64,000 nucleotides of DNA, from NCBI RefSeq assembly GCF_012034175.1, contig NZ_JAATEJ010000003.1:310001-374000 (forward strand), written 5' to 3'. The notes beneath the pieces are model-generated. The model saw only the letters and a program-made list of their open reading frames with translations. It searched no databases and had not been told where the DNA came from. Positions 1-64,000 of the stretch are shown here, piece by piece; positions within the stretch are counted from its first letter, which is position 1, and each line of letters opens with the position of its first letter. This DNA comes from Actinacidiphila epipremni. GTDB lineage: Bacteria > Actinomycetota > Actinomycetes > Streptomycetales > Streptomycetaceae. Both the position numbers and the translations under genes were made by a program.

Positions 1-169
1 CCTCCTGCGCTCCGAGCACGGCACCCTCACCGGACTCCCCTTGCGCCTGCTCACCCGCGAACTGACCCTGCGCCGCATCCCCGACCCCACCGGCCGGGCC
101 GGCTTCGACTGCGACACCTGGGAGGACGTCGCCGTCGCCCGCTCCCACCTGGACCCGCCCGGCACCTGA
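1..169 (+). CDS. MobA-like nucleotidyltransferase, C-terminal fragment
   Basis: The open frame enters from the left edge (codons from base 2) and stops with TGA at 167-169, leaving 55 residues. The tail contains FDCDTWEDVAVAR, which is the usual C-terminal signature of actinobacterial MobA-like NTP transferases (molybdenum cofactor guanylyltransferase family), and ends shortly after it. The family attaches a nucleotide to molybdopterin in the cytoplasm. Its position just before DUF6457 and moeA supports a molybdenum cofactor role. The catalytic N-terminus lies outside the window, so activity cannot be judged. Confidence 0.75.
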   Translation, partial: LLRSEHGTLTGLPLRLLTRELTLRRIPDPTGRAGFDCDTWEDVAVARSHLDPPGT

Positions 170-213
170 CGCCCCACCAGGCCGCCCGGCGCACCGCGCG
201 GGAAGTCCACGGG

Positions 214-501
214 GTGAGCCTGGGTGGCTTGCGGCGGCGGATCGTGGACCATGGGCGTGTGTTGGACGAATGGATCGCAGCAGTCAAGACCGAACTGGGC
301 ATCGACCTCACCGTGGACACCGGTGTCCTGCTCGACCTGGCCCGTGACGCCGCCCACGGCGTCGCCCGCCCGGCCGCGCCGCTCACCACCTTCCTGGTCG
401 GCTACGCCGCCGCGCAGGCGGGTGGCGGTCCGCAGGCCGTACGGGAGGCCGCCCAGAAGGCGGCGGACCTGGCCGTGCACTGGCCGGAGCCGGAGGAGTA
501 G
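214..501 (+). CDS. DUF6457 family small protein
   Basis: A 95-residue protein with a GTG start at 214; an in-frame GTG at 244 is an alternative, since the conserved region begins around LDEWIAAVKTELGIDL. It is predicted to be all-helical, with no signal peptide or membrane segment. In streptomycetes small DUF6457 proteins lie between the MobA-like transferase and moeA, exactly as here: 44 bases after the former and 5 bases before the latter, so one transcript is likely. A role in molybdenum cofactor assembly is inferred from context only; no catalytic residues can be named. Confidence 0.75.
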   Translation: MSLGGLRRRIVDHGRVLDEWIAAVKTELGIDLTVDTGVLLDLARDAAHGVARPAAPLTTFLVGYAAAQAGGGPQAVREAAQKAADLAVHWPEPEE

Positions 502-506
502 GGCGG

Positions 507-1916
507 ATGAACGGCCCACGTGACCGCGGCCGGCCCGGCGGGGACGCCGCCGACCGCGCGCTCGACGACGCCCTCGCGCTGGCCAACGCCGCACCCCGCG
601 GCCGGGCCGCCCGCCCGGGCGCGAACGACCCGCTGGTCGTCGCCCTCGGCCACGAACCCGCCGCCGGGGCGCACCCGGCGCAGCAGACGGTGCCGCACGC
701 GAAGGACACCGTCTCCTGGCCCGAGGCGCGCCGGATCGCCCGGCACGCGGCACGCCGGCTCGAAGCACGGGCGCTCCCGCTCGGCGAGGACATCCTCGGC
801 ATGGCCCTGGCGCAGAGCCTCACGGCGCTGACCGACCTGCCCGCCTTCGACTCCTCGGCCATGGACGGCTGGGCCGTCGCAGGCCCCGGCCCGTGGCGGC
901 TGCGAGGCCAGGTGCTCGCGGGCCAGCGGCGCCCCGCCGACCCGCTGCTCGGCGGCCACGCGGTGCGCATCGCCACCGGCGCGGTGCTCCCGCCGGGCGC
1001 GACCGCCGTGCTGCGCTCCGAGCACGGCAGCGTCCGGAACCTGACCGACGGCGAGTGGCTGCACGTCCTCGCACCGCACCCCGCGCCCGACCCCGGCCAG
1101 GAGATACGGCGCAGGGGCCAGGAATGCCGGCACGGCGACGAACTGCTGCCCGCCGGCGCCGTCGTCACCCCCGCGGTGCTGGGGCTCGCGGCTGCCGCCG
1201 GATACGACGAACTGACCGTCACCATGCGTCCCCGGGTGGAGATCCTCGTCCTCGGCGACGAACTGCTCGACCACGGCCTGCCGCGGGCCGGCCGGGTCCG
1301 CGACGCGCTCGGCCCCATGCTGCCGTCGTGGCTGCGTGCTCTCGGCGCGGACGTCACCGACCTGCGGCGGCTGAGGGACGACGCGGACACGCTGCACGCC
1401 GCCCTGGCCGCGAGCGGCGCCGACCTGGTGGTGACCACCGGCGGGACCGCGGGCGGCCCCGTCGACCACGTCCACCCCGTGCTGGCCCGGCTCGGCGCCC
1501 GGCTGCTGGTCGACGGGGTCGCGGTACGGCCCGGGCACCCCATGCTGCTCGCCGAACTCCCCTCCGGCCCCCTGCTGGCGGGCCTGCCGGGCAATCCGCT
1601 CGCCGCCGTCTCCGGGGTGCTCACCCTGGTCGCCCCGGCGCTGCGGGCGCTGGCCGGCCACCCGGTGCCCGCTCCGTACGCGGCGCCGCTCACCACCGAC
1701 GTGCCGGGGCACCCGGTGGACACCCGGCTCGTCCCGGTCGTCTTCGACGACGAGTCGGCCGCCCGCCCGCTGCACTTCACCGGGCCCGCGATGCTGCGCG
1801 GGCTGGCCGCCGCCGACGGCATGGCGGTCATCCCGCCGGGCGGCGGCAGGGCGGGCCAGGAGACGGCCGTCCTGGACACCGGCGCCCTCGCGCCCGCGTG
1901 GGGGAGCGGCGGGTGA
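507..1916 (+). CDS. moeA: Molybdopterin molybdotransferase MoeA
   Basis: MoeA inserts molybdate into adenylylated molybdopterin in the cytoplasm, the last step of basic molybdenum cofactor synthesis. The 469-residue product shows the MoeA hallmark SAMDGW at residues 117-122, the RIATGAVLPPGA segment of domain II, and the MoaB/Mog-type site TTGGTAGGPVDHV near residue 311. It also has PGHPMLLAELPSGPLLAGLPGNP, followed by the small C-terminal beta domain. The first ~70 residues are an acidic/Ala-Arg-rich extension absent from short MoeA proteins. The ATG start at 507 follows DUF6457 by 5 bases. The stop overlaps the GTG of the K+ channel gene, so translation of the two is probably coupled. Confidence 0.93.
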   Translation: MNGPRDRGRPGGDAADRALDDALALANAAPRGRAARPGANDPLVVALGHEPAAGAHPAQQTVPHAKDTVSWPEARRIARHAARRLEARALPLGEDILGMALAQSLTALTDLPAFDSSAMDGWAVAGPGPWRLRGQVLAGQRRPADPLLGGHAVRIATGAVLPPGATAVLRSEHGSVRNLTDGEWLHVLAPHPAPDPGQEIRRRGQECRHGDELLPAGAVVTPAVLGLAAAAGYDELTVTMRPRVEILVLGDELLDHGLPRAGRVRDALGPMLPSWLRALGADVTDLRRLRDDADTLHAALAASGADLVVTTGGTAGGPVDHVHPVLARLGARLLVDGVAVRPGHPMLLAELPSGPLLAGLPGNPLAAVSGVLTLVAPALRALAGHPVPAPYAAPLTTDVPGHPVDTRLVPVVFDDESAARPLHFTGPAMLRGLAAADGMAVIPPGGGRAGQETAVLDTGALAPAWGSGG

Positions 1917-2995
1917 GCCCGCAGGACGGATCCGGCGCGGGCGACTCCGCGCCGCCGGACGCCGTGCCCGGCGGCGGCCACCGGATCGCCTTCCCCCGCC
2001 CGGTCACCGGGCCGCTGGTGCAGGTCACCCGGCGCCTGCTGCTGGCCCTGCTGGTGCTGGTCGTGACCGTGGCGATCGTCTACGCCGACCGCGGCGGCTA
2101 CCACGACGCCGCGGACAGCTCGGTGAGCTTCCTCGACGCGCTCTACTACTCCACGGTGACGCTGTCCACGACCGGCTACGGCGACATCGTCCCCTACAGC
2201 ACCTTCGCGCGGCTGACCAACACCTTCCTGGTGACACCGCTGCGGGTGGTCTTCCTGATCATCCTGGTCGGCACGACCCTGGAGGTGCTGACCGAACGGA
2301 CCCGGGAGCAGTTCCGCCTCACCCGCTGGAGGAAAAAGGTGCGCGATCACGTCGTCATCGTGGGATACGGCACCAAGGGCCGCTCCGCCGCGACCACCCT
2401 GCGCGGACGCGGGATGCCCAAGGACCGGATCGTCGTCGTCGACACCAACCCCAAGGCGGTGCAGGGCGCGACGGAGGAGGGCTACGTCGCCGTCGCGGGC
2501 GACGCGACCCACAGCGACGTCCTGCTGCGGGCTGAGGCGCACCAGGCCCGGCAGATCGTCGTCGCGACCCAGCGCGACGACACCGCCGTCCTGGTCACCC
2601 TCACCGCCCGCCAGCTCAACGGCACCGCCCACATCGTCGCCTCCGTCCGCGAGGAGGAGAACGCGCCGCTGCTGCGGCAGTCCGGCGCGGACTCCGTCAT
2701 CACCAGCTCCGGCTCGGTGGGCCGGATGCTCGGGCTGTCCCTGCTCAGCCCCAGCGTCGGCCGCGTCATGGACGACCTGATCACCTACGGCAGCGGACTT
2801 GACCTCATCGAGCGGCCCGTCGATCCCTCCGAAGTGGGCAGGGCGCCGCGGGAGATCACCGACCTCGTGGTGTCGGTGATCCGCGGACCGCGGCTGTTCG
2901 ACTTCGACGACCCCGAAGCCTCGCCCCTGCGGCCCACCGACCGGCTGATCACCATCTGCCGGTCCGGCAGCCGGCCCGACGCGGCCCTCGGCTGA
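1913..2995 (+). CDS. Two-TM potassium channel with RCK/TrkA-N domain
   Basis: A 360-residue ligand-gated K+ channel subunit of the plasma membrane. After a ~30-residue polar N-terminus come TM1 (about 40-58), a pore helix and the selectivity filter TTGYGD (about 86-91), and TM2 (about 103-124). A cytoplasmic TrkA-N (RCK) Rossmann domain starts near residue 145 with the nucleotide motif VIVGYGTKG. A TrkA-C-like tail ends the protein. The GTG start is chosen because it overlaps the moeA stop in a GTGA arrangement behind a GGGAGCGG ribosome site; longer upstream reading would run inside moeA. The functional link to molybdenum cofactor genes is unclear, though the pair is commonly adjacent in streptomycetes. 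RCK domains sense ligands such as nucleotides or Ca2+; the ligand here is unknown. Confidence 0.9.
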   Translation: MSPQDGSGAGDSAPPDAVPGGGHRIAFPRPVTGPLVQVTRRLLLALLVLVVTVAIVYADRGGYHDAADSSVSFLDALYYSTVTLSTTGYGDIVPYSTFARLTNTFLVTPLRVVFLIILVGTTLEVLTERTREQFRLTRWRKKVRDHVVIVGYGTKGRSAATTLRGRGMPKDRIVVVDTNPKAVQGATEEGYVAVAGDATHSDVLLRAEAHQARQIVVATQRDDTAVLVTLTARQLNGTAHIVASVREEENAPLLRQSGADSVITSSGSVGRMLGLSLLSPSVGRVMDDLITYGSGLDLIERPVDPSEVGRAPREITDLVVSVIRGPRLFDFDDPEASPLRPTDRLITICRSGSRPDAALG

Positions 2996-3031
2996 CCGGG
3001 ACGCCGACCGGGCTCCCGCACGCCCGTCCCG

Positions 3032-3037
3032 TAGGGT
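3032..3037 (+). promoter_or_regulatory. -10 element, leaderless start of the quinone oxidoreductase
   Basis: TAGGGT lies exactly 6 bases before the ATG at 3044, and no Shine-Dalgarno sequence lies between. This is the spacing expected when transcription starts on the A of the start codon. No clear -35 box is seen. Confidence 0.5.
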
Positions 3038-3043
3038 CGGGGC

Positions 3044-4009
3044 ATGCGTGCGATCACCATTGACGAGCCCGGCGGGCCCGATGCGCTGGTCCTTGCCGAC
3101 GTCCCCGACCCCGAGCCCGGTCCCGGCGAAGTGCTGGTCGAGGTCGCGGCCTCGGCCGTGAACCGCGCCGATATCCTCCAGCGGCAGGGCTTCTACGACC
3201 CGCCGCCCGGCGCCTCCCCCTACCCCGGCCTCGAATGCTCCGGCCGCGTCGCGGAACTCGGCCCGGGCGTGACCGGCTGGACGGTCGGCCAGGAGGTGTG
3301 CGCGCTGCTCGCCGGCGGCGGCTACGCCGAGCGTGTCGTCGTCCCCGCCGGGCAGTTGCTGCCGCTCCCCGAGGGCGTCGACCTGGTGACGGCCGCGGCG
3401 CTGCCCGAGGTCACCGCGACGGTCTGGTCCAACGTCTTCCAGATCGCCCACCTGCGGCCCGGTGAGACGCTGCTCGTGCACGGCGGCTCCAGCGGCATCG
3501 GGACCATGGCCGTCCAGCTGGGCAAGGCGGTCGGGGCGACGGTCGCGACCACCGCGGGCAGCGCGCACAAGCTCGCCTTCTGCCGCGACCTCGGCGCCGA
3601 CATCCTCGTCAACTACCGGGAGCAGGACTTCGTCGAGCAGCTCGGCGAGCACGGGGCCGACGTCATCCTGGACGTGATGGGCGCCAAGTACCTGGAGCGC
3701 AACATCGAGGCGCTGGCGTTCAACGGCCGGCTCGTCGTCATCGGCATGCAGGGCGGCGTCAAGGCCGAACTCGACCTCGCCCGGCTGATGGCCAAGCGCG
3801 CCGCGGTGATCGCGACCGGCCTGCGGGCCCGGCCCGCGCAGGAGAAGGCGGCCATCGTCGCGGCGGTCCGCGAGCACGTCTGGCCGCTCATCGCGGCGGG
3901 CGCCGTCCGCCCGATCGTCGACCGGACGCTTCCGCTGGCCTCCGCGCCCGAGGCGCACCGCCTGATGGAGAGCAGCGAGCACATCGGCAAGATCCTCCTC
4001 ACCGTGTGA
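3044..4009 (+). CDS. NAD(P)H-quinone oxidoreductase, zinc-independent MDR family
   Basis: A 321-residue cytoplasmic medium-chain dehydrogenase/reductase of the quinone oxidoreductase type, which reduces quinones or enones with NAD(P)H. The N-terminal GroES-like fold contains the QOR pattern NRADILQRQGFYDPPPGASPYPGLECSGRV, and the Rossmann nucleotide loop GGSSGIG is at residues 147-153. No cluster of zinc-binding cysteines is present, which separates it from alcohol dehydrogenases. Length and motifs are full. The ATG is preceded by a -10 box at leaderless distance. It stands alone, with neighbours of unrelated function, and its natural substrate cannot be told from sequence. Confidence 0.88.
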   Translation: MRAITIDEPGGPDALVLADVPDPEPGPGEVLVEVAASAVNRADILQRQGFYDPPPGASPYPGLECSGRVAELGPGVTGWTVGQEVCALLAGGGYAERVVVPAGQLLPLPEGVDLVTAAALPEVTATVWSNVFQIAHLRPGETLLVHGGSSGIGTMAVQLGKAVGATVATTAGSAHKLAFCRDLGADILVNYREQDFVEQLGEHGADVILDVMGAKYLERNIEALAFNGRLVVIGMQGGVKAELDLARLMAKRAAVIATGLRARPAQEKAAIVAAVREHVWPLIAAGAVRPIVDRTLPLASAPEAHRLMESSEHIGKILLTV

Positions 4010-4133
4010 CCGCCGTGACTGCATCGGCCGCAGCATCGGCCGCAGCCATGCCATGATCCCCCGCCCGGGATGCCGGAATTGTCGTCTCATGTGACGCTGA
4101 TTCCACCGGGGGTCAGGCGGAGAGGCGATCGAT

Positions 4134-5060
4134 GTGCGGTGGGCGGCATGGCCGGCGCGTGCGCTGACGATCCGTACGGCGACGCCCGTGCTGCTCGCGG
4201 CCACGCTGCTCACACCGCTCGCCGCGGATCCCGCGAGCGCCACTGCCGCGGGTGCGACTGCCGCCGGGCGCGGCGCGGTTGACGCCTCCCTCCCGCGCGG
4301 GCCGCTGAGCGCGACGGCGGCCGGGACCTCGGCCGGTCCGCCCGCGGTGCGCGGCTCGGCCGGCGCAGGACCCGAGGCGGCCGTCGCCCCCGGTCCGGTG
4401 CGGCCCCCGCCCCCTCCCGGGCACGACCCCCGGCCGGGCGGGCCGCAGCCCGGAGCCGGGCCCGGGATCCCGCCGGGCGCCGACCGCCCGGACTCTTCCC
4501 AGCCCCGGCCGCCCGGCCCCACCGTGCCCGCAGCTCCGCCGGGTGCGCCCCGGCCCTCCCTCACCAGCGGCATGCCGTCCATGCCGTCACCTCCCTCTTC
4601 CTCTTCCCGTCCGCCTACTGCTTCTTCCGGTCCTGCCGCCCGGCCCTCCGCCGCCGGCCGGCCGCCCGCGCCTGCACCGGCGCCGACGAAGGCACCGCCG
4701 CACCCGCCGGCGGAGCCGAAGCCCTCGGCCTCCGGATCGGCGCCGCTGCATCCGCCCGCACGCCCGCCCGCGGTCACGGACAGTGCACGGCCTCGGGGTC
4801 ACGCCTTCACCGACCGGCCGCGGGCGCGCGGGCACGGATACGGCCGCCGCGACCGGGCCGACTCGCTCGTGCCCGACGCGGACGCCACCGGCTCCGCGCC
4901 GACCAGCGCCGCACCCGCCGACCCCGTCACGGGGCGGAAGGCCTCGTCCTCACCCGCCGCCCACAGGCCGCACGTGGCGCGGGTGCTGCCGCTCGGAGCG
5001 GGGCTGCTGCTGGTCGGGCTCGGGCTCGGCTTCCTCGGGCTCCGGCTGCGCCGGGCCTGA
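4134..5060 (+). CDS. Secreted or membrane-anchored Pro/Ala-rich protein
   Basis: I do not recognise a family. The 308-residue product starts at GTG 4134 behind GGCGGAGAGG. An N-terminal signal-like segment (ALTIRTATPVLLAATLLTPLAADPASA, about residues 8-34) is followed by roughly 230 residues dominated by Pro, Ala, Gly and Ser. The C-terminal hydrophobic stretch VLPLGAGLLLVGLGLGFLGL (about 285-304) ends in LRRA. This is the layout of a surface protein held by a C-terminal membrane anchor with a positive tail. There is no LPXTG-type sortase signal before the anchor. Low complexity and codon bias fit a disordered wall-spanning stalk. Function unknown. Confidence 0.6.
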   Translation: MRWAAWPARALTIRTATPVLLAATLLTPLAADPASATAAGATAAGRGAVDASLPRGPLSATAAGTSAGPPAVRGSAGAGPEAAVAPGPVRPPPPPGHDPRPGGPQPGAGPGIPPGADRPDSSQPRPPGPTVPAAPPGAPRPSLTSGMPSMPSPPSSSSRPPTASSGPAARPSAAGRPPAPAPAPTKAPPHPPAEPKPSASGSAPLHPPARPPAVTDSARPRGHAFTDRPRARGHGYGRRDRADSLVPDADATGSAPTSAAPADPVTGRKASSSPAAHRPHVARVLPLGAGLLLVGLGLGFLGLRLRRA

Positions 5061-5105
5061 CCGCTGCCCGGCGCCGCTCCCGCCGTGTCCGCTCCGCTTT
5101 CTCTT

Positions 5106-5160
5106 CGCGTACGCCCGCCCGCACGCGCGAGGCGCGCACGTGCCCGCGCGGGCGTACGCG
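5106..5160 (+). terminator. Long inverted repeat, probable terminator
   Basis: A perfect 13-bp stem (5106-5118 CGCGTACGCCCGC against 5148-5160) encloses a 29-base loop that itself holds GCGCG-AGG-CGCGC. It lies 45 bases past the Pro-rich gene and upstream of the PadR promoter. It has no U-run, as is common in Streptomyces. The rest of 5061-5333 holds only the PadR promoter. Confidence 0.5.
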
Positions 5161-5296
5161 AGGGTCTTCGTCCCGGTCGCCGGTGACTGCCGGTGACCGT
5201 TCACGATCTTGTCTCCCCGCCCGCCGGCCCTCCGAACCTCCTATCCGAATCGTCCACTCGTTCGAGTGAAGAACGCCCTCGCGACCCGGATCGCCC

Positions 5297-5333
5297 TTGC
5301 CGGGGCCGACCTTACTCGGTATACATACTGAGT
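5297..5333 (+). promoter_or_regulatory. padR-type promoter with overlapping operator
   Basis: A -35-like TTGCCG (5297-5302) and -10-like TATACA (5320-5325) are 17 bases apart. The imperfect palindrome ACTCGGTATACATACTGAGT (5314-5333; 16 of 20 positions symmetric) covers the -10 box and touches the ATG. PadR repressors typically bind ATAC/GTAT-type dyads at their own promoter, so autoregulation is inferred. Confidence 0.6.
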
Positions 5334-6026
5334 ATGTCGATCCGTCACGGCCTGCTGGCCCTCCTCGAACGAGGCCCGCGCTACGGCTACCAACTGCGTA
5401 CCGAGTTCGAGTCGCGCACCGGTTCCACCTGGCCGCTCAACGTCGGGCAGGTCTATACGACCGTCGCCCGGCTGGAGCGGGACGGCCTTGTCGTGCCCGC
5501 GGGCGAGGACGAGGCCGGGCACGCCCTCTACGCGATAACCGAGGACGGCCGGGACGAGCTGCGGCGGTGGTTCGCGACGCCGGTGGACCGGACGAGCCCG
5601 CCCCGCGACGAGCTGGCGATAAAGCTCGCGATGGCGGTGGGGTCGCCCGGGGTGGACGTGCGCGCGGTCATCCAGTCGCAGCGCTCCCACACCATCCGCG
5701 CGATGCAGGACTACACACGGCTGAAGGCGCAGGCGCTGGAGGAGGCGATGACCCGTGAGCCGGGCGTGTTCGACGCGGACGACATCGCCTGGCAGCTGGT
5801 CCTCGACCAGATGATCTTCCAGGCGGAGGCCGAGGCGCGCTGGCTCGACCACTGCGAGACCAGGCTCATACGGCTGGCCCCGCGGGCCGCGGCGAGCGCC
5901 CGGCCGGACACGGCGGCGGCCCCCGCGGGGGAGAGCGGCACCGACGACCAGGCCGGCAGCGGCCTGCCGCAGGGCTCCGCGCGGAACGGAGGGCTGCGCG
6001 GCGCCCTGCGGCGGCCCCGGCGCTGA
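5334..6026 (+). CDS. PadR family transcriptional repressor
   Basis: A 230-residue DNA-binding protein. The winged-helix domain is at residues 1-85 and opens with MSIRHGLLALLERGPRYGYQL, the standard PadR N-terminus. It includes GQVYTTVARLERDGLV (recognition helix) and YAITEDGRDELRRWF (wing/helix). The C-terminal helical dimerisation region spans about 90-185. The last ~45 residues are Ala/Gly-rich and probably disordered. The ATG at 5334 is chosen because the family motif starts at residue 1 and a dyad-containing promoter ends directly before it, so the mRNA is likely leaderless. PadR-ABC-FtsX trios are common in actinobacteria and usually respond to envelope stress or antibiotics. Here the inducer and the transported molecule are unknown. 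Confidence 0.92.
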   Translation: MSIRHGLLALLERGPRYGYQLRTEFESRTGSTWPLNVGQVYTTVARLERDGLVVPAGEDEAGHALYAITEDGRDELRRWFATPVDRTSPPRDELAIKLAMAVGSPGVDVRAVIQSQRSHTIRAMQDYTRLKAQALEEAMTREPGVFDADDIAWQLVLDQMIFQAEAEARWLDHCETRLIRLAPRAAASARPDTAAAPAGESGTDDQAGSGLPQGSARNGGLRGALRRPRR

Positions 6027-6072
6027 GCGCGCCGGCGTCCGAGCGCGCCGGCGTCCGAGCGCGCCGGCGTCC
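6025..6072 (+). repeat. Three perfect 16-bp tandem repeats
   Basis: GAGCGCGCCGGCGTCC occurs three times without a break (6025-6040, 6041-6056, 6057-6072), starting at the padR stop codon. A decayed fourth copy follows. The unit contains the palindrome GCGCCGGCG. It may act as a weak terminator or be simple repeat slippage. Confidence 0.85.
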
Positions 6073-6224
6073 GAGCGGGCCGGTGGGCGGGCCCCGGCCG
6101 GCCGCACGTAGGGCCGGCCTCGCACGGCCCCGGCGCCGAGCGGGCCGGAGACGACAGGAACAGCGGAAGAGCAGAGCACGAGTCCGGGACGAGTGGACCG
6201 GACCTGACAGCAGGGGGAAAAGGG

Positions 6225-7037
6225 ATGTCCAGCGAGTACGCGTCGGCGCAGGCGGGAGAGCCGGCGGAGGAGGGCGGCGGGGGCGCGCGGGAAGCGGCGG
6301 CGGCCGGCCGGCGTGCGGGCCCGGTGCTGGAGCTGGTGGAGCTGACCCGGGTGCACGGCGAGGGAGCCGCCGAGGTGCAGGCCCTGCGCGGGGTGGATCT
6401 GGAGGTCGCCGCGGGGGAGCTGGTCGCGGTGATGGGGCCCTCGGGATCGGGGAAGTCCACGCTGCTGACCCTCGCCGGTGGGCTGGACATGCCGACGTCC
6501 GGGCGGGTCGTGGTGGAGGGGACGGATCTCACGACCGCGAGCCGCAAGGAGCTCGCGGCGCTGCGGCGGCGGAGCATCGGCTACGTCTTCCAGGACTACA
6601 ACCTGATCCCGGCACTCACGGCGGCCGAGAACGTGGCGCTGCCGCGGGAGCTGGACGGGATCAGCAGCCGGCGGGCGCGCAAGGAGGCGCTGGCGGCGCT
6701 GGAGGAGTTCGGGCTGCAGCAGCTGGCCGACCGCTTCCCGGACGAGATGTCCGGCGGGCAGCAGCAGCGGGTGGCGATCGCCCGCGCGCTGGTCGGGGAC
6801 CGGCGGCTGGTGCTGGCGGACGAGCCCACCGGTGCGCTGGACTCGGAGACCGGTGACGCGGTGCTGGCGCTGCTGAGGTCGCGGTGCGACGCGGGGGCGG
6901 CCGGGATCCTGGTCACGCACGAGCCGCGGTTCGCGGCGTGGGCGGACCGGGTGGTGTTCCTGCGGGACGGCTCGGTGGTGGACACGACGCTGCGCTCCGC
7001 CGCGGAGTCGCTGCTCGCGGGCGGAGCGGCACAGTGA
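6225..7037 (+). CDS. ABC transporter ATP-binding protein (MacB/LolD-like)
   Basis: A 270-residue cytoplasmic ATPase that powers the FtsX-type permease encoded next. Walker A GPSGSGKST begins at residue 71, the Q-loop is in FQDYNLIPALTA, the signature is MSGGQQQR, Walker B with the D-loop is LVLADEPTGALDSETG, and the switch is VTHEP. The FQDYNLIPALTA..NV pattern and DEPTGALD place it in the MacB/LolD/FtsE branch, which drives mechanotransmission and not solute import. The first ~28 residues are a low-complexity extension. The ATG at 6225 has a strong AGGGGGAAAAGG site. The stop overlaps the GTG of the permease gene. Confidence 0.93.
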   Translation: MSSEYASAQAGEPAEEGGGGAREAAAAGRRAGPVLELVELTRVHGEGAAEVQALRGVDLEVAAGELVAVMGPSGSGKSTLLTLAGGLDMPTSGRVVVEGTDLTTASRKELAALRRRSIGYVFQDYNLIPALTAAENVALPRELDGISSRRARKEALAALEEFGLQQLADRFPDEMSGGQQQRVAIARALVGDRRLVLADEPTGALDSETGDAVLALLRSRCDAGAAGILVTHEPRFAAWADRVVFLRDGSVVDTTLRSAAESLLAGGAAQ

Positions 7038-9937
7038 GCGCGCAGAACGGGCGGGCGCAGCCGGCGGTGCCGGGCGTGGGGCGGTTGCACGCCTGGCGGG
7101 TGGCGGTACGGATCGCCCGGCGGGACGCGATGCGGTACAAGGCGCGCAGCCTGATGGTGCTGGCGATGATCGCGGTGCCGATCATCGGGGTGAGCGCCGC
7201 GGACGTGACGATCCGCAGCTCGCAGCTGACGGTGGCACAGGAGGCCGACCGGGAGCTGGGCGCGGCGGACGTGCGGCTGACCGACGGGGGCGACGGACCG
7301 CAGCCGGTGTACCAGGAACCCCACGGCGGTTCGCTGTCGGTGCGCCAGGCCGAGGAGTTGGCGAAGGGCGCCGGCGACTCGGCGGTCGAGTCCAACGGGG
7401 AGTCGCCGCCGGTCGACATGACGAAGGCGCTGCCGCCCGGGGCGCGCTGGATCACCGACGACGAGACGTACGCGCCGGTGATGACGAAGTACGGGCTGCT
7501 GGACGTCGAGGTCAGGGAGTTGAAGGCCGACGATCCGATCGCCCGGGGCATCACCCGGCTGGACAAGGGGCGCTTCCCGCGCACGGCGGGAGAGATGAGC
7601 GCGACCACGGCGTTCCTCAAGTCCAGCGGCCTGCACATCGGTTCGCAGGTCAAGGTGCGCGGGCTCGGGCGGTCGTACACGATCGTCGGGGCGTACGAGC
7701 TGCCGAGCGAGCTGGACACCGAGCAGCTGGACGCGTTGCCGGGTGCCTTCATCGAGCCCTACAAGAAGTCGCCGGCCACGTCGAAGGACATGTGGTTCGC
7801 GCCCTCGCCGTCGTATCTGGTGTCGGTCGAGGGCGACTTCACCTGGGACATGGTCAAGCACGCCAACACGCTGGGTGTGCTGGGCGATTCGCGGGTGGTG
7901 CGCGAGCACCCGCCGGCCAGGGCGGATGTGCCGCTCTACCAGGTGCTGCCGAGTTACGGGAAGTCGCAGTACGGCGGGGACAACGGGCGGGCGGAGGCGG
8001 TCGCGGTGGGCGTGACCATCGTGAGCCTGAGCATGCTGGAGATCTGCCTGCTGGCGGGCCCGGCCTTCGCGGTGGGGGCGCGCCGGTCGCGGCGGCAGCT
8101 CGGGCTGGTGGGGGCCAACGGCGGTGACCGCAGGCACGTCAGGGCCATCGTGATCTCCAGCGGGCTGGTGATCGGAGTCGCGGCGGCCGTGGTCGGCACG
8201 CTGCTCGGGGTGGCGCTGACCGAGGTGCTGCGGGGGCCGCTGGAAGGCTACGTCGGCAAGCGCTTCGGCGGACTGCGGCTGGAGCCGCTGGAGTTGGCGG
8301 CGATCGGCGGGCTGGCGGTGCTCACCGGGGTGCTCGCCGCGGTGGTGCCGGCGGTGGCGGCGTCGCGGCAGAGCGTGCTGGCGTCGCTCACCGGGCGGCG
8401 CGGGGTGCGGCGGGCCAGCCGCATGCTGCCGACGGCGGGGCTGTTCCTGCTGTGCCTCGGGGTGGCCGTCGTCTTCTACGCGACGGCGCGGGCCGACAAC
8501 ATCTACACGGCGGTGCTGGGGTCCGGCCTGGCGGAGATCGGGCTGGCGATGATGACGTCGGTGCTGGTCGGGTTGTTCGGGCGGCTCGGCAGGTGGCTGC
8601 CGGTGGCGCCCCGGCTGGCGCTGCGGGACGCGGTGCGCAACCGGGGGCGCACGGCGCCGGCGGTGGCGGCGGTGCTGGCGGCGGTGGCGGGCTCGGTCGC
8701 GGTGGCGACGTATGCGGCGAGCAAGTCGGTGGAGGACCGGCAGTCGTACCAGGCGGAGCTGCCGCGCGGGGCGGTGGCGGTGTCGGCGTACGGGGACGCG
8801 CAGCGCGACCTCGGGCAGGTGCGGGCCGTGGTGGCCAAGCACTATCCGGTCACGGGCCGGGTGGACGTGTCACGGATCTACGTGGGGCCGCCGGAGTGCG
8901 CGACCGGGGACGGCGCGGAGAAGTGCGGTTCGGTGCAGCCGGTGATGCCGGAGGCCAATAAGTGCCCGTCGTCGCGGCAGGACATCGGGCCGTTGACGAG
9001 AGCGCAGGCCGACAAGCTGATGACCGACTGGCGGTGCGACCGGCCGGGGCGGCCTGCGGCGATCGGGACGGAGGGCGGGGTGCTGGTCGGCGGGCCCGGG
9101 GTGCTGCACGCGCTGGGGATCAGGGACGGCGCGGCGGAGCAGGCGCTGGCCCGCGGTGAGACGGTGCTGTTCGACCGGGCGTACGCCGATCACGGGACGT
9201 TCAAGATCAAGCTGGTCGCCGACTCGACGGACGTCCCCGAGGACGGTGCGGAGCCGAAGGGGCCGGTGAAGGCGCTGCCGGCGTATCTGTCGGCGCAGTC
9301 CCAGTCGTACGGGGTCACGGCGGTCGTGCCGCAGCGGGCGGCCGACGCGGCGGGGATGACGACGACGCCGGCCGGGTCGTTCTTCACGACCGCGAGCATG
9401 CCGACCGACGCGCAGCGGCAGGCGCTCAACGAGGACGTGGCCAAGATCGGCACCCGGGCGCAGGTGTATCTGGAGCGCGGATACGAGGGGAACGGCGGGG
9501 TGATCCTGCTGGCGCTGACGCTCTTCGCGGGCCTGATCACGATCGGTGCCTCCGGGATAACCACGGGGCTCGCGCAGGCCGACGCGGAGCCCGACCTGCG
9601 GACGCTGGCGGCGATCGGGGCGGCGGGCCGGTTGCGGCGGACACTGTCCGGCTTCCAGTGCGCGGTGGTCGCGGCGATGGGTGTGGTGCTGGGGTCGATC
9701 GCCGGTGTGCTGCCCGCCGTGGCGCTGCGGCGGGTGGAGAAACGGCACCAGTGGAACGAATACCGCCGGATGCTCATGGCCGGCTGGTCCGACGGGAGCA
9801 ATGTGCCGCATGTGCCGGTGGCGATCCCCTGGGAGACGCTGGCGCTGCTCGTGGTGGGCGTGCCGGTGGGTGCGGGGCTGCTGGCGGCGCTGGTCACCCG
9901 GTCGCGCCCGGAGCTCGGGAGGAGGGCCGAAGGGTAA
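7034..9937 (+). CDS. FtsX-like ABC transporter permease
   Basis: A 967-residue membrane protein with two FtsX units. TM1 is near residues 35-55 (SLMVLAMIAVPIIGVSAAD), followed by a ~270-residue extracytoplasmic domain. A block of three TMs follows (about 325-450) and a further hydrophobic run (about 470-560). A second large outer domain comes next, and three C-terminal TMs (about 830-960) end the protein. The GTG start (7034) overlaps the ATPase stop (GTGA), behind GGCGGAGCGG. Cysteines in the second outer domain (near residues 620-670) may form disulfides. With PadR and the ATPase it forms an inducible export or envelope-sensing system. The substrate is unknown, and no peptidase or resistance gene lies next to it. 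Confidence 0.9.
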   Translation: MSAQNGRAQPAVPGVGRLHAWRVAVRIARRDAMRYKARSLMVLAMIAVPIIGVSAADVTIRSSQLTVAQEADRELGAADVRLTDGGDGPQPVYQEPHGGSLSVRQAEELAKGAGDSAVESNGESPPVDMTKALPPGARWITDDETYAPVMTKYGLLDVEVRELKADDPIARGITRLDKGRFPRTAGEMSATTAFLKSSGLHIGSQVKVRGLGRSYTIVGAYELPSELDTEQLDALPGAFIEPYKKSPATSKDMWFAPSPSYLVSVEGDFTWDMVKHANTLGVLGDSRVVREHPPARADVPLYQVLPSYGKSQYGGDNGRAEAVAVGVTIVSLSMLEICLLAGPAFAVGARRSRRQLGLVGANGGDRRHVRAIVISSGLVIGVAAAVVGTLLGVALTEVLRGPLEGYVGKRFGGLRLEPLELAAIGGLAVLTGVLAAVVPAVAASRQSVLASLTGRRGVRRASRMLPTAGLFLLCLGVAVVFYATARADNIYTAVLGSGLAEIGLAMMTSVLVGLFGRLGRWLPVAPRLALRDAVRNRGRTAPAVAAVLAAVAGSVAVATYAASKSVEDRQSYQAELPRGAVAVSAYGDAQRDLGQVRAVVAKHYPVTGRVDVSRIYVGPPECATGDGAEKCGSVQPVMPEANKCPSSRQDIGPLTRAQADKLMTDWRCDRPGRPAAIGTEGGVLVGGPGVLHALGIRDGAAEQALARGETVLFDRAYADHGTFKIKLVADSTDVPEDGAEPKGPVKALPAYLSAQSQSYGVTAVVPQRAADAAGMTTTPAGSFFTTASMPTDAQRQALNEDVAKIGTRAQVYLERGYEGNGGVILLALTLFAGLITIGASGITTGLAQADAEPDLRTLAAIGAAGRLRRTLSGFQCAVVAAMGVVLGSIAGVLPAVALRRVEKRHQWNEYRRMLMAGWSDGSNVPHVPVAIPWETLALLVVGVPVGAGLLAALVTRSRPELGRRAEG

Positions 9938-9989
9938 GGGGCCGGTCGGGGCATGAGGGGGCTCGGGACCGCGGCGGACGGGGGTGCGG

Positions 9990-9995
9990 GACAAT
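9990..9995 (+). promoter_or_regulatory. -10 element, leaderless start of bpa
   Basis: GACAAT sits 6 bases before the ATG at 10002, without a ribosome-binding site between them. It differs from TANNNT at the first base only. Confidence 0.35.
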
Positions 9996-10001
9996 GACCT
10001 T

Positions 10002-10562
10002 ATGGAGATGCCGATGGACGGAAGCTCGCCGGAGAGCTCGCAGAATCCGCAGGTCCTGGTCGTCGGGCCGGACGGTATGGCCCTGGGCGGGTCCTCGGGC
10101 GGCGACGGCGAGGAGGGCCGGGAGATCCCGGTCACGGAGATGGTCGAGCAGCCGGCCAAGGTGATGCGGATCGGCAGCATGATCAAGCAGCTCCTGGAGG
10201 AAGTGCGGGCGGCGCCTTTGGACGAGGCCAGCCGGGTGCGGCTGAAGGAGATCCACGCCAGTTCGGTGAAGGAGTTGGAGGCGGGCCTGGCGCCGGAGCT
10301 GGTGGCGGAGCTGGAGCGGCTGTCGCTGCCCTTCACCGACGACAGCGTGCCGAGCGAGGCCGAGCTGCGGATCGCGCAGGCGCAGCTGGTGGGCTGGCTG
10401 GAGGGCCTCTTCCACGGCATCCAGACGGCGCTTTTCGCCCAGCAGATGGCGGCGCGGGCGCAGCTGGAGCAGATGCGGCGGGCGCTGCCGCCGGGTGCGC
10501 TCGGCCATGAGGAGGAGGGCGACCTCGGCCACCCGGGGTCACGTTCGGGCCCGTACCTGTAA
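10002..10562 (+). CDS. bpa: Bacterial proteasome activator Bpa (PafE)
   Basis: A 186-residue ATP-independent activator that forms a ring on the actinobacterial 20S proteasome and lets unfolded proteins enter. The family core runs from VTEMVEQPAKVMRIGSMIKQLLEEVR to the helix IAQAQLVGWLEGLFHGIQTALFAQQMAARAQLEQMR, the expected four-helix bundle. The C-terminus ends in SGPYL; the family uses a terminal GQYL-like motif (Hb-Y-X type) to open the proteasome gate, so here Gln is replaced by Pro. The N-terminal MEMPMDGSSPESSQ is the usual streptomycete start, hence ATG 10002 and not the in-frame GTG at 9984. The proteasome genes themselves are not in the window. Confidence 0.92.
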   Translation: MEMPMDGSSPESSQNPQVLVVGPDGMALGGSSGGDGEEGREIPVTEMVEQPAKVMRIGSMIKQLLEEVRAAPLDEASRVRLKEIHASSVKELEAGLAPELVAELERLSLPFTDDSVPSEAELRIAQAQLVGWLEGLFHGIQTALFAQQMAARAQLEQMRRALPPGALGHEEEGDLGHPGSRSGPYL

Positions 10563-10764
10563 GCCCACGAGGGGCCCGGCCCCTGGGCCGACGCCCGCCG
10601 GGCCGGGCCCCCGAGCGGACGCCCGCCGGGCTCGGGCCCTGACCGCCGGACCCTGACCGCCGGCCCCGGCGCCGGGCCCGAGCCCTCGCCCTGCGGGGAC
10701 CCGCCCGGTTCCGCCGCCGGCCCCCGTGCCTGGACCCCGCACCCCGCCCCCGGGGGAATGCGAA

Positions 10765-10794
10765 CCGCCCGGCGCCCCTGGTGGGGCCGGGCGG
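10765..10794. terminator. Hairpin between convergent genes
   Basis: CCGCCCGGCGCCCC (10765-10778) pairs with GGGGCCGGGCGG (10783-10794) around a TGGT loop, with a small bulge. It lies just past the 3' end of the minus-strand kinase gene and serves both converging transcripts. The remainder of 10563-10764 is GC-rich with imperfect direct repeats of GACGCCCGCCGGGC and no credible gene. Confidence 0.6.
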
Positions 10795-10809
10795 GGTGGG
10801 GGCCGGGGG

Positions 10810-12525
10810 CTAGTTCGCGCTCTTGCCCGTGGAGACCCAGATGGTGACCTTCTGGCCGGAGGTCGGGTCGAAGTCGTCGAGGTCCTTGGGGGACTGGGCG
10901 GTGATCGTGCCCTTGCCCCACTGCTGCTCGTCCATGTCCTTGATCTCGTAGGGCCAGTTCGCGGCCTTCATGCAGGCGACGGCGGAGTCCACGTAGATCG
11001 AGGTGAAGTCGGGCATCGTCATGATGTTGGGCTTGCCCGGGTTGATCAGGTCGTTGTGGGCCTTGGTGCACTCGCTGGACTCGATGGTGCGGCTCTGGTC
11101 GCCCATGACGACGTCGGCCTGGGTGGGCGTGGGCGCCGCGGTGGTGCTGGGGGCGGTCGGGGCGGGGGTGCTGGTGTCGTCGGCGTTGGGGTCGCCCTTG
11201 CCGCCGCCGCTCATCGCGACGACGACGGAGATGATGACGACGACGGCCACGGCCGCGACCGAGGCGCCCAGGATGAGCGGCATGTTGCGCTTGCGGCCAC
11301 CACCGGGCCCGCCCGGGCCGCCCGGCCCGCCGCTCAGGTGCTGCTGCGGCATGGACGGCATCGGCGGCGGCGTCGGTGCCGAGCCCTGCTGCGGGTAGCC
11401 GTACGGGCTGCTCGGCGGCGGGGCCTGGGCGCCGCCCTGCTGCGGGTAGCCGTAGGCGCTGGGCGGCGGGGTCGAGGGGCCGTAGCCGGACTGCGGGGTG
11501 GGCGTCGGGGCGTACGGCGTCTGGAGCTGCGGCGGCGGAGTCTGGACCGGGCCCTGCGCGGAGGGGAAGACGGCGGCGGCCACGCCCTCGCCGCGGTTGC
11601 CGGAGCCGGACTCGCCGGACAGCAGCGGCACGGTGTTGCGGGCGGTGGCAGCCAGTACGCGCTCGGTCTCGTCGTGCATGGCGTCGGCGGTCGGGAAGCG
11701 CTCGGCGGGGTTCTTGCGCAGGGCGCGGGCGACCAGGGCGTCGACGGCCGGGGTGAGGGCGCGGTTGAAGCCCGAGGGCGCCGGCGGCGTCTCCTGCACA
11801 TGCTGGTACGCCATCGCCAGCGGCGAGTCCGCGTCGAACGGCAGCCGCCCGGTGAGCAGTTCGAAGAGCATGCAGCCGACCGAGTAGAGGTCGGAGCGCT
11901 CGTCGACGCCGCGCCCCAGGGCCTGTTCGGGCGACAGGTACTGCGGGGTGCCGACGACCATGCCGGTCTGCGTCATCGAGGTGACCCCGGACTGCATGGC
12001 CCGCGCGATGCCGAAGTCCATGACCTTGACGACACCGCGCTTGGTGATCATCACATTGCCGGGCTTGATGTCCCGGTGGACCAGGCCCATTTCATGGCTG
12101 ACGGCGAGCGCGGCGAGCACATCGCCCACGACCTTCAGCGCCTTGTCGGCCGGCATCGCGCCGAACTGGGCTATGTCGGCGGCCAGGACGTCACCGAGCG
12201 GCTTGCCCTCGATGTACTCCATGACGATGTAGGGGACGACCTGGCCGTCGATCGTGTCCTCGCCGGAGTCGAAGACCGAGACGATGTTGGTGTGGTTGAG
12301 CTTGGCGACGGACTGGGCCTCGCGGCGGAAGCGCTCGCGGAAGGACTGCTCGTGGCCGAGATTGGTATGCAGGGTCTTGACGGCCACCGGCCGGTCCAGC
12401 ACCGTGTCATGTGCCAGGTGCACGGAGGCCATGCCGCCCTGGCCGAGCAGGTTGCGCAGGACGTAGCGTCCGCCGCCGACCGAGCGCCCCGTGTACCCGC
12501 CGCCCTGCGTGGCGTCCCCGCTCAT
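10810..12525 (-). CDS. Receptor-type Ser/Thr protein kinase with one PASTA-like domain
   Basis: A 571-residue membrane kinase of the PknB type. It has the Gly-rich loop GQGGMASV (28-35), VAVK with Lys50, the catalytic loop HRDIKPGN (150-157), DFG (170-172) and SPE (198-200), all intact. A Pro/Gly/Tyr-rich juxtamembrane region (about 300-440) leads to a TM helix (LILGASVAAVAVVVIISVVVAM). The outer ~110 residues end with FTSIYVDSAVACMKAA and later DPTSGQKVTIWVSTG, which fits a single PASTA-like repeat, a fold that binds muropeptides. MSGDATQGG at 12525 is preferred to the ATG at 12543 because a GGGGGT site precedes it. It is divergent from the next kinase gene and shares a 386-bp control region with it. 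Confidence 0.9.
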   Translation of the reverse strand: MSGDATQGGGYTGRSVGGGRYVLRNLLGQGGMASVHLAHDTVLDRPVAVKTLHTNLGHEQSFRERFRREAQSVAKLNHTNIVSVFDSGEDTIDGQVVPYIVMEYIEGKPLGDVLAADIAQFGAMPADKALKVVGDVLAALAVSHEMGLVHRDIKPGNVMITKRGVVKVMDFGIARAMQSGVTSMTQTGMVVGTPQYLSPEQALGRGVDERSDLYSVGCMLFELLTGRLPFDADSPLAMAYQHVQETPPAPSGFNRALTPAVDALVARALRKNPAERFPTADAMHDETERVLAATARNTVPLLSGESGSGNRGEGVAAAVFPSAQGPVQTPPPQLQTPYAPTPTPQSGYGPSTPPPSAYGYPQQGGAQAPPPSSPYGYPQQGSAPTPPPMPSMPQQHLSGGPGGPGGPGGGRKRNMPLILGASVAAVAVVVIISVVVAMSGGGKGDPNADDTSTPAPTAPSTTAAPTPTQADVVMGDQSRTIESSECTKAHNDLINPGKPNIMTMPDFTSIYVDSAVACMKAANWPYEIKDMDEQQWGKGTITAQSPKDLDDFDPTSGQKVTIWVSTGKSAN

Positions 12526-12911
12526 CAGTACCGCTACCCCCATGAAGATGCCGACGGGAAGTCATGCGTCCCCGAGCTTGCCCGCTCAGTCTGGTCGATC
12601 GCGCGAGCACGTCAAGTTCGTTGACCATCTCGTCACCTGATGCGCATCGAGCGCGCACAGAACGCGGAACTTTGCCAAGTATCAGGATCCGGCCGTCAAA
12701 GGTGGGTAAGCGGCCGGTAAGCGGGGTGCAAGAGCTGGGCGGGATCCACCGCGGGATCCACAGCGGATCCCCCGCAGGATCCGTGGCCGGAGCCACAGCG
12801 GACAGGTGCGCTCGTACGGGGGCCGCGGGGTGGACGTGGGCCATGGCGGTTGGCGGAAAAGCGGTACGGTGGCGCACCAGACGCAGCGATGGCGAACGAC
12901 GGCGAGGACTG
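12526..12911. promoter_or_regulatory. Divergent kinase promoter region with four phased GGATCC boxes
   Basis: This 386-base region separates two divergently read kinase genes and encodes nothing convincing. GGATCC occurs at 12742, 12754, 12765 and 12777, that is 12, 11 and 12 bases apart, in a loose GCGGGATCCAC unit. Each box is a palindrome and they lie on about one helix face. A TACGGT -10-like box (12865-12870) precedes the plus-strand gene by ~40 bases. Function of the boxes is inferred; they could be operator sites or a small tandem repeat. Confidence 0.5.
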
Positions 12912-14540
12912 ATGGTCGACCCGAACGAGACGGCCGCCGGCACCGGAGCATCGGAGGCATCCGTCCAGCAGTGGCGGGTGGGCTCCGTCGTCGGCGACGG
13001 CCGCTACCGGCTGACCGGGCGGCTCGGCCGGGGCGGTATGGCCGAGGTCTTCGCGGCCGAGGACGTACGGCTCGGCCGGACCGTCGCCGTCAAGCTGCTG
13101 CGCGGCGACCTCGCCGAGGACGCCGTCGCCAAGGCCCGTTTCGCCCGTGAGGCACAGGCCGTCGCGGGCCTGAACCACCACGCGGTCGTCGCCGTGTACG
13201 ACTCCGGCGAGGACCGCACGCCGTCCGGGACGGCGCCGTACATCGTGATGGAGCTGGTCGAGGGCCATACGATCAAGGACCTGCTCACCGGGGCGACCCC
13301 GCCGCCGGTCGACCAGGCGCTGCTCATCGTCTCCGGGGTGCTGGACGCGCTCGCGTACAGCCATCAGCACGGCATCGTGCACCGGGATATCAAACCGGCC
13401 AATGTGATCATCACCAACAGCGGTGCCGTCAAGGTCATGGACTTCGGCATCGCGCGGGCCCTGCACGGCGCGGCCAGCACCATGACGCAGACCGGCATGG
13501 TCATGGGCACCCCGCAGTATCTGTCGCCCGAGCAGGCGCTCGGCAAGTCCGTCGACCACCGCAGCGATCTGTACGCGACCGGCTGCCTGCTCTACGAACT
13601 GCTCGCGCTGCGCCCGCCGTTCGTCGGTGAGACGCCGCTGTCGGTGGTCTACCAGCACGTGCAGGACGAGCCGCGGCTGCCGTCGCAGGTCAGCGAGCGG
13701 GTGCCGCCCGAGCTCGACGGGCTGGTGCTGCGCTCGCTCGCCAAGCAGCCGGAGGACCGCTTCCAGAGCGCGGAGGAGATGCGCGGCGTCGTCGGATACG
13801 CGCACCAGGCGCTGACGCAGCAGGGCGGCTGGACCGGCGGCATGTGGAACACCGGCGCGATCACCAAGGTGCTCCCCCAGGGCCCGGGCTCCACGCCGGC
13901 CGGCGCCACCGGCCCGTACCGCCCCGACGGGCGCAGCGGCGGCACGGCCGAGCTCGGCCTCCCGCTGGTCCCCGGCGTCGTCGGCGGCGCGGGTGCGGCC
14001 GGGGCGGGCGCGGGCACGGGCGACGGCTACGACGACGGGTACGGCTCCGGCGCCGGATACGGTACGGGCGGCTCCGGGCAGGGCGGCGGCAGCCGCTGGC
14101 TCAAGCCCGTGCTGTTCGCGGTCGCGGCGGTGCTGGCGGTGGTCATCGGCGTCGTCCTGGCCACGAAGGGCGGCGGGCACGGCGGCACCCCCACCGACAA
14201 CCCGGCGTCGTCCTCGCCGACCGCGCCGGACCAGCAGCCGACCGACGACCAGGTCACCGACGGCCCGACCGACCAGGGCAGCGACCCCGACGAGCCGACG
14301 TCCGGCCCGACGACCCCGAGCTGGACCCCTTCGACCAGCGCCCCGCCCTCGTCCAAGCCGACCGGGACGCCGTCCAAGACCCCGCCGACGACCCCGCCGA
14401 CCAGCCACACCGCGACGCCCACGAAGCCGACCCCGACGGACAGCGAGCCCAGCGACGGCCCCACCGACACGGCGAGCCCCGGCTCGAACGGCGGCGGCTC
14501 GGGCGGCGGCAGCGGCCCGGGCGGTCCCGGCAGCAACTGA
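12912..14540 (+). CDS. Receptor-type Ser/Thr protein kinase with Thr/Pro-rich outer tail
   Basis: A 542-residue PknB-type kinase. Its catalytic parts are complete: GRGGMAEV (39-46), Lys61, HRDIKPAN (157-164), DFG (177-179) and SPE. A Gly-rich linker leads to a TM helix (PVLFAVAAVLAVVIGVVLATK, about 398-418). The outer part is ~120 residues of Thr, Pro, Ser, Asp and Gly without a folded sensor domain, unlike its divergent neighbour with the PASTA-like repeat. The start ATG 12912 has GGCGAGGA upstream. The kinase halves of the two neighbours are clearly homologous (shared YIVMELVEG, TMTQTGMVMGTPQYLSPEQALG), so they arose by duplication and may cross-phosphorylate. Targets are unknown. Confidence 0.9.
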   Translation: MVDPNETAAGTGASEASVQQWRVGSVVGDGRYRLTGRLGRGGMAEVFAAEDVRLGRTVAVKLLRGDLAEDAVAKARFAREAQAVAGLNHHAVVAVYDSGEDRTPSGTAPYIVMELVEGHTIKDLLTGATPPPVDQALLIVSGVLDALAYSHQHGIVHRDIKPANVIITNSGAVKVMDFGIARALHGAASTMTQTGMVMGTPQYLSPEQALGKSVDHRSDLYATGCLLYELLALRPPFVGETPLSVVYQHVQDEPRLPSQVSERVPPELDGLVLRSLAKQPEDRFQSAEEMRGVVGYAHQALTQQGGWTGGMWNTGAITKVLPQGPGSTPAGATGPYRPDGRSGGTAELGLPLVPGVVGGAGAAGAGAGTGDGYDDGYGSGAGYGTGGSGQGGGSRWLKPVLFAVAAVLAVVIGVVLATKGGGHGGTPTDNPASSSPTAPDQQPTDDQVTDGPTDQGSDPDEPTSGPTTPSWTPSTSAPPSSKPTGTPSKTPPTTPPTSHTATPTKPTPTDSEPSDGPTDTASPGSNGGGSGGGSGPGGPGSN

Positions 14541-14613
14541 CCCGCACCGCCAGCCCGCCGCACCGCCGGGCACGGCACCGCACCGCACCCGGACCTCGCC
14601 CCGCGAGCCGGGC

Positions 14614-15663
14614 TCACCCCGCGAAAGCGTCCAGCACCGCGTCGTACTCCCCCGTCCACCACACCGCCAGCGCCGAGGTCGCGGGGAAGAGCGGGTCGGA
14701 GCGCAGGTCGCGGTGCTCGTAGCGCCACTGGAGCATCCAGAAGTCGTTGACCCGCTCCCACCACACCCGGTGCACCGCGGCGGCGACCTCCGCCGCGCCC
14801 GCGCCCGCGGCGGCCCGGTACGCCGTCGCGTACGCGCGCACCTTGCCCAGGTCGAGGCGGCCGTCGACGGGGTGGACGAAGAAGATCGCGGCGGCCCGTA
14901 CCGCCTCCTCGGCGCGCGGCTGGACGCCGAGGCGGTCCCAGTCGACGATCGCGGCGGGCTCGTCGCCCCGGTAGAGCAGGTTGAGCGGGTGGAAGTCGCC
15001 GTGCACCCAGCCCTGCGCGCCGCCGGCCTGCGCGGGGGCGGGCGAGGGGTCCGGCGGGCGGCGGTGGGCGTGCCGGCGCAGCAGGTCGCGGCGCTCCAGC
15101 AGCCGGTGCTCGGCGAGCCGGTCGAAGGCGTCGTGCGGGCGGTGGGCGCGGGCGAGGTCGAGCAGCCGCTCGATGTCGGCGTGGGTACGGTCCGGGTCCG
15201 CGCTCGGCCGCGGCGGCGCGGCGGCGGGTGGCGGCTGCACGTGGGCCAGGCCGGTGTGGACCCGGCCCAGCAGCGCGCCGAGCCGCCGGGACTGCTCGGC
15301 GTCGAGGTCGGTGCCCTCGCGGTGGGTGCCGTCGATCCAGGGGAAGAGGGCGTAGCCGGCGCCGCCGTGCAGGGTGACGGTGCGGCCGTCGGCGGCGCGC
15401 AGGGGCGCGGCGGCGGGCAGGCCCAGGCCGGCCAGGCGCCGGGTGGCGCGGTGCTGGCGCGCGATGACCGCGGGCTCTGCGGTGTCCGCGGCGACGTACT
15501 CCTTGAGGAAGTAGCGGCCGGTCGTGGTGGTCACCCGCCACCCGCGGTTCAGCAGCCCCCGGGGGACGGCCTCGCAGGTCAGTGGCTCTCCCGCGTCCTC
15601 GTACCGGTGCAGCAGCGCGGACAGCGAGGCCGGCGCGTGCGGCTCCGTTGCCGTGCCCGTCAC
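14614..15663 (-). CDS. Aminoglycoside phosphotransferase (APH) family protein
   Basis: A 349-residue cytoplasmic protein with the APH/choline-kinase fold. It shows an N-lobe with YFLKEY (ATP-contact Lys), the Brenner motif HGDFHPLNLLY, and the metal motif IVDWDRLG. Members phosphorylate small alcohols (antibiotics, homoserine, sugars); the substrate here cannot be predicted, and a resistance role should not be assumed. The GTG start at 15663 follows a TACGCT -10 box by 7 bases, so the transcript is probably leaderless. A His/Arg/Pro-rich insertion (about residues 130-215) lengthens the protein compared with typical APH members. Confidence 0.85.
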   Translation of the reverse strand: MTGTATEPHAPASLSALLHRYEDAGEPLTCEAVPRGLLNRGWRVTTTTGRYFLKEYVAADTAEPAVIARQHRATRRLAGLGLPAAAPLRAADGRTVTLHGGAGYALFPWIDGTHREGTDLDAEQSRRLGALLGRVHTGLAHVQPPPAAAPPRPSADPDRTHADIERLLDLARAHRPHDAFDRLAEHRLLERRDLLRRHAHRRPPDPSPAPAQAGGAQGWVHGDFHPLNLLYRGDEPAAIVDWDRLGVQPRAEEAVRAAAIFFVHPVDGRLDLGKVRAYATAYRAAAGAGAAEVAAAVHRVWWERVNDFWMLQWRYEHRDLRSDPLFPATSALAVWWTGEYDAVLDAFAG

Positions 15664-15670
15664 GAGCGAC

Positions 15671-15676
15671 AGCGTA
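15671..15676 (-). promoter_or_regulatory. -10 element of the phosphotransferase gene
   Basis: On the minus strand TACGCT lies 7 bases before the GTG at 15663, with no ribosome-binding site between them. This is the leaderless arrangement seen at several genes here. Confidence 0.5.
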
Positions 15677-15701
15677 GATCACCGAAGGCGCCCGTTCGGG
15701 C

Positions 15702-15717
15702 GGGGTGGCGCCACCCC
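15702..15717. promoter_or_regulatory. Perfect 16-bp palindrome GGGGTGGCGCCACCCC
   Basis: It lies between the 3' end of the response regulator gene and the promoter of the phosphotransferase gene, both on the minus strand. It may be a terminator hairpin core or an operator about 26 bases upstream of the -10 box. Sequence alone cannot decide. Confidence 0.4.
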
Positions 15718-15785
15718 ACCCCGACCTGCTAGGGGCAGCCTTAGGCCATCCCGCGGCCCAGCAGCCCCCACCCACCTCCGACCGG

Positions 15786-16439
15786 CTACGCCACCCGCCG
15801 GTGGCCGCGCTCCATCCCCAGCTTGGCCAGCAGTTTCGACACCTGCCGGCGCACCTCGCGCTCCTTGAGCCCGGCCTGCTCGCCGATCTCGCGGTTGGTC
15901 AGGCCCTCGCCGATCAGGTCCAGGATGTGCCGCTCCTGCGCGGTGAGCCGGCCGGGGCGGTCCTCCGCCACCTCACTGCGGGTACCGCCCTCGCGCAGGC
16001 GTTCCAGGACGTGCGCGGTCGCGGCCGGGTCGATGAGGGAGTGGCCCGCGGCGACCTCGCGGACCGCGGTGATCAGGTCGTCGCCGGTGATGACCTTGGG
16101 GACGTAGCCGGCGGCGCCGCCCATGACGGCGTCGAAGAGGGCCTCGTCGTCGGCGAAGGAGGTGAGCATCAGGCACTTCACCGACTCGTCGTGCGAGCGG
16201 ATCTCCCGGCAGGCCTCGACACCGCTGGCGTCCGGCAGCCGTACGTCCAGGACGGCGACGTCCGGATGGGCGTCCGGGACGCGGTCCATGGCCTCGCGCG
16301 TGGTGGCGGCCTCGCCGACGATCTCGATCGCGGGGTCGTGGGACAGCAGCCGGTTCACGCCCCGCCGGACGACGGCGTGGTCGTCGACGACGAATACGCG
16401 TATATGCCCCTTGTGCGCGTCATGTGCTTTTTCGCTCAC
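15786..16439 (-). CDS. Orphan NarL/DevR-like response regulator
   Basis: A 217-residue receiver plus LuxR-type DNA-binding protein. The receiver has the acidic pair D19-D20, the phosphoacceptor D65 (VLDVRLPD), T93 and K115, all intact, so it can probably be phosphorylated. The GerE-like helix-turn-helix runs from about residue 163 (LTAQERHILDLIGEGLTNREIGEQ). The C-terminal segment KLLAKLGMER matches the DevR/DosR group, but the protein ends seven residues later. The usual last turn of the domain is therefore short. GTG 16439 is chosen because VSEK..HIRVFVVDDH begins the receiver; reading further upstream gives a non-conserved tail. No histidine kinase gene is adjacent. It lies divergent from the bkd operon. 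Confidence 0.88.
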   Translation of the reverse strand: MSEKAHDAHKGHIRVFVVDDHAVVRRGVNRLLSHDPAIEIVGEAATTREAMDRVPDAHPDVAVLDVRLPDASGVEACREIRSHDESVKCLMLTSFADDEALFDAVMGGAAGYVPKVITGDDLITAVREVAAGHSLIDPAATAHVLERLREGGTRSEVAEDRPGRLTAQERHILDLIGEGLTNREIGEQAGLKEREVRRQVSKLLAKLGMERGHRRVA

Positions 16440-16824
16440 GTGCCCAGGGTCCCACCGCGCGTCCGCCCGCGCCTCCCGCGCACCCCGGTGGCCCCTTACG
16501 GATGTCCGCCATCCGAGATACGGTGCCGTTGTCCCGGTGGCCTGCGGCGACATCCGACCCACCGACCCGCATGCGCGGCGCTCGCGCAGTTACTAGGAAA
16601 TCCAAGCAAAACCGCAGGTCGGACGGCTTCGCGCATTTGCCGGACTTCTGGGTAACGTCTGTAGTTGCAGGCCATTCGCCGGGGCACTGTCAGCCTGGCT
16701 CGGCCATGCCGCACACACCCCGTGCGTCCCGCCGGACCAGGTGCGCCGCCCCCCGTACACGCGGGAGGAGGCCCCATCCTGCTCCCCGGCAGATCCCGGG
16801 GGCCGGACAGACGGAGGAGCGAAC
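16440..16824. promoter_or_regulatory. Divergent region between response regulator and bkd operon
   Basis: 385 bases with no credible gene. An AT-rich island (16590-16613, TTACTAGGAAATCC then AAGCAAAACC) stands out in otherwise GC-rich DNA and probably marks promoters or regulator sites. On the plus strand TTGCCG (16637-16642) and TGTAGT (16660-16665) are 17 bases apart, a weak sigma-70-type promoter for bkdA, leaving a leader of ~150 bases. Confidence 0.35.
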
Positions 16825-17982
16825 GTGAGCGTGAAGAGCACTGCACCGCGGAGGACGACCCGCGGCAGCGCCGCCAAGCGCCGTAGCGGGGAGCCCGGGC
16901 TCGTACAGCTGCTGACGCCGCAGGGCGAGCGGGTGGAGCACGACGAATACGCGGTCGACCTGACGCCGGAGGAGCTGCGCGGCCTGTACCGCGACATGGT
17001 GCTGACCCGGCGGTTCGACGGCGAGGCGGTCACGCTGCAGCGGCAGGGCGAGCTGGGGCTGTGGGCGTCGCTGCTGGGCCAGGAGGCCGCGCAGATCGGC
17101 TCGGGCCGCGCGACCCGCCCCGACGACTACGTCTTCCCGACGTACCGCGAGCACGGCGTGGCCTGGACGCGCGACGTGGACCCGCTGAACCTGCTCGGGA
17201 TGTTCCGCGGCGTGAACCACGGCGGCTGGGACCCCAACGAGAACAACTTCCACCTTTACACCATCGTCATCGGCTCGCAGACCCTGCACGCCACGGGGTA
17301 CGCGATGGGTGTGGCCAAGGACGGCGCCGAGTCGGCGGTGCTCGCGTACTTCGGCGACGGCGCCTCCAGCCAGGGCGACGTCGCCGAGGCGTTCACCTTC
17401 GCCGCGGTCTACAACGCGCCGGTGGTCTTCTTCTGCCAGAACAACCAGTGGGCCATCTCCGAGCCGACCGAGAAGCAGTCCCGGGTGCCGATCTACCAGC
17501 GCGCCGCCGGCTTCGGCTTCCCCGGCGTGCGGGTGGACGGCAACGACGTGCTGGCGGTGCTCGCGGTGACCCGGGCGGCGCTGGAGCACGCCCGCAGCGG
17601 GCAGGGCCCGATGCTGGTCGAGGCGTTCACCTACCGGATGGGCGCGCACACCACGACCGACGACCCGACGCGCTACCGCAGCGAGGACGAGCGCTCGGAG
17701 TGGGCGGCCAAGGACCCGATCGCCCGGCTGCGCGCCTACCTCGACCGCGAGGGCCTGGCCGACGAGGACTTCTACGCCGGCGTCGACACCGAGAGCGACG
17801 CCCTGGCCAAGCGCGTGCGCGAGGGCGTACGCACCATGCCGAACCCCGGCCCGATGGCCATGTTCGAGCACGTCTACGCGGACGGCAGCGCGCTCGTCGA
17901 CGAGGAGCGCGCCCAGTACGCCGCATACGCCGCGTCCTTCGAGGACGCAGAAACCGGCGGCAACCCGGGACAGGGGCACTGA
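16825..17982 (+). CDS. bkdA: Branched-chain 2-oxoacid dehydrogenase E1 alpha subunit
   Basis: A 385-residue thiamine-diphosphate enzyme subunit that, with E1 beta, decarboxylates 2-oxo acids from valine, leucine and isoleucine. The ThDP motif begins at GDG (177-179) and closes with FCQNN about 30 residues later. The phosphorylation-loop region TYRMGAHTTTDDPTRYR and the N-terminal LTRRFDGEAVTLQRQGELG are also typical. The first ~35 residues are basic and variable. GTG 16825 is selected by the ACGGAGGAG site at 16811-16819. The E1 beta gene follows after one base. In Streptomyces this complex supplies branched acyl-CoA primers for fatty acids and polyketides. A pyruvate-specific E1 is a less likely reading. 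Confidence 0.88.
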   Translation: MSVKSTAPRRTTRGSAAKRRSGEPGLVQLLTPQGERVEHDEYAVDLTPEELRGLYRDMVLTRRFDGEAVTLQRQGELGLWASLLGQEAAQIGSGRATRPDDYVFPTYREHGVAWTRDVDPLNLLGMFRGVNHGGWDPNENNFHLYTIVIGSQTLHATGYAMGVAKDGAESAVLAYFGDGASSQGDVAEAFTFAAVYNAPVVFFCQNNQWAISEPTEKQSRVPIYQRAAGFGFPGVRVDGNDVLAVLAVTRAALEHARSGQGPMLVEAFTYRMGAHTTTDDPTRYRSEDERSEWAAKDPIARLRAYLDREGLADEDFYAGVDTESDALAKRVREGVRTMPNPGPMAMFEHVYADGSALVDEERAQYAAYAASFEDAETGGNPGQGH

Positions 17983-17983
17983 C

Positions 17984-18961
17984 ATGACGCAGACGATGGC
18001 TGTGGCCAAGGCGCTCAACGAGTCGCTGCGCAAGGCCCTGGAGAGCGACCCCAAGGTCCTGGTGATGGGCGAGGACGTCGGCAAGCTCGGCGGCGTCTTC
18101 CGGATCACCGACGGGCTGCACAAGGACTTCGGCGAGGGCCGGGTCATCGACACCCCGCTGGCGGAGTCCGGCATCGTCGGCACCGCGATCGGCCTGGCGC
18201 TGCGCGGCTACCGGCCGGTGGCGGAGATCCAGTTCGACGGGTTCGTCTTCCCCGCCTACGACCAGATCGTCACCCAGCTGGCCAAGATGCACGCCCGCGC
18301 GCTCGGCAAGATCAAGCTGCCGATCGTCATCCGCATCCCCTACGGCGGCGGCATCGGCGCGGTCGAGCACCACAGCGAGTCGCCGGAGTCGCTGTTCGCG
18401 CATGTCCCGGGCCTGAAGGTGGTCTCGCCCTCGAACGCCTCGGACGCCTACTGGATGCTCCAGCAGGCCATCGAATGCGACGACCCGGTGATCTTCTTCG
18501 AGCCCAAGCGGCGCTACTGGGACAAGGGCGAGGTCGACGTCGAGGCGGTGCCGGGCGACCTGCACCGGGCGGTCGTCGTCCAGCAGGGCACGGACGTCAC
18601 GCTCGCCGCGTACGGGCCGATGGTGAAGGTGTGCCTGGAGGCGGCGGCAGCGGCGGCGAACGAGGGCCGTAGCCTGGAGGTCGTGGATCTGCGCTCGCTC
18701 TCGCCGATCGACTTCGACACGATCCAGGCGTCCGTGCAGAAGACCCGCCGGCTGGTGGTCGTGCACGAGGCGCCGGTCTTCTACGGGGCCGGTGCCGAGA
18801 TCGCCGCCCGGATCACGGAGCGCTGCTTCTACCACCTCGAGGCACCGGTGCTGCGGGTCGGCGGTTTCCACGCCCCCTACCCGCCGGCGCGCCTGGAGGA
18901 CGAGTACCTGCCCGGGCTCGACCGGGTGCTGGACGCCGTCGACCGCGCGCTGGCGTTCTGA
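17984..18961 (+). CDS. bkdB: Branched-chain 2-oxoacid dehydrogenase E1 beta subunit
   Basis: A 325-residue transketolase-like beta subunit. Characteristic segments are VLVMGEDVGKLGGVFRITDGL near the N-terminus, PLAESGIVGTAIGLALRGYRPVAEIQF, and the E1 beta C-terminal domain with VEVVDLRSLSPIDFDTI-like sequence and VVVHEAPVFYGAGAEI. It completes the E1 heterotetramer active site with bkdA, whose stop is only 1 base upstream. An FEPKRRYWDKGEVD region resembles branched-chain E1 beta proteins (substrate entrance). The next gene starts 11 bases downstream, so the three are one operon. Confidence 0.92.
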   Translation: MTQTMAVAKALNESLRKALESDPKVLVMGEDVGKLGGVFRITDGLHKDFGEGRVIDTPLAESGIVGTAIGLALRGYRPVAEIQFDGFVFPAYDQIVTQLAKMHARALGKIKLPIVIRIPYGGGIGAVEHHSESPESLFAHVPGLKVVSPSNASDAYWMLQQAIECDDPVIFFEPKRRYWDKGEVDVEAVPGDLHRAVVVQQGTDVTLAAYGPMVKVCLEAAAAAANEGRSLEVVDLRSLSPIDFDTIQASVQKTRRLVVVHEAPVFYGAGAEIAARITERCFYHLEAPVLRVGGFHAPYPPARLEDEYLPGLDRVLDAVDRALAF

Positions 18962-18972
18962 GGGAGAGGGTT

Positions 18973-20430
18973 GTGACGACCATGACGGCACAGGCCGCAC
19001 AGACGCAGCGGGGCCCGCGCTTCCGCGAGTTCCGGATGCCGGACGTCGGCGAGGGGCTGACCGAGGCGGAGATCCTCAAGTGGTACGTGGCGGTGGGCGA
19101 CGCCGTGCACGACGGCATGGTGATCTGCGAGGTGGAGACGGCCAAGGCGGCCGTCGAGCTGCCCATCCCGTTCGACGGGGTGATCAGCGAGATCCGCTTC
19201 GACGAGGGCACGACGGTGGACGTCGGCACGCCGATCATCGTGGTGGACGCGGGCGACACGGGGGAGGCGGCAGCGCAGCCGGCGCCGGCCGCCGAGGCCG
19301 CGCCGCAGCCCGCGCCCGAGGCGCCGCCGGCCGCCAAGCGGGAGGCGGTGCTGGTCGGTTACGGCGTCGCGCCGTCCTCGACGACCCGCCGGCCGCGCAA
19401 GCAGCAGCAGGCCGCGCCGCTGAACGGGCACGCGGATACGGGCGCCGGTACGACTACGGGTACGGGCCCGGCCGCCGCCGCTCCCGCGGTGACCCCTGCC
19501 CCGGTCCCTGCCCCCGCCCCCGCGCCCGTACCGGAGCAGCCCGCCGCCGGACGGCCGCTGGCCAAGCCGCCGGTGCGCAAGCTCGCCAAGGAGCTGGGCA
19601 TCGACCTGGCGACCGTGGTGCCGACCGGCCCGAACGGCGTGGTGACGCGCGAGGACATCCGCGCCGCCGCCGCGCCCCCGGCCCGGCTCCCGTCGGCCCC
19701 GGAGCCGGCGCCCGCGGTGGCGGCCGGCGCGCGGGAGACCCGTACGCCCATCAAGGGCGTGCGCAAGGCGACCGCGCAGGCCATGGTGGCCAGCGCCTTC
19801 ACCGCGCCGCACGTCACGGAGTTCGTGACCTTCGACATCTCCCGGACCATGAAGCTGGTCCAGGAGCTGAAGGAGGACCGGGCCTTCGCCGGGCTCAAGG
19901 TCAGCCCGCTGCTGCTGGTCGCGCGGGCGCTGCTGGTGGCGATCCGGCGCAACCCGGCGGTCAACTCGGCGTGGGACGAGGAGGCGCAGGAGATCGTCCA
20001 GAAGTCCTACGTCAACCTCGGCATCGCGGCGGCGACCCCGCGCGGCCTGATCGTCCCCAACATCAAGGACGCGCAGGACAAGACGCTGCCGGAGCTGGCC
20101 GCGGCGCTCGGCGAGCTGGTGAGCACCGCGCGCGAGGGCCGGACGGCGCCGGCCGACATGCAGGGCGGCACGGTCACGATCACCAACGTCGGCGTCTTCG
20201 GCGTCGACACCGGCACGCCGATCCTCAACCCGGGCGAGTCGGCGATCCTGGCCTTCGGCGCGGTCAAGCTCCAGCCGTGGGTGCACAAGGGCAAGGTCAA
20301 GCCGCGGCACGTCACGACGCTGGCGCTGTCCTTCGACCACCGGCTGGTGGACGGGGAGCTGGGCTCGAAGGTGCTGGCCGACGTCGCGGCGATCCTGGAG
20401 CAGCCCAAGCGGCTGATCACCTGGGCGTAG
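18973..20430 (+). CDS. bkdC: Dihydrolipoamide acyltransferase (E2) of the branched-chain complex
   Basis: A 485-residue E2 core protein. One lipoyl domain (about 20-92) carries the lipoylated Lys58 in VETAKA. A long Ala/Pro linker follows. The peripheral-subunit-binding domain lies near 196-235 (RKLAKELGIDLATVVPTGPNG), and the acyltransferase domain ends with the catalytic SFDHRLVDGE near residues 453-462. It moves acyl groups from E1 to CoA. GTG 18973 is preceded by GAGGGAGAGGG. No E3 gene is adjacent; E3 is usually shared with pyruvate dehydrogenase. A strong terminator lies ~46 bases after the stop. Confidence 0.93.
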   Translation: MTTMTAQAAQTQRGPRFREFRMPDVGEGLTEAEILKWYVAVGDAVHDGMVICEVETAKAAVELPIPFDGVISEIRFDEGTTVDVGTPIIVVDAGDTGEAAAQPAPAAEAAPQPAPEAPPAAKREAVLVGYGVAPSSTTRRPRKQQQAAPLNGHADTGAGTTTGTGPAAAAPAVTPAPVPAPAPAPVPEQPAAGRPLAKPPVRKLAKELGIDLATVVPTGPNGVVTREDIRAAAAPPARLPSAPEPAPAVAAGARETRTPIKGVRKATAQAMVASAFTAPHVTEFVTFDISRTMKLVQELKEDRAFAGLKVSPLLLVARALLVAIRRNPAVNSAWDEEAQEIVQKSYVNLGIAAATPRGLIVPNIKDAQDKTLPELAAALGELVSTAREGRTAPADMQGGTVTITNVGVFGVDTGTPILNPGESAILAFGAVKLQPWVHKGKVKPRHVTTLALSFDHRLVDGELGSKVLADVAAILEQPKRLITWA

Positions 20431-20476
20431 CCGATACGGCCCACGGGTCTCGGCACACGGGCCACGAACGGATGAG

Positions 20477-20516
20477 GCGGGTGCGGGCGTACTGACGTCC
20501 GCACCCGCTCTTTGTG
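20477..20516 (+). terminator. Rho-independent terminator of the bkd operon
   Basis: GCGGGTGCGGGCGT (20477-20490) pairs over 14 positions, one of them G-U, with 20495-20508 around the ACTG loop. TCTTTGT follows. This is the clearest terminator in the window. Confidence 0.85.
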
Positions 20517-20560
20517 CGTGTTTGCGCCATTCCGCGGCCGGTTTGTGCTGCTATCGCGGC

Positions 20561-20755
20561 ATGGTCGTCTCCGTGTCCGTCGTCATGCTGCTGGTCGTCA
20601 TCGCGGCGCTGCTGATGCGCAACAAGAACCTGAAGGTCAGTCACGCCATCGTGTGCGGCCTGCTCGGCTTCTGCCTGGCCGGGTCCAGCCTGGCGCCCAC
20701 GATCCAGTCCACGGTGGCCTCGACGGCGGACCTGGTGAGCACCATCCGCCCCTGA
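20561..20755 (+). CDS. Small two-helix membrane protein
   Basis: A 64-residue protein starting at ATG 20561. An earlier in-frame ATG is not supported, because the residues before MVVSV are not membrane-like. Two hydrophobic segments (VVSVSVVMLLVVIAALLM, residues 2-19, and SHAIVCGLLGFCLAGSSLA, about 26-44) are separated by the basic turn RNKNLK. The tail APTIQSTVASTADLVSTIRP is polar. Similar small proteins occur in streptomycetes, and the arrangement recalls SpdD-like plasmid spread proteins, but I cannot assign a function. It follows the bkd terminator and seems to be transcribed separately. Confidence 0.65.
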   Translation: MVVSVSVVMLLVVIAALLMRNKNLKVSHAIVCGLLGFCLAGSSLAPTIQSTVASTADLVSTIRP

Positions 20756-20822
20756 GCTGGCCCTGAGCCGGCCCTGAGCCGGTCCGGAGGCCGCCCGGAA
20801 CCGGCCGCGCGGACCTCGTCCG

Positions 20823-20828
20823 TACGAT
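20823..20828 (+). promoter_or_regulatory. -10 element, leaderless start of the GNAT gene
   Basis: TACGAT lies 6 bases before the ATG at 20835. No Shine-Dalgarno sequence is present and no convincing -35 box is seen. Confidence 0.5.
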
Positions 20829-20834
20829 GATCGG

Positions 20835-21383
20835 ATGACTGACACTCCCGCGGGCACCTCCCCGCACGCCGATGTGTCCCTGCGCCCGATCGGCGAGGAC
20901 GACCTTCCGGTGATCACCGGCTATCTCGCCGACCCGGCGGCCGTCGGCCCCTTCCAGTGGTTCGGCTGGCCCGACCCGCACCGCTGGAAGCGCGACTGGG
21001 CCGAGAACGGCCTGCTCGGCCCGGACGGCGGCCGGCTGCTGGTGACCCGCGGGGCGGAGTCGGCCGGCTTCGTCGCGTGGCGCAAGATCCCCAGCGCCAC
21101 GTCCTTCTACTGGAACATGGGCATCCTGCTCTGGCCCCAGGCCCGCGGCCACGGCCTCGGCACCCAGGCCCAACGCCTCCTCGTGCGCTACCTGTTCGCC
21201 CACACCCTGACCGCCCGCATCGAGGCCGACACCGACGTCGAGAACCACGCCGAGCAGCGCGCCCTGGAAAAAGCCGGCTTCACCCGCGAGGGCGTCCTGC
21301 GCGGCAGCAACTTCCGCGACGGCCAATGGCACGACAGCGTCGTCTACGGCATCCTCCGCACCGACCCGCAGCCCACCCCCTGA
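20835..21383 (+). CDS. GNAT family N-acetyltransferase (RimJ/RimL-like)
   Basis: A 182-residue cytoplasmic acetyltransferase. It opens with VSLRPIGEDDLPVITGYLADPAAVGPFQWFGW, as in the RimJ/RimL group. The acetyl-CoA loop lies in LWPQARGHGLGTQAQRLLVRYLF (R/Q-x-x-G-x-G/A pattern), and the closing NHAEQRALEKAGFTREGVLRG is the standard last strand-helix. Such proteins acetylate ribosomal-protein N-termini, small amines or antibiotics; the substrate is not predictable. It lies between the small membrane protein and the GntR gene and is read alone from a leaderless promoter. Confidence 0.88.
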   Translation: MTDTPAGTSPHADVSLRPIGEDDLPVITGYLADPAAVGPFQWFGWPDPHRWKRDWAENGLLGPDGGRLLVTRGAESAGFVAWRKIPSATSFYWNMGILLWPQARGHGLGTQAQRLLVRYLFAHTLTARIEADTDVENHAEQRALEKAGFTREGVLRGSNFRDGQWHDSVVYGILRTDPQPTP

Positions 21384-21513
21384 CCCCCTCCCCCCGAGGG
21401 CCGGTGCGGGGGCGCACGCGGGAGGGTGCGGCGGGCGGGTGCGCGCCGGCGCCGTGACCCCGGTTCACCCGTCCGGATCGCAGACGGCATGTCGGACGCC
21501 CGGTTGTTGTATC

Positions 21514-21530
21514 TATGATGTGCGCATCAT
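21514..21530 (+). promoter_or_regulatory. -10 box and inverted repeat before the GntR gene
   Basis: TATGAT (21514-21519) is a good -10 hexamer. ATGATG-TGCG-CATCAT (21515-21530) is a perfect 6-bp inverted repeat overlapping both the -10 box and the ATG at 21529. FCD-type GntR regulators bind short dyads at their own promoters, so this is a candidate autoregulatory operator. Confidence 0.5.
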
Positions 21531-22245
21531 GGATGCAGCCACCGCCACGCCGGCCGTCACGCCCACGCCCACGGCCGCGCCCGCAGTCAAGCCCCCCGCC
21601 GCGGCCACCAAGTCGCCGCCCGCCGCCGAGCGGGTGTATCTGCACGTCAAGGCCGGGGTGCTGGACCGCAGTTACGAGGGCGGGACGCTGCTGACGGAAG
21701 GGGATCTCGCCGAGGCGGTGGGGGTCTCGCGGACGCCGGTGCGGGAGGCGCTGCTGCGGCTGGAGGCGGAGGGGCTGCTCAAGCTCTATCCGAAGAAGGG
21801 CGCGCTCGTGTTGCCGGTGTCGGCGCAGGAGATCGCGGACGTCGTGGAGACCCGGCTGCTGGTGGAGCAGCACGCGGTGGCCAAGCTCGTGGGCGCGCTG
21901 CCCGAGCCGCTGGTGGCGCGGCTGGAGGAGCTGCTGGCCGAGCAGCGCGGGCACGCCGCCGCGGGCGACCTCGCCGCCTTCGCCGTCGCCGACCGCTGCT
22001 TCCACGCCGAGATCGTGCGCGCCGCCGGCAACCGTATCCTCGCCCAGCTCTACGACCAGCTGCGCGACCGGCAGCTGCGGATGGGCGTGGCCACGATGCA
22101 CGCCGAGCCGAGCCGGGTCGCCAAGAACATCGAGGAGCACACCGAGATCCTCGACGCGCTGCGCCAGGGCGGCGCCCGCGAGGCCAGAGCGGCCGTGACC
22201 CGGCACCTTTCCCGCGTCAACACACTGGCGCGGGGCGAGTCGTGA
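21529..22245 (+). CDS. GntR family regulator, FadR/FCD subfamily
   Basis: A 238-residue regulator. Residues 1-33 are an Ala/Pro/Thr linker. The winged helix spans about 35-100 and includes GTLLTEGDLAEAVGVSRTPVREALLRLEAEGLL, the GntR signature. A C-terminal all-helical FCD ligand domain follows, with metal-site candidates in FHAEIVRAAGN and the histidine in VTRHLSRV. It probably responds to an organic acid. Its stop overlaps the GTG of the MFS gene by 4 bases, so it likely controls that transporter and itself. Confidence 0.9.
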   Translation: MDAATATPAVTPTPTAAPAVKPPAAATKSPPAAERVYLHVKAGVLDRSYEGGTLLTEGDLAEAVGVSRTPVREALLRLEAEGLLKLYPKKGALVLPVSAQEIADVVETRLLVEQHAVAKLVGALPEPLVARLEELLAEQRGHAAAGDLAAFAVADRCFHAEIVRAAGNRILAQLYDQLRDRQLRMGVATMHAEPSRVAKNIEEHTEILDALRQGGAREARAAVTRHLSRVNTLARGES

Positions 22246-23573
22246 CGGCCCGTACGCTGCGGGCCGTCGCGGTGCCGGGCGATCCACCGGGCGGCCGGCG
22301 CGCGGTGCTGGTGTGGGGCGTCGGCACGCTGGTCTACCTGGTCGCGGTGGTGCACCGCACGAGCCTGGGCGTCGCGGGCATCGACGCCGCCGACCGCTTC
22401 CACGTCGGCGCCTCCGCGCTGTCGTCGTTCTCGATCCTCCAGGTGCTGGTCTACGCCGGCATGCAGATACCCGTCGGGCTGATGGTGGACCGGCTCGGCA
22501 CGAAGAAGGTGCTCACGCTGGGCGCGGTGCTCTACACCGCCGGCCAGTTCACCTTCGGGCTGTCGCACTCCTACCCCATGGCGCTGGCCGCCCGCGCGGT
22601 GCTCGGCTGCGGCGACGCGATGACGTTCGTGAGCGTGCTGCGGCTGGGCTCGCGCTGGTTCCCGGCCCGCCGCGGGCCGCTGGTCACGCAGGCCGCCGCG
22701 CTCTTCGGGGTGGCCGGCAACCTCATCTCGACGGTCGTGCTGTCCCGGCTGCTGCACACCGCCGGCTGGACGCCGACCTTCCTCGGCGCCGCGGTCGCCG
22801 GCGCCTTCGTCCTGCTGCTGGTCGTCTTCTTCCTCCAGGACCACCCGCCCGGTTACGAGCCCGCGCCCGTCGAGCACGCGGGCGCGGCGTACGTGCGGCG
22901 GCAGATCGCGGCGTCGTGGGCGGAGCCGGGCACGCGGCTGGGGATGTGGACGCACTTCACGACGCAATTCCCCGGCATGGTGTTCCTGCTGCTGTGGGGC
23001 ATGCCGTTTCTGGTCGAGGCGCAGCACCTGTCGCGCGGGGCGGCCGGCGCGCTGCTGACGCTGGTGGTGCTGGCCAACATGGCCTTCGGGATGGTCTTCG
23101 GCCAGCTGATCTCCCGTCACCACGGGGCGCGGCTGCCGCTGACGCTCGGCGTGGTCGCGGTGACCGCGGGCACCTGGGCGGCGGTGCTGGGCTGGCCCGG
23201 CGGGCACGACCCGATGTGGCTGCTGGTGGCGCTGTGCGTCGTGCTCGGCGCGAGCGGCCCGGCGTCGATGATCGGCTTCGACTTCGCCCGCCCGGCCAAC
23301 CCGCCGGAACGATTCGGCACCGCCTCGGGCATCGTCAACATCGGCGGCTTCATCGCCTCCATGCTGACGCTGCTGGCGATCGGCGTGCTCCTGGACTCCA
23401 CCGGCGACGACTACCGCGTGGCCTGGTGCAGCATCTTCGTCCTCCAGGCGGTGGGCCTCACCCAGATCCTGCGGCTGCGCCGCGCCAGCGAGCGCCTGGA
23501 GCGCGAACGCATCGCCGTCAGCCGCGTCGAGAGCGTCCACCGCACCGCCCCGGCGACCCTCAGCGGCGAATAG
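22242..23573 (+). CDS. Major facilitator superfamily transporter
   Basis: A 443-residue, about 12-helix membrane transporter. Loop 2-3 carries GLMVDRLGTKKVLTLGAV (the MFS GxxxDRxGxKK motif). Helices group as two six-helix halves around a central loop (about 205-235, PPGYEPAPVEHAGAAYVRR). The start GTG 22242 overlaps the gntR stop. The last ~40 residues are charged and cytoplasmic. The general layout resembles nitrate/nitrite- or metabolite-type MFS permeases, but no substrate can be named; regulation by the FCD regulator suggests an organic acid or a related metabolite. Confidence 0.9.
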   Translation: MTARTLRAVAVPGDPPGGRRAVLVWGVGTLVYLVAVVHRTSLGVAGIDAADRFHVGASALSSFSILQVLVYAGMQIPVGLMVDRLGTKKVLTLGAVLYTAGQFTFGLSHSYPMALAARAVLGCGDAMTFVSVLRLGSRWFPARRGPLVTQAAALFGVAGNLISTVVLSRLLHTAGWTPTFLGAAVAGAFVLLLVVFFLQDHPPGYEPAPVEHAGAAYVRRQIAASWAEPGTRLGMWTHFTTQFPGMVFLLLWGMPFLVEAQHLSRGAAGALLTLVVLANMAFGMVFGQLISRHHGARLPLTLGVVAVTAGTWAAVLGWPGGHDPMWLLVALCVVLGASGPASMIGFDFARPANPPERFGTASGIVNIGGFIASMLTLLAIGVLLDSTGDDYRVAWCSIFVLQAVGLTQILRLRRASERLERERIAVSRVESVHRTAPATLSGE

Positions 23574-23599
23574 CCCCTCCCGGCCCCGGCCCACCCCTC

Positions 23600-23630
23600 C
23601 CGGCCCGCACCGCAAAACACCGCGGGCCGG
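23600..23630. terminator. Hairpin between MFS and MDMPI genes
   Basis: CCGGCCCGC (23600-23608) pairs perfectly with GCGGGCCGG (23622-23630) across a 13-base A-rich loop. It lies between two convergent genes and could end both transcripts. Confidence 0.55.
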
Positions 23631-23680
23631 TACCGGGGTACGCCCCCGGCGCCGGCCCGTCGCCACGCGACCCGTACGGC

Positions 23681-24505
23681 TCAGCGCGTCACGGCGATGT
23701 GGGCCAGGATGGCCTCCGCGAGGTCCTGGTCGCCCTCGATCTTGACCTGGCCGGCGACCGCGGCCGGGCGGACCCGGCCGGTGAGCAGGCGCAGGAAGGT
23801 CTCCCAGTCCAGGACGAAGGTCACCGCGGGGCCGAGCGAGACCGCGGAGTCGATCGAGCCGCGGCCCTCGGCGTTCACCCGGATGGTGCGCATGAACTCC
23901 AGCGGGCCGTGCACGTCGAAGACCACCGCGGAGCCGGGCCGCGCGCCCGCGTCGTGCGCGACCAGCTTCGGCAGCGCGCGCAGCACGAAGTCGCGGGAGA
24001 GCACCGCCGCCGCCGAGGCCAGGTTGCCGGGCTTGTCCAGCGCGCGGCGCAGATCCTGCTCGTGCACCCACACGTCGAAGACCCGGGCCCACAGCTGCTC
24101 CTCCAGCGTGACCTCGCCGCCGCCGATCCCCCGTACGGTCGCGTCGGGCTGCCGGGACTCGTTGCGCAGCTGCCGCGACCTGCGGATGATCGTGTACTCC
24201 AGCTCGGAGGTCATCTCCGGGGCGGTGTGGTGCCGCCGGATGTCGACCGGCACCTCGGTGTAGCGGGCGGTCTCGGAGGTGATGTGCCGCAGGTCGCTGG
24301 GAAGTGTGTGGATCGGGCGCGGATCGCCGAGGAGTTCGCACTCGAAGCCGATGATGTGGGAGACGATGTCGCGGACCGACCAGTACGGGCACTCCGTGGG
24401 GCGGTTCCACTCCCCCTCGGTCAGTGGCGACACCAGCTCGTTGACGGATTCAATGGAGTGGGTCCAGGCGTCTATGTACGGCTGGAGCTTGCTGTGGACG
24501 GTCAC
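23681..24505 (-). CDS. Maleylpyruvate isomerase family (mycothiol-dependent-like) protein
   Basis: A 274-residue cytoplasmic protein. The N-terminal DinB/MDMPI helical bundle (about 1-165) contains WNRPTECPYWSVRDIVSHIIGFECELLG, whose His is the usual first metal ligand, and RVFDVWVHEQDLRRAL, which carries the second metal-binding His. The C-terminal SCP2-like region (about 190-270) includes LDWETFLRLLTGRVRPA. The family uses mycothiol as cofactor, which fits an actinomycete. The true substrate is unknown. The GTG start at 24505 has a GAGGGG site. The gene is divergent from the amidase. Confidence 0.85.
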   Translation of the reverse strand: MTVHSKLQPYIDAWTHSIESVNELVSPLTEGEWNRPTECPYWSVRDIVSHIIGFECELLGDPRPIHTLPSDLRHITSETARYTEVPVDIRRHHTAPEMTSELEYTIIRRSRQLRNESRQPDATVRGIGGGEVTLEEQLWARVFDVWVHEQDLRRALDKPGNLASAAAVLSRDFVLRALPKLVAHDAGARPGSAVVFDVHGPLEFMRTIRVNAEGRGSIDSAVSLGPAVTFVLDWETFLRLLTGRVRPAAVAGQVKIEGDQDLAEAILAHIAVTR

Positions 24506-24624
24506 GGGACCCCTCGACGGATCGGTGCGCGGTCGTGGTGGTTGGCGCCTAAGTTACGCTGCGCGCGGGCGCCCACGCAGTGCTTTCGAGTGACGATGGT
24601 AGGCCCGGCTTGACGACCCAACGT

Positions 24625-25422
24625 ATGGGCGGTGTCCAGGTGCGCGCAACGCTTGTTCAGATCGACGTCGACCCGGCCGAGACGCCCGCGGAGCGCCGCG
24701 GGCGGGTGGCCGCGCTGGTACGTGCCCAGGCGGGGGCGGATCTTGTCGTCCTGCCCGAATTGTGGCCCGTCGGAGCGTTCGCCTCCGGCGAGTTCGCGGC
24801 GGAGGCGGAGCCGGTGGAGGGCGGGCCCACCGCGGAGGCGATGTCCGCGGCGGCGCGGGACGCCGGGGTGTGGCTGCACGCCGGGTCCGTCGTTGAACGC
24901 GATCCCGCGGGGGCGCTGTACAACACGTCGCTGCTCTTCGCGCCGGACGGGGAGCTCGCGGCGGTCTACCGCAAGATTCACCGGTTCGGGTTCGACAGCG
25001 GGGAGGCGGTGCTGATGTCGGGCGGGGACCGGGTCGTGACGGCCCGGCTGCCGTTCGGCGTCGCCGGGCTCGCCACGTGCTACGACCTGCGGTTCCCGGA
25101 GCAGTTCCGGTTGCTGGTGGAGGGCGGCGCGGAGCTGCTGGTGCTGTGCGCGGGGTGGCCCGCGCGGCGGCTCGCGCACTGGCAGGTGCTGGTGCGCGCG
25201 CGAGCGATCGAGTCGCAAGCGTATGTGCTGGCCTGCGGGACTGCCGGCACGCATGCCGGGGTCGAGCAGGCCGGGCACAGTGTGGTCGTGGACCCGTGGG
25301 GTGAGGTGCTCTGCGAGGCTGGGGCGGGGGAGCAGGTGCTGAGCTGCGAGCTTGACGTTGGCCTTGTCGGCCGGACCCGTGCGCAATTTCCCGTCTTGCG
25401 TGATCGTGTCCTCCGAGGGTGA
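24625..25422 (+). CDS. Carbon-nitrogen hydrolase (nitrilase superfamily)
   Basis: A 265-residue amidase-type enzyme of the cytoplasm. The catalytic triad is visible: Glu45 (VLPELW), Lys117 (YRKIHRFG) and Cys152 (ATCYDLRFPE). Family members hydrolyse deaminated glutathione, omega-amides or carbamoyl compounds; the YDLRFPE motif points to the Nit/YafV-like branch. The ATG at 24625 is used, but GTG 24640 (VRATLVQIDVD) is equally plausible, as neither has a strong ribosome site. It is divergent from the MDMPI-type gene across a 119-base region. Confidence 0.88.
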   Translation: MGGVQVRATLVQIDVDPAETPAERRGRVAALVRAQAGADLVVLPELWPVGAFASGEFAAEAEPVEGGPTAEAMSAAARDAGVWLHAGSVVERDPAGALYNTSLLFAPDGELAAVYRKIHRFGFDSGEAVLMSGGDRVVTARLPFGVAGLATCYDLRFPEQFRLLVEGGAELLVLCAGWPARRLAHWQVLVRARAIESQAYVLACGTAGTHAGVEQAGHSVVVDPWGEVLCEAGAGEQVLSCELDVGLVGRTRAQFPVLRDRVLRG

Positions 25423-25521
25423 GCCCTCCGCCCTGCCGGGCGGGGGTCGTGTCGGGACCTTCCGCCGGTCGGTGGCTGGTCGCTCCGTTCTCCCCCGGAG
25501 CTTCGCCCGGGGGTACCCCCA

Positions 25522-25587
25522 CGCGCCCCTGGTTTGCTGGCCTCGCGCGTGAGTGCGGCCTCGGACCGCGCCCCTGGTTTGCTGGCC
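25522..25587. repeat. 21-bp direct repeat pair
   Basis: The 21 bases beginning CGCGCCCCTGGTTTGCTGG occur at 25522-25542 and again, unchanged, at 25567-25587, a 45-base period. They lie between the stop of the amidase gene and the stop of the minus-strand LURP-type gene. They hold no start sites or stems that I can recognise. Confidence 0.8.
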
Positions 25588-25593
25588 GGCGGG

Positions 25594-26085
25594 CTAGTCG
25601 GTGGCGTCCTTGTCGGTGAGGCGGTCTACGCAGATGGCGATGGCGATGAGCATGGCGGGGTCCGCGTCCGGGTGGTCGAGGGAGATGGCGTAGGAGTCGC
25701 GGAGGGAGAACCAGCGGCGGGAGATGCGGGCGAGGCGGTCGCCGGCGTAGTCGATGTCGTACTCCTTGCCGATGAGGTCGCCGCGGATTTCGAGCTCCTC
25801 GCCGGAGGCGAGTTCCGCGCGGAAGACGTCGTGGACGAAGGCCAGGCGTTTGCGGCGGACGGTGACGAGGACGGCGCCGCCGCGTTCGACGGTCATGGCG
25901 TCACGCAGGGTGAGCAGCTTCTTGTGGATGACGGCGAGCACCTCGCCGTCCGGGGCCTGGAGCTCCAGGGTCTCGCGGACCCGCAGCACCTTGCCGTCGA
26001 CGTAGAAGGCCCGGCGGCCCTCCTCGTCCTCGATCCAGTAGTCGTCGCCGATGGCGAGCATCTTCTCCCGCACCACGTATTTCAT
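25594..26085 (-). CDS. LURP-one-related/scramblase-like family protein
   Basis: A 163-residue protein without signal or membrane segment. The sequence MKYVVREKMLAIGDDYWIEDEEGRRAFYVDGKVLRVRETLELQ is characteristic of LURP-one-related (Tubby/scramblase-like beta-barrel) proteins. Repeated short beta segments separated by turns fill the rest, ending with an acidic helix (DADPAMLIAIAICVDRL) that would thread the barrel. ATG 26085 is chosen because this motif starts there; a longer reading is Arg/Ser-rich and overlaps the NHL gene. Function in bacteria is poorly known; membrane-lipid or phosphoinositide-like binding is sometimes suggested. Confidence 0.8.
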   Translation of the reverse strand: MKYVVREKMLAIGDDYWIEDEEGRRAFYVDGKVLRVRETLELQAPDGEVLAVIHKKLLTLRDAMTVERGGAVLVTVRRKRLAFVHDVFRAELASGEELEIRGDLIGKEYDIDYAGDRLARISRRWFSLRDSYAISLDHPDADPAMLIAIAICVDRLTDKDATD

Positions 26086-26125
26086 GACGGAATGCCTACC
26101 CCGCCCGATGCTGTTGGATGGGGAC

Positions 26126-27955
26126 ATGACTGCACGTGCACGCGTCCGGGCGCCCGAGCTGATCGGCAAGGGCGGCTGGCTGAACACCGGTGGGGCGGCC
26201 CCCACCCTCGCCGACCTCCGCGGATCCATCGTCATCCTGGACTTCTGGACCTTCTGCTGTGTCAACTGCCTGCACGTCCTGGACGAGCTGCGCGAGCTGG
26301 AGCGGCGGCACCGGGACACCGTGGTGATCGTCGGCGTGCACTCGCCGAAGTTCGTGCACGAGGCCGAGCACCGGGCGGTCGTGGACGCCGTCGAGCGCTA
26401 CGACGTGGAGCACCCGGTGCTGGACGACCCGGAGCTGGCGACCTGGCGGCAGTACGCGGTACGGGCGTGGCCGACGCTCGTGGTGATCGACCCCGAGGGC
26501 TACGTCGTGGCGCAGCACGCCGGCGAGGGGCATGCGCACGCGCTGGAGCGGCTGGTGAGCGAGCTGGAGGCCGAGCACGCCGCCAAGGGGACCCTGCGGC
26601 GGGGTGACGGCCCCTACGTGCCGCCGGAGCCCGTTGCGACGGACCTGCGCTTCCCCGGCAAGGTCATCGCGCTGCCCGGCTCCGGGCACTACCTGGTCTC
26701 GGACTCCACCCGGCACGCCCTGGTGGAGCTGGCCGCGGACGGCGAGAGCGTGGTGCGCCGGATCGGCACCGGCGAGCGCGGCCTGGTCGACGGGGACGCC
26801 GGGACCGCGCAGTTCAGCGAGCCGCAGGGGCTGGCGATGCTGCCGGACGGCAGTGTCGTGGTCGCCGACACCGTCAACCACGCGCTGCGCCGGCTGGACC
26901 TGGACAGCGGCCGGGTCACGACGGTCGCCGGCACCGGGCGGCAGTGGTGGCAGGGCGCGCCGACCGCGGGCGGGGCGCTGGACGTGGACCTGTCCTCACC
27001 GTGGGACGTCGCCTGGTTCGAGGGCAAGGTGTGGATCGCCATGGCGGGCGTCCACCAGCTGTGGACGTACGACCCCGAGGCGGGCCGGGTCGAGGTCGCT
27101 GCGGGCACCACCAACGAGGGCCTGGTCGACGGTCCCGCCGCTGACGCCTGGTTCGCCCAGCCCTCGGGCCTGACGGTCAGCGGCGGCCGGCTGTGGATCG
27201 CGGACTCCGAGACCTCGGCCCTGCGCTGGGCCGAACGGTCCAACGGCGCCGGCTACGTCATCCGTACGGCCGTGGGCACCGGCCTGTTCGACTTCGGGCA
27301 CCGCGACGGCCCCGCCGGGCAGGCGCTGCTCCAGCACCCGCTCGGGGTCACGGGCCTGCCGGACGGCTCGGTCGCGGTGAGCGACACGTACAACAACGCC
27401 CTGCGCCGCTACGACCCGGTGACGGGCGAGGTCAGCACGCTCGCGACGGACCTGCGGGAGCCCTCGGACGCGGCGGTGGTGGCGGGCGACATCGTGGTCG
27501 TGGAGTCCGCCGCGCACAAGCTCACCCGGATGCACCTGCCGGAGGAGGCCGTACGGGTCGAGGCCGTCGCCCACCGCACGCAGCGGGCCGCGACGGACGT
27601 GGCGCCCGGGGCCTTCCGGCTGGACGTCGTCTTCTCCGCGCCGGCCGGGCAGAAGCTCGACGACCGCTACGGGCCCTCGACGCGGCTGCTGGTCAGCGCG
27701 ACCCCGCCGGAGCTGCTCACGCAGGGCGCGGGCAAGGGCACGGACCTCTTCCGTGACCTGGTGCTGGACCCCTCCGTGCCGGAGGGGGTGCTGCACGTGT
27801 CGGCGATGGCCGCCTCCTGCGACGACGACCCGGGCAATGAGTACCCGGCCTGCCATGTGCACCAGCAGGACTGGGGTGTGCCGGTGCGGCTGGCCGACAC
27901 CGGCGACACACGGTTGGCGCTGGTCCTCGCCGGGATGGACGCGGGCCCTCAGTAG
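26126..27955 (+). CDS. Thioredoxin-like/NHL-repeat protein (NHLRC2-like)
   Basis: A 609-residue protein with a TlpA/thioredoxin-like N-domain (about 10-160) and an NHL-type six-bladed beta-propeller (about 175-500). The redox site is CVNC (45-48, in FWTFCCVNC). Propeller blades show repeating DGSVVVADTVNHALRRLD-type and DGSVAVSDTYNNALRRYD-type units. A C-terminal beta domain (about 510-609) completes the NHLRC2 architecture. No signal peptide is seen, so it acts in the cytoplasm. The ATG at 26126 has only a TTGGAT box 6 bases upstream, possibly leaderless. Its last 7 bases overlap the 3' end of the opposite DUF6458 gene. Confidence 0.9.
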   Translation: MTARARVRAPELIGKGGWLNTGGAAPTLADLRGSIVILDFWTFCCVNCLHVLDELRELERRHRDTVVIVGVHSPKFVHEAEHRAVVDAVERYDVEHPVLDDPELATWRQYAVRAWPTLVVIDPEGYVVAQHAGEGHAHALERLVSELEAEHAAKGTLRRGDGPYVPPEPVATDLRFPGKVIALPGSGHYLVSDSTRHALVELAADGESVVRRIGTGERGLVDGDAGTAQFSEPQGLAMLPDGSVVVADTVNHALRRLDLDSGRVTTVAGTGRQWWQGAPTAGGALDVDLSSPWDVAWFEGKVWIAMAGVHQLWTYDPEAGRVEVAAGTTNEGLVDGPAADAWFAQPSGLTVSGGRLWIADSETSALRWAERSNGAGYVIRTAVGTGLFDFGHRDGPAGQALLQHPLGVTGLPDGSVAVSDTYNNALRRYDPVTGEVSTLATDLREPSDAAVVAGDIVVVESAAHKLTRMHLPEEAVRVEAVAHRTQRAATDVAPGAFRLDVVFSAPAGQKLDDRYGPSTRLLVSATPPELLTQGAGKGTDLFRDLVLDPSVPEGVLHVSAMAASCDDDPGNEYPACHVHQQDWGVPVRLADTGDTRLALVLAGMDAGPQ

Positions 27956-28185
27956 CGCGGGCCCGGGTAGTAGCGCTCCTCGACCACGGGCGGCACGTCG
28001 CCGTCCGCCGTCGGGGGGATCCGGCGGCGCTTGAAGATGCTCACGTACGCGGCGAGGCCGACGATGCCCACGGCCATCATGATCAGGCCCACCACGTCCG
28101 TGTTGACGCCCTTGGCGTGCCAGTCGGTCGCGAACGTGAGGATCCCGCCCGCCGCGATCAGGATGATGCAGCCTCCGATACCCAC
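27949..28185 (-). CDS. DUF6458 family small membrane protein
   Basis: A 78-residue protein beginning VGIGGCIILIAAGGILTFATDWHAKGVNTDVVGLIMMAVGIVGLAAYVSIF. Two TM helices (about 3-20 and 29-48) flank a short outer loop, and the charged tail (RRRIPPTADGDVPPVVEERYYPGPRY) is cytoplasmic. This is the DUF6458 pattern. The GTG at 28185 has a perfect AGGAGG site about 8 bases before it. Function unknown; it is common in actinobacteria. Confidence 0.88.
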   Translation of the reverse strand: MGIGGCIILIAAGGILTFATDWHAKGVNTDVVGLIMMAVGIVGLAAYVSIFKRRRIPPTADGDVPPVVEERYYPGPRY

Positions 28186-28292
28186 GGTGTCCGCCTCCTG
28201 CGGTGGAGTTCGTCTGAGTTCCTGGTGAATCGCCTTCCCGGGCAAGGGGGTTGCATGCCCTCGTCGGACAACTGCTCGAAGCGCGGGCGGTG

Positions 28293-29588
28293 TCAGGCGC
28301 GCAGGAACGCCGTGAGCGCCGAGGCCAGATACGCCGGGTCGTCGGCGCCGCACAGCTCGCGCGCGGAGTGCATGGAGAGCATCGGCACCCCGACGTCCAC
28401 CGTCGAGATGCCGTGCCGGGCCGCGGTGATGGGGCCGATCGTCGTCCCGCAGGGCATCGCGTTGCTGGACACGAAGTGCTGGAAGGGCACGCCCGCCTCC
28501 TCGCACGCGGCGGCGAACAGGGCGCGGCCCGGGCCGTCGGTGGCGTAGCGCTGGTTGACGTTGGTCTTCAGGATCGGGCCGCCGTTGGCGCGCGGGTGGT
28601 GCGTCGGGTCGTGCCGCTCGGCGTAGTTGGGGTGCACCGCGTGGCCCACGTCGGAGGACACGCACACCGTGCCGGCCAGCGCCCGCAGCCGGTCCTCGTA
28701 GCCGCCGCCGCGGGCGTGCACCGAGCGCTCCAGCACATTGCCCAGCAGGGGGCCCTGCGCGCCGGTGTCGGACTCGCTGCCGTTCTCCTCGTGGTCGAAG
28801 GCGGCGAGCACCGGGATGCAGCTCGCGTCGCCGGCCTGCGCGGCGGCCAGCAGCGCGGCGGTGCAGGCGTGCACGGACAGCAGGTTGTCCAGCCGGGGGG
28901 AGGCGAGCAGTTCGCGGTCGCGGCCGAGGAAGGCGGGCGGCTGCACGTCGTGCGTCATCAGGTCCCAGCCGATGACGTCCTCGGCGTCCACGCCCGCCTC
29001 GCCGGCGACGAAGCGGATGAGGTCGCCGTCGTGCGCCTCGCCGAGGCCCCACAGCGGCTGGAGGTGGCGCTGCTTGTCGAGGTTGAGCCCGTTGTCGTTG
29101 ACGCCGCGGTCCAGGTGGATGGCCAGCTGGGCGACCCGCAGCAGCGGCCGGTCGACGTTCACCAGCACCGAGGAGCCGTCGCGCAGCGACAGCCGCCCGG
29201 CCAGGCCGAGATCCCGGTCCAGCCAGCTGTTGAGCAGCGGCCCGCCGTAGATCTCCACGGCGACCTGCCGCCAGCCCGCCGCGCCCATGTCCGGCCGCGG
29301 CTTGACCCGCAGGTTCGGCGAGTCGGTGTGCGCGCCGACCACCCGGTACGGCGTCTCCGGCCGCGCGCCCTGCGGCACGTACCACGCGACGATCGCCCCG
29401 CCGCGGACGACGAACTTGCCCCCGGCCTCGCCGTCCCACGCGTCCGTCTCGGCCACCCGCCGGAAGCCGGCCTTCTCCAGCCGGCCCGCCACCGCGGCGA
29501 CGGCGTGGTAGGGGGAGGGGGCCACCTGCACGAAGGCGGCGAGGTCTTCGGTGTGGCTGCGGTCGAATACACGCGTCGAGGGACTCAT
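28293..29588 (-). CDS. M18 family aminopeptidase
   Basis: A 431-residue zinc aminopeptidase that removes N-terminal (usually acidic) residues from peptides in the cytoplasm. Metal and catalytic motifs are GAHTDSPNL (85-93; His87, Asp89 acts with it), DHEENGSESDTGAQG, SSDVGHAVHPNY and SMHSARELCG, all intact. Two starts compete: ATG 29588 lies 7 bases after a TATGCT -10 box (leaderless), whereas ATG 29600 has GGAGGGG 6 bases upstream. I prefer 29588 because the conserved N-terminus (FDRSHTEDLAAFVQVAPSPYHAV) starts close to it and the leaderless pattern recurs in this window. Confidence 0.93.
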   Translation of the reverse strand: MSPSTRVFDRSHTEDLAAFVQVAPSPYHAVAAVAGRLEKAGFRRVAETDAWDGEAGGKFVVRGGAIVAWYVPQGARPETPYRVVGAHTDSPNLRVKPRPDMGAAGWRQVAVEIYGGPLLNSWLDRDLGLAGRLSLRDGSSVLVNVDRPLLRVAQLAIHLDRGVNDNGLNLDKQRHLQPLWGLGEAHDGDLIRFVAGEAGVDAEDVIGWDLMTHDVQPPAFLGRDRELLASPRLDNLLSVHACTAALLAAAQAGDASCIPVLAAFDHEENGSESDTGAQGPLLGNVLERSVHARGGGYEDRLRALAGTVCVSSDVGHAVHPNYAERHDPTHHPRANGGPILKTNVNQRYATDGPGRALFAAACEEAGVPFQHFVSSNAMPCGTTIGPITAARHGISTVDVGVPMLSMHSARELCGADDPAYLASALTAFLRA

Positions 29589-29595
29589 ACCGGCC

Positions 29596-29601
29596 AGCAT
29601 A
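29596..29601 (-). promoter_or_regulatory. -10 element of the M18 aminopeptidase gene
   Basis: TATGCT on the minus strand ends 7 bases before the ATG at 29588. It includes the ATG at 29600, so use of one start would exclude the other. Confidence 0.45.
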
Positions 29602-29685
29602 GAAAACCCCTCCGACACCCCCCGCCCCCCGCCGGACCCGCCCTTCCGCCCCGCCCACGCCCCTGCGGCCCCCGCCGCGAGGGGG

Positions 29686-30297
29686 TCACATCCGGTCGAT
29701 CTCCGTGAGGTCCACGCTGATCGGGTACGGCACGTCGACCTTGAGCTGGTCGCGGTGGACGCCGGTGGGCACGTACTTCTTGGTTGTCGGTTCGAGCTCG
29801 AAGGTGTAAACGACCACCTGGTCGTGGGGCCCGGACATCTCGACCCGCCAAAAGTGCGGAATGCCTGCCTCGGCGTACTTGTGCGGCTTGTAGTCGCGAT
29901 CCCTGGACTCGGAGTCCGGAGAGACCACCTCTACTGCAAGGTGGACGTCGGCGGCGTCGTACCGCGTCCGCCGGCGGTCTGTGACCGCCACAGCCGACAG
30001 GACGATGAGGTCCGGCTCCGGGACGTTGCGCCTGTCGAGCACGACGGCCATCTCGCGGCGGACTCGGAAGCCCTCCGGAACGGACGCCTGCATGGATCGT
30101 TCCAGCACGAACATGGTCATCGTGTGGAAATCGCGCTGCGGACTCACGAAGACGAGACTCCCGTCGATCAGCTCGGTATGCGGCGGGAGATCGAGCCGGA
30201 AGAAGTCGTCAACGGTGTAGCCGTTCTCCGGCGGTACAGGCCACGGCGAACCGTCCGGCTGTGCGGGCGCCATATGAGGCGGGGCCTCGGCGGTCAT
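29686..30297 (-). CDS. Uma2 family endonuclease-like protein (DUF820)
   Basis: A 203-residue protein of the Uma2/DUF820 group, which has a PD-(D/E)XK nuclease-like fold. The probable metal/catalytic set is Asp96 (PEPDLIVLS), Glu123 (VEVVSPDSESRD) and Lys137 (DYKPHKYAEAGIPHFW). The N-terminal MAPAQPDGSPWPVPPENGYTVDDFF is typical of Streptomyces members, which are abundant and not linked to a known restriction system. The ATG 30297 is decided by GGGAGG at 30301-30306 on the minus strand. It stands between the aminopeptidase and acyl-CoA dehydrogenase genes, separated from the latter by a hairpin. Confidence 0.88.
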   Translation of the reverse strand: MTAEAPPHMAPAQPDGSPWPVPPENGYTVDDFFRLDLPPHTELIDGSLVFVSPQRDFHTMTMFVLERSMQASVPEGFRVRREMAVVLDRRNVPEPDLIVLSAVAVTDRRRTRYDAADVHLAVEVVSPDSESRDRDYKPHKYAEAGIPHFWRVEMSGPHDQVVVYTFELEPTTKKYVPTGVHRDQLKVDVPYPISVDLTEIDRM

Positions 30298-30349
30298 GGT
30301 TCCTCCCATGGGTGGGATTCTTGCCGTCACGATCAGCGTACCCACAACC

Positions 30350-30391
30350 AAACGCCCCGCTCTCACCCGAAAGGGTGAAGGCGGGACGTTT
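30350..30391 (-). terminator. Rho-independent terminator of the acyl-CoA dehydrogenase gene
   Basis: AAACG-CCCGC-TCACCC pairs with GGGTGA-GCGGG-CGTTT around a GAAA tetraloop, with two small internal loops. It begins 51 bases after the stop of the minus-strand dehydrogenase gene. A weak T-rich stretch follows in that direction. Confidence 0.8.
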
Positions 30392-30441
30392 CGGCAGGTC
30401 AGGGCGCTACAAGCGGAGGGCGGTCCTCCGTAGGAGCGGGG

Positions 30442-32268
30442 TCAGAACGCGTCCTCCGGGAGGTCCATCACGTCGAGGTCGACGGACTCGGCGATCGCGC
30501 GTTGCGCGGACACCGCCGGGAGGACGGTCGTGGCGAAGAACTTCGCCGCGGCGATCTTGCCCCGGTAGAAGGCCGTGTCCTTCGGGGACGCCGAGGGCAG
30601 CTTGTCCAAGGCGACGCCCGCGCCCTTGAGGAGCAGGTAGGCCACGACCACGTCGCCGGAGGCGAGCAGCAGCCGCGTCGTGTTGAGGCCCACCTTGTAG
30701 ATCGAGCGGACGTCCTCCTGCGTCGCGGAAAGATCCGTGAGCATCGTGCCGACGATGCCCTCCAGGTCGGCCGCCGCCTTGGCCAGCTGCTCGCGCGCCT
30801 CGGCCAGCTCCTCGCCGCCGGCCGCCTCGGCCAGGAACTTCCTGATCTCCTCGCTCAGCGAGGTCAGCGCCTGGCCCTGGTCACGGACGATCTTGCGGAA
30901 GAAGTAGTCCTGGCCCTGGATCGCGGTCGTGCCCTCGTACAGCGTGTCGATCTTGGCGTCCCGGATGTACTGCTCGACCGGGTACTCCTGGAGGTAGCCG
31001 GAGCCGCCGAAGGTCTGCAGGGACTGGGCCAGCTGCTCGTAGGACTTCTCCGAGCCGTAGCCCTTGACGATGGGCAGCAGCAGGTCGTTGAGGCCGTTGA
31101 GCCGCGTGGTGTCCTCGCCGGCCGCCTCGGCGACCTGGATCGCGTCCTGGACGGAGGCGGTGTAGAGGACCAGCGCGCGCATGCCCTCCGCGTACGCCTT
31201 CTGCGTCATGAGGGAGCGGCGCACGTCGGGGTGGTGGGTGATGGTGACCTTGGGCGCGGCCTTGTCGGTGAACTGCGCGAGGTCCGGGCCCTGGACGCGC
31301 TCCTTGGCGTACTCCAGCGCGTTGAGGTAGCCGGTGGACAGCGTCGCGATGGCCTTCGTGCCGACCATCATGCGGGCGAACTCGATGATCCGGAACATCT
31401 GCCGGATGCCGTCGTGCTTCTCGCCGATGAGCCAGCCCTTGGCGGGGTGCTTGTCGCCGAAGGTCATCTCGCACGTGTTGGACGCCTTCAGGCCCATCTT
31501 GTGCTCGACGTTGGTGGCGTAGACGCCGTTGCGCTCGCCGAGCTCGCCGGTCTCCCAGTCGAACTCGTACTTGGGCACCATGAACAGCGACAGGCCCTTG
31601 GTGCCGGGTCCGGCGCCCTCGGGGCGGGCCAGCACGTAGTGGATGATGTTCTCGGCCATGTCGTGCTCGCCCGAGGTGATGAAGCGCTTGACGCCCTCGA
31701 TGTGCCAGCTGCCGTCGTCCTGCCGGATCGCCTTGGTGCGGCCGGCGCCGACGTCGGAGCCGGCGTCCGGCTCGGTGAGCACCATCGTGGAGCCCCACTG
31801 CTTCTCGACCGCGAGCGCGGCGATCTTCTGCTGCTGCTCGGTGCCCTCGTCGTAGAGGATGCCGGCGAAGGCCGGGCCGGACGAATACATCCAGATCGCC
31901 GGGTTGGAGCCGAGGACCAGCTCCGCGTACGACCAGATCAGGGAGCGCGGGGCGGTGGTGCCGCCGATCTCCTCGGGCAGGCCCAGCCGCCAGTACTCGG
32001 CGTCCATGAAGGCCGCGTAGCTCTTCTTGAAGGTGTCGGGGATCGGCGCGGTGTTCGTCTCGGGGTCGAAAACCGGGGGGTTGCGGTCGGCGTCGGCGAA
32101 GGACTCCGCCAGCTCGTTCTCCGCCAGCCGGGCCAGCTCGGCCAGGATGTCGCGCGCCGTGTCGGCGTCCATGTCGGCGAACGGGCCCGTGCCGTACAGC
32201 TGGTCGCGGCCGAGCACCTCGAAGAGGTTGAACTCGATGTCGCGGAGGTTCGACTTGTAGTGGCCCAT
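30442..32268 (-). CDS. Acyl-CoA dehydrogenase (FadE-type, long form)
   Basis: A 608-residue FAD enzyme that introduces the alpha-beta double bond in acyl-CoA during beta-oxidation. The FAD/substrate segment [19 protein letters not shown], the flavin strand [14 protein letters not shown] and the second signature [45 protein letters not shown] are intact. The Glu of YEGT is the expected catalytic base. A ~120-residue helical C-terminal extension, typical of the longer bacterial forms, follows. The ATG at 32268 has ACGGAG upstream. A palindrome TACCCGTGAGTA about 54 bases upstream may be a fatty-acid regulator site. Confidence 0.93.
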
Positions 32269-32321
32269 GACGTCGGCTCCGTATCGCTGCTGCTTGTCAC
32301 ATCACGTCCCCCACATGATGC

Positions 32322-32333
32322 TACCCGTGAGTA
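32322..32333. promoter_or_regulatory. Candidate operator of the acyl-CoA dehydrogenase gene
   Basis: TACCCGTGAGTA is an inverted repeat with one asymmetric base pair per arm. It lies in a local AT-rich patch 54 bases upstream of the dehydrogenase start. TetR-type lipid regulators in actinobacteria use dyads of similar form. The rest of 32269-32491 holds only the SseB promoter. Confidence 0.4.
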
Positions 32334-32478
32334 ATAAGACGCAAGCCCCGGCCGGGGGATGTGACCGGATCGACCGCCGGCGGCCCGATGTGGCCGGATC
32401 CCGGCGGTCGCACCCCCTACCGGGCCGGCGGCCGGGCCTTCGCCCGCTGTTCCCGGCCGGTAGGAAGGGTCTCCCGGT

Positions 32479-32484
32479 TACGCT
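32479..32484 (+). promoter_or_regulatory. -10 element, leaderless start of the SseB-domain gene
   Basis: TACGCT lies 7 bases before the GTG at 32492 and no ribosome-binding site is present. Confidence 0.45.
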
Positions 32485-32491
32485 AGGGGCC

Positions 32492-33013
32492 GTGTACGGC
32501 TACGACCAGAGCGTGAATCCCGGCCCGGGACCGGGCCCTGGCGGCCTCGGCGGTCCCGGGCCCATGCCCGGCTACCCCGACGCGGGCGGCGCGCCCATGT
32601 CCGGCGGGTACGCCGACCCCGGCGCGGCGCCGATGTCCGGCTACCCCGAGCCCTCCCCGCCCTCCCTCGCCGACGCCGTACGCGCCTTCACCACCGGCTC
32701 GATGTCGGCGGAGGACTTCCAGGCGGTCTTCGCCACCTCCCGCGTCTACTGCCCGCGCGGCGAGAACCCGGGCTTCCTGGCGCTGCACGACACGCAGCAG
32801 CCGGTCATCCCGATGTTCAGCTCGCTCAAGGAGCTGCGGCGCTACGCGGGCAAGGAGTCCAAATACTTCGTGATCACCGGCGCCGAGGTGCTCGACCTGC
32901 TGCCGACCGGCTACGGCTTTGTCCTGGACATCGACGGCCAGCACCGGATGGTCTTCGACGCGAAGGCGGTCGAGCAGATGGTCGACTTCACGATGCGCCG
33001 GATGTACGGCTGA
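32492..33013 (+). CDS. SseB N-terminal domain protein
   Basis: A 173-residue protein. Residues 1-55 are a Gly/Pro/Tyr/Met-rich low-complexity leader (repeats of PGYPD and PMSGGYADPGAAPMSGYPEP). An SseB N-terminal-like domain (about 58-173) follows, with LADAVRAFTTGSMSAEDFQAVFATSRVYCPRG, IPMFSSLKELRRYAG and a hydrophobic ending AVEQMVDFTMRRMYG. The family also occurs with type VII secretion genes, but none is nearby. The GTG start at 32492 is favoured by the -10 box at leaderless distance. Function unknown. Confidence 0.8.
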   Translation: MYGYDQSVNPGPGPGPGGLGGPGPMPGYPDAGGAPMSGGYADPGAAPMSGYPEPSPPSLADAVRAFTTGSMSAEDFQAVFATSRVYCPRGENPGFLALHDTQQPVIPMFSSLKELRRYAGKESKYFVITGAEVLDLLPTGYGFVLDIDGQHRMVFDAKAVEQMVDFTMRRMYG

Positions 33014-33074
33014 GGGCGCGCGCCCCTGCGACCGGCGTACGGCTGAGGAGCCGCCGGGTCCTCCTGTGACACCA

Positions 33075-33114
33075 CCCTCACCGCCCCCGCAATGGTCTCA
33101 GCGGGCGGTGAGGG
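33075..33114 (+). terminator. Hairpin after the SseB-domain gene
   Basis: CCCTCACCGCCC (33075-33086) pairs perfectly over 12 bases with GGGCGGTGAGGG (33103-33114); the 16-base loop can pair further through CGC/GCG. It lies just upstream of the pirin promoter. Confidence 0.7.
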
Positions 33115-33126
33115 AATGGTCACGCG

Positions 33127-33155
33127 TTGCGAGATGTTCAGAGTTCAACTACATT
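33127..33155 (+). promoter_or_regulatory. Sigma-70-type promoter of the pirin gene
   Basis: TTGCGA (33127-33132) and TACATT (33150-33155) are separated by 17 bases. The predicted start near 33162 leaves a 25-base leader carrying GAGGAGG (33173-33179) 7 bases before the ATG. It is the most canonical promoter in the window. Confidence 0.7.
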
Positions 33156-33186
33156 GGAAGCGCAACGTCCACGAGGAGGTCCCCCC

Positions 33187-34164
33187 ATGCCCGCCGTGAC
33201 CGTAGACAACCCGCTCACCCTGCCGCGGGTCGCGGCGCCCGCAGGAGCGCACTCCCGCCGGGTCGTCGTCGTGACCACCGCCCCCAGCGGGCTGGAGGGC
33301 GAGGGCTTCCCGGTCCGCCGGGCCTTCGCCGGCATCGACTACCGGCACCTCGACCCGTTCATCCTGATGGACCAGATGGGCGAGGTGGACTACGCGGCCG
33401 GTGAGCCGAAGGGCACCCCGTGGCACCCGCACCGCGGCTTCGAGACCGTCACGTACATCATGGACGGCACCTTCATCCACCAGGACTCGCACGGCGGCGG
33501 CGGCACGATCACCAACGGCGACACGCAGTGGATGACCGCCGGCTCCGGGCTGCTGCACATCGAGACGCCGCCGGAGTCGCTGGTGCTCAGCGGCGGCCTC
33601 TTCCACGGGCTCCAGCTGTGGGTCAATCTGCCGAAGTCGGACAAGATGATGCCGCCGAAGTACCAGGACCTGCGGGCCTCCGGGCTGAAGCTGCTCACCT
33701 CGGCGGACGGCGGCGCTCTCATCCGGCTCATCGCCGGCGACCTCGGCGGGCATGTCGGCCCGGGCGCGACGCACACCCCGATCGTCATGGCGCATGTCTC
33801 GCTCACCGCGGGCGCCGAGGTCACGATCCCGTGGCGCACCGACTTCAACGCCCTCGCCTACGGCCTGGCCGGCTCCGGCTCGGCGGGCGCGGAGGGCCGG
33901 CCCTTCCGCATGGGGCAGGCCGTCGTCTTCGGCAAGGGCGACCCGGAGTCCGCGCCCGCGCTGACGATCCGGGCCGACGCCACGCAGGACTCGCGCTCGG
34001 AGCACTTCGAGTTCGTGCTGCTCGGCGGCCAGCCGATCCGCGAGCCGATGATGCAGTACGGGCCGTTCGTGATGAACACCCACGCCGAACTGGCGCAGGC
34101 CTTCGACGACTTCCAGGCCGGCCGGCTCGGCACGATCCCGGCGGACTCCCCGTACGGCCGCTGA
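33187..34164 (+). CDS. Pirin family protein
   Basis: A 325-residue bicupin. The metal ligands expected from pirin are present: His80 and His82 (HPHRGFE, 80-86), His124 and Glu126 (GLLHIE). The first cupin (about 30-165) is intact, and the second (about 185-290) lacks such ligands, as usual. Pirins are iron proteins with redox-dependent regulatory or quercetinase-like roles. In Streptomyces a pirin has been linked to control of beta-oxidation and redox balance, which is notable next to an acyl-CoA dehydrogenase gene. The ATG start is fixed by GAGGAGG. It converges with the first gene of the injection-system region. Confidence 0.92.
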   Translation: MPAVTVDNPLTLPRVAAPAGAHSRRVVVVTTAPSGLEGEGFPVRRAFAGIDYRHLDPFILMDQMGEVDYAAGEPKGTPWHPHRGFETVTYIMDGTFIHQDSHGGGGTITNGDTQWMTAGSGLLHIETPPESLVLSGGLFHGLQLWVNLPKSDKMMPPKYQDLRASGLKLLTSADGGALIRLIAGDLGGHVGPGATHTPIVMAHVSLTAGAEVTIPWRTDFNALAYGLAGSGSAGAEGRPFRMGQAVVFGKGDPESAPALTIRADATQDSRSEHFEFVLLGGQPIREPMMQYGPFVMNTHAELAQAFDDFQAGRLGTIPADSPYGR

Positions 34165-34200
34165 ACGACCCTACGGGCCCGGTCGGTCGCTGCTGCTGCT

Positions 34201-35730
34201 TCAGCTGGTGGCGAGGGTCCGCAGCACACCGCTGACGTTGAGGATCTCGTGGCACCCCGCGGCCTGCTTGCCGGTCGCCGGGGTGCCCGGCTTCTGGCAG
34301 GTGACCTCGATCGTCACCGCGGCGTTCTGGGGTACGTCGATCGGGGTCACCCAGTGGTAGTCCTGGTTGCGGAAGGTCTCCAGGGCGATCGTGGTGATCT
34401 TGCGGTCGCCGAAGGTGATCGTCATCAGCCCCTCGTCGCCCTGGAAGTTGGCGACGACGATGTCGGTGACGCCGAAGTCGCTGCCCGCCGGGACCAGATA
34501 CGTACCGGTCTTCGTCTGGCCGCCGGACGCCTGGACGTCGATGGTCTGCGAGCTCTGCACCCCGCCGCCGAGGGCGCCGGGTACTGAGCCGCCGGTACCG
34601 CCGCCCGTGCCGGACCCGGCGCCGCCGGTCCCGGCCTGGGTGCCGGAGCCCTGCGTGCCCGGGGACGCGCCGCCCGTCGTGCCCGGCGTCTGCCGGCCCT
34701 GCTCGCCGGGGGAGGGCTGCGGGTGGACGACCTTGTTCGCCGCCGCCTTGGCGGTGCTGCGTACCGCGGGGCGCACCAGGGCGAACCACGCCAGCAGCAG
34801 GGCGAGCAGCGCGGCGAGCACCGCGAGCAGCCACCGCGGGAAGATCGGGATCTGCACGAACTCGCCGTCCAGCGGCGGCCGGAAGGCGCTCTCCTCCAGC
34901 CGGGTGCGCTCCAGCTCGGCGGCCCGGCGCTGGGCCGGCACCGGGGCCGCACCCGCCGTCGCCGCCGCCCCGCCGGCCGACCCGGAACCGGCCCCGGACC
35001 CCGAACTGGAGCCGGCCCCGCCGCCCGTCCCCCCGCCGTCCGTCACCGGCGCCCCCAGCCACGCGGCCGGCCCGGTCAGCGGCGCGTACCCGGCGGTGTC
35101 CACGGTGAAGGGCCGGGTCACGGCCTTGCCGAACCACAGCGGCCGGCCCGTCCGCACCAGCAGCCGCACGTCCGCCGACTCGCCCGGCTCCAGCGTCCGG
35201 CGCGCCGGGCTGAAGGCGAACTTCAGCTCGTCGCCGGCCTGGCCGGGAGTGCAGCCGGTCTCCACGGGCGCGTTGCCCTGGTTGCGCACCGCCAGCCGGT
35301 AGCGCCCGCGCAGCCAGCCGTGCCGGCGCCGCGGCACCAGCTCGGTGCGCAGCTCGTGGAACTGCTCGACGTGCACGGTGGTCTCGGGCACCCGTACGGC
35401 CTCGGGGTGCTCGGCGGGCAGCACCCGTACCGCCAGGGGCACCGCGCCTGCCCGCACCTCGGGGGAGCGGGGCGGCGCCAGCCGGATCTCGACCGTCTCC
35501 GAGGTGCCGGGGTAGAGGGAGACCCGCGCGGGCTCCACGGTCGTCCAGGGCGCGCAGTCGCCGGCGACCTCCAGGCTGTACGCCTCGACGATGTCGCTGT
35601 CGTTGCGGACGGTCAGGGTGGTCGTGGCGGTGCTGCCGGGGACGACCGTCACCTCCGGGATGCCGAGGCCGGACGCGCCGGTGCCGGGGGTGCCGGAGGA
35701 GGCACCGGGAGAGGCTGCAGAAGGCGTCAC
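34201..35730 (-). CDS. COG1470-like membrane protein of the CIS locus
   Basis: A 509-residue protein with an Ig-like/CARDB-type N-domain (about 20-230: PEVTVVPGSTATTTLTVRNDSDIVEAYSLEVAG). A Gly/Ser-rich linker and a TM helix (WLLAVLAALLALLLAWFALV, about 298-317) follow. A Thr/Gly-rich outer linker leads to a C-terminal beta domain (about 405-505) with two cysteines (VTCQKPG, GCHEIL) that may pair. The large N-domain would be cytoplasmic. GTG 35730 lies 6 bases after a TAGCCT -10 box, so leaderless. Similar proteins accompany Streptomyces CIS genes; a membrane docking or envelope role is inferred. It is the only CIS-region gene on the minus strand. Confidence 0.7.
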   Translation of the reverse strand: MTPSAASPGASSGTPGTGASGLGIPEVTVVPGSTATTTLTVRNDSDIVEAYSLEVAGDCAPWTTVEPARVSLYPGTSETVEIRLAPPRSPEVRAGAVPLAVRVLPAEHPEAVRVPETTVHVEQFHELRTELVPRRRHGWLRGRYRLAVRNQGNAPVETGCTPGQAGDELKFAFSPARRTLEPGESADVRLLVRTGRPLWFGKAVTRPFTVDTAGYAPLTGPAAWLGAPVTDGGGTGGGAGSSSGSGAGSGSAGGAAATAGAAPVPAQRRAAELERTRLEESAFRPPLDGEFVQIPIFPRWLLAVLAALLALLLAWFALVRPAVRSTAKAAANKVVHPQPSPGEQGRQTPGTTGGASPGTQGSGTQAGTGGAGSGTGGGTGGSVPGALGGGVQSSQTIDVQASGGQTKTGTYLVPAGSDFGVTDIVVANFQGDEGLMTITFGDRKITTIALETFRNQDYHWVTPIDVPQNAAVTIEVTCQKPGTPATGKQAAGCHEILNVSGVLRTLATS

Positions 35731-36032
35731 GCCGGAAGGCTAGGCCGGTGGCCGGGTGTGTCACGAGACGCACGGAGGGCAACGGCCGGGCAGTCGTGAT
35801 GCCCGGGAAGTCTGGGTAGCCATGGTGTCGTTGTGAGCTGTTGGTGCCCTCGGGAGGTGGTGCGTCGAATCGTCCGGATGCGCGCGGCCCTCGTGGCGCA
35901 TGCCCCTTGCCGCCTGCCCCCGACCCCAGCCCCTACTCCCCCTGGACCCCAACTCCCCCGATTCCCGCAGGACTTCTACGAACTCGTGGAACGCACCACA
36001 CCGGCGTCATGTGCGAAGGAGAACCCTTGACC
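35731..36032. promoter_or_regulatory. Divergent region before the CIS regulator
   Basis: 302 bases between the COG1470-like gene and the LuxR-type gene. TAGCCT (35737-35742, minus strand) is the likely -10 box of the former. For the regulator I see AAGGAG (36016-36021) but no convincing promoter hexamers. No reading frame here looks coding. Confidence 0.35.
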
Positions 36033-36731
36033 ATGTCCGTAGCCGCGTCACACGAACCCGCACCGAATCGCGCGGCCTCCGCACACCGCGCCTTAACCGA
36101 CGCCCGCCCCGACCGTGTGACCGTCGCCGTCCACGCCGCCGACCTGGTGCTGCGCGTCGGCGTCGTGCAGCAACTGCGCCAGCGCCCCGAGATCGACCTG
36201 CTCGACGCCGCCGACGCCGAGCGGGCCCAGGTCTCCCTGGTGGTGGTCGACACCGTCGACGACGAGGTCGCCGCGCTGCTGGCGCGGCTGCGCCACAACA
36301 ACGCCACCCGCACCGGGCTGATCGCCGGGTCGCTGGGGCCCGGCGCGCTGCAACGCGTCATCGAATGCGGTGTGGCAGCCGTGCTGCGCCGCGCCGAGGC
36401 CGACCAGGACCGGCTGCTGCACCTGGTCCTGGCGATCGCCAACGGCGAGGGCGTGCTGCCGGGCGACATGCTCGGCAAGCTCCTCACGCATGTGGCGAGC
36501 CTGCACCGCTCCGCGCCCGAACCGCAGGGGCTGTCCCTGTCCACCCTGTCCACGCGCGAGGCGGACATGCTGCGCCTGGTGTCGGAGGGCCTCGACACCG
36601 CGGAGATCGCCCGGAAGACCGCCTACTCCGAACGGACCGTCAAGAACGTGCTGCACGAGGTGACCACCCGGCTGCAACTGCGCAACCGGGCGCACGCCGT
36701 GGGCTACGCGTTGCGCAACGGGCTCATCTGA
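36033..36731 (+). CDS. LuxR-type regulator of the CIS locus, with a TTA codon
   Basis: A 232-residue regulator with a degenerate receiver-like domain (about 27-130) and a C-terminal GerE helix-turn-helix (about 165-228, LSTREADMLRLVSEGLDTAEIARKTAYSERTVKNVLHEVTTRLQLRNRAHAVGYALR). The receiver lacks the paired acidic residues at its start (VHAADL), although VVVD keeps an Asp, so phosphorylation is doubtful. Codon 21 (36093-36095) is TTA, read only by the bldA leucyl-tRNA in Streptomyces; it is the only in-frame TTA I found in the window. ATG 36033 is used; TTG 36027, 5 bases after AAGGAG, is an alternative. The TTA and the position suggest it activates the CIS genes during development. Confidence 0.88.
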   Translation: MSVAASHEPAPNRAASAHRALTDARPDRVTVAVHAADLVLRVGVVQQLRQRPEIDLLDAADAERAQVSLVVVDTVDDEVAALLARLRHNNATRTGLIAGSLGPGALQRVIECGVAAVLRRAEADQDRLLHLVLAIANGEGVLPGDMLGKLLTHVASLHRSAPEPQGLSLSTLSTREADMLRLVSEGLDTAEIARKTAYSERTVKNVLHEVTTRLQLRNRAHAVGYALRNGLI

Positions 36732-36904
36732 CGGCACGGCCGGCCCTGCCGGCTCCACCGGCTCCGACGGTCGGTGAGCCGGCACTACCCCCGGAGCGCA
36801 GCCGCGTTTCCCCCGGGTACGGACCCGCCGCCCTGCCATCCGGCGCCGCCGACGGCGCAGGCTGGCAGGGCCACATCCGTACGCCGCGGCGACTGTGAGG
36901 GAAC

Positions 36905-39900
36905 GTGACCGGACCTGCTGACCCCGGCGGGAGGTACCGCCTGGGGAAACTCGGCTTGTCGTTGCTGCTGACGGTCCCGCTGCTGGGTGCGACGGCCGCG
37001 GCCGAGCACGACGCCGGCACCCCCTCCGGGCGCGCCCTCGCCCCGCGGGCGGCGGTCGCCGCGGTCGCCGCCGAGAACCGGATCGCGTACGCGGGCACGC
37101 AGCACCGCAGCCTCGGCGCGGTCGCCGGTGACGACACCAGCACCAGCACACCGCTGTTCGGCGCTGGGCCCGCGCACTTCGACACGCAGCCGGCCGCGCT
37201 CGGCGACCGGCTGGTCTTCGCCAGCCGCAGGGACGAGCCGAAACCGCAGGTCTACCTGCGCTCCCCGGACGGCTCGGTCCTGAAGCTCACCAGCGGCCGG
37301 GACGCCGCGCACCCCCGGCTGACCCCCGACGGCGGCACCGTCGTCTTTGACTCCGCCGAGCCCGGCGGCCCGGGCGGCGCGACCGAGCGCGACCTGTGGA
37401 GCGTACGGACCGACGGCACGGACCTGACCCGGCTCACCGACACCCCGGCCGTGAATGAGCAGAGCCCCACGGTCTCCCCGGACGGGCAGCGGCTGGCGTA
37501 CTCCGCCGACGCCGATTCGGCGACCGGGGCGCAGATCTACGTACGCCCGCTCGCCGGCGGCGCCGCCACCCGGGTCAGCGACCCGGCGAACGGCGCGGCC
37601 ACCGAGCCGGTGTGGAACCCGGTGGACGACCCCGCGCACCGCGACCTCATCGCCTACACCGCGACCGCCGCCACGCAGGGAGCCGCCGCCGACCCCGCGC
37701 CGCAACCCCACCTCAGGCTCACCGGTGACGGCACCGACCAGCCGCTGCTCGGCGGCGACCGGGCAGCGTGGCGGGCCCACGGGGCAGCGTGGTTGCCCGA
37801 CGGGGACGGGCTGCTCTTCCTCAGCCCCGAGGTCACCTGCGAATGCCAGGGCGACTACGACCACGTCTTCCGTACCACGGCCCTGTCCGCCGACGTCCCC
37901 TCGCTGGTGCTCAGCGAGGACCGCGAGGTCGGCTCGCCCACCTGGCTCGGCCCGCTGGACGGCGGCGGGGCGGTCGTGGAGCGGGACACCGCGCCCAACA
38001 AGTGCGACGCCACGCTCCAGGACATCCGCCCGGACGGCACCGACCCGCGCGACCTGGGCCTGACCGTGCTGGAGGAGGACCCGGCCGCGAGCACCGACAC
38101 CGACCCCACGCACGACCCGCTCTTCCACCCCGCGGCCGGCTACGACCCGTGGACCGAGCGGCAGAACTACACGCCGGACGGGCGGCGGATCGTCGTGACC
38201 CGCTTCGAGACGCTCGACGACCAGCGCGTCGAGCGGATCTGGACGGTCGACGCCGACGGCGCGAACCCGGCCGTGCTGCCGCTCGACGGCCGCGGCCCCA
38301 CCGACTGGGACACCGACCCGACGTTCTCGCCGGACGGGACGTCGCTGGCCTTCACCCGCACCTCCCCCGGCGGCATCGGCGACGGCCACCCCAGCCGTAT
38401 CCTCATCGCCGATGTCGCCACCGGGCGCATCACCGGCGAGATCACCCCGCCGGCCGACCAGGTGCAGGGCGCGGACGCGCAGCCCACATGGTCGCCGGAC
38501 GGCACGACGCTGGCCTTCACCCGGGGCGCGGCCGTCGAGGGCGGCGCCAAGCACATCTGGACCGTGCCGCTGGCCGACCTCACCGCCCAGCACGACCTGA
38601 CCGCGGGCAACTGCCCGGCCGGCTGCGCGGTCATCGACGACAGCCCGGCCTTCTCGCCGGACGGCCGCGGCATCGTCTTCAACCGCAAGAACGGCGGCGG
38701 CGCGGTCGACGAACGCAACGGCCTGGTCCAGATCTCCACCGCCGGCGACGGCTGCACGGTGCTGCTGCCCGCCGCCGCCCGCGGCCTGCCCGGCGCGTGC
38801 GGGCGGCAGCTGCCCGACACCACCGCGACCGGCCCCTTCCAGCCGCGCGACGCCGCGTGGACCGCCGACGGGACGGGCGTGGTCTTCAGCTCGCGCGCCG
38901 CGGTCGCCGCCAACAGCCCGGAGAAGCTCAACCTGCTGGACGTGGCGTCCGGCGCGGTCACGCCGATCACCGCGGACCTGCCGGGGCGGCAGAAGGAGCC
39001 GTCCGTGCAGCAGTCGGTGGACCTCGCGGTGCAGGCGCCCGGCACCGTCCCGCAGGTCGTCGTGGGGGAGCCGGCGACGATCCCGGTCGATGTCGTCAAC
39101 CACGGCCCGGCCGCCTCCCCCGGCACCCGGCTGACCGTCGCGCCGCCCGCCGGCGTACGGGTCACCGGGCTCACCTGGCCCGGCGGCACGTGCGACCCGG
39201 CCGCGCTCCAGTGCGACCTCGGCGTGCTGCCGCCGGGCGACACGGTCACGGTGAGCGTCACGGTCATCGGCGATGTGCCGGGCGACGCGCCGCTCGGCTG
39301 GTCGGTGACCGGCACGGTGGAGGACCCGCAGCCCGAGGACAACGCCGGGCAGACCGTCGTACCGGTCGTCGAGGCCACCCCGCCGCCCACCTCACCCCCG
39401 CCCACCTCGCCGCCGCCCAGCAGCCCGCCGCCCACGACGGCACCGCCCACCTCGCCTCCCCCGACGTCGAAGCCCCCCACGCCCCCGCCGCCCCCGGCCG
39501 CCGGGCCCGGCGTGCGGATCACCGCGCAGCCGAACCCCGGTTACGTCGGCGGCCGGGTCGTCGTGACGTACACCGTGCGCAACGGGCGCAACGCCCTCGC
39601 GACCGGGCTGCGGCTGCGGATCGGCCTGCCCGCGGGCATCCCGCACGCCGCCCCGCCACCGGGCTGCTCCGCCTCCTGGGAGTGCGCGCTGCCCGACCTC
39701 GACCCGGGCGGCAGCACCGTCGTCCGGGTCGTGCTGAGCCCCGACAAGGCGCTGACCGCGAATGTGACCGGGGTGCTCACCACGACCGGCACGGACGCGG
39801 ACCCCCGCGACAACACCGCACGGCAGCGGCTGCGCATCCTCCAGCCGCGGATCGTCGCCGTCCCGAACATCGGCCGGCCCGGCTTTGTCACCTCGGTGCG

Positions 39901-40144
39901 CGGCAAGGACTTCCCGCCGGGCGTACCGGTACGTTTCACGTGGAACATCGGCATCACCGCCGCCGCGGCGCCGACCGTGCCGAAGCGGGACGGCACGTTC
40001 ATCGGCCAGCTGCTCATCCTGGCCAAGGACCAGACCGGGCCGCGGGTCATCACCGCCGCCGGGCCCGGATTCTCCCCGGTGACCACGGACTTCCTGGTGG
40101 TCAGCGGCAGCGTGCAGCCCCCGGACGAGGTGACCCGCCGATGA
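36905..40144 (+). CDS. Secreted TolB-like propeller protein with DUF11 domains
   Basis: A 1079-residue exported protein. The signal peptide (LGLSLLLTVPLLGATAAAEH) occupies about residues 15-40. WD40-like/TolB beta-propeller units (about 55-690) follow, with repeated SPDGTSLAFT, SPDGQRLAYS and SPDGRGIVFN motifs. Then come a DUF11/CARDB Ig-like domain (about 705-820), a ~40-residue Thr/Pro-rich hinge (PPPTSPPPTS) and a second Ig-like domain plus a beta-sandwich ending (about 865-1079). Many Cys pairs in the propeller fit oxidation outside the cell. The GTG at 36905 has GAGGGAA upstream. The stop overlaps the next start (ATGA). Its presence in a CIS operon suggests an envelope or receptor role; this is inference. 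Confidence 0.8.
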   Translation: MTGPADPGGRYRLGKLGLSLLLTVPLLGATAAAEHDAGTPSGRALAPRAAVAAVAAENRIAYAGTQHRSLGAVAGDDTSTSTPLFGAGPAHFDTQPAALGDRLVFASRRDEPKPQVYLRSPDGSVLKLTSGRDAAHPRLTPDGGTVVFDSAEPGGPGGATERDLWSVRTDGTDLTRLTDTPAVNEQSPTVSPDGQRLAYSADADSATGAQIYVRPLAGGAATRVSDPANGAATEPVWNPVDDPAHRDLIAYTATAATQGAAADPAPQPHLRLTGDGTDQPLLGGDRAAWRAHGAAWLPDGDGLLFLSPEVTCECQGDYDHVFRTTALSADVPSLVLSEDREVGSPTWLGPLDGGGAVVERDTAPNKCDATLQDIRPDGTDPRDLGLTVLEEDPAASTDTDPTHDPLFHPAAGYDPWTERQNYTPDGRRIVVTRFETLDDQRVERIWTVDADGANPAVLPLDGRGPTDWDTDPTFSPDGTSLAFTRTSPGGIGDGHPSRILIADVATGRITGEITPPADQVQGADAQPTWSPDGTTLAFTRGAAVEGGAKHIWTVPLADLTAQHDLTAGNCPAGCAVIDDSPAFSPDGRGIVFNRKNGGGAVDERNGLVQISTAGDGCTVLLPAAARGLPGACGRQLPDTTATGPFQPRDAAWTADGTGVVFSSRAAVAANSPEKLNLLDVASGAVTPITADLPGRQKEPSVQQSVDLAVQAPGTVPQVVVGEPATIPVDVVNHGPAASPGTRLTVAPPAGVRVTGLTWPGGTCDPAALQCDLGVLPPGDTVTVSVTVIGDVPGDAPLGWSVTGTVEDPQPEDNAGQTVVPVVEATPPPTSPPPTSPPPSSPPPTTAPPTSPPPTSKPPTPPPPPAAGPGVRITAQPNPGYVGGRVVVTYTVRNGRNALATGLRLRIGLPAGIPHAAPPPGCSASWECALPDLDPGGSTVVRVVLSPDKALTANVTGVLTTTGTDADPRDNTARQRLRILQPRIVAVPNIGRPGFVTSVRGKDFPPGVPVRFTWNIGITAAAAPTVPKRDGTFIGQLLILAKDQTGPRVITAAGPGFSPVTTDFLVVSGSVQPPDEVTRR

Positions 40145-40845
40145 TCCAGGACGTCGACGAAGGGCTGCGCCGGCTGCTCGGCGAGTCCGGCTTCGAGGCA
40201 TCGGGCGTGGACGTGGTCTTCGACGCGCCGACGAAGGAGTGGGCGGCGCGGCGGAGCGTGCCCACGGTGTGCGTCTTCCTCTACGACATCCGCGAGGACG
40301 TCAGCCGGCGCGGCAACGGCGGCGGCGAGGTCTACGACGAGGACGGGCATGTGGTGGGGCGGCGCACCCCGCCGCGCTGGTTCGACCTCACCTACCTCGT
40401 CACGGCGTGGGCGAGCCGCCCGCAGGACGAGCACCGGCTGCTCACCCAGGTGCTCACCTGCCTGACCGCCACGGACACGCTGCCCGCCCGGCTGCTCGGC
40501 GGCTCGCTCGCCGAACTCGGCCTCCAGGTCGGCATGGACACCGCCGGCACCGCGATGGACGCGCCGGCCGCCGCGGACGTCTGGTCCGCACTCGGCGGCG
40601 AGCTCAAGGCATCGGTGGGCGTCCGGGTGCGGGCGCCGCTCGCCGGCATCACGCAGGCCGTCGCGCCGCCCGTCACGGAGGGCCTGCTGGTGCGCTCGGC
40701 CGACCGCCGCGACACCGCCGGCCCCGAGCAGGGCCGCCGGCTGCGCTACACCGAGGTCTCCGACCCCGGCCCCGAGGGCTTCGCCGGCCCCCGCGACCGC
40801 GGCCCCGCCCCCGCCCGCCGCCGGCGCGGGGAGCGGCAGCCGTGA
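40141..40845 (+). CDS. DUF4255 protein (CIS cap/tail terminator)
   Basis: A 234-residue protein matching Pvc16/Afp16-type DUF4255: MIQDVDEGLRRLL at the start, then VDVVFDAPTKEWAARRSVPTVCVFLYDIREDVSRR and RWFDLTYLVTAWASRPQDEHRLLTQVLTCL. In related particles it forms the hexameric ring that ends the sheath-tube and fixes length. The C-terminal ~50 residues (Gly/Pro/Arg-rich) are an added disordered tail. ATG 40141 overlaps the upstream stop (ATGA), and the stop overlaps the ATPase GTG. Confidence 0.88.
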   Translation: MIQDVDEGLRRLLGESGFEASGVDVVFDAPTKEWAARRSVPTVCVFLYDIREDVSRRGNGGGEVYDEDGHVVGRRTPPRWFDLTYLVTAWASRPQDEHRLLTQVLTCLTATDTLPARLLGGSLAELGLQVGMDTAGTAMDAPAAADVWSALGGELKASVGVRVRAPLAGITQAVAPPVTEGLLVRSADRRDTAGPEQGRRLRYTEVSDPGPEGFAGPRDRGPAPARRRRGERQP

Positions 40846-43034
40846 GCACTGCCGCGCAGGCTTCCGCGGGCGGCGGGGCGGCGGTGGGGCCGTACGCGGG
40901 GGAGGCGGCTGCGGGCGATGCCGGGGCGGTCGCCGGTGACGCCGCCGGGGGGACGTCCCCGGGGGACGCCGACGCCGGGCCGCTCGGGCTGTGGGGCCGG
41001 CTCGGGGCGCTGGAGCGGCGGGTGCGGTGGGCCGTCGAGGGGCGGCGGGCCGGGGACCCCGACCCGGACGACCCGTACCGGGGGCAGTATCTGACGCCCG
41101 AGGCGGCCCTGGGCATCCTCGACGCCGGGCACGGGTCCGGGCTCGGTTCCGGGCTCGGCGCGGCGGAGCGCTGGGAGCCGGCCGCCGGGTCCGGGCTCGG
41201 GGAGCTGGCCGGGCGGTTCGGGCTGGACCCGCTGGACCTGGACCTGCTGCTCGTCGCCCTCGCGCCCGACCTGGACGCCCGCTTCGAGGCGCTCTACGGC
41301 TACCTCAACGACGACCTCACCCGCCGCCGCCCCACCGTCGGCCTCGCCCTGGAGCTGTGCGGACTCGGCGCCGCGCCCGCCGCCCGCTTCCGGCTCGCCG
41401 CGGGCGCGCCGCTGGTGGACGGCGGGCTGCTGGAGGTCACCGAGCCGGACCGGCCGCCGCTGTCCCGGGTGCTGGTGGTGCCCGACCGGGTGACGGCGCA
41501 TCTGCTGGGCGGCACGCGCCCGGACCCGCGCCTCGCGGCGGTGCTCGCCGAGCCGGCGGAGGACCCCACGGCCGAGCCGGCACAGCTGCGCCGGGCGGCG
41601 GGCGCGGCCCGCGGCGGTACGGGGCCGGTCCACCTGCGCAGCCGGGGCGGCGACGCGGAGGGCCTGGCCGTCGCCGCGCTGCGGCACGCGGGCCTGCGCC
41701 CACTGGTCCTGGACGCCGCCGCGCTGGCCCGGCGCCCCGCGGACGTGCCGGACCTGGCCCGTACCGCCGCGCGCGAGGCCCGGCTCACCGGCGCCGGGGT
41801 CGTCCTCGGGCCGCTGGAGGCGCTGCCCGCGGCGCCCGCGGAACGCGCCAGGGCGCTCGGCGAGTTGTGCGCCGCCCTGCGCGGCATCCCGCTGCTCACC
41901 CATTGCGCCGCCGACTGGGACCCGGCGTGGGCGGCCGACAGCCCCGTCGTGCTGGCCGTCCCGCCGCCCGCCCCGGAACGCCGGACCGCCCGCTGGGCCC
42001 ACGCCCTCACCCGCGCCGCCGCAGCCGCCGGCGCCCCCGCGCCCGCCGCCGACCTCGCCGGCGCCGTCGCCGCGCACCGGCTCGACGCCCGGCAGGTACG
42101 GCGGGCCGCGGACGTCGCCGTACGGACCGCGGGGCTCGACGGGCGGGCGGTCGGCGCGGACGACCTGCGGGCGGCGGTACGGGCGCAGAACGGCGCCGCG
42201 CTGGACCGGCTGGCGCGGCGGATCGAGCCCGGCGTCGGGTGGGACGACCTGGTCCTCCCGCCGGCCACCCACCGGCGGCTGCGGGAGCTGGCGCTGCGCG
42301 CCCGGCACCGCGACCAGGTGCTCGGCCAGTGGGGGATGCGGCCCGGCGGCGGGCGCGGACGCGGCGTCATCGCGCTCTTCTCCGGCGAGTCCGGCACCGG
42401 CAAGACCATGTCCGCCGAGGTCGTCGCCGCGGACCTCGGCATGGACCTCTACGTCGTGGACCTGTCGACCGTCGTCGACAAATACGTGGGGGAGACCGAG
42501 AAGAACCTGGAGCGCATCTTCACCGAGGCCGCCGCCGTCAACGCGGTGCTGCTCTTCGACGAGGCCGACGCCATCTTCGGCAAGCGCTCCGAGGTCAAGG
42601 ACGCGCACGACCGGCACGCCAACATCGAGTCGGCGTACCTGCTCCAGCGCATGGAGTCCTTCGACGGCATCGCCGTCCTGACCACCAACCTGCGGGCCAA
42701 CCTGGACGAGGCGTTCACCCGCCGGCTGGACGTCGTCGCCGACTTCCCCGTGCCCGACGCCGGCCACCGCCGCGCCCTGTGGGAGCGGTGCCTGGGCCCG
42801 CGGCTGCCCCGCGCCGCCGACCTGGACCTGGACTTCTGCGCCGACCGCTTCGAGCTGGCCGGCGGCTCCATCCGCGCGTGCGCGGTGACCGCGGCCTACC
42901 TCGCGGCGGCGGCGGACGCGCCGCTGACGATGCGCCAGGTGGTGACGGCGATCGGCCAGGAGTACCGCAAGCTCGGCCGGCTCGTCCTGGACGGCGAGTT
43001 CGGCCCGTGGCTCCCGGACCCGGCCGACCTGTGA
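40842..43034 (+). CDS. AAA+ ATPase of the contractile injection system
   Basis: A 730-residue AAA+ protein of the Afp15/Pvc15 type. Residues 1-55 are Gly/Ala-rich. A helical N-terminal domain includes FGLDPLDLDLLLVALAPDLDARFEALYGYLNDD. A degenerate first ATPase-like domain (about 250-440) lacks a P-loop. The active module has Walker A GESGTGKT (about 515-522), Walker B VLLFDEAD near 569-576, sensor 1 VLTTN near 611, and the arginine-finger region FTRRLD. In eCIS this ATPase is required for assembly or remodelling of particles, by an unsettled mechanism. GTG 40842 overlaps the DUF4255 stop. Confidence 0.92.
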   Translation: MSTAAQASAGGGAAVGPYAGEAAAGDAGAVAGDAAGGTSPGDADAGPLGLWGRLGALERRVRWAVEGRRAGDPDPDDPYRGQYLTPEAALGILDAGHGSGLGSGLGAAERWEPAAGSGLGELAGRFGLDPLDLDLLLVALAPDLDARFEALYGYLNDDLTRRRPTVGLALELCGLGAAPAARFRLAAGAPLVDGGLLEVTEPDRPPLSRVLVVPDRVTAHLLGGTRPDPRLAAVLAEPAEDPTAEPAQLRRAAGAARGGTGPVHLRSRGGDAEGLAVAALRHAGLRPLVLDAAALARRPADVPDLARTAAREARLTGAGVVLGPLEALPAAPAERARALGELCAALRGIPLLTHCAADWDPAWAADSPVVLAVPPPAPERRTARWAHALTRAAAAAGAPAPAADLAGAVAAHRLDARQVRRAADVAVRTAGLDGRAVGADDLRAAVRAQNGAALDRLARRIEPGVGWDDLVLPPATHRRLRELALRARHRDQVLGQWGMRPGGGRGRGVIALFSGESGTGKTMSAEVVAADLGMDLYVVDLSTVVDKYVGETEKNLERIFTEAAAVNAVLLFDEADAIFGKRSEVKDAHDRHANIESAYLLQRMESFDGIAVLTTNLRANLDEAFTRRLDVVADFPVPDAGHRRALWERCLGPRLPRAADLDLDFCADRFELAGGSIRACAVTAAYLAAAADAPLTMRQVVTAIGQEYRKLGRLVLDGEFGPWLPDPADL

Positions 43035-43206
43035 GCCGCGCGGACCACCCGGCCGCACCGGCCGCACCGGCCCCGGGGCCGGGCCCCGGTGCCCTCCCGG
43101 GGCATCCGCGGTGTCACCGCCGTGTCCGTACGGCCCTTGCGGACGCCCCCGCGCCGGTGGCACGTTCGGGGCGGTGACAGCGGGCGGTCACGCGGAGGAG
43201 GAGCCG

Positions 43207-44796
43207 ATGCACGCGCGAGACCACGCATCCGACCCGGCGCAGGCCACGGACCGGGCCGCGCGCAGAGCGACCGCCGCACCCGCCCGACCCGCCGCCCGGC
43301 CCGCCGGGGTAGCGCCGCCCGCGCGCGACCTGCGGGCCCTCCAGCGCAGCGCCGGCAACGCCGCCGTCAGCCGGATGGTCTCCCGGCGGCCCGCGGGCCC
43401 CGGCGTGCAGCGCGCGGCCGTCCAGGACGTGCTGCGCTCCCCCGGCGTCCCGCTGGGCGCCGGGCTGCGCACCGAGATGGAGTCCCGGCTCGGCGCCGAC
43501 TTCGGCGACGTCCGGGTGCACACCGACAGCGCCGCGCAGCGCTCCGCCGCGGACCTGGGCGCCCGCGCGTACACCAGCGGCCACCACATCGTCGCCGGCG
43601 CCGGCGGCCTGGACCGGCACACCCTCGCCCATGAGCTGACCCATGTGGTGCAGCAGCGCTCGGGCCCGGTGGCCGGCACCGACCGCGGCGACGGGCTGCG
43701 GGTCAGCGACCCCGGCGACCGCTTCGAGCGCGCCGCCGAGGCCAACGCCCGCCGCGTCCTCGCGGGCCCGGCGCCCGTACAGCGCGACGAGCACGCGGCC
43801 GGAGGAGAAGGGCGGCAGTACGCCGAGGACGCGCCCGTGCAGCGGTCCGTCGAGTGGTACCTCCAGCAGGGCGACACTCTCAACGCGTTCGGCACCGCGC
43901 TGGGCAACCTGGTCGAGTCGGCCGCGGCCGACATCCTGGCCCGGCCCGAGCTGGTGAACGTGCCCAACAACGGCTACGTCACGCGCTGGCACAAGGTCTT
44001 CGCCGCCTTCATCGACAGCGAGCGGACCCAGACGGCCTTCCTCTACACCGCGTTCGGCTACGCGGTCGAGGCGCTGACGACCGCCCGGCTCGACGAGGTC
44101 AGGAGCCACCTGCCGGCCGGCTGGACGATCAGCACCCAGGTCACCCACGGCCACACCCGCCCCGACCTGGTGGTCTTCGACGACCACCACCAGGAGCAGG
44201 CGTGGTTCGACATCACCGCGCGCGACAGCAGGGGCCACATCCGGGACAAGATGGGCGCCGGCTGGGGCACCCGGCCGTATGTCGCCGAGGTCGTCTACCC
44301 CTCGCTGCGGCCGGCCGACCTCATGCCCAGCAACGTCACCGCCGAGCAGCGCGCGGAGTTCGCCGCAGCCGCCGCGGAGGAGCTGCGCAAGGAGGCGGAG
44401 ATCGTCGACCAGCTCCAGGAATGGGCGCTGATCGTGCACGGCGCGATGGTCGACGACGACGAGGTCGGCGCCGACCGGGCCAAGCAGCGCAGGTACTTCG
44501 AGGAGGAGATGTACCTGCAGATCGGGGCGGCGGCGACCGCCGCGATGCGGGCCGGCGGCAGCAAGCTCTCGCCGGCCACCGCGAAGTCGATCCTGACCTA
44601 CCTGCACGGCAAGGGGCGGCGGACCGAGCAGGGCGGCCCCTGGATGAGCGCGTTCGGCTACACGCGCGACCAGGCGACCGGGCGCGACCCGGTGACCTTC
44701 GGGCGGATCGTCAACGAGCTCGCGGTGCGGGACGCGGCGGGCGACGCGGGCGGCGCGGCGGGTGCGAGCGCGATGGACGTCGACGAGGCCGCGTAG
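43207..44796 (+). CDS. eCIS-core (DUF4157) protein with C-terminal candidate effector domain
   Basis: A 529-residue protein. The N-terminus is Ala/Pro/Arg-rich and contains LQRSAGN (45-51). The DUF4157/eCIS-core domain (about 74-152) includes GADFGDVRVHTD, SGHHIVAG and the metalloprotease-like HELTH (142-146). VQR occurs at 67, 191 and 211. From residue 214 a separate domain begins (EWYLQQGDTLNAFGTALGNLVESAA). It has helices, then HTRPDLVVFDDHHQEQAWFDITARDSRGHI (about 316-345) and YVAEVVYPSL, which resembles a PD-(D/E)XK-like core without the canonical Lys. A helical tail ends with SAMDVDEAA. DUF4157 domains mark proteins loaded into eCIS, so this is the best cargo candidate. The ATG is fixed by GGAGGAGGAG at 43195-43204. 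Confidence 0.85.
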   Translation: MHARDHASDPAQATDRAARRATAAPARPAARPAGVAPPARDLRALQRSAGNAAVSRMVSRRPAGPGVQRAAVQDVLRSPGVPLGAGLRTEMESRLGADFGDVRVHTDSAAQRSAADLGARAYTSGHHIVAGAGGLDRHTLAHELTHVVQQRSGPVAGTDRGDGLRVSDPGDRFERAAEANARRVLAGPAPVQRDEHAAGGEGRQYAEDAPVQRSVEWYLQQGDTLNAFGTALGNLVESAAADILARPELVNVPNNGYVTRWHKVFAAFIDSERTQTAFLYTAFGYAVEALTTARLDEVRSHLPAGWTISTQVTHGHTRPDLVVFDDHHQEQAWFDITARDSRGHIRDKMGAGWGTRPYVAEVVYPSLRPADLMPSNVTAEQRAEFAAAAAEELRKEAEIVDQLQEWALIVHGAMVDDDEVGADRAKQRRYFEEEMYLQIGAAATAAMRAGGSKLSPATAKSILTYLHGKGRRTEQGGPWMSAFGYTRDQATGRDPVTFGRIVNELAVRDAAGDAGGAAGASAMDVDEAA

Positions 44797-44928
44797 CCCC
44801 TGCCGGGGTGCGGGGGTCCGGGCGCGGGCCGACGCGCGACCCGCGCGATCCGCCGGGGTCCGGGCGCGCTGCCGGCGCGGGTCCCGGCGCGGTCTTGGCG
44901 CGGTCTTGGCGGGTCCGCAAAAGGCAGT

Positions 44929-44950
44929 GGCCCTGCCCCCTGCCAGGGCC
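44929..44950 (+). terminator. Hairpin upstream of the sheath gene
   Basis: GGCCCTG (44929-44935) pairs with CAGGGCC (44944-44950). It lies 132 bases after the eCIS-core stop and may lower read-through into the sheath gene. The 268-base gap 44797-45064 also holds two GGCGCGGTCTT direct repeats and no gene; I see no clear promoter hexamers. Confidence 0.45.
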
Positions 44951-45064
44951 CCGGGGCCATGGTCAACTCCCGTGCCCCCGCCACACACTCGCTGACGGAC
45001 GGCAACCGGCCGCGAGGTCTCCCCGGCCCGCCGGGGCACCCCGTATGGACGCGAAGGAGCGAGT

Positions 45065-46618
45065 ATGGCGACGTACCTCACCCCGGGTGTGTACGTGGAG
45101 GAGGTGCAGTCCGGGGCCCGGCCGATCGAGGGCGTCGGGACCGCGGTCGCCGCGTTCGTCGGGTTCGCCGAGCGGGGCCCCTTCCACGCGCCGACGCTGG
45201 TGACCAGCTGGGACCAGTACGCGCAGCTCTTCGGCGGCTTCACCGAGGGCACCTATCTGGCCCACGCGGTCTACGGCTACTTCCTCAACGGCGGCGGCGC
45301 CGCCTACGTCGTGCGCATCGGCGGTGACGCCTCCGCCGCCGGCGCGGCCCGGAGCGGCGCAGGCAAGGACGCCGGGGCGGCGCAGCCGGTGGAGCTCGGC
45401 GGCTTCCTCGTCACCGCCCGGCCCGGTGTGACGGGCGTGTCCGTGGAGGTCGCCGACGCCGAGGGCGACAGCCCCGCCGAGGACCGCTTCCGGGTGCTGG
45501 TCCGGCAGGGCGACCAGGTCGTGGAGACCTACGACGCCTCGACCCGCAAGAACGTCCGCGCCTACCTGGTCACGCAGGCCCGCGGCTCGCAGCTCGTCGA
45601 GGTCGCCGAGAAGCGCGGCGCCGCCCCGAGCCGGCCCGCGAACGGCACGACGGCGGTGCCGGACGGCCCGGCCGCGGGCTCCGGCGCCGGTTCCGGCGCG
45701 GTGGCGCGGCTCTCCCCGGCCGAATACGTCGGCGACATCGCCGAGCGCACCGGCTTCGGCGGCCTGGAGACGATCGACGAGATCACCATGGTCGCGGTGC
45801 CGGACCTGATGAGCGCCTACGAGCGCGGCGCGATCGACGCCGAGGGCGTACGGACCGTGCAGCTCGCGGTGATCGCGCACTGCGAGCAGATGGGCGACCG
45901 GGTCGCCGTCCTCGACACCCCGCCGGGCCTGTCGGCGCAGGCGGTCCGCACCTGGCGCAACGACGAGGCCGGCTACGACTCCCGGCACGCCGCCCTCTAC
46001 TACCCGTGGGTGCGGGTCTTCGACCCGGCCGTCGGCCACAACACCACGATCCCGCCGAGCGGCCATGTCGCCGGGGTGTGGGCGCGCAACGACGCCGAGC
46101 GCGGGGTGCACAAGGCGCCGGCCAACGAGGTGATCCGCGGCGCGGTCGACCTGGAGATCCGGCTCAGCAAGGGCGAGCAGGACCTGCTCAACCCGATCGG
46201 CGTCAACTGCGTACGGGCCTTCCCCGGCCGCGGCATCCGGGTGTGGGGCGCGCGGACGCTGTCCTCGGACCCGGCCTGGCGCTACCTGAACGTGCGCCGG
46301 CTGTTCAACTACCTGGAGGAGTCCATCCTGCTGGGCACCCAGTGGGTGGTCTTCGAGCCCAACGACGACCGGCTGTGGTCCAGCATCCGCCGCAACGTCA
46401 CGGCCTTCCTCACCGAGGAGTGGCGCCGGGGCGCGCTGTTCGGCCGTACCGCGGACGAGGCCTTCTACGTCAAGTGCGACCGCGACAACAACCCGCCGGA
46501 GTCGATCGACCAGGGCCGGGTCGTGTGCGAGATCGGGGTGTGCCCGGTCAAGCCGGCGGAGTTCGTGGTCTTCCGGCTGGCCCAGTTCTCCGACAGCACC
46601 AGCCTCATCGACGAGTGA
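45065..46618 (+). CDS. Contractile sheath protein
   Basis: A 517-residue phage tail sheath subunit that polymerises around the tube and contracts. MATYLTPGVYVEEVQSGARPIEGVGTAVAAFVGFAERGPFHAPTLVTSW is the diagnostic sheath N-terminus. The C-terminal handshake region includes NPIGVNCVRAFPGRGIRVWGARTLSSDPAWRYLNVRRLFNYLEESI and CDRDNNPPESIDQGRVVCEIGVCPVKPAEFVVFRLAQF. A Gly/Ala/Ser-rich surface insertion lies at about 185-215. The ATG at 45065 is preceded by GAAGGAG. One sheath gene serves the machine, compared with two or three in Afp/PVC. Confidence 0.96.
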   Translation: MATYLTPGVYVEEVQSGARPIEGVGTAVAAFVGFAERGPFHAPTLVTSWDQYAQLFGGFTEGTYLAHAVYGYFLNGGGAAYVVRIGGDASAAGAARSGAGKDAGAAQPVELGGFLVTARPGVTGVSVEVADAEGDSPAEDRFRVLVRQGDQVVETYDASTRKNVRAYLVTQARGSQLVEVAEKRGAAPSRPANGTTAVPDGPAAGSGAGSGAVARLSPAEYVGDIAERTGFGGLETIDEITMVAVPDLMSAYERGAIDAEGVRTVQLAVIAHCEQMGDRVAVLDTPPGLSAQAVRTWRNDEAGYDSRHAALYYPWVRVFDPAVGHNTTIPPSGHVAGVWARNDAERGVHKAPANEVIRGAVDLEIRLSKGEQDLLNPIGVNCVRAFPGRGIRVWGARTLSSDPAWRYLNVRRLFNYLEESILLGTQWVVFEPNDDRLWSSIRRNVTAFLTEEWRRGALFGRTADEAFYVKCDRDNNPPESIDQGRVVCEIGVCPVKPAEFVVFRLAQFSDSTSLIDE

Positions 46619-46680
46619 CCGCGCACCGGCGGTTCGCAGCCAGCCGCCTCAGCGGCAACACGGAAGGGTGACCGACAGTC

Positions 46681-47121
46681 ATGGCAGAGGGCGACGCGCT
46701 TTCCACGCACATCTTCGGCGTGCAGCTCGGCGGTTACCTGGTCGAGTCGATCCAGGAGATCAGCGGGCTGACCGTCGAGGAGGAGGTCGTCGAGGTCCGG
46801 CAGGTCAGCTCGGACGGCAAGCAGATCATCCGCAAGCAGCCCGGCGCGCGGCTGGCCGGCGAGATCACGATCCGGCGCGGGCTCGACAAGAGCAGCGAGT
46901 TCACCAACTGGATCAAGGAGACCCTCAACAAGGGGGCCGTGAACACCGCGCGGCAGAACCTGACCATCGAGATCAAGGACTCCGAGGGCAGCACCGTGCG
47001 GCGCATCCAGCTCATGCAGGGCTGGGCGTCGAAGTGGGAGGGCCCCTCGCTCAACGCGGGCGAGTCGTCGGCGGCGACGGAGTCCGTCACCATCGTGTTC
47101 GAGGAGATCGTCATCGAATGA
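46681..47121 (+). CDS. Inner tube protein (first copy)
   Basis: A 146-residue gp19/Hcp-like tube subunit: FGVQLGGYLVESIQEISGLTVEEEVVEVRQVSSDGKQIIRKQPG, then the beta-hairpin ITIRRGLDKSSEFTNWIKETL, and the ending SATESVTIVFEEIVIE. It forms the hexameric rings of the injected tube. The stop overlaps the next start (ATGA). A second, divergent tube gene lies at 51346. Confidence 0.93.
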   Translation: MAEGDALSTHIFGVQLGGYLVESIQEISGLTVEEEVVEVRQVSSDGKQIIRKQPGARLAGEITIRRGLDKSSEFTNWIKETLNKGAVNTARQNLTIEIKDSEGSTVRRIQLMQGWASKWEGPSLNAGESSAATESVTIVFEEIVIE

Positions 47122-47621
47122 GGCGCCGGACGATCTCGGCGGGCAGCCTGGAGGAGATCCTCCAGGCCACGGCCCCCACGCACACCGCTGACCCGGCGGG
47201 CCCTTCCGCCGCCGCTCCCACTCCTGCCCCGGCTCGGCCGCAGGGCCGGGCCGTGCGCGACGAGTTCGAGTTCGAGCTGCCGCGCGGGTACGTCGACGAC
47301 GACGGCACGCTGCACCGCCATGGCGCGATGCGGCTGGCCACCGCGCGGGACGAACTGCGCCCGCAGATCGACCTGCGGGTCAAGGAGAACCCGGCGTATC
47401 TGAGCGTGGTGCTGCTCAGCCAGGTCATCACCCGGCTGGGCTCCCTCACCGACGTGCACGCCGGGATCGTGGAGCGGATGTACGCGACGGACGTCGCCTT
47501 CCTCCAGGACTTCTACCGCCGCGTCAACAGCGAGGGCCACACGCGCGCGGCCGTGACCTGCCCGCACTGCGAGGGCGCCTTCGAGGTCGACCTCTCGGGT
47601 GGGCGCCTGGGGGAATCGTGA
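47118..47621 (+). CDS. CIS accessory protein with C-terminal CxxC motif
   Basis: A 167-residue protein without a firm family name. A disordered Ala/Pro/Thr N-terminus (1-48) is followed by a compact part (about 50-167): FEFELPRGYVDDDGTLHRHGAMRLATARDELRPQIDLRVKENPAYLSVVLLSQVITRLGSL. It ends in CPHCEGAFEVDL, a half zinc-ribbon (a single CxxC). Position between tube and long-protein genes matches that of tail assembly chaperones in phages. The ATG overlaps the tube stop (ATGA) and the stop overlaps the next GTG (GTGA), so the three products are translated together. Confidence 0.7.
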   Translation: MRRRTISAGSLEEILQATAPTHTADPAGPSAAAPTPAPARPQGRAVRDEFEFELPRGYVDDDGTLHRHGAMRLATARDELRPQIDLRVKENPAYLSVVLLSQVITRLGSLTDVHAGIVERMYATDVAFLQDFYRRVNSEGHTRAAVTCPHCEGAFEVDLSGGRLGES

Positions 47622-47776
47622 CGTACGCGCTTCCCCGGCTCCGGGAGGAGGTCGCGTACATCGCCTACCACTTCCACTGGCCCCGCGAGGAGGTCCTCGA
47701 CCTCACGCACGAGGAGCGCAGGCAGTGGGTGGCCGAGATCGCCCGGATCAACACCCGTATGAACGAAGGCGGTTGA
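47618..47776 (+). CDS. DUF6760 family small protein
   Basis: A 52-residue protein starting with GTG in a GTGA overlap. The sequence VTYALPRLREEVAYIAYHFHW then PREEVLDLTHEERRQWVAEIARINTRMNEGG matches the short DUF6760 proteins found in eCIS loci. It is all-helical and carries a REEVAYIAYHFHWPREEVLDLTHEERR pattern resembling phage tail-chaperone ends. A T4/lambda-like role in guiding the tape measure into the tube is inferred from position only. Confidence 0.8.
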   Translation: MTYALPRLREEVAYIAYHFHWPREEVLDLTHEERRQWVAEIARINTRMNEGG

Positions 47777-47780
47777 GGCG

Positions 47781-50700
47781 ATGGCATGGCGGGACAAACT
47801 CCGCCGGGCCCCTGCGGGGCGCGCTCACGGGGAGAGCGCGCACCCGGCTGCCGCCGGGGGGCCGGTCGGCGCCGGGGGCCGCGCCACCGGTACGCCTGCC
47901 GGCCCGGGCGGTACGCCGGCCAGACCGGGCCGTCCCGCCGCTGCCGGGCCCGCGGGTGCGGTCGCCGGGCCGGGCGGTACGCCCGCGGGGGCCGGCGGTA
48001 CGTTGCCTGCTGGCTGGGACGGCGGCTGGCGCCGCACCACCGCGCCGGAATTGACGCTCTCCCGGGCGCCGCTCGGGGTGAGCGACGGGCTGGTCTTCCG
48101 GGGCCGCCTCGCGTCCTGGCAGAACCCGCAGTACGACAGGGGGCTCGCCCACGGCGTCCTCCCGACCGCACCAGCCGGCGTCGTCCACGGCGTGACCCAC
48201 CCGCCCGCCGCCTCCGCGCCTTCCCGGGCAGCCGCCCTGCGCGGGGGGCCGCTGCTGCTCAGCCCGGCGGGCGGGGACGCCGCGCCGGGGCAGGGCCGGA
48301 CCCGCCCGCTCGGGGCCGCGGGCTCGCCGGCGGGCGGTACGGGGGCCGCGCCGCGGATACCGCTGGTGCGTCGGGTGGCGGTCGTGCCGGGGGCTTCGCC
48401 TTCGACTGCGCCGGGTGCGCGGGACTCGGCTGCGGGTGCGCTGCAACGTGCCGTGCCGGTACGGCCGGTGGGCCCGTCGCCCGCCGAGGCGCAATACCGC
48501 TCCGATACACCCGCGCGCCGGCTCCCGACGGTGCGGGCGCTCGCAGCCCCGGCGCAACTTCCGCAAGCCGAACCGCAGTCGGCGCCCGGGAGCCGCGGCA
48601 CGCTGGGCGAACCGGGGCGGCCCGCCGCAACTTCCGGGCCCGACGCCGGGGGCGACGGCTCCCGGGTGGGCGGGGCAGCCGGGCCCGGCGCCGGTCAGGG
48701 CATGCCGGTGGTCCGCCCTTCCGGTACGCCGGGCCCGGGCGGTGACGTCCAGCGCACGGTGAGCGGTGCGGACGCCGGGAGCCGGGGCGTGCCGGGCGGG
48801 CCGACGCACGCGGGCGCGGGGAGCGACCGGCCGCGCGCCGGGGCGACACCCGGACCCGGCGGGAGTGCGCCCGCGGTCCAGCCGCGCACGGACGGGGCCT
48901 CCGGCGCGGGGCACGACGGCTCTTCGGCCGGGGCTGCGCCAGGACCCGCGGGCGGCTCACCCGCGGTCCAGCTCCGGGGGGACGGCGCCGGAAGCGGCCG
49001 GCGTCCGCTGGACGCGACCTCACTGCTGGCCGGGCCCACCGGTGCTGCCGCGTCCGGCGCCGGGGGTGACGGTTCCCGCGCCGGGAGCGCGCCCGGGCCG
49101 GAGGGCGGCTCGCCCGTGGTCCAGCCCCGAGGCGACGCTACGTCGTTGCGGGGTGCGCCCGCCGGGGGAAGCCTGCCTGCGGTGGGGCCGGGCGTGGACG
49201 GGGCGCCGCTGTTGGGCGGGTCGGGTGGCGCTGACCGGCCCGGCGCGGGGGCTGACAGCTCCCGGCCCGGGGCGGTTCCCGGCGGCGGGGGCGGTCTGCC
49301 CGTGGTCCAGCCGCGTGGGGACGAGGCGTCCGGCGCGGCGGGGACCGGCGGTGGCGTTCGGCGCCGGGCCGAGGACGCCGTCCCGGGTGTGTCGGCCACG
49401 CCGGCGAGCGGGGACCGGAACACACGCGGCGCGGCGGATGGACCGGGTGGCGGCCGGGGCGGGGCGTCGGCCTCGGGGCCCGCGGCGGCGCAGGGCCCGG
49501 GTGCGGGGATGCCGGTGGTCCAGCCGCGGGCGGACGTGCCCGGCGGCGGGATCGCGCCGGGCGCTGCGGGTCCCGGCAAACTGCCCGGGTCAGCCCCGGG
49601 CGCCGGCCCGGAGCCGCCGGCCGGGCTCGCGGGGAGCCGCGGCACCCTCGGCGAAGTACCCGGCGCAGCAGGCGCGTTGACGTCCGGCGCCGGGGGCTCC
49701 GCGGGGAGTCACACCACGTCCGGCGAACCGGCTGGCCCGGCAGGGGCGTTGGCGCAGGGCGCCGGGATGCCGGTGGTCCAGCCGCGGGCGGAATCCGCGT
49801 CCGGCGCCGAGCCGAGCCGGACTGTGCCCGGCGAACTCACCCGCCCCGTACGTTCGTCGACGTCGAGCGCCACGAAGGATGCGCCGTCCGGGTCCGAGGC
49901 GAGCCCGGCTGGGCTCGGTGAACTCAGCGGTCCGGCGCGTTCGTCGGCGCCGGGTGCCGGGCCGGATGCGGGGGCCGGGGTCGGGGCGAGCCGGGGCGTG
50001 CTCGGCGAAGTGCGGGGCGTGGCAGGCGCCTTGGCGTCGGGCGCAGGGGCGCAGGGCGTTCAGCTGCGTGCCGGAGGGGAGCCCGGCCCCGGGGGGCAAC
50101 CGGGTGGCGTCGGGCTGCCCGTGGTCCAGCGTGCGGAGGGTGCGTCCGGCCACGAGGGGAGCGGCGGCACCGCGCAGGGCGTCGAGGGCGTGACCGGCGA
50201 GCGGGGGACGGCGGGCGGCGAAGTGCCCGGTCCGCAGCGTCCGCTCACCGGGAGCCGAAGCCCGCTCGGCGCCCCCCTGGCGGAGATGCCCTCCACCGCC
50301 GTCCCGTTGGCACCCGGTGGCGTGGCCGGCCCCGGCTCCGGGCTGCCGATCGTGCAGCGTGACGCCGACCCCGGGCAGTCCGGCGCACGGGCCCGCGGGG
50401 GCCTCGGGGCGCCGCTGTCCGCGCTGCCGCCCAGCGCCCACGTGCCCGGGCAGTCCGGAGGTCCGGGTCATGCCCCTACCCCCAGCCCCCGCGTCCCCGG
50501 GCAGCCCGCAAGCCCGGGGCGCAGCCCCAACCCGCCGGCCCCCAGGCAGAGTTCCGCCCCAGTCCCCGGCCCCGGCGGCCCCCGCCCCCGAGTCGCGGAA
50601 AGCGGCAACGTGCCTGCCCAGCGCACCCCGCGGGACGCCCGCGCCGCAGGCCCCGTCCCCGTCGTCCTCCTCGCTCGCGCAGCGACGCCCGGCCCCGGTC

Positions 50701-51305
50701 TCCTCGCCCGCCGCAGTCTCCCCCTCCTGCCCTCCCGTTCGCTCACCCTCAACACCCGTGCCCCCGAGGCGAGTTCACCGCCCGCCGCCGAGCGGCGGCC
50801 CGTCGTGGCGCCCCGCTGGCCCGCAGCGCAGGCGCAGGCGCAGGCGCAGGCCCGGACCCCGGCCGCCCCGAACCTCCAGCGCACCCTCGCCCCGAGCGCG
50901 CCCGCGCCGCCCGGCGACGCCCCCCGCCCCGTCCCGGTCGTCCGCCCCGCCGCCTCCCCCAGAGCGCAGGTCGACCCCCCGACCCTGCCGGCCGCAGGCC
51001 CCCGTACCGCGCCGCCGCCCGCCGTGCCCGCCCCGACGCCCGTCGTCCCGCTGATCCAGCGCGACGCCCTGCCGCCCGCCGGCGACTTCGGCGTCCCCCC
51101 GGGCGTCCCGGTCACCGCCGTGCGGGCCGGCGCCGCGAACAAGCCGGCCCCGCGCGAGCCGGAACCGGCGCCCCAGGCCCCCCAGACATCCGCCGACCTC
51201 GACGACCTCGCCCGCCGCCTGCTCGACCCGATGGCCCGGCTGCTGCGCACCGAGGTGCGGCGCGGCCGGGAACGCACCGGCCGGCCCCACGACGGCCGCC
51301 GGTGA
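47781..51305 (+). CDS. Very long disordered protein, candidate tape-measure protein
   Basis: A 1174-residue Gly/Ala/Pro-rich protein, almost entirely low complexity. Folded-looking parts are the N-terminus (MAWRDKLRR) with SDGLVFRGRLASWQNPQYDRGLAHGVL (about 103-130), and the C-terminus TSADLDDLARRLLDPMARLLRTEVRRGRERTGR (about 1138-1170), a basic helix. Between them short motifs recur: MPVVQPRAD/PVVQR-like units at least eleven times, and GSRGTLGEVPG-like units about five times. A 29-base stretch is repeated exactly at 49506-49534 and 49764-49792. It lies 4 bases after the DUF6760 gene and before the second tube gene, where long-tailed phages keep the tape measure. A large secreted or surface role is less likely, as no signal peptide exists. 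Confidence 0.6.
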   Translation: MAWRDKLRRAPAGRAHGESAHPAAAGGPVGAGGRATGTPAGPGGTPARPGRPAAAGPAGAVAGPGGTPAGAGGTLPAGWDGGWRRTTAPELTLSRAPLGVSDGLVFRGRLASWQNPQYDRGLAHGVLPTAPAGVVHGVTHPPAASAPSRAAALRGGPLLLSPAGGDAAPGQGRTRPLGAAGSPAGGTGAAPRIPLVRRVAVVPGASPSTAPGARDSAAGALQRAVPVRPVGPSPAEAQYRSDTPARRLPTVRALAAPAQLPQAEPQSAPGSRGTLGEPGRPAATSGPDAGGDGSRVGGAAGPGAGQGMPVVRPSGTPGPGGDVQRTVSGADAGSRGVPGGPTHAGAGSDRPRAGATPGPGGSAPAVQPRTDGASGAGHDGSSAGAAPGPAGGSPAVQLRGDGAGSGRRPLDATSLLAGPTGAAASGAGGDGSRAGSAPGPEGGSPVVQPRGDATSLRGAPAGGSLPAVGPGVDGAPLLGGSGGADRPGAGADSSRPGAVPGGGGGLPVVQPRGDEASGAAGTGGGVRRRAEDAVPGVSATPASGDRNTRGAADGPGGGRGGASASGPAAAQGPGAGMPVVQPRADVPGGGIAPGAAGPGKLPGSAPGAGPEPPAGLAGSRGTLGEVPGAAGALTSGAGGSAGSHTTSGEPAGPAGALAQGAGMPVVQPRAESASGAEPSRTVPGELTRPVRSSTSSATKDAPSGSEASPAGLGELSGPARSSAPGAGPDAGAGVGASRGVLGEVRGVAGALASGAGAQGVQLRAGGEPGPGGQPGGVGLPVVQRAEGASGHEGSGGTAQGVEGVTGERGTAGGEVPGPQRPLTGSRSPLGAPLAEMPSTAVPLAPGGVAGPGSGLPIVQRDADPGQSGARARGGLGAPLSALPPSAHVPGQSGGPGHAPTPSPRVPGQPASPGRSPNPPAPRQSSAPVPGPGGPRPRVAESGNVPAQRTPRDARAAGPVPVVLLARAATPGPGLLARRSLPLLPSRSLTLNTRAPEASSPPAAERRPVVAPRWPAAQAQAQAQARTPAAPNLQRTLAPSAPAPPGDAPRPVPVVRPAASPRAQVDPPTLPAAGPRTAPPPAVPAPTPVVPLIQRDALPPAGDFGVPPGVPVTAVRAGAANKPAPREPEPAPQAPQTSADLDDLARRLLDPMARLLRTEVRRGRERTGRPHDGRR

Positions 51306-51345
51306 GCGCCCGCCGCGCCCGGCACAGCGAAAGGACCGCCCCCCG

Positions 51346-51771
51346 ATGACGGACAGCATCTTCGCGACCAGCGTGTTCTTCCGGCTCGCCATCGGCGGCA
51401 ACGACCTCGGCGCCTTCCACACCTGCTCCGGCATGGGCGCCCAGGTGGAGATGGAGAGCTACGCCGAGGGCGGCAACAACGGCTTCACCTGGCAGCTGCC
51501 CGGCCGCGTGACCTGGTCGAACATCACCCTCACCCGCCCCGTCACCGCCGACACCGCGAAGATCGCCCGCTGGCTGGACGAGACGCTGCGCCGCGTCGAG
51601 CCGAAGGACGGCGAGATCGTCGCCCTGCGCCCCGACCTCACCCAGATCATCAGCTGGCAGGTCTTCGGGATCGTGCCCGTGCGCTGGGAGGGCCCCTCGT
51701 TCGACCCGTCGAGTTCGACCGCCGCCGTCGAGACGCTGGAGATCGCCCACGAGGGGCTGCGCCCCGGCTGA
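51346..51771 (+). CDS. Inner tube/tube-initiator protein (second copy)
   Basis: A 141-residue gp19-like protein (IFATSVFFRLAIGGNDLGAFHTCSGMGAQVEMESYAEGGNNGFTWQLPGRVTWSNITLTRPVTADTAKIARWL). It is clearly related to the first tube protein by fold motifs but divergent, like Afp5/Pvc5, which starts the tube at the baseplate. The ATG has GAAAGGA upstream. Confidence 0.9.
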   Translation: MTDSIFATSVFFRLAIGGNDLGAFHTCSGMGAQVEMESYAEGGNNGFTWQLPGRVTWSNITLTRPVTADTAKIARWLDETLRRVEPKDGEIVALRPDLTQIISWQVFGIVPVRWEGPSFDPSSSTAAVETLEIAHEGLRPG

Positions 51772-51884
51772 TCCCCGGACGCCCACCCGGGCGTGGCGGC
51801 GCCCGCCCCCACCGGCCCGCCACCAGGACCGACGACCGAAAAACGTAAGAAAAGACCCGCCACCCCGAGAGAGGAAGCCCCGCG
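51772..51884 (+). promoter_or_regulatory. Intergenic hairpin and A-rich patch inside the CIS operon
   Basis: GTGGCGG (51793-51799) can pair with CCGCCAC (51817-51823). It is followed by an A-rich run (51838-51855, GAAAAACGTAAGAAAAGA), striking in GC-rich DNA, and by GAGAGGAAG before the next ATG. It could be a partial terminator with re-initiation, an internal promoter or an RNA processing site. Confidence 0.35.
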
Positions 51885-52604
51885 ATGTCACCAGCGGTCC
51901 GGCCAGGACGGGCGCTGGCCCAGCTCGTGCTCATGGAGCCGCCGGCCACCGTCGGCGCCAAGCCCGGGGGGCGGATCGCGCAGCTGGACCTGCAGTTCAA
52001 CCCGGCGTCGCTGCGGCTGCAGAAGACGACGGAGTGGCGGCGCTCGCCCTCGCGGATGGCGGAGGAGTCGGCGCTGCCGGAGTTCGTCGGGTCCGGGCCG
52101 CGCACGCTCAGCCTGGAGGTCTTCCTGGACGCGACCGCGACGCACGACAACTCCGTGGAGCGCGCGGTCGACAAGCTCATGAAGGCGTGCGTGCCGACGC
52201 CGGCGAGCCTGGGCCGCAAAAAGCCGGCGAGCCCGTGGGTGCGCTTCGAGTGGGGGACGGCCCGCACGACGTCCTTCTACGGCGTCGTCACGAGCCTGTC
52301 GGCGACCTACTCGCTCTTCGACGTGGACGGCAAGCCGCTACGGGCGACCTGCGCGCTGTCGATCGAGGAGGCGAGCGTCGACGCGCAGGGCCAGAACCCG
52401 ACGTCCGGCGCCCGGACCGCGCGCAGCACGCACACCGTCGTCGCGGGCGACAGCCTGCCGCTGCTGGCGTGGCGGGAGTACGGGGACGCGGCGGCCTGGC
52501 GGGAGATCGCCGAGGCCAACGACATCGACGACCCGCTCGCGCTGGTGCCCGGCACGGAGCTGGTGGTGCCGGCGCTGCGCGGCGCGGGCGCGGAGGAGGA
52601 GTGA
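51885..52604 (+). CDS. LysM-domain baseplate hub protein (Afp7/gp53-like)
   Basis: A 239-residue protein. An N-terminal hub domain (about 10-165: LDLQFNPASLRLQKTTEWRRSPSRMAEESALPEFVGSGPRTLSLEVFLDATATHDNSVERAVDKLMKAC) is followed by a LysM domain (about 180-232: HTVVAGDSLPLLAWREYGDAAAWREIAEANDIDDPLALVPGTELVVPAL). In eCIS this protein joins tube and spike. The start ATG has GAGAGGAAG upstream. Its TGA overlaps the next ATG (TGATG). Confidence 0.9.
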   Translation: MSPAVRPGRALAQLVLMEPPATVGAKPGGRIAQLDLQFNPASLRLQKTTEWRRSPSRMAEESALPEFVGSGPRTLSLEVFLDATATHDNSVERAVDKLMKACVPTPASLGRKKPASPWVRFEWGTARTTSFYGVVTSLSATYSLFDVDGKPLRATCALSIEEASVDAQGQNPTSGARTARSTHTVVAGDSLPLLAWREYGDAAAWREIAEANDIDDPLALVPGTELVVPALRGAGAEEE

Positions 52605-54424
52605 TGGGCGGGTCCGAGGGGCAGGGCGGGCGGTCGTTCGCGGCCGACCCGATCGTGGAGGCGCCCGGCGAGCTGCCGAAGACGTGGGCGGCGCAGCTGG
52701 TGGGCTGCGTGGTGGACGAGAACGTCGGGCTGCCGGACGCCGCCGTGCTGACCTTCCGCGACCCCGACCACGAGTTCCTGGCCGCGACCGGCATCACCAT
52801 CGGCACCCCCTTGCGGGTGTCGGTCGTCACGGTCACCGACCAGGCGCGTGAGCGGCTGTTCGCCGGCGAGGTCACCGCGCTGGAGCTGGACCGCGACCGC
52901 ACCGGCTCCTTCACGGTCGTGCGGGCCTACTCGCGGGCGCACCGCCTCCAGCGCGGCCGGCGGGTCGCGGCGTACCGGAACATGTCGGCGGCGGCGATCG
53001 TGCGCGAGGTCGCGGCGCGGGCCGGGCTGGCGTGCGGGACGGTGCAGGCCGCGCCCGTCACGTACAAGCAGCTGTCGCAGGCGAACATCTCGGACTGGGA
53101 CTTCCTGCAGTATCTGGCGCACGAGAGCGGCGCGTTGGTGCGGGTCGACGACAAGGGGCTGCTCCAGTTCACCCGCGCGGACAAGGCGTCGGGCGCGCCC
53201 GCGCCCTCCACGTCGGCCGCCCGGGACCCGATGGTGCTCGAATACGGCCGCAATCTGCTGGCGTTGCGGGCCTCGCTGTCGGCGGCGGACGGTGCGGCGC
53301 AGGTGGAGGTGCGCGGTTGGGACGTGGCGACGAAGAGGCCGCTGGTCGCGCGGGAGCCGTCGGTGGTGAGCGACACCGTGCTGCCGGGGCTGAGCCCGGC
53401 GCTGGCGGCGAAGTTCGGCACCGCGAAGCTCACCGTCGCCGACACCCCGTACCGCACGATGGCCGAGACGACGGCGGCGGCGCAGGCGACCGCCGAGCAA
53501 GTAAGCGCCGGCTTCGCGGAGTTGGAGGCGGTCGCGGAGGGCAATCCGCGGCTGCGGGCGGGCGCGCCGGTGGCGCTCGGCAATGTCGGGCCGGCCTTCT
53601 CCGGCCGCTACACGGCGACCGCGGTGCAGCACGACCTGGAGCCCGACCGCGGCTACCGCACCACGCTGTGGGTCAGCGCGAGCCCGGACCGCTCGCTGAC
53701 GGGCCTGGTGACCGGCGCCAACGCGCCGAGCCGCGGCCCGCGCATCCCGGGCCTGGCGATCGGCGTCGTCACGGACGTACGGGAGCCGGACGGCGGGCAG
53801 AACGGCGCGGTGCGGCTCAAATTCCCCTGGCTGGACGACACTTACGTCTCCGACTGGGTCCGCACCGTGCAGTGGGGCGGCAAGGGCGGCGGCGGGGTCG
53901 TCAGCCCCGAGGTCAACGACGAGGTGCTGGTCGGCTTCGAGCAGGGCCTGCTGGACCACCCGTACGTCCTCGGCGGCCTCTACAACGGCGACGACCGCCC
54001 GTCCCCGCATGACGTGCCGCTCGTGGACCGCACCAGCGGCAAGGTCAACCGCCGCTCGGTGGTGTCGCGTTCGGGCCACCGGGTGGAGCTGCTGGACGCG
54101 CCGGCGCCCGGGCCCTCCGGGCTGCGGCTGGTGACCGGCGACGAGCGGCTCGCGGTACGGCTCGACGAGCGGCGCGGCCGGATCGAGGTGACGGTGTCGG
54201 CGGGCCGCGGCAGCCCGCTGACCTCGCTGGTGATGGACCGCGACGGCATCACGCTGGACGCCGGCGCGGGCACGGTGAGCCTGCGCGGCCGGCAGGTGGA
54301 CGTCACGGGAACGGCGGGCGCGCGCGTCACGGCCCCGTCGGTGAACGTCAAGGGCACGGCGGACGTCACGGTGGACGGCGGGGCGCTGGGCGTGCTGAAG
54401 GCGGCGCTGGTGCGGATCAACTGA
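52604..54424 (+). CDS. VgrG-like spike protein (Afp8-like)
   Basis: A 606-residue baseplate spike. The gp27-like part (about 1-370) includes VDENVGLPDAAVLTFRDPDHEFLA and the phage-late-control region ANISDWDFLQYLAHESGALVRVDDKGLLQFTRAD. A gp5-like OB fold (about 385-480, AIGVVTDVREPDGGQNGAVRLKFPWLDDTYVSDWVRTVQWGG) follows, then NDEVLVGFEQGLLDHPYVLGGLYNGDD and a beta-helix tail with valine-rich repeats up to VTVDGGALGVLKAALVRIN. The ATG (52604) overlaps the hub stop. It carries no extra effector domain. Confidence 0.93.
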   Translation: MGGSEGQGGRSFAADPIVEAPGELPKTWAAQLVGCVVDENVGLPDAAVLTFRDPDHEFLAATGITIGTPLRVSVVTVTDQARERLFAGEVTALELDRDRTGSFTVVRAYSRAHRLQRGRRVAAYRNMSAAAIVREVAARAGLACGTVQAAPVTYKQLSQANISDWDFLQYLAHESGALVRVDDKGLLQFTRADKASGAPAPSTSAARDPMVLEYGRNLLALRASLSAADGAAQVEVRGWDVATKRPLVAREPSVVSDTVLPGLSPALAAKFGTAKLTVADTPYRTMAETTAAAQATAEQVSAGFAELEAVAEGNPRLRAGAPVALGNVGPAFSGRYTATAVQHDLEPDRGYRTTLWVSASPDRSLTGLVTGANAPSRGPRIPGLAIGVVTDVREPDGGQNGAVRLKFPWLDDTYVSDWVRTVQWGGKGGGGVVSPEVNDEVLVGFEQGLLDHPYVLGGLYNGDDRPSPHDVPLVDRTSGKVNRRSVVSRSGHRVELLDAPAPGPSGLRLVTGDERLAVRLDERRGRIEVTVSAGRGSPLTSLVMDRDGITLDAGAGTVSLRGRQVDVTGTAGARVTAPSVNVKGTADVTVDGGALGVLKAALVRIN

Positions 54425-54456
54425 GGCGGAGGCGGGGTGGGTTCGTCCTGCCATGC

Positions 54457-54597
54457 GGTCAACGGGGCCGCGTGCAGGGGCGCTTGAGGTCAACCGGGGC
54501 CTTGCCCGAAGGCCCTTGAGGTCAACGGGGCCCGCGCAAGGGCCCTTGAGGTCAACAGGGCCCCGCGCAGGGGCCCTTGAGGTCAACCGAGGTCAAC
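54457..54597 (+). repeat. 31-bp tandem repeats, each able to form a hairpin
   Basis: GGTCAAC recurs at 54457, 54488, 54520, 54550, 54581 and 54591, giving four units of 30-32 bases plus a short remnant. The best unit is GGTCAAC, then a GGGCCCC-GCGCA-GGGGCCC stem-loop, then TTGA. They fill the gap between the spike and PAAR genes. Since 31 is not a multiple of 3 the frame shifts at each unit, so the repeats do not encode an extension of the PAAR protein. Confidence 0.9.
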
Positions 54598-54611
54598 TGA
54601 GGAGCGACGCA

Positions 54612-54929
54612 ATGCCGGCAGCAGCCCGTACCGGTGATCCCACCGACCACGGCGGGACGATCACCACCCCGCCGCCCGGCGCCGCCGTGGCGGTCGCGCG
54701 GGTGCTGATCGGCGGCAGGCCCGCCGCCGTCGTGGGCAGCCTCGCCGTCTGCCCGCTGCCGCCGCACGCCGCGCTCGGCCCGGCCAATGTGATCCTGCCC
54801 AACCCGGCCGCGGCGCTGGGCGGCGTGGTGCTGGTCGGCGGGCTGCCGGCCGCGCGGATGGGCGACCGCACCGCGTGCGGCGCGGTCGTGGTGCTCGGCG
54901 CGCCCAACGTGCTGATCGGAGGGGTGTGA
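54612..54929 (+). CDS. PAAR-domain spike tip protein
   Basis: A 105-residue PAAR protein that caps the spike with a sharp cone. Typical repeats are ARTGDPTDHGGTITTPPPGAAVAVARVLIGGRPAAVVGSLAVC, NVILPNPAAALGGVVLVGGLPAARMGDRTACGAVVVLGAPNVLIGG. His/Cys residues for the tip zinc are present (DHGG, CPLPPH, TACG). The ATG 54612 is chosen by GAGGAGCG immediately upstream. It is followed by a TGATG overlap with the gp25 gene. Confidence 0.92.
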   Translation: MPAAARTGDPTDHGGTITTPPPGAAVAVARVLIGGRPAAVVGSLAVCPLPPHAALGPANVILPNPAAALGGVVLVGGLPAARMGDRTACGAVVVLGAPNVLIGGV

Positions 54930-55432
54930 TGAGCGAGCGGTTCATCGGCCGCGGCTGGGCCTTCCCGCTGCGGGTCGGCCCGACCGGCGGGATCGCCATG
55001 GTCGAGCGGGAGCGGGAGATCGAGGAGGCGATCCGGCTGGTGCTCGGCACCGCGCCCGGCGAGCGGCCCATGCGCCCCGAATTCGGCTGCGGCATCCACG
55101 AGTACGTCTTCGCGCCGGGCGACGGAGCGACGGCCGGGCGGGTCGCGCAGCAGGTGCGCGAGGCGCTGGAGCGGTGGGAGCCGCGCATCACGGTGGACGA
55201 CGTGGTCGTGGCCTTCGACGCGATCGAGGCCGGCACGCTCTACATCGACGTGCACTACACCGTGCGGTCCACCAACGACCGGCGCAACCTGGTCTTCCCC
55301 TTCTACACGATCCCCTCCGACGCGGCCGACGACCTGCCCGACGGCCTCCCGCCGGGCCTGCCGACCGATCTGCCCGAGGGCCTGCCCGCCGACCGGCGCC
55401 AGGTCGGCCGCGGCACGGGGGGCGGGTACTGA
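54929..55432 (+). CDS. GPW/gp25 family baseplate wedge protein
   Basis: A 167-residue gp25-like protein: FIGRGWAFPLRVGPTGGIAMVEREREIEEAIRLVLGTAPGERPMRPEFGCGIHEYVFAP is the family core, containing the conserved E-R-P-M-x-P-x-F-G segment. A Pro/Leu/Gly-rich tail (DDLPDGLPPGLPTDLPEGLP) extends the usual length by ~40 residues. gp25 nucleates the sheath at the baseplate. Both ends use TGATG overlaps. Confidence 0.94.
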   Translation: MSERFIGRGWAFPLRVGPTGGIAMVEREREIEEAIRLVLGTAPGERPMRPEFGCGIHEYVFAPGDGATAGRVAQQVREALERWEPRITVDDVVVAFDAIEAGTLYIDVHYTVRSTNDRRNLVFPFYTIPSDAADDLPDGLPPGLPTDLPEGLPADRRQVGRGTGGGY

Positions 55433-57393
55433 TGGCGCCGCTGCCCTCGCCCAACCTGGACGACCGCCGCTTCCAGCAACTCGTCGACGAGGCCAAGCGG
55501 TACGTGCAGCAGCGCGCGCCCGAGTGGACCGACCACAACGTCTCCGACCCGGGCGTCACGCTCATCGAGACCTTCGCGTACCTGGTGGACCAGCTGCTCT
55601 ACCGGCTCAACCGGGTGCCGGAGAAGAACTACCTGGCGTTTCTGGACCTGCTCGGCATCCGGCTGTTCCCGCCGGCCGCGGCCCGCGCGGACGTCGACTT
55701 CTGGCTGTCGGCGCCGCAGGGCGACACCGTGCTGCTGCCGGCCGGCACCGAGGTGGCGACCGCGCGCGGCGAGACGGAGGAGCCGGTGGTCTTCGCGACC
55801 ACCGACGAACTGCGCATCCTGCCCAGCGAGTTGACGCACCTGGTGACGGCGCCGCAGGGCGGCGAGCAGCGCGACGCCACCCGCACGCTCGGCGAGGGCG
55901 GCGACGTGCGGTGCTTCCAGGCCGCGCCGCGGCCCGGCGACGCGCTGCTGTTCGGGCTGCCCACGGCGGTGCCGCGCTGCATCGTCGCGGTCCGGCTGGA
56001 CAGCCGGGTCGAGGGCATCGGCGTGGACCCGCGGCAGCCGCCGCTGGTGTGGGAGGCGTGGGACGGCACGGGCTGGCAGCCGTGCGAGACCGGCGAGGAC
56101 ACCACGGGCGGGCTCAACCGCCCCGGGGAGGTGGTGCTCTACGTGCCCGCCGGGCACACCGCGTCGGTCAGCGGCGGCTCGCCGGGCGGCTGGCTGCGCT
56201 GCCGGGTCACCGAGCCGGAGCCGGGCCAGCCCTTCTACTCCGAGTCGCCGACCGTACGGGAGGCCGCGGTCTTCACGGTGGGCGGCACGATCGCCGCCGA
56301 GCACGCGCAGACGCTGACGGATGTGCCGCTGGGCACGTCCGAGGGGGTCGCCGGGCAGAGCTTCCGGCTGGCCCGGCCGCCGGTGCTGCTGGACGGCGGG
56401 CCGCCGGTGGTCGAGGTGTCCTCGGCGGAGGGCTGGCAGCGGTGGGAGGTCGTCGAGCACTTCGGCCGCTCGGGGCCGGAGGACCGGCATGTGCGGCTGG
56501 ACGCGACGGCCGGCGAGTTCGGCTTCCCGCCGGCGGTGCGCGAACCGGACGGCTCGATGCGCTTCTACGGCGCGGTGCCGCCCAAGGGCGCGCAGGTGCG
56601 GGTGGCCCGCTACCGCACGGGCGGCGGCACCGCGGGGAACGTCGCGCGCGGGGCGATCTCGGTGCTGCGCAGCTCGGTGCCGTACGTGGCCCGGGTCGTC
56701 AACCGCGAGGCCGCGCTCGGCGGGGTCGCCGGGGAGAGCGTCGCCAACGCGAAGCTGCGGGCGCCGGACGCGCTGCGGATGCAGGAGCGGGCGGTGACGG
56801 CGCAGGACTACGAGATCATCGCCCGGCAGGCGGCGCCGTCCGTGCGCCGGGTGCGCTGCCTGCCGGCCGCCGCGGGGGACGCGGCGGTGCGGGTGCTGGT
56901 CGTGCCGGACGCGGTCGCCGACGCCGGTGACGACCGGCTGCGCTTCGAGCAGATGATCCCCTCGGAGCAGGTGCTCGGCGCGATCGCCGCGAGCCTGGAC
57001 GAGCGGCGGCTGCTCGGCACCCGGGTGCTCGTCGAGCCGCCCGCCTACCAGGGCGTCACCGTCGTGGCCCGGCTCAGCACCCCCGCCGGCGCCGACCCCG
57101 ACGCGATCCGCGAGGCGTCCCTGGCCGCCCTCTACCGCTACCTCCACCCCCTCCACGGCGGCCCCGACGGCACCGGCTGGCCCTTCGGCCGCCCCGTCCA
57201 GTACGGCGAGATCTTCGGCGTCCTGCAACGCGCCACGGGCGACACGGTCGTCGACGAGATCCGCCTCTTCCCCGCCGACCCCCTCACCGGCCGCCGCGGC
57301 GCCCCCACGGACCGCATCGACATCACCGCGGACGCGCTCGTCTTCTCCCACCACCACCAGGTCGCTGCCGCTGCGGCCGGGGGTACGGCGTGA
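55432..57393 (+). CDS. Baseplate assembly protein J-like (Afp11-type)
   Basis: A 653-residue wedge protein. It begins with LPSPNLDDRRFQQLVDEAKRYVQQRAPEWTDHNVSDPGVTLIETFAYLVDQLLYRLNRVPEKNYLAFLDLLGIRLFPPAAARADVDFWL, the family signature. The central Ig-like parts are followed by the J-like core (GGTAGNVARGAISVLRSSVPYVARVVNREAALGGVAGESVANAKLRAPDALRMQERAVTAQDYE) and a C-terminal domain. It forms the iris-like baseplate frame with gp25 and the next gene product. ATG overlaps the gp25 stop. Confidence 0.93.
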   Translation: MAPLPSPNLDDRRFQQLVDEAKRYVQQRAPEWTDHNVSDPGVTLIETFAYLVDQLLYRLNRVPEKNYLAFLDLLGIRLFPPAAARADVDFWLSAPQGDTVLLPAGTEVATARGETEEPVVFATTDELRILPSELTHLVTAPQGGEQRDATRTLGEGGDVRCFQAAPRPGDALLFGLPTAVPRCIVAVRLDSRVEGIGVDPRQPPLVWEAWDGTGWQPCETGEDTTGGLNRPGEVVLYVPAGHTASVSGGSPGGWLRCRVTEPEPGQPFYSESPTVREAAVFTVGGTIAAEHAQTLTDVPLGTSEGVAGQSFRLARPPVLLDGGPPVVEVSSAEGWQRWEVVEHFGRSGPEDRHVRLDATAGEFGFPPAVREPDGSMRFYGAVPPKGAQVRVARYRTGGGTAGNVARGAISVLRSSVPYVARVVNREAALGGVAGESVANAKLRAPDALRMQERAVTAQDYEIIARQAAPSVRRVRCLPAAAGDAAVRVLVVPDAVADAGDDRLRFEQMIPSEQVLGAIAASLDERRLLGTRVLVEPPAYQGVTVVARLSTPAGADPDAIREASLAALYRYLHPLHGGPDGTGWPFGRPVQYGEIFGVLQRATGDTVVDEIRLFPADPLTGRRGAPTDRIDITADALVFSHHHQVAAAAAGGTA

Positions 57394-57481
57394 GCCCCGG
57401 GGGGTGCGGCGCCGCGGCTGCCGCGGGCGGGCGTGTGCGGTCCGGTCGGGGGTGCCCGGCGGGGCGTGTCGGAGGTGGGCG

Positions 57482-58057
57482 GTGAGTCGGCGGGCGGCGG
57501 TCGGGGGGTTGCCGAGCCGGCATCCGATCGGGGAGTTGCTGCCGGGGCTGTATGCCGACGACGACCTCGCGCAGCGGTTCACCGCCGGGTTGGACACCGT
57601 GCTCGCGCCGGTTTTCGCCACGCTCGACAACCTGCCCGCGTATCTCGATCCGCGGCTCGCGCCGGTGGACTTCCTGGGGTGGCTCGCCTCGTGGGTCGGG
57701 GCCGCGGACGATCCGGGCGGGCCGGTGGAGCTGCGGCGGGAGGCGGTCGTGCGGGCGTTGGAGCTGCACCGGTTGCGCGGGACGCGGCGCGGGCTCGTCG
57801 AGGCGCTGCGGCTCGTGCACGGCGTGGACGCCGAGGTCACCGGGGACGGCGGCACGGCCTGGTCCCGCACCCCCGGGGCCGCGCCCCCCGCGCCGGACCC
57901 GGCCGGCCCGCTCGTACGGGTGTGGCCCGGGCGCGAGGCGCATGTCGACGCCGTGCGCGTACGCGAGACCGTACGGCTGATGTGCCCGGCGCACACCGCG
58001 TGCCGGGTCGAGGTCCTGGCCGCACCGCCCACCCCGAACGCCCACGAAGGGAGGTGA
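57482..58057 (+). CDS. Phage tail protein I-like baseplate protein (Afp12-type)
   Basis: A 191-residue protein with LLPGLYADDDLAQRFTAGLDTVLAPVFATLDNLPAYLDPRLAPVDFLGWLASWVG and RREAVVRALELHRLRGTRRGLVEALRLVHGVDAEV, the P2 gpI/DUF-like tail protein pattern. GTG 57482 is chosen by GGAGG 6 bases upstream. Tail fibres usually attach to it, but no fibre gene follows. The next gene starts 4 bases after the stop. Confidence 0.88.
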   Translation: MSRRAAVGGLPSRHPIGELLPGLYADDDLAQRFTAGLDTVLAPVFATLDNLPAYLDPRLAPVDFLGWLASWVGAADDPGGPVELRREAVVRALELHRLRGTRRGLVEALRLVHGVDAEVTGDGGTAWSRTPGAAPPAPDPAGPLVRVWPGREAHVDAVRVRETVRLMCPAHTACRVEVLAAPPTPNAHEGR

Positions 58058-58061
58058 CGTC

Positions 58062-59261
58062 ATGCGTGCGTGTCCCGCGTGCGGGGCGTCCAACAGCCCC
58101 ACGGAGGATTTCTGCGCCACGTGCGGTACGTATCTGGGCTGGTCCTCCGCCCGGCCGCCGGCCCCCGAGCCGCCGGGGCCCCAGCTTCCGGCGCAGGAGC
58201 CGGCCGCGACGCCGGAGGTCCCGCCGGCCCCGGAGCAGGACGCTCCCGCCGCCCCTGAGCCCGCCGCGCCCGGAGCGCCGGAGCCCGCCGCGCCCGAACC
58301 CGAGCCGCCCGCGCGGCCGTTCGGCGTACGGAGCCGGCGTCGTACCCCCGAGCCGGGCCCTGCCCCGGCGTCCGCCGCCCCGGCGCCCGGACCCGCCCCC
58401 GGGGCCCCGGCGCCCGGCCCCGCGCCCGCCGCCGGGTCCAGCCCCGGGTCCGCCGCCGGGCCCGAGCCCGACCCGGACCCCGCCCCCGTCGTGCCCGTGC
58501 GGCCGGCCAAGGCGGCGGCCCCGCGGCCCGTCGTACGCCCCGTCACCGAGCCGGAGGCGCACAGCGGGGAGCCCTGCCCCGTGTGCGGCACGCTCAATCC
58601 GCCCGACCGGCGGTTCTGCCGGCGGTGCGCGGCGCCGCTGAACCCGGCCCCCGCGCGGGCCGCGCTGCCCTGGTGGCGCACGATGTGGCCGCTGCGGCGC
58701 CGCGTGCGGGCCGGCTCCGGGCGGCTCAGCCGCTTCGTGGTGATCCTGCTGGCCATCGCCGTCCTCGCGGTCCTGGGCGTCCTGCTGATCCCCGCCGGGC
58801 GCGGCCTCTTCGAGGACACCAAGGACAAGCTGGACGGCGCCAAGCAGGTCAAGCCCGTGCGCACCACGGCGACCGCCGCCGTCCCCGGCCACCCCGCCGC
58901 CGCCTCCGTCGACGGCCTCAACAACCGCTACTGGGGCGCCCCCGCGGCCGGCGCGTCCGTGACGTACACCTTCGCGCGGCCCATCCGCCTGGTCGACCTC
59001 ATCATCACCAACGGCGCCTCCACCACCCCGAAGGACTACGACCGCCAGGCCCGCGCCCTCACCATCGACCTGGACGTCACGACGAAGTCCGGCGCCACGC
59101 ACCACCAGGAGCTGACCCTCGAAGACCGCCCCGGCGACCAGACGTTCGCCACCGGCGTGAGCGACGCGACCACCGTCCGGCTGACCCTGCGCGCCCCCGC
59201 GGGCCTGTCCGCCGGCCGCCATCTCGCCCTCGCGGAGGTGGAGTTCTTCCGCCGCGGCTGA
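58062..59261 (+). CDS. Zinc-ribbon/TM/discoidin-like protein, candidate CIS membrane tether
   Basis: A 399-residue membrane protein. Two zinc ribbons lie on the cytoplasmic side: Cys4, Cys7, Cys18, Cys21, and CPVC/CRRC at about 172-190. They are joined by a ~130-residue Ala/Pro-rich linker. The TM helix is FVVILLAIAVLAVLGVLLIPAG (about 226-247). The outer ~130 residues (SVDGLNNRYWG, SVTYTFARPIRLVDLIITNGASTTPKDY, LALAEVEFF) fit a galactose/glycan-binding-like (F5/8 type C-like) jellyroll. It is the last gene of the locus. Work on Streptomyces CIS describes a conserved membrane protein (CisA) needed for particles to act at the membrane; this product may be its counterpart, which I cannot verify here. 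Confidence 0.75.
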   Translation: MRACPACGASNSPTEDFCATCGTYLGWSSARPPAPEPPGPQLPAQEPAATPEVPPAPEQDAPAAPEPAAPGAPEPAAPEPEPPARPFGVRSRRRTPEPGPAPASAAPAPGPAPGAPAPGPAPAAGSSPGSAAGPEPDPDPAPVVPVRPAKAAAPRPVVRPVTEPEAHSGEPCPVCGTLNPPDRRFCRRCAAPLNPAPARAALPWWRTMWPLRRRVRAGSGRLSRFVVILLAIAVLAVLGVLLIPAGRGLFEDTKDKLDGAKQVKPVRTTATAAVPGHPAAASVDGLNNRYWGAPAAGASVTYTFARPIRLVDLIITNGASTTPKDYDRQARALTIDLDVTTKSGATHHQELTLEDRPGDQTFATGVSDATTVRLTLRAPAGLSAGRHLALAEVEFFRRG

Positions 59262-59349
59262 GCGGCCGGGCCCGCCGGCGCCGCTACGATGCCCCAAGCA
59301 GGCATGAAGCGGACAAATGGGCGGTCACCCGGCGGAAGGGCACCACGCA

Positions 59350-60570
59350 GTGAGCAGCAGCGGCAGTACGACCACGACCACGCGGCACATCACCCCGACC
59401 CAGCGCGGCTACCTCATCGTCAACTCGCACCCGGAAGGCTGCGCGCGGTCCGTCACCCGGCTGTGGGAGTCCGTCCCGCCCGCTCCGACCCGCGGCCGGG
59501 CCCCCGTCGCCCTCGTCCTCGGCGCGAGCGCCGGCTACGGCCTGGCCCTGCTGCTCGCCGGCCTGCGCCGGCACGGCATCCGCGGTGTCGCCGTCGGCTT
59601 CGAGAACGCCGGCAACGACCGCCGTACCGCCACCGCCGGCTGGTACCGCACCGCCCGGGCCGCCGCCCTGGTCCGCGAGGCCGGCGGCGACATCACCTTC
59701 CTCAACGCCGACGCGTACGCCGACACCACCCGCGCCGACGTCCTCAAGCTGCTCGCCGACCGCTACGGCCCGGTCGACCACCTCGTCTACTCCCTCGCCT
59801 CCCCGCGCCGCACCGACCCGGCGACCGGCGAGGTCCACCACAGCGTCATCAAGCCGCTCGGCCGCCCGTACTCCTCCCCCTCGCTCGTCTTCGACGCCGA
59901 GGCCCGCCCGCAGCTCGCCACCGTGGACCTCACCCCGGCGAGCGAGCCGGAACGCGCCGCGACCGTCAAGGTGATGGGCGGCGAGGACTGGCTGCTGTGG
60001 GTGCGGGCGCTGGCCGACGAGAACCTGCTCGGCGAGGGCTTCACCACGGTGGCGCTGTCGTACGTCGGCTCCGGCATCACCGCGCCGGTCTACCGGCACG
60101 GCACGATCGGCGCGGCCAAGGAGCACCTGGAGGCGACCGCCCGCGAGATCCAGGCCGACGTGCTGGCCGGCCGGGGCCGCGCCTTCACCGTCGTCGCCGG
60201 CGCCGCCGTCACGCAGGCGTCCACCGCGATCCCCTCGCTCGCCCTCTACACCTCGCTGCTGCGCAGCGCCCTCGGCCCGGACCGCTGGCGCACCGCCGCC
60301 GACCAGGCCGTGGACCTGTGGGCCCAGCTCACCGCCGCCCGCCCGCTGACCCTCGACGCGCACGACCGCATCCGCCTCGACGCGTGGGAACTCGACCCGG
60401 CGGTCCAGTCCCGCGTCGCCGCGCTGTGGTCCGACCCCGCCGCCGCCCTCGCCTCGGACCCGGCGGCCCCGCGGTGGTTCCACGCCCGGTTCCGCGAGCT
60501 GTACGGCTGGGACGTCCCCGGCGTCGACTACGCGGCGCCGGTCGAGACGGCTGTGCCCTGGCCGAACTGA
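59350..60570 (+). CDS. fabV: Trans-2-enoyl-ACP/CoA reductase FabV
   Basis: A 406-residue NADH-dependent enoyl reductase. Motifs: the nucleotide site VALVLGASAGYGLALLLAGLRRHGIRGVAVGFE, the active-site pair in YVGSGITAPVYRHGTIGAAKEHLE (Tyr-x8-Lys type spacing typical of FabV), and KPLGRPYSSPSLVFDA. FabV is the triclosan-tolerant alternative to FabI in fatty-acid elongation. GTG 59350 with GGAAGGG upstream gives the usual ~400-residue length; ATG 59317 would add 11 unconserved residues. A TACGAT -10-like box lies at 59284-59289. It is separate from the CIS locus. Confidence 0.93.
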   Translation: MSSSGSTTTTTRHITPTQRGYLIVNSHPEGCARSVTRLWESVPPAPTRGRAPVALVLGASAGYGLALLLAGLRRHGIRGVAVGFENAGNDRRTATAGWYRTARAAALVREAGGDITFLNADAYADTTRADVLKLLADRYGPVDHLVYSLASPRRTDPATGEVHHSVIKPLGRPYSSPSLVFDAEARPQLATVDLTPASEPERAATVKVMGGEDWLLWVRALADENLLGEGFTTVALSYVGSGITAPVYRHGTIGAAKEHLEATAREIQADVLAGRGRAFTVVAGAAVTQASTAIPSLALYTSLLRSALGPDRWRTAADQAVDLWAQLTAARPLTLDAHDRIRLDAWELDPAVQSRVAALWSDPAAALASDPAAPRWFHARFRELYGWDVPGVDYAAPVETAVPWPN

Positions 60571-60722
60571 CGGGCGGGGCTGCGGGGTTCGGTGGGGCGG
60601 CGGGCGCGGCGGGGCGCGGGGCGCGGCGGGGTGCGCGTAAAGCGTTTGCGGGCGGCGGGACCGGCCGGTAGACGTGAACGCCCAAGCTTGCCCCGCCGCG
60701 CCCACCACCGGAGGAACCGGAC

Positions 60723-61691
60723 ATCGACGCCACCGCCCGCACCCCCCTGACGTTCCGCCCGCTCGCCGGCGCCGCCGAACTGGACCTCTTCCGCCGCCTG
60801 CCCTACCTCCTCGACGACGAACTGGCCGACGACCTCGCGCAGGGCCACCGCCGCCCGGAGTGGATGTGGGTCGCGCTGGACGGCGAGCGCCTGCTGGCCC
60901 GGGCGGCGTGGTGGGGCCGGCTCGGCGCCGGCGTCCCGTCCCACCTCGACATCCTGGACGTCGACGACGCCCTGCCGCCCGACGTACGCGTGGACGTCGG
61001 CGCCGACCTGCTGCGTACGGCCATGGCGGCGACGCTCACCCCGGGCACGGCCTTGCCCGAGTACGGCCGCTACGTCCCGCCCGGCTGGCGGGAGGAGCCG
61101 GCCGTACGGGCCGGGGTCGAGGTGCGGATGGCCGTCGCGGAACGCACCGGCGCGCAGTTCTTCGTGGAGCGGCTGCGCATGGAATGGCGCCCGGGCACGC
61201 CGATCCCTGCCCCGGCCGGGGCCCCGGCCGCCCGCCTCGCCTTCCGCCCCCCGCGCGACGAGGCGGAGATCGTCGCCCTCATGACGGACGCCCTGACCGG
61301 CACGCTGGACGCCCACAGCCGCGCCGACCTCACCCGTATGCCGCCGGAGGCCGTGGCCCGTACCCACTTCGAGGACGAGCTCGCCCGCTACACCAGCCCC
61401 CGCGCATGGTGGCGGGTCGCCGTCCTCCCCGCCACCGGCGAACCGGTCGGCTTCGTGCTCCCGGCGCACAACGGCTACAACCCGATCATCGCCTACCTCG
61501 CGGTGCTGCCCGCCCACCGCGGCCGGGGCCGCATCGACGAAATCCTCGCCGAAGGCACCCGCGTCCTGGCCGCGGCGGACGCCCCCCGCATCCGCGCGGC
61601 GACCGACCTCGGCAATACCCCGATGGCCGCGGCCTTCCACCGCGCGGGCTACGCCAACTTCGGCCGCGAGATCGTCATGACCTGGCCCTGA
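60723..61691 (+). CDS. GNAT family acetyltransferase with apparent ATC start
   Basis: A 322-residue GNAT protein. The C-terminal GNAT domain is clear: VGFVLPAHNGYNPIIAYLAVLPAHRGRGRIDEILAEGTRVLAAADAPRIRAATDLGNTPMAAAFHRAGYANFGREIVM. The N-terminal half is a diverged second domain. Good coding sequence extends upstream of the first ATG (60864) to codon 60723, which reads ATC. GGAGGA (60710-60715) lies 7 bases before this ATC, an ideal spacing. No ATG, GTG or TTG occurs in frame between the stop at 60675 and 60864. Either ATC is used, or one base of an ATG is mutated or misread, or translation starts at 60864 and lacks ~47 residues. Confidence 0.8.
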   Translation: MDATARTPLTFRPLAGAAELDLFRRLPYLLDDELADDLAQGHRRPEWMWVALDGERLLARAAWWGRLGAGVPSHLDILDVDDALPPDVRVDVGADLLRTAMAATLTPGTALPEYGRYVPPGWREEPAVRAGVEVRMAVAERTGAQFFVERLRMEWRPGTPIPAPAGAPAARLAFRPPRDEAEIVALMTDALTGTLDAHSRADLTRMPPEAVARTHFEDELARYTSPRAWWRVAVLPATGEPVGFVLPAHNGYNPIIAYLAVLPAHRGRGRIDEILAEGTRVLAAADAPRIRAATDLGNTPMAAAFHRAGYANFGREIVMTWP

Positions 61692-61728
61692 GCACGCGGC
61701 CCGCCCATTTCGGCCCGGGGAGCGAACG

Positions 61729-61742
61729 AATGGCCCCACCGC
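61729..61742. repeat. 14-bp direct repeat, left copy
   Basis: AATGGCCCCACCGC, identical to 62896-62909. The two copies bracket the first DUF397/XRE gene pair, about 1.17 kb apart. Confidence 0.8.
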
Positions 61743-61751
61743 TGACCCGCC

Positions 61752-61943
61752 TCAGAGCAGGTGATCTGATTTGCCGGCTTTGATGTCGGCGATGAGTGCG
61801 CGGAGTGCGTCGTGGGAGTCGGTGAGGTAGTGCTCTTCTTGGCCGTTGACGGCGATGTAGGCGTTGCCGTCCGCGTCGGTGCCGAGGCGGAAGCATGAGC
61901 TGCCCTCGCCGCAGAAGGGGTCTTCCCAGGTGATGTCTGGCAT
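61752..61943 (-). CDS. DUF397 protein, cassette 1
   Basis: A 63-residue acidic protein: MPDITWEDPFCGEGSSCFRLG and YLTDSHDALRALIADIKAGKSDHLL. DUF397 proteins accompany XRE-DUF5753 regulators in streptomycetes (the abaA/whiJ type loci) and are thought to form regulator-antagonist pairs with them. It starts 14 bases after the XRE stop, so the two are co-transcribed. It matches the DUF397 protein at 63520 at 51 of 63 positions. Its codons use more A/T in third position than neighbouring genes. Confidence 0.88.
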   Translation of the reverse strand: MPDITWEDPFCGEGSSCFRLGTDADGNAYIAVNGQEEHYLTDSHDALRALIADIKAGKSDHLL

Positions 61944-61957
61944 GTGGGCTGGTCTCC

Positions 61958-62809
61958 TCAGAGTTCGCGTGTGATCTCGCGGATGAAGTCGCGGGAACGC
62001 TCCGGGGACAGGGACAACTCTTCCAACAGATCGAGCTGCGCCCGGTATTTCGCCAGTTGCGCTTCTGCGTAGAGGAAGGCGGGCCCGTGGGAACTGTCCA
62101 CCTGAACTGTGTCGAGTCGGGGCACGGGACCCTCGGCGTAGACGACGGTTTGCCCTGCGCCCGGGAACGCCCCCCGGGCGAAGGGGAGTACCAGGACGGT
62201 GACATTGTCGCGCTCGGAGACACCGAGCAGGTGGTCGAGTTGAGCGCGTGCCACATCCGGGCCGCCGAACTGCATGCGGAGAGCGGCCTCGTGGATGACC
62301 GCCACGTACGGGACCGCGTCGTCGCCGGTGATCACCTGCTGGCGCTCTGAGCGGTGGGCCAGCCGCAACGCGACCTCGTGCTCGGGGAGCTTGGGGACGA
62401 CGGCGCGGAAAATGGCCATGGCGTTCTCGGGCGTCTGGAGCACACCCGGGACGTGAACGGTGTTGGCTCCCCGGAGGCGTACGGCACCCGCCTCCACCTC
62501 GGAGATGTCGAGGAAGCCCTGCGGCAGGCTGCCCCGGTAGCGTTCCCACCACCCCGGATGTCGCGGCTCGGCCATGTCGGCCAACGCGTTGACGTACGCC
62601 TCGTCGGTGCAGTCGCAGTTCAGCGCCAGCTTGCGTAGGCGTTCGGCGCTGATGGCGCGTACCCCGGACTCCATGTTGGACAGCCGGCTGCGGTCCACAC
62701 CCAGCAATCCCGCCGCGTGCTCCGCCGACATCCCCGCCGCCATGCGAATCCTGCGCACCTCGCTTCCCAGGCGCTTCTGCCGCTCGGTAAGGACGGTCCG
62801 CTGTCCCAT
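61958..62809 (-). CDS. XRE family regulator with DUF5753 domain, cassette 1
   Basis: A 283-residue regulator. The helix-turn-helix (about 8-65) includes LGSEVRRIRMAAGMSAEHAAGLLGVDRSRLSNMESGVRAI. DUF5753 (about 95-280) shows VPGVLQTPENAMAIFRAVVPKLPEHEVALRLAHRSERQQVI and GPVPRLDTVQVDSSHG. The ATG at 62809 has GAGGGAG on the minus strand. A TATGCT -10-like box (62850-62855, minus strand) leaves a ~34-base leader. WhiJ-like proteins repress development genes until antagonised; the target here is unknown. Third-position GC is lower than in the surrounding genes. Confidence 0.9.
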   Translation of the reverse strand: MGQRTVLTERQKRLGSEVRRIRMAAGMSAEHAAGLLGVDRSRLSNMESGVRAISAERLRKLALNCDCTDEAYVNALADMAEPRHPGWWERYRGSLPQGFLDISEVEAGAVRLRGANTVHVPGVLQTPENAMAIFRAVVPKLPEHEVALRLAHRSERQQVITGDDAVPYVAVIHEAALRMQFGGPDVARAQLDHLLGVSERDNVTVLVLPFARGAFPGAGQTVVYAEGPVPRLDTVQVDSSHGPAFLYAEAQLAKYRAQLDLLEELSLSPERSRDFIREITREL

Positions 62810-62895
62810 GCCGCTCCCTCTGCCTGACGTCGTGGACGGGGCCGCTTCGAGCATAGGCACTCGTCCGAGGCCAATCTGACGCATCGTCTGGCAAA

Positions 62896-62909
62896 AATGG
62901 CCCCACCGC
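62896..62909. repeat. 14-bp direct repeat, right copy
   Basis: AATGGCCCCACCGC, identical to 61729-61742. It lies in the 283-base region between the divergent XRE and ATPase genes. A TACTGT box (62912-62917) next to it may be the -10 of the ATPase gene. Confidence 0.8.
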
Positions 62910-63092
62910 CCTACTGTGGTACGCACGTTACTACGCGTATCCCGCGGGAAGCGCACCGCGTGGGTATGCCCGTCCGCCCTGGGACGGGTGTGCCCGCGAC
63001 CAGGGCGGCATGCCACCGGCGGGATTCTGCGCGGGCGAGTACGCAGCGCATCCGCAGCCACCAACACCCCACCCCCCGAACGGAGTTCCGCC

Positions 63093-63506
63093 ATGCCCGA
63101 AATCCCCGACGTGCCCTCCCTGTGGCGCTTCCCCGCGCACCCCGCCTCCGTGAAGCGCGCCCGCGACGCCGTCGCCGAGCACCTGCCGCATCGGCTGCGA
63201 CCGCAGTTGCACGCCGAAATGAGCCTGCTCACGAGCGAGTTGGTGACCAACGCCGTGCGTCATGGTGCCGCCGCCGACGATGTCGTCGAGCTCGTCCTCT
63301 GGCCGGCGGACGGCCACTACTGGCTCGCCGTATCCGACCCGTCCCCCGCGAGGCCGGTGCTGCGTACGCAGCCGCCGCCGCTGGACGCCGAGTCGGGCCG
63401 CGGCCTGCTCCTGGTCGACGCACTCGCCGCCGCCTGGGCGGTCGTTCCCCGGCCCCACCGCGGCAAGTCCGTCGTCGCCGGCCTCACCCTCGCGGACGGC
63501 GGCTGA
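63093..63506 (+). CDS. RsbW-like ATP-binding protein (HATPase_c)
   Basis: A 137-residue small GHKL ATPase like anti-sigma kinases. The N box is LLTSELVTNAVRHG (45-58, Asn53), and the G box is GRGLLLVDALAAAWAV (about 108-123). No DNA-binding or membrane part exists. Such proteins are frequently encoded beside XRE/DUF397 cassettes in streptomycetes. No sigma factor or STAS partner gene is adjacent. The ATG 63093 is preceded by GGAG at a suitable distance. Confidence 0.88.
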   Translation: MPEIPDVPSLWRFPAHPASVKRARDAVAEHLPHRLRPQLHAEMSLLTSELVTNAVRHGAAADDVVELVLWPADGHYWLAVSDPSPARPVLRTQPPPLDAESGRGLLLVDALAAAWAVVPRPHRGKSVVAGLTLADGG

Positions 63507-63519
63507 GCCGCCATACGCC

Positions 63520-63711
63520 TCAGAGCAGGTGATCCGCCTTGCCGGCCTTGATGCCGGCGACCAGCGCGCGGAGGGCGTCGAGGGAGTCCGTCAGGTAGTG
63601 CTCCTCCTCCCCCTGGACGGCGATGTACGCGTTGCCGTCCGGGTCGGTGCCGAGGCGGAAGCAGTTGCTCGCGTCCTGGCAGAAGGGCGCTTCCCAGGTG
63701 ATGTCGGGCAC
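63520..63711 (-). CDS. DUF397 protein, cassette 2
   Basis: A 63-residue protein starting with GTG 63711: MPDITWEAPFCQDASNCFRLG and ending YLTDSLDALRALVAGIKAGKADHLL. It is a close duplicate of the DUF397 protein at 61752 (51 of 63 identical) but with normal high-GC codon use. Ten bases separate it from the upstream XRE gene. It converges with the ATPase gene, whose stop is 13 bases away. Confidence 0.88.
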   Translation of the reverse strand: MPDITWEAPFCQDASNCFRLGTDPDGNAYIAVQGEEEHYLTDSLDALRALVAGIKAGKADHLL

Positions 63712-63721
63712 GGCGGGTCTC

Positions 63722-64000
63722 CTAGAGGCGGGAGGCGAGGGCGTGCATCCGGGCGAGGGATTCCGCCGGGGGGAGGGCGAGGCGCTGGACCTGGTCGAAG
63801 TGCAGGCGGAATCGGTGCAGGTACGGCTCGGTGTGGTGGAACTCGCCGGCCACGATGCGGTCCGTGAGCACCGTGTCCAGGCGCGGGACCGGGCCGCGGG
63901 CGTAGAGGACGCCCTGGCCGGAGCCCGGGTAGGCGCCGACGGAGAAGGGCAGCACCTGGAGGGTGACGTTCGGGCGCTCGGCGGCGGCCATGAGGTGGCC
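63722..64000 (-). CDS. XRE-DUF5753 regulator, cassette 2, C-terminal part only
   Basis: The C-terminal ~92 residues of a DUF5753 protein are visible (NVTLQVLPFSVGAYPGSGQGVLYARGPVPRLDTVLTDRIVAGEFHHTEPYLHRFRLHFDQVQRLALPPAES). The gene continues beyond base 64000, so the helix-turn-helix is outside. Compared with cassette 1, GPVPRLDTV and the PF..GA.PG.GQ..(V/L)YA pattern are shared but the rest differs, unlike the nearly identical DUF397 partners. Confidence 0.85.
   Translation of the reverse strand, partial: GHLMAAAERPNVTLQVLPFSVGAYPGSGQGVLYARGPVPRLDTVLTDRIVAGEFHHTEPYLHRFRLHFDQVQRLALPPAESLARMHALASRL

Follow-up and report, generated by a model that had tools for sequence, protein, structure and literature searches.

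A TTA codon in the LuxR-type regulator beside a contractile injection system of Actinacidiphila epipremni, and a TTA excess among related regulators

Gene content of the locus

The window analyzed here, a stretch of 64,000 nucleotides from the A. epipremni genome, contains a gene cluster for a contractile injection system (CIS), whose features are collected in Table 1. One of these genes encodes a protein with a C-terminal GerE (LuxR) HTH domain (PF00196, Pfam E-value of 1.8e-11) and adjoins genes that Pfam identifies as sheath, tube, and baseplate components, all of which are parts of contractile injection systems. This domain and this neighborhood support the initial annotation, which had described the gene as a LuxR-type regulator of an injection system. 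In related loci, a homologue of the divergent Ig-like gene is adjacent to the regulator and divergent from it in 135 of 135 cases (the window included), and a homologue of the PD40/DUF11 gene is present in 130 of the 135; in 123 of those 130 loci its position is directly beside the regulator.

Table 1. Positions of the genes, codons, and candidate regulatory elements discussed in the text
Feature	Position in window	Strand	Basis or remark
CIS regulator, predicted NarL/FixJ-type fold, 232 aa, SCO4263/SlpR-like	36033..36731	+	Translation, Pfam, AlphaFold, Foldseek
Divergent gene with Ig-like domain match	34201..35652	-	Pfam
PD40/DUF11 beta-propeller gene, adjoins regulator	36956..40144	+	Pfam
Pvc16_N protein	40141..40845	+	Pfam
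AAA ATPase	40884..43034	+	Pfam
eCIS core domain (PF13699) protein	43375..44796	+	Pfam
Contractile sheath	45065..46618	+	Pfam; PF04984 in own genome
Tube protein, gp19-like	46681..47121	+	Pfam
Second gp19-like tube, CIS_tube with LysM, hub (GPD/base_V), PAAR, gp25, Baseplate_J, Tail_P2_I	51346..58057	+	Pfam
Palindrome GGGCA-N7-TGCCC, candidate operator	35788..35804	.	Between regulator and divergent gene
Conserved half-site AGGGCAAC	35776-35783		Ahead of palindrome 35788..35804
Palindrome copy AGGCA-N7-TGCCC, one mismatch	44922..44938	.	143 nt ahead of sheath gene
Ribosome-binding site AAGGAG	36016..36021	+	11 nt ahead of ATG 36033; 5 nt ahead of in-frame TTG 36027
TTA codon 21 of regulator	36093..36095	+	N-terminal tail, pLDDT <50 at residues 1-9 and 11-25; shared with sister L001
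GTG	36117..36119	+	Sole start codon found from TTA to conserved core
TTA	21672		Upstream of called start, same open frame; without a start codon ahead
TTAs	39541, 46734		Upstream of called start; each within another called gene, different frame
TTA	62928-62930		165 nt ahead of ATG 63093 (GGAG site); one GTG ahead of TTA

With respect to the regulator itself, an AlphaFold model built from 42 aligned sequences (mean pLDDT of 76.9, pTM of 0.53) consists of a receiver-like alpha/beta domain, a linker, and the HTH, with residues 1-25 forming a low-confidence tail. The best PDB matches found for this model with Foldseek were LiaR, VraR, ChrA, RcsB, NarL, and the like, and the predicted two-domain fold is one that the window regulator would have in common with NarL/FixJ response regulators (LiaR, VraR, RcsB). 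The residues Asp73, Arg119, and Arg120 are present in every one of the 135 aligned rows except the empty row of locus L076 (134 of 135 for each residue). On inspection by eye, the acidic pair after strand 1 and the conserved lysine of what we take to be the receiver motifs look replaced in the window protein. Because of these apparent replacements, the sequence suggests that the level of the regulator, rather than its phosphorylation, may set its activity.

The TTA codon and its translation

In the frame that runs from ATG 36033 to the stop at 36731, the window letters and their translation place a TTA at positions 36093-36095, which is codon 21 of the regulator gene. The initial annotation had reported this codon as the only in-frame TTA in 64 kb, and both parts of that statement hold. 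The window contains 35 TTA trinucleotides on its two strands (17 + 18), all of which were checked by script, and among the 57 window genes called by third-position GC (GC3) none contains one of the other 34 in frame. Four of them share the open frame of a called gene upstream of its chosen start; among these only the TTA at 62928 could code, provided that a far-upstream GTG serves as start. The gene that begins downstream of this last TTA, in the same open frame, encodes a histidine-kinase-like ATPase (63093-63506). That the window has one TTA gene is in itself ordinary and at the level of chance, as 8 of 301 called genes in 400 kb sampled from the same genome bear a TTA, a rate at which approximately 1.5 such genes are expected per 57. 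What goes beyond chance is that this TTA sits in a gene whose relatives hold TTA far above background. The genome also carries a gene for tRNA-Leu(UAA) (G000:C15:105620-105703), which was located with a tRNA sequence as query and for which ARAGORN gave the anticodon taa.

In terms of translation, the start of the regulator is most plausibly ATG 36033 or TTG 36027, two codons farther up, and with either start the TTA lies inside the coding region. As compared to the downstream GTG 36117, ATG 36033 is favored because of the AAGGAG site and the codon-level conservation with the sister regulator from locus L001. That gene has the same ATG and the same TTA, and its N-terminal tail aligns with that of the window protein in a protein-like manner, with a difference in length of one codon; the N-terminal segment and its frame are common to both genes, which differ at 53 of 203 third positions in the core. 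More generally, our reading of the alignments is that the N-terminal tails of near relatives appear to share a common character. The alternative is that translation begins at GTG 36117, in which case the TTA would belong to a 5' leader and have no decoding role. This is the start that the GC3 caller prefers, and approximately residue 28 is where the conserved core begins and where several relatives from Pseudonocardiales apparently have their start. Nonetheless, we see no ribosome-binding site ahead of GTG 36117, whereas ATG 36033 has a good one, and the segment between the two starts resembles that of L001 as protein with a one-codon difference in length, which together make the downstream start distinctly unlikely. 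The initial annotation had named a start downstream of codon 21 as the outcome that would overturn its view, and the ribosome-binding site and the conservation with L001 instead favor ATG 36033.

TTA codons in related regulators

Relatives of the regulator were gathered in two sets. The first consisted of 80 loci and 76 regions from a sample of family genomes, 77 of 394 of which matched the window regulator at E<=1e-60 (own genome included). Removal of duplicates by core identity reduced 157 records to 136 distinct cores, of which 134 were usable: the partial L057 was dropped, and L076, whose core is empty, is counted in the 136- and 135-row sets and is absent from the trees and from the combined set. 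Matches in 64 of 392 genomes from a replicate search added 52 new loci and, with 14 already seen, 38 new sequences. The combined set comprises 172 regulators, all distinct as DNA and 167 distinct as protein. A TTA was taken as untranslated, and left uncounted, where a start preceded by a ribosome-binding site followed it (L005, L008, L050, L061, L238, L247) or where it lay still farther up an open frame; those that form codon 2 or 3 when an upstream start is used (L004, L011, L140) were counted tentatively.

By these rules, a coding TTA is found in 69 of the 172 distinct regulators, 66 of which have exactly one and three of which (L060, L140, L231) have two; the replicate alone gave 20 of 38. 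Conservation of the TTA in relatives, which the initial annotation had proposed as a check, is partial, with 103 of 172 regulators lacking the codon. Across the regulators as a group, TTA is strongly overrepresented. It makes up 43 of 4158 Leu codons in regulator cores as compared to 9 of 28036 in neighbor genes (p = 5e-30), whereas CTA (12 versus 63) and CTT (40 versus 314) are not raised in the same comparison. Per codon, 43 in-frame TTAs in 27215 regulator codons stand against 9 in 317005 neighbor codons, a difference of ~55-fold, and out-of-frame TTAs occur at equal rates in regulators and neighbor genes (13 versus 138, p = 0.76). In the replicate, 19 TTAs were in frame versus 2 in the other two frames.

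The codon is unevenly spread among taxa. Of the 77 genomes that matched in the family sample, 24 have a TTA. By genus code, it is present in 15 of 40 genomes in g9 (Streptomyces-like) versus 2 of 26 in g14 (Kitasatospora-like; p = 0.009), and none was found in the 11 informative rows from Pseudonocardiales, the twelfth row, L076, having given no core. The 103 regulators without TTA, 24 of the 26 Kitasatospora-like ones among them, imply that gating is dispensable for keeping a CIS.

TTAs were also seen in other genes of these loci. At L127 the regulator lacks a TTA and the adjacent PD40 gene has one. At L149 and L158 a gene that appears caspase-like by eye lies ~2.2-2.3 kb after a TTA-free regulator, and its likely frame has TTA as the eighth codon in 2 of the 4 loci holding this gene.

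Turning to position, the coding TTAs of the 172 regulators occupy 21 positions, 12 of them in the core; the N-terminal positions were counted back from residue 30, unaligned, and their nine numbers need not mean nine sites. From these sequences we regard the TTA excess and the multiplicity of positions as firm. Residue 48 is the commonest place (28 of 172 rows), and it also shows an excess of TTG, which is one step from TTA (24 of 131 Leu codons versus 89 of 3997 elsewhere). Outside residue 48, TTA still accounts for 23 of 4027 Leu codons versus 9 of 28036 in neighbor genes (p = 1.6e-14). A 5' positional bias in the first set is suggestive when ten core sites are tested with each position counted once (p = 0.017).

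The TTA at residue 48 and TTAs elsewhere tend to exclude one another, as judged by p values that ignore kinship among rows. In a 30-row clade around the window in the first set, another TTA is present in 0 of 14 regulators with TTA48 versus 10 of 16 without it (p = 3e-4), or 8 of 16 without it when the codon-2 cases are set aside (p = 0.003). For the replicate, tests on rows with >=75% identity to the window were fixed ahead of any look at TTAs, and these rows gave 0 of 6 versus 8 of 16 (two-sided p = 0.051); all 38 replicate rows gave 0 of 8 versus 12 of 30 (p = 0.039). Both sets pooled at >=78% core identity, a threshold chosen later, gave 0 of 20 versus 21 of 39 (p = 2e-5). Phylogenetic pairing on supported branches was not significant in the first-set and pooled analyses (median p = 0.125). 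Compensation between TTA positions thus appears likely, though not proven.

A candidate operator palindrome

The palindrome GGGCA-N7-TGCCC lies in the interval that separates the regulator from the divergent gene and is preceded by a conserved half-site. A palindrome is present in this interval with a spacer of 4-8 in 123 of 135 loci, and the spacer is 7 in 119 of them. Allowing at most one mismatch, the palindrome occurs in 126 of 134 upstream regions of the divergent gene versus 6.4 in shuffles, and in 65 of 68 upstream regions of the sheath gene (300 nt) versus 1.0, with the shuffles in question preserving two-base blocks only. The sheath-upstream copies lie mostly at -102 to -115; that of the window is at -143, as compared to ~-104 in most relatives. 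In a passage of PMC2000904, transcription of SCO4253 in Streptomyces coelicolor is reported to start 32 nt ahead of its start codon, and from such a start a site at ~-104 would be at a plausible position for an activator.

Upstream of other genes in the cluster, the same search (at most one mismatch) gave no excess for AAA (0 of 6) or Pvc16 (1 of 49, 2.0 in shuffles) and counts little above shuffles for PD40 (4 of 23, 1.2 in shuffles) and eCIS_core (5 of 31, 1.2 in shuffles). A form of the palindrome with a 6-base spacer gave nothing above chance. Two further copies in the window, at 37782 (inside the PD40 gene) and 35437 (in the divergent gene), were discounted as operators as they lie in coding sequence. 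In 17 loci, exact copies are also found at a distance of 6.7-7.3 kb beyond the regulator, perhaps ahead of another CIS operon. GGGCA-N7-TGCCC is most likely the site of the regulator and provides a concrete operator candidate, and its occurrence in both places lends indirect support to activation of the sheath operon by this protein. A limited search of literature excerpts turned up no mention of this palindrome.

Relation to known systems and proposed mechanism

Kinship and neighborhood make SCO4263/SlpR the very probable orthologue of the window regulator. In S. coelicolor and S. lividans this LuxR-type regulator of the CIS cluster has a TTA in its 5' region, as does the window gene. The initial annotation had pointed to a TTA-containing regulator beside tail-like genes in S. 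coelicolor, and SCO4263 is indeed published: as described in part of PMC2000904, it is a TTA-containing gene of the LuxR family that is required for transcription of SCO4253, and the cluster is bldA-dependent. In the corresponding part of PMC8505568, slpR is described as having a UUA codon in its 5' region, and particles are absent from slpR and bldA mutants. The TTA of the window gene is at codon 21 in the variable N-terminal tail, whereas relatives most commonly have it at residue 48. A table row in PMC4255298 lists a TTA in 8 of 11 SCO4263 orthologues, and an excerpt of PMC10020575 counts 42 of 56 eCIS regions with at least one TTA gene, 22 of these TTA genes being regulators. In the literature as excerpted, the rare UUA codon likewise occurs in adpA, actII-ORF4, redZ, and other bldA-target regulators, which are activators of a pathway or of global scope. 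The TTA of adpA lies between the segments for its two domains, in contrast to the 21 positions seen in CIS regulators. bldA gating of a CIS is already established for the model species, and the idea itself is not new.

Against this background, we think it quite probable that the regulator is a cluster-specific CIS activator that is UUA-gated via the bldA-type tRNA and that acts at the palindrome. According to this model, the product of 36033..36731 would activate the adjacent injection system, and the single UUA in its mRNA would be decoded by the bldA-type tRNA-Leu(UAA). The supply of this tRNA may limit activator synthesis in the window species, such that too little of it would mean little activator and CIS operons that remain off. 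The activator would bind GGGCA-N7-TGCCC both ahead of the sheath operon and between its own gene and the divergent neighbor, and once bound would switch on the sheath operon. Selection would then retain a UUA somewhere in the regulator gene, and not at one place. The codon, the signs of its translation, the tRNA gene, the TTA excess, and the conserved palindrome were computed here. Dependence of sheath expression on bldA and on the regulator is described for S. coelicolor and S. lividans in passages of PMC2000904 and PMC8505568, and the same gating would hold in the window species by analogy.

The initial annotation had gone further, proposing that gating of the regulator by bldA would cause the injection system to be made late. 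The gating itself is in keeping with the published model-species work and with the tRNA-Leu(UAA) gene of this genome. The late timing is not supported: as given in parts of PMC10020575 and PMC10066040, S. coelicolor CIS promoter reporters already show activity during vegetative growth, ahead of the developmental switch, and a passage of PMC8505568 reports constant expression during growth. With respect to control of the regulator gene, an excerpt of PMC6767563 places SCO4263 under one promoter that is wholly sigmaE-dependent. Upstream of 135 regulators, a strict sigmaE-type promoter pattern was found 0 times (2.9 in shuffles) and a looser one 5 times (9.4 in shuffles), and the pattern also fails to match the site that PMC6767563 prints for S. 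coelicolor.

Two other accounts of the TTA excess have to be weighed. It could stem from local AT-richness or from recent transfer from a low-GC donor, and part of PMC10327506 does describe TTA as frequent in Streptomyces transposase, nuclease, and helicase genes and suggests transfer there. In the same CIS regulators, however, CTA, CTT, and out-of-frame TTA are all at background, and we consider this origin very improbable indeed. A second account is that the TTA is translated with little effect, owing to misreading by other tRNAs or to other controls, and is mostly left over, as a relic, from an ancestral codon at residue 48. The TTG excess at that residue is what decay of an ancestral TTA would produce, most related regulators are without TTA, and the title of a report on S. 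clavuligerus refers to a TTA-type gene being mistranslated when bldA is mutated. Decay alone nonetheless cannot produce TTAs at many other residues far above background, and the loss of particles in S. lividans bldA mutants (PMC8505568, in the part cited above) also speaks against a codon of little effect; we judge the relic account unlikely.

UUA gating of the activator remains our preferred reading, and within it the presence of a TTA seems to be under selection while its position is not. A more specific proposal, in which we place about as much belief as doubt, is that the UUA "roams": it would be lost at one Leu and regained at another, so that bldA gating is kept and only its place varies between lineages, with a second CIS whose regulator is TTA-free escaping the gate. 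Such a history would extend a fact known from model species into an evolutionary pattern, that of a regulatory codon retained by presence rather than by place. If true, searches for conserved TTA sites would miss bldA targets that are under selection.

A second injection system in the same genome

A second CIS cluster is located on another contig of the same genome (C17:102000-132900; L216, L210) and contains homologues of nearly all window CIS genes. Its regulator is a paralogue of the window regulator (C17:132250-132879) with 48% identity and without a TTA. In the 52 kb read around this cluster there is no copy of GGGCA-N7-TGCCC. If the gating reading is right, the window CIS and the C17 CIS would differ in their dependence on bldA, and the genome thus offers an internal control in which one regulator has a TTA and the other does not.
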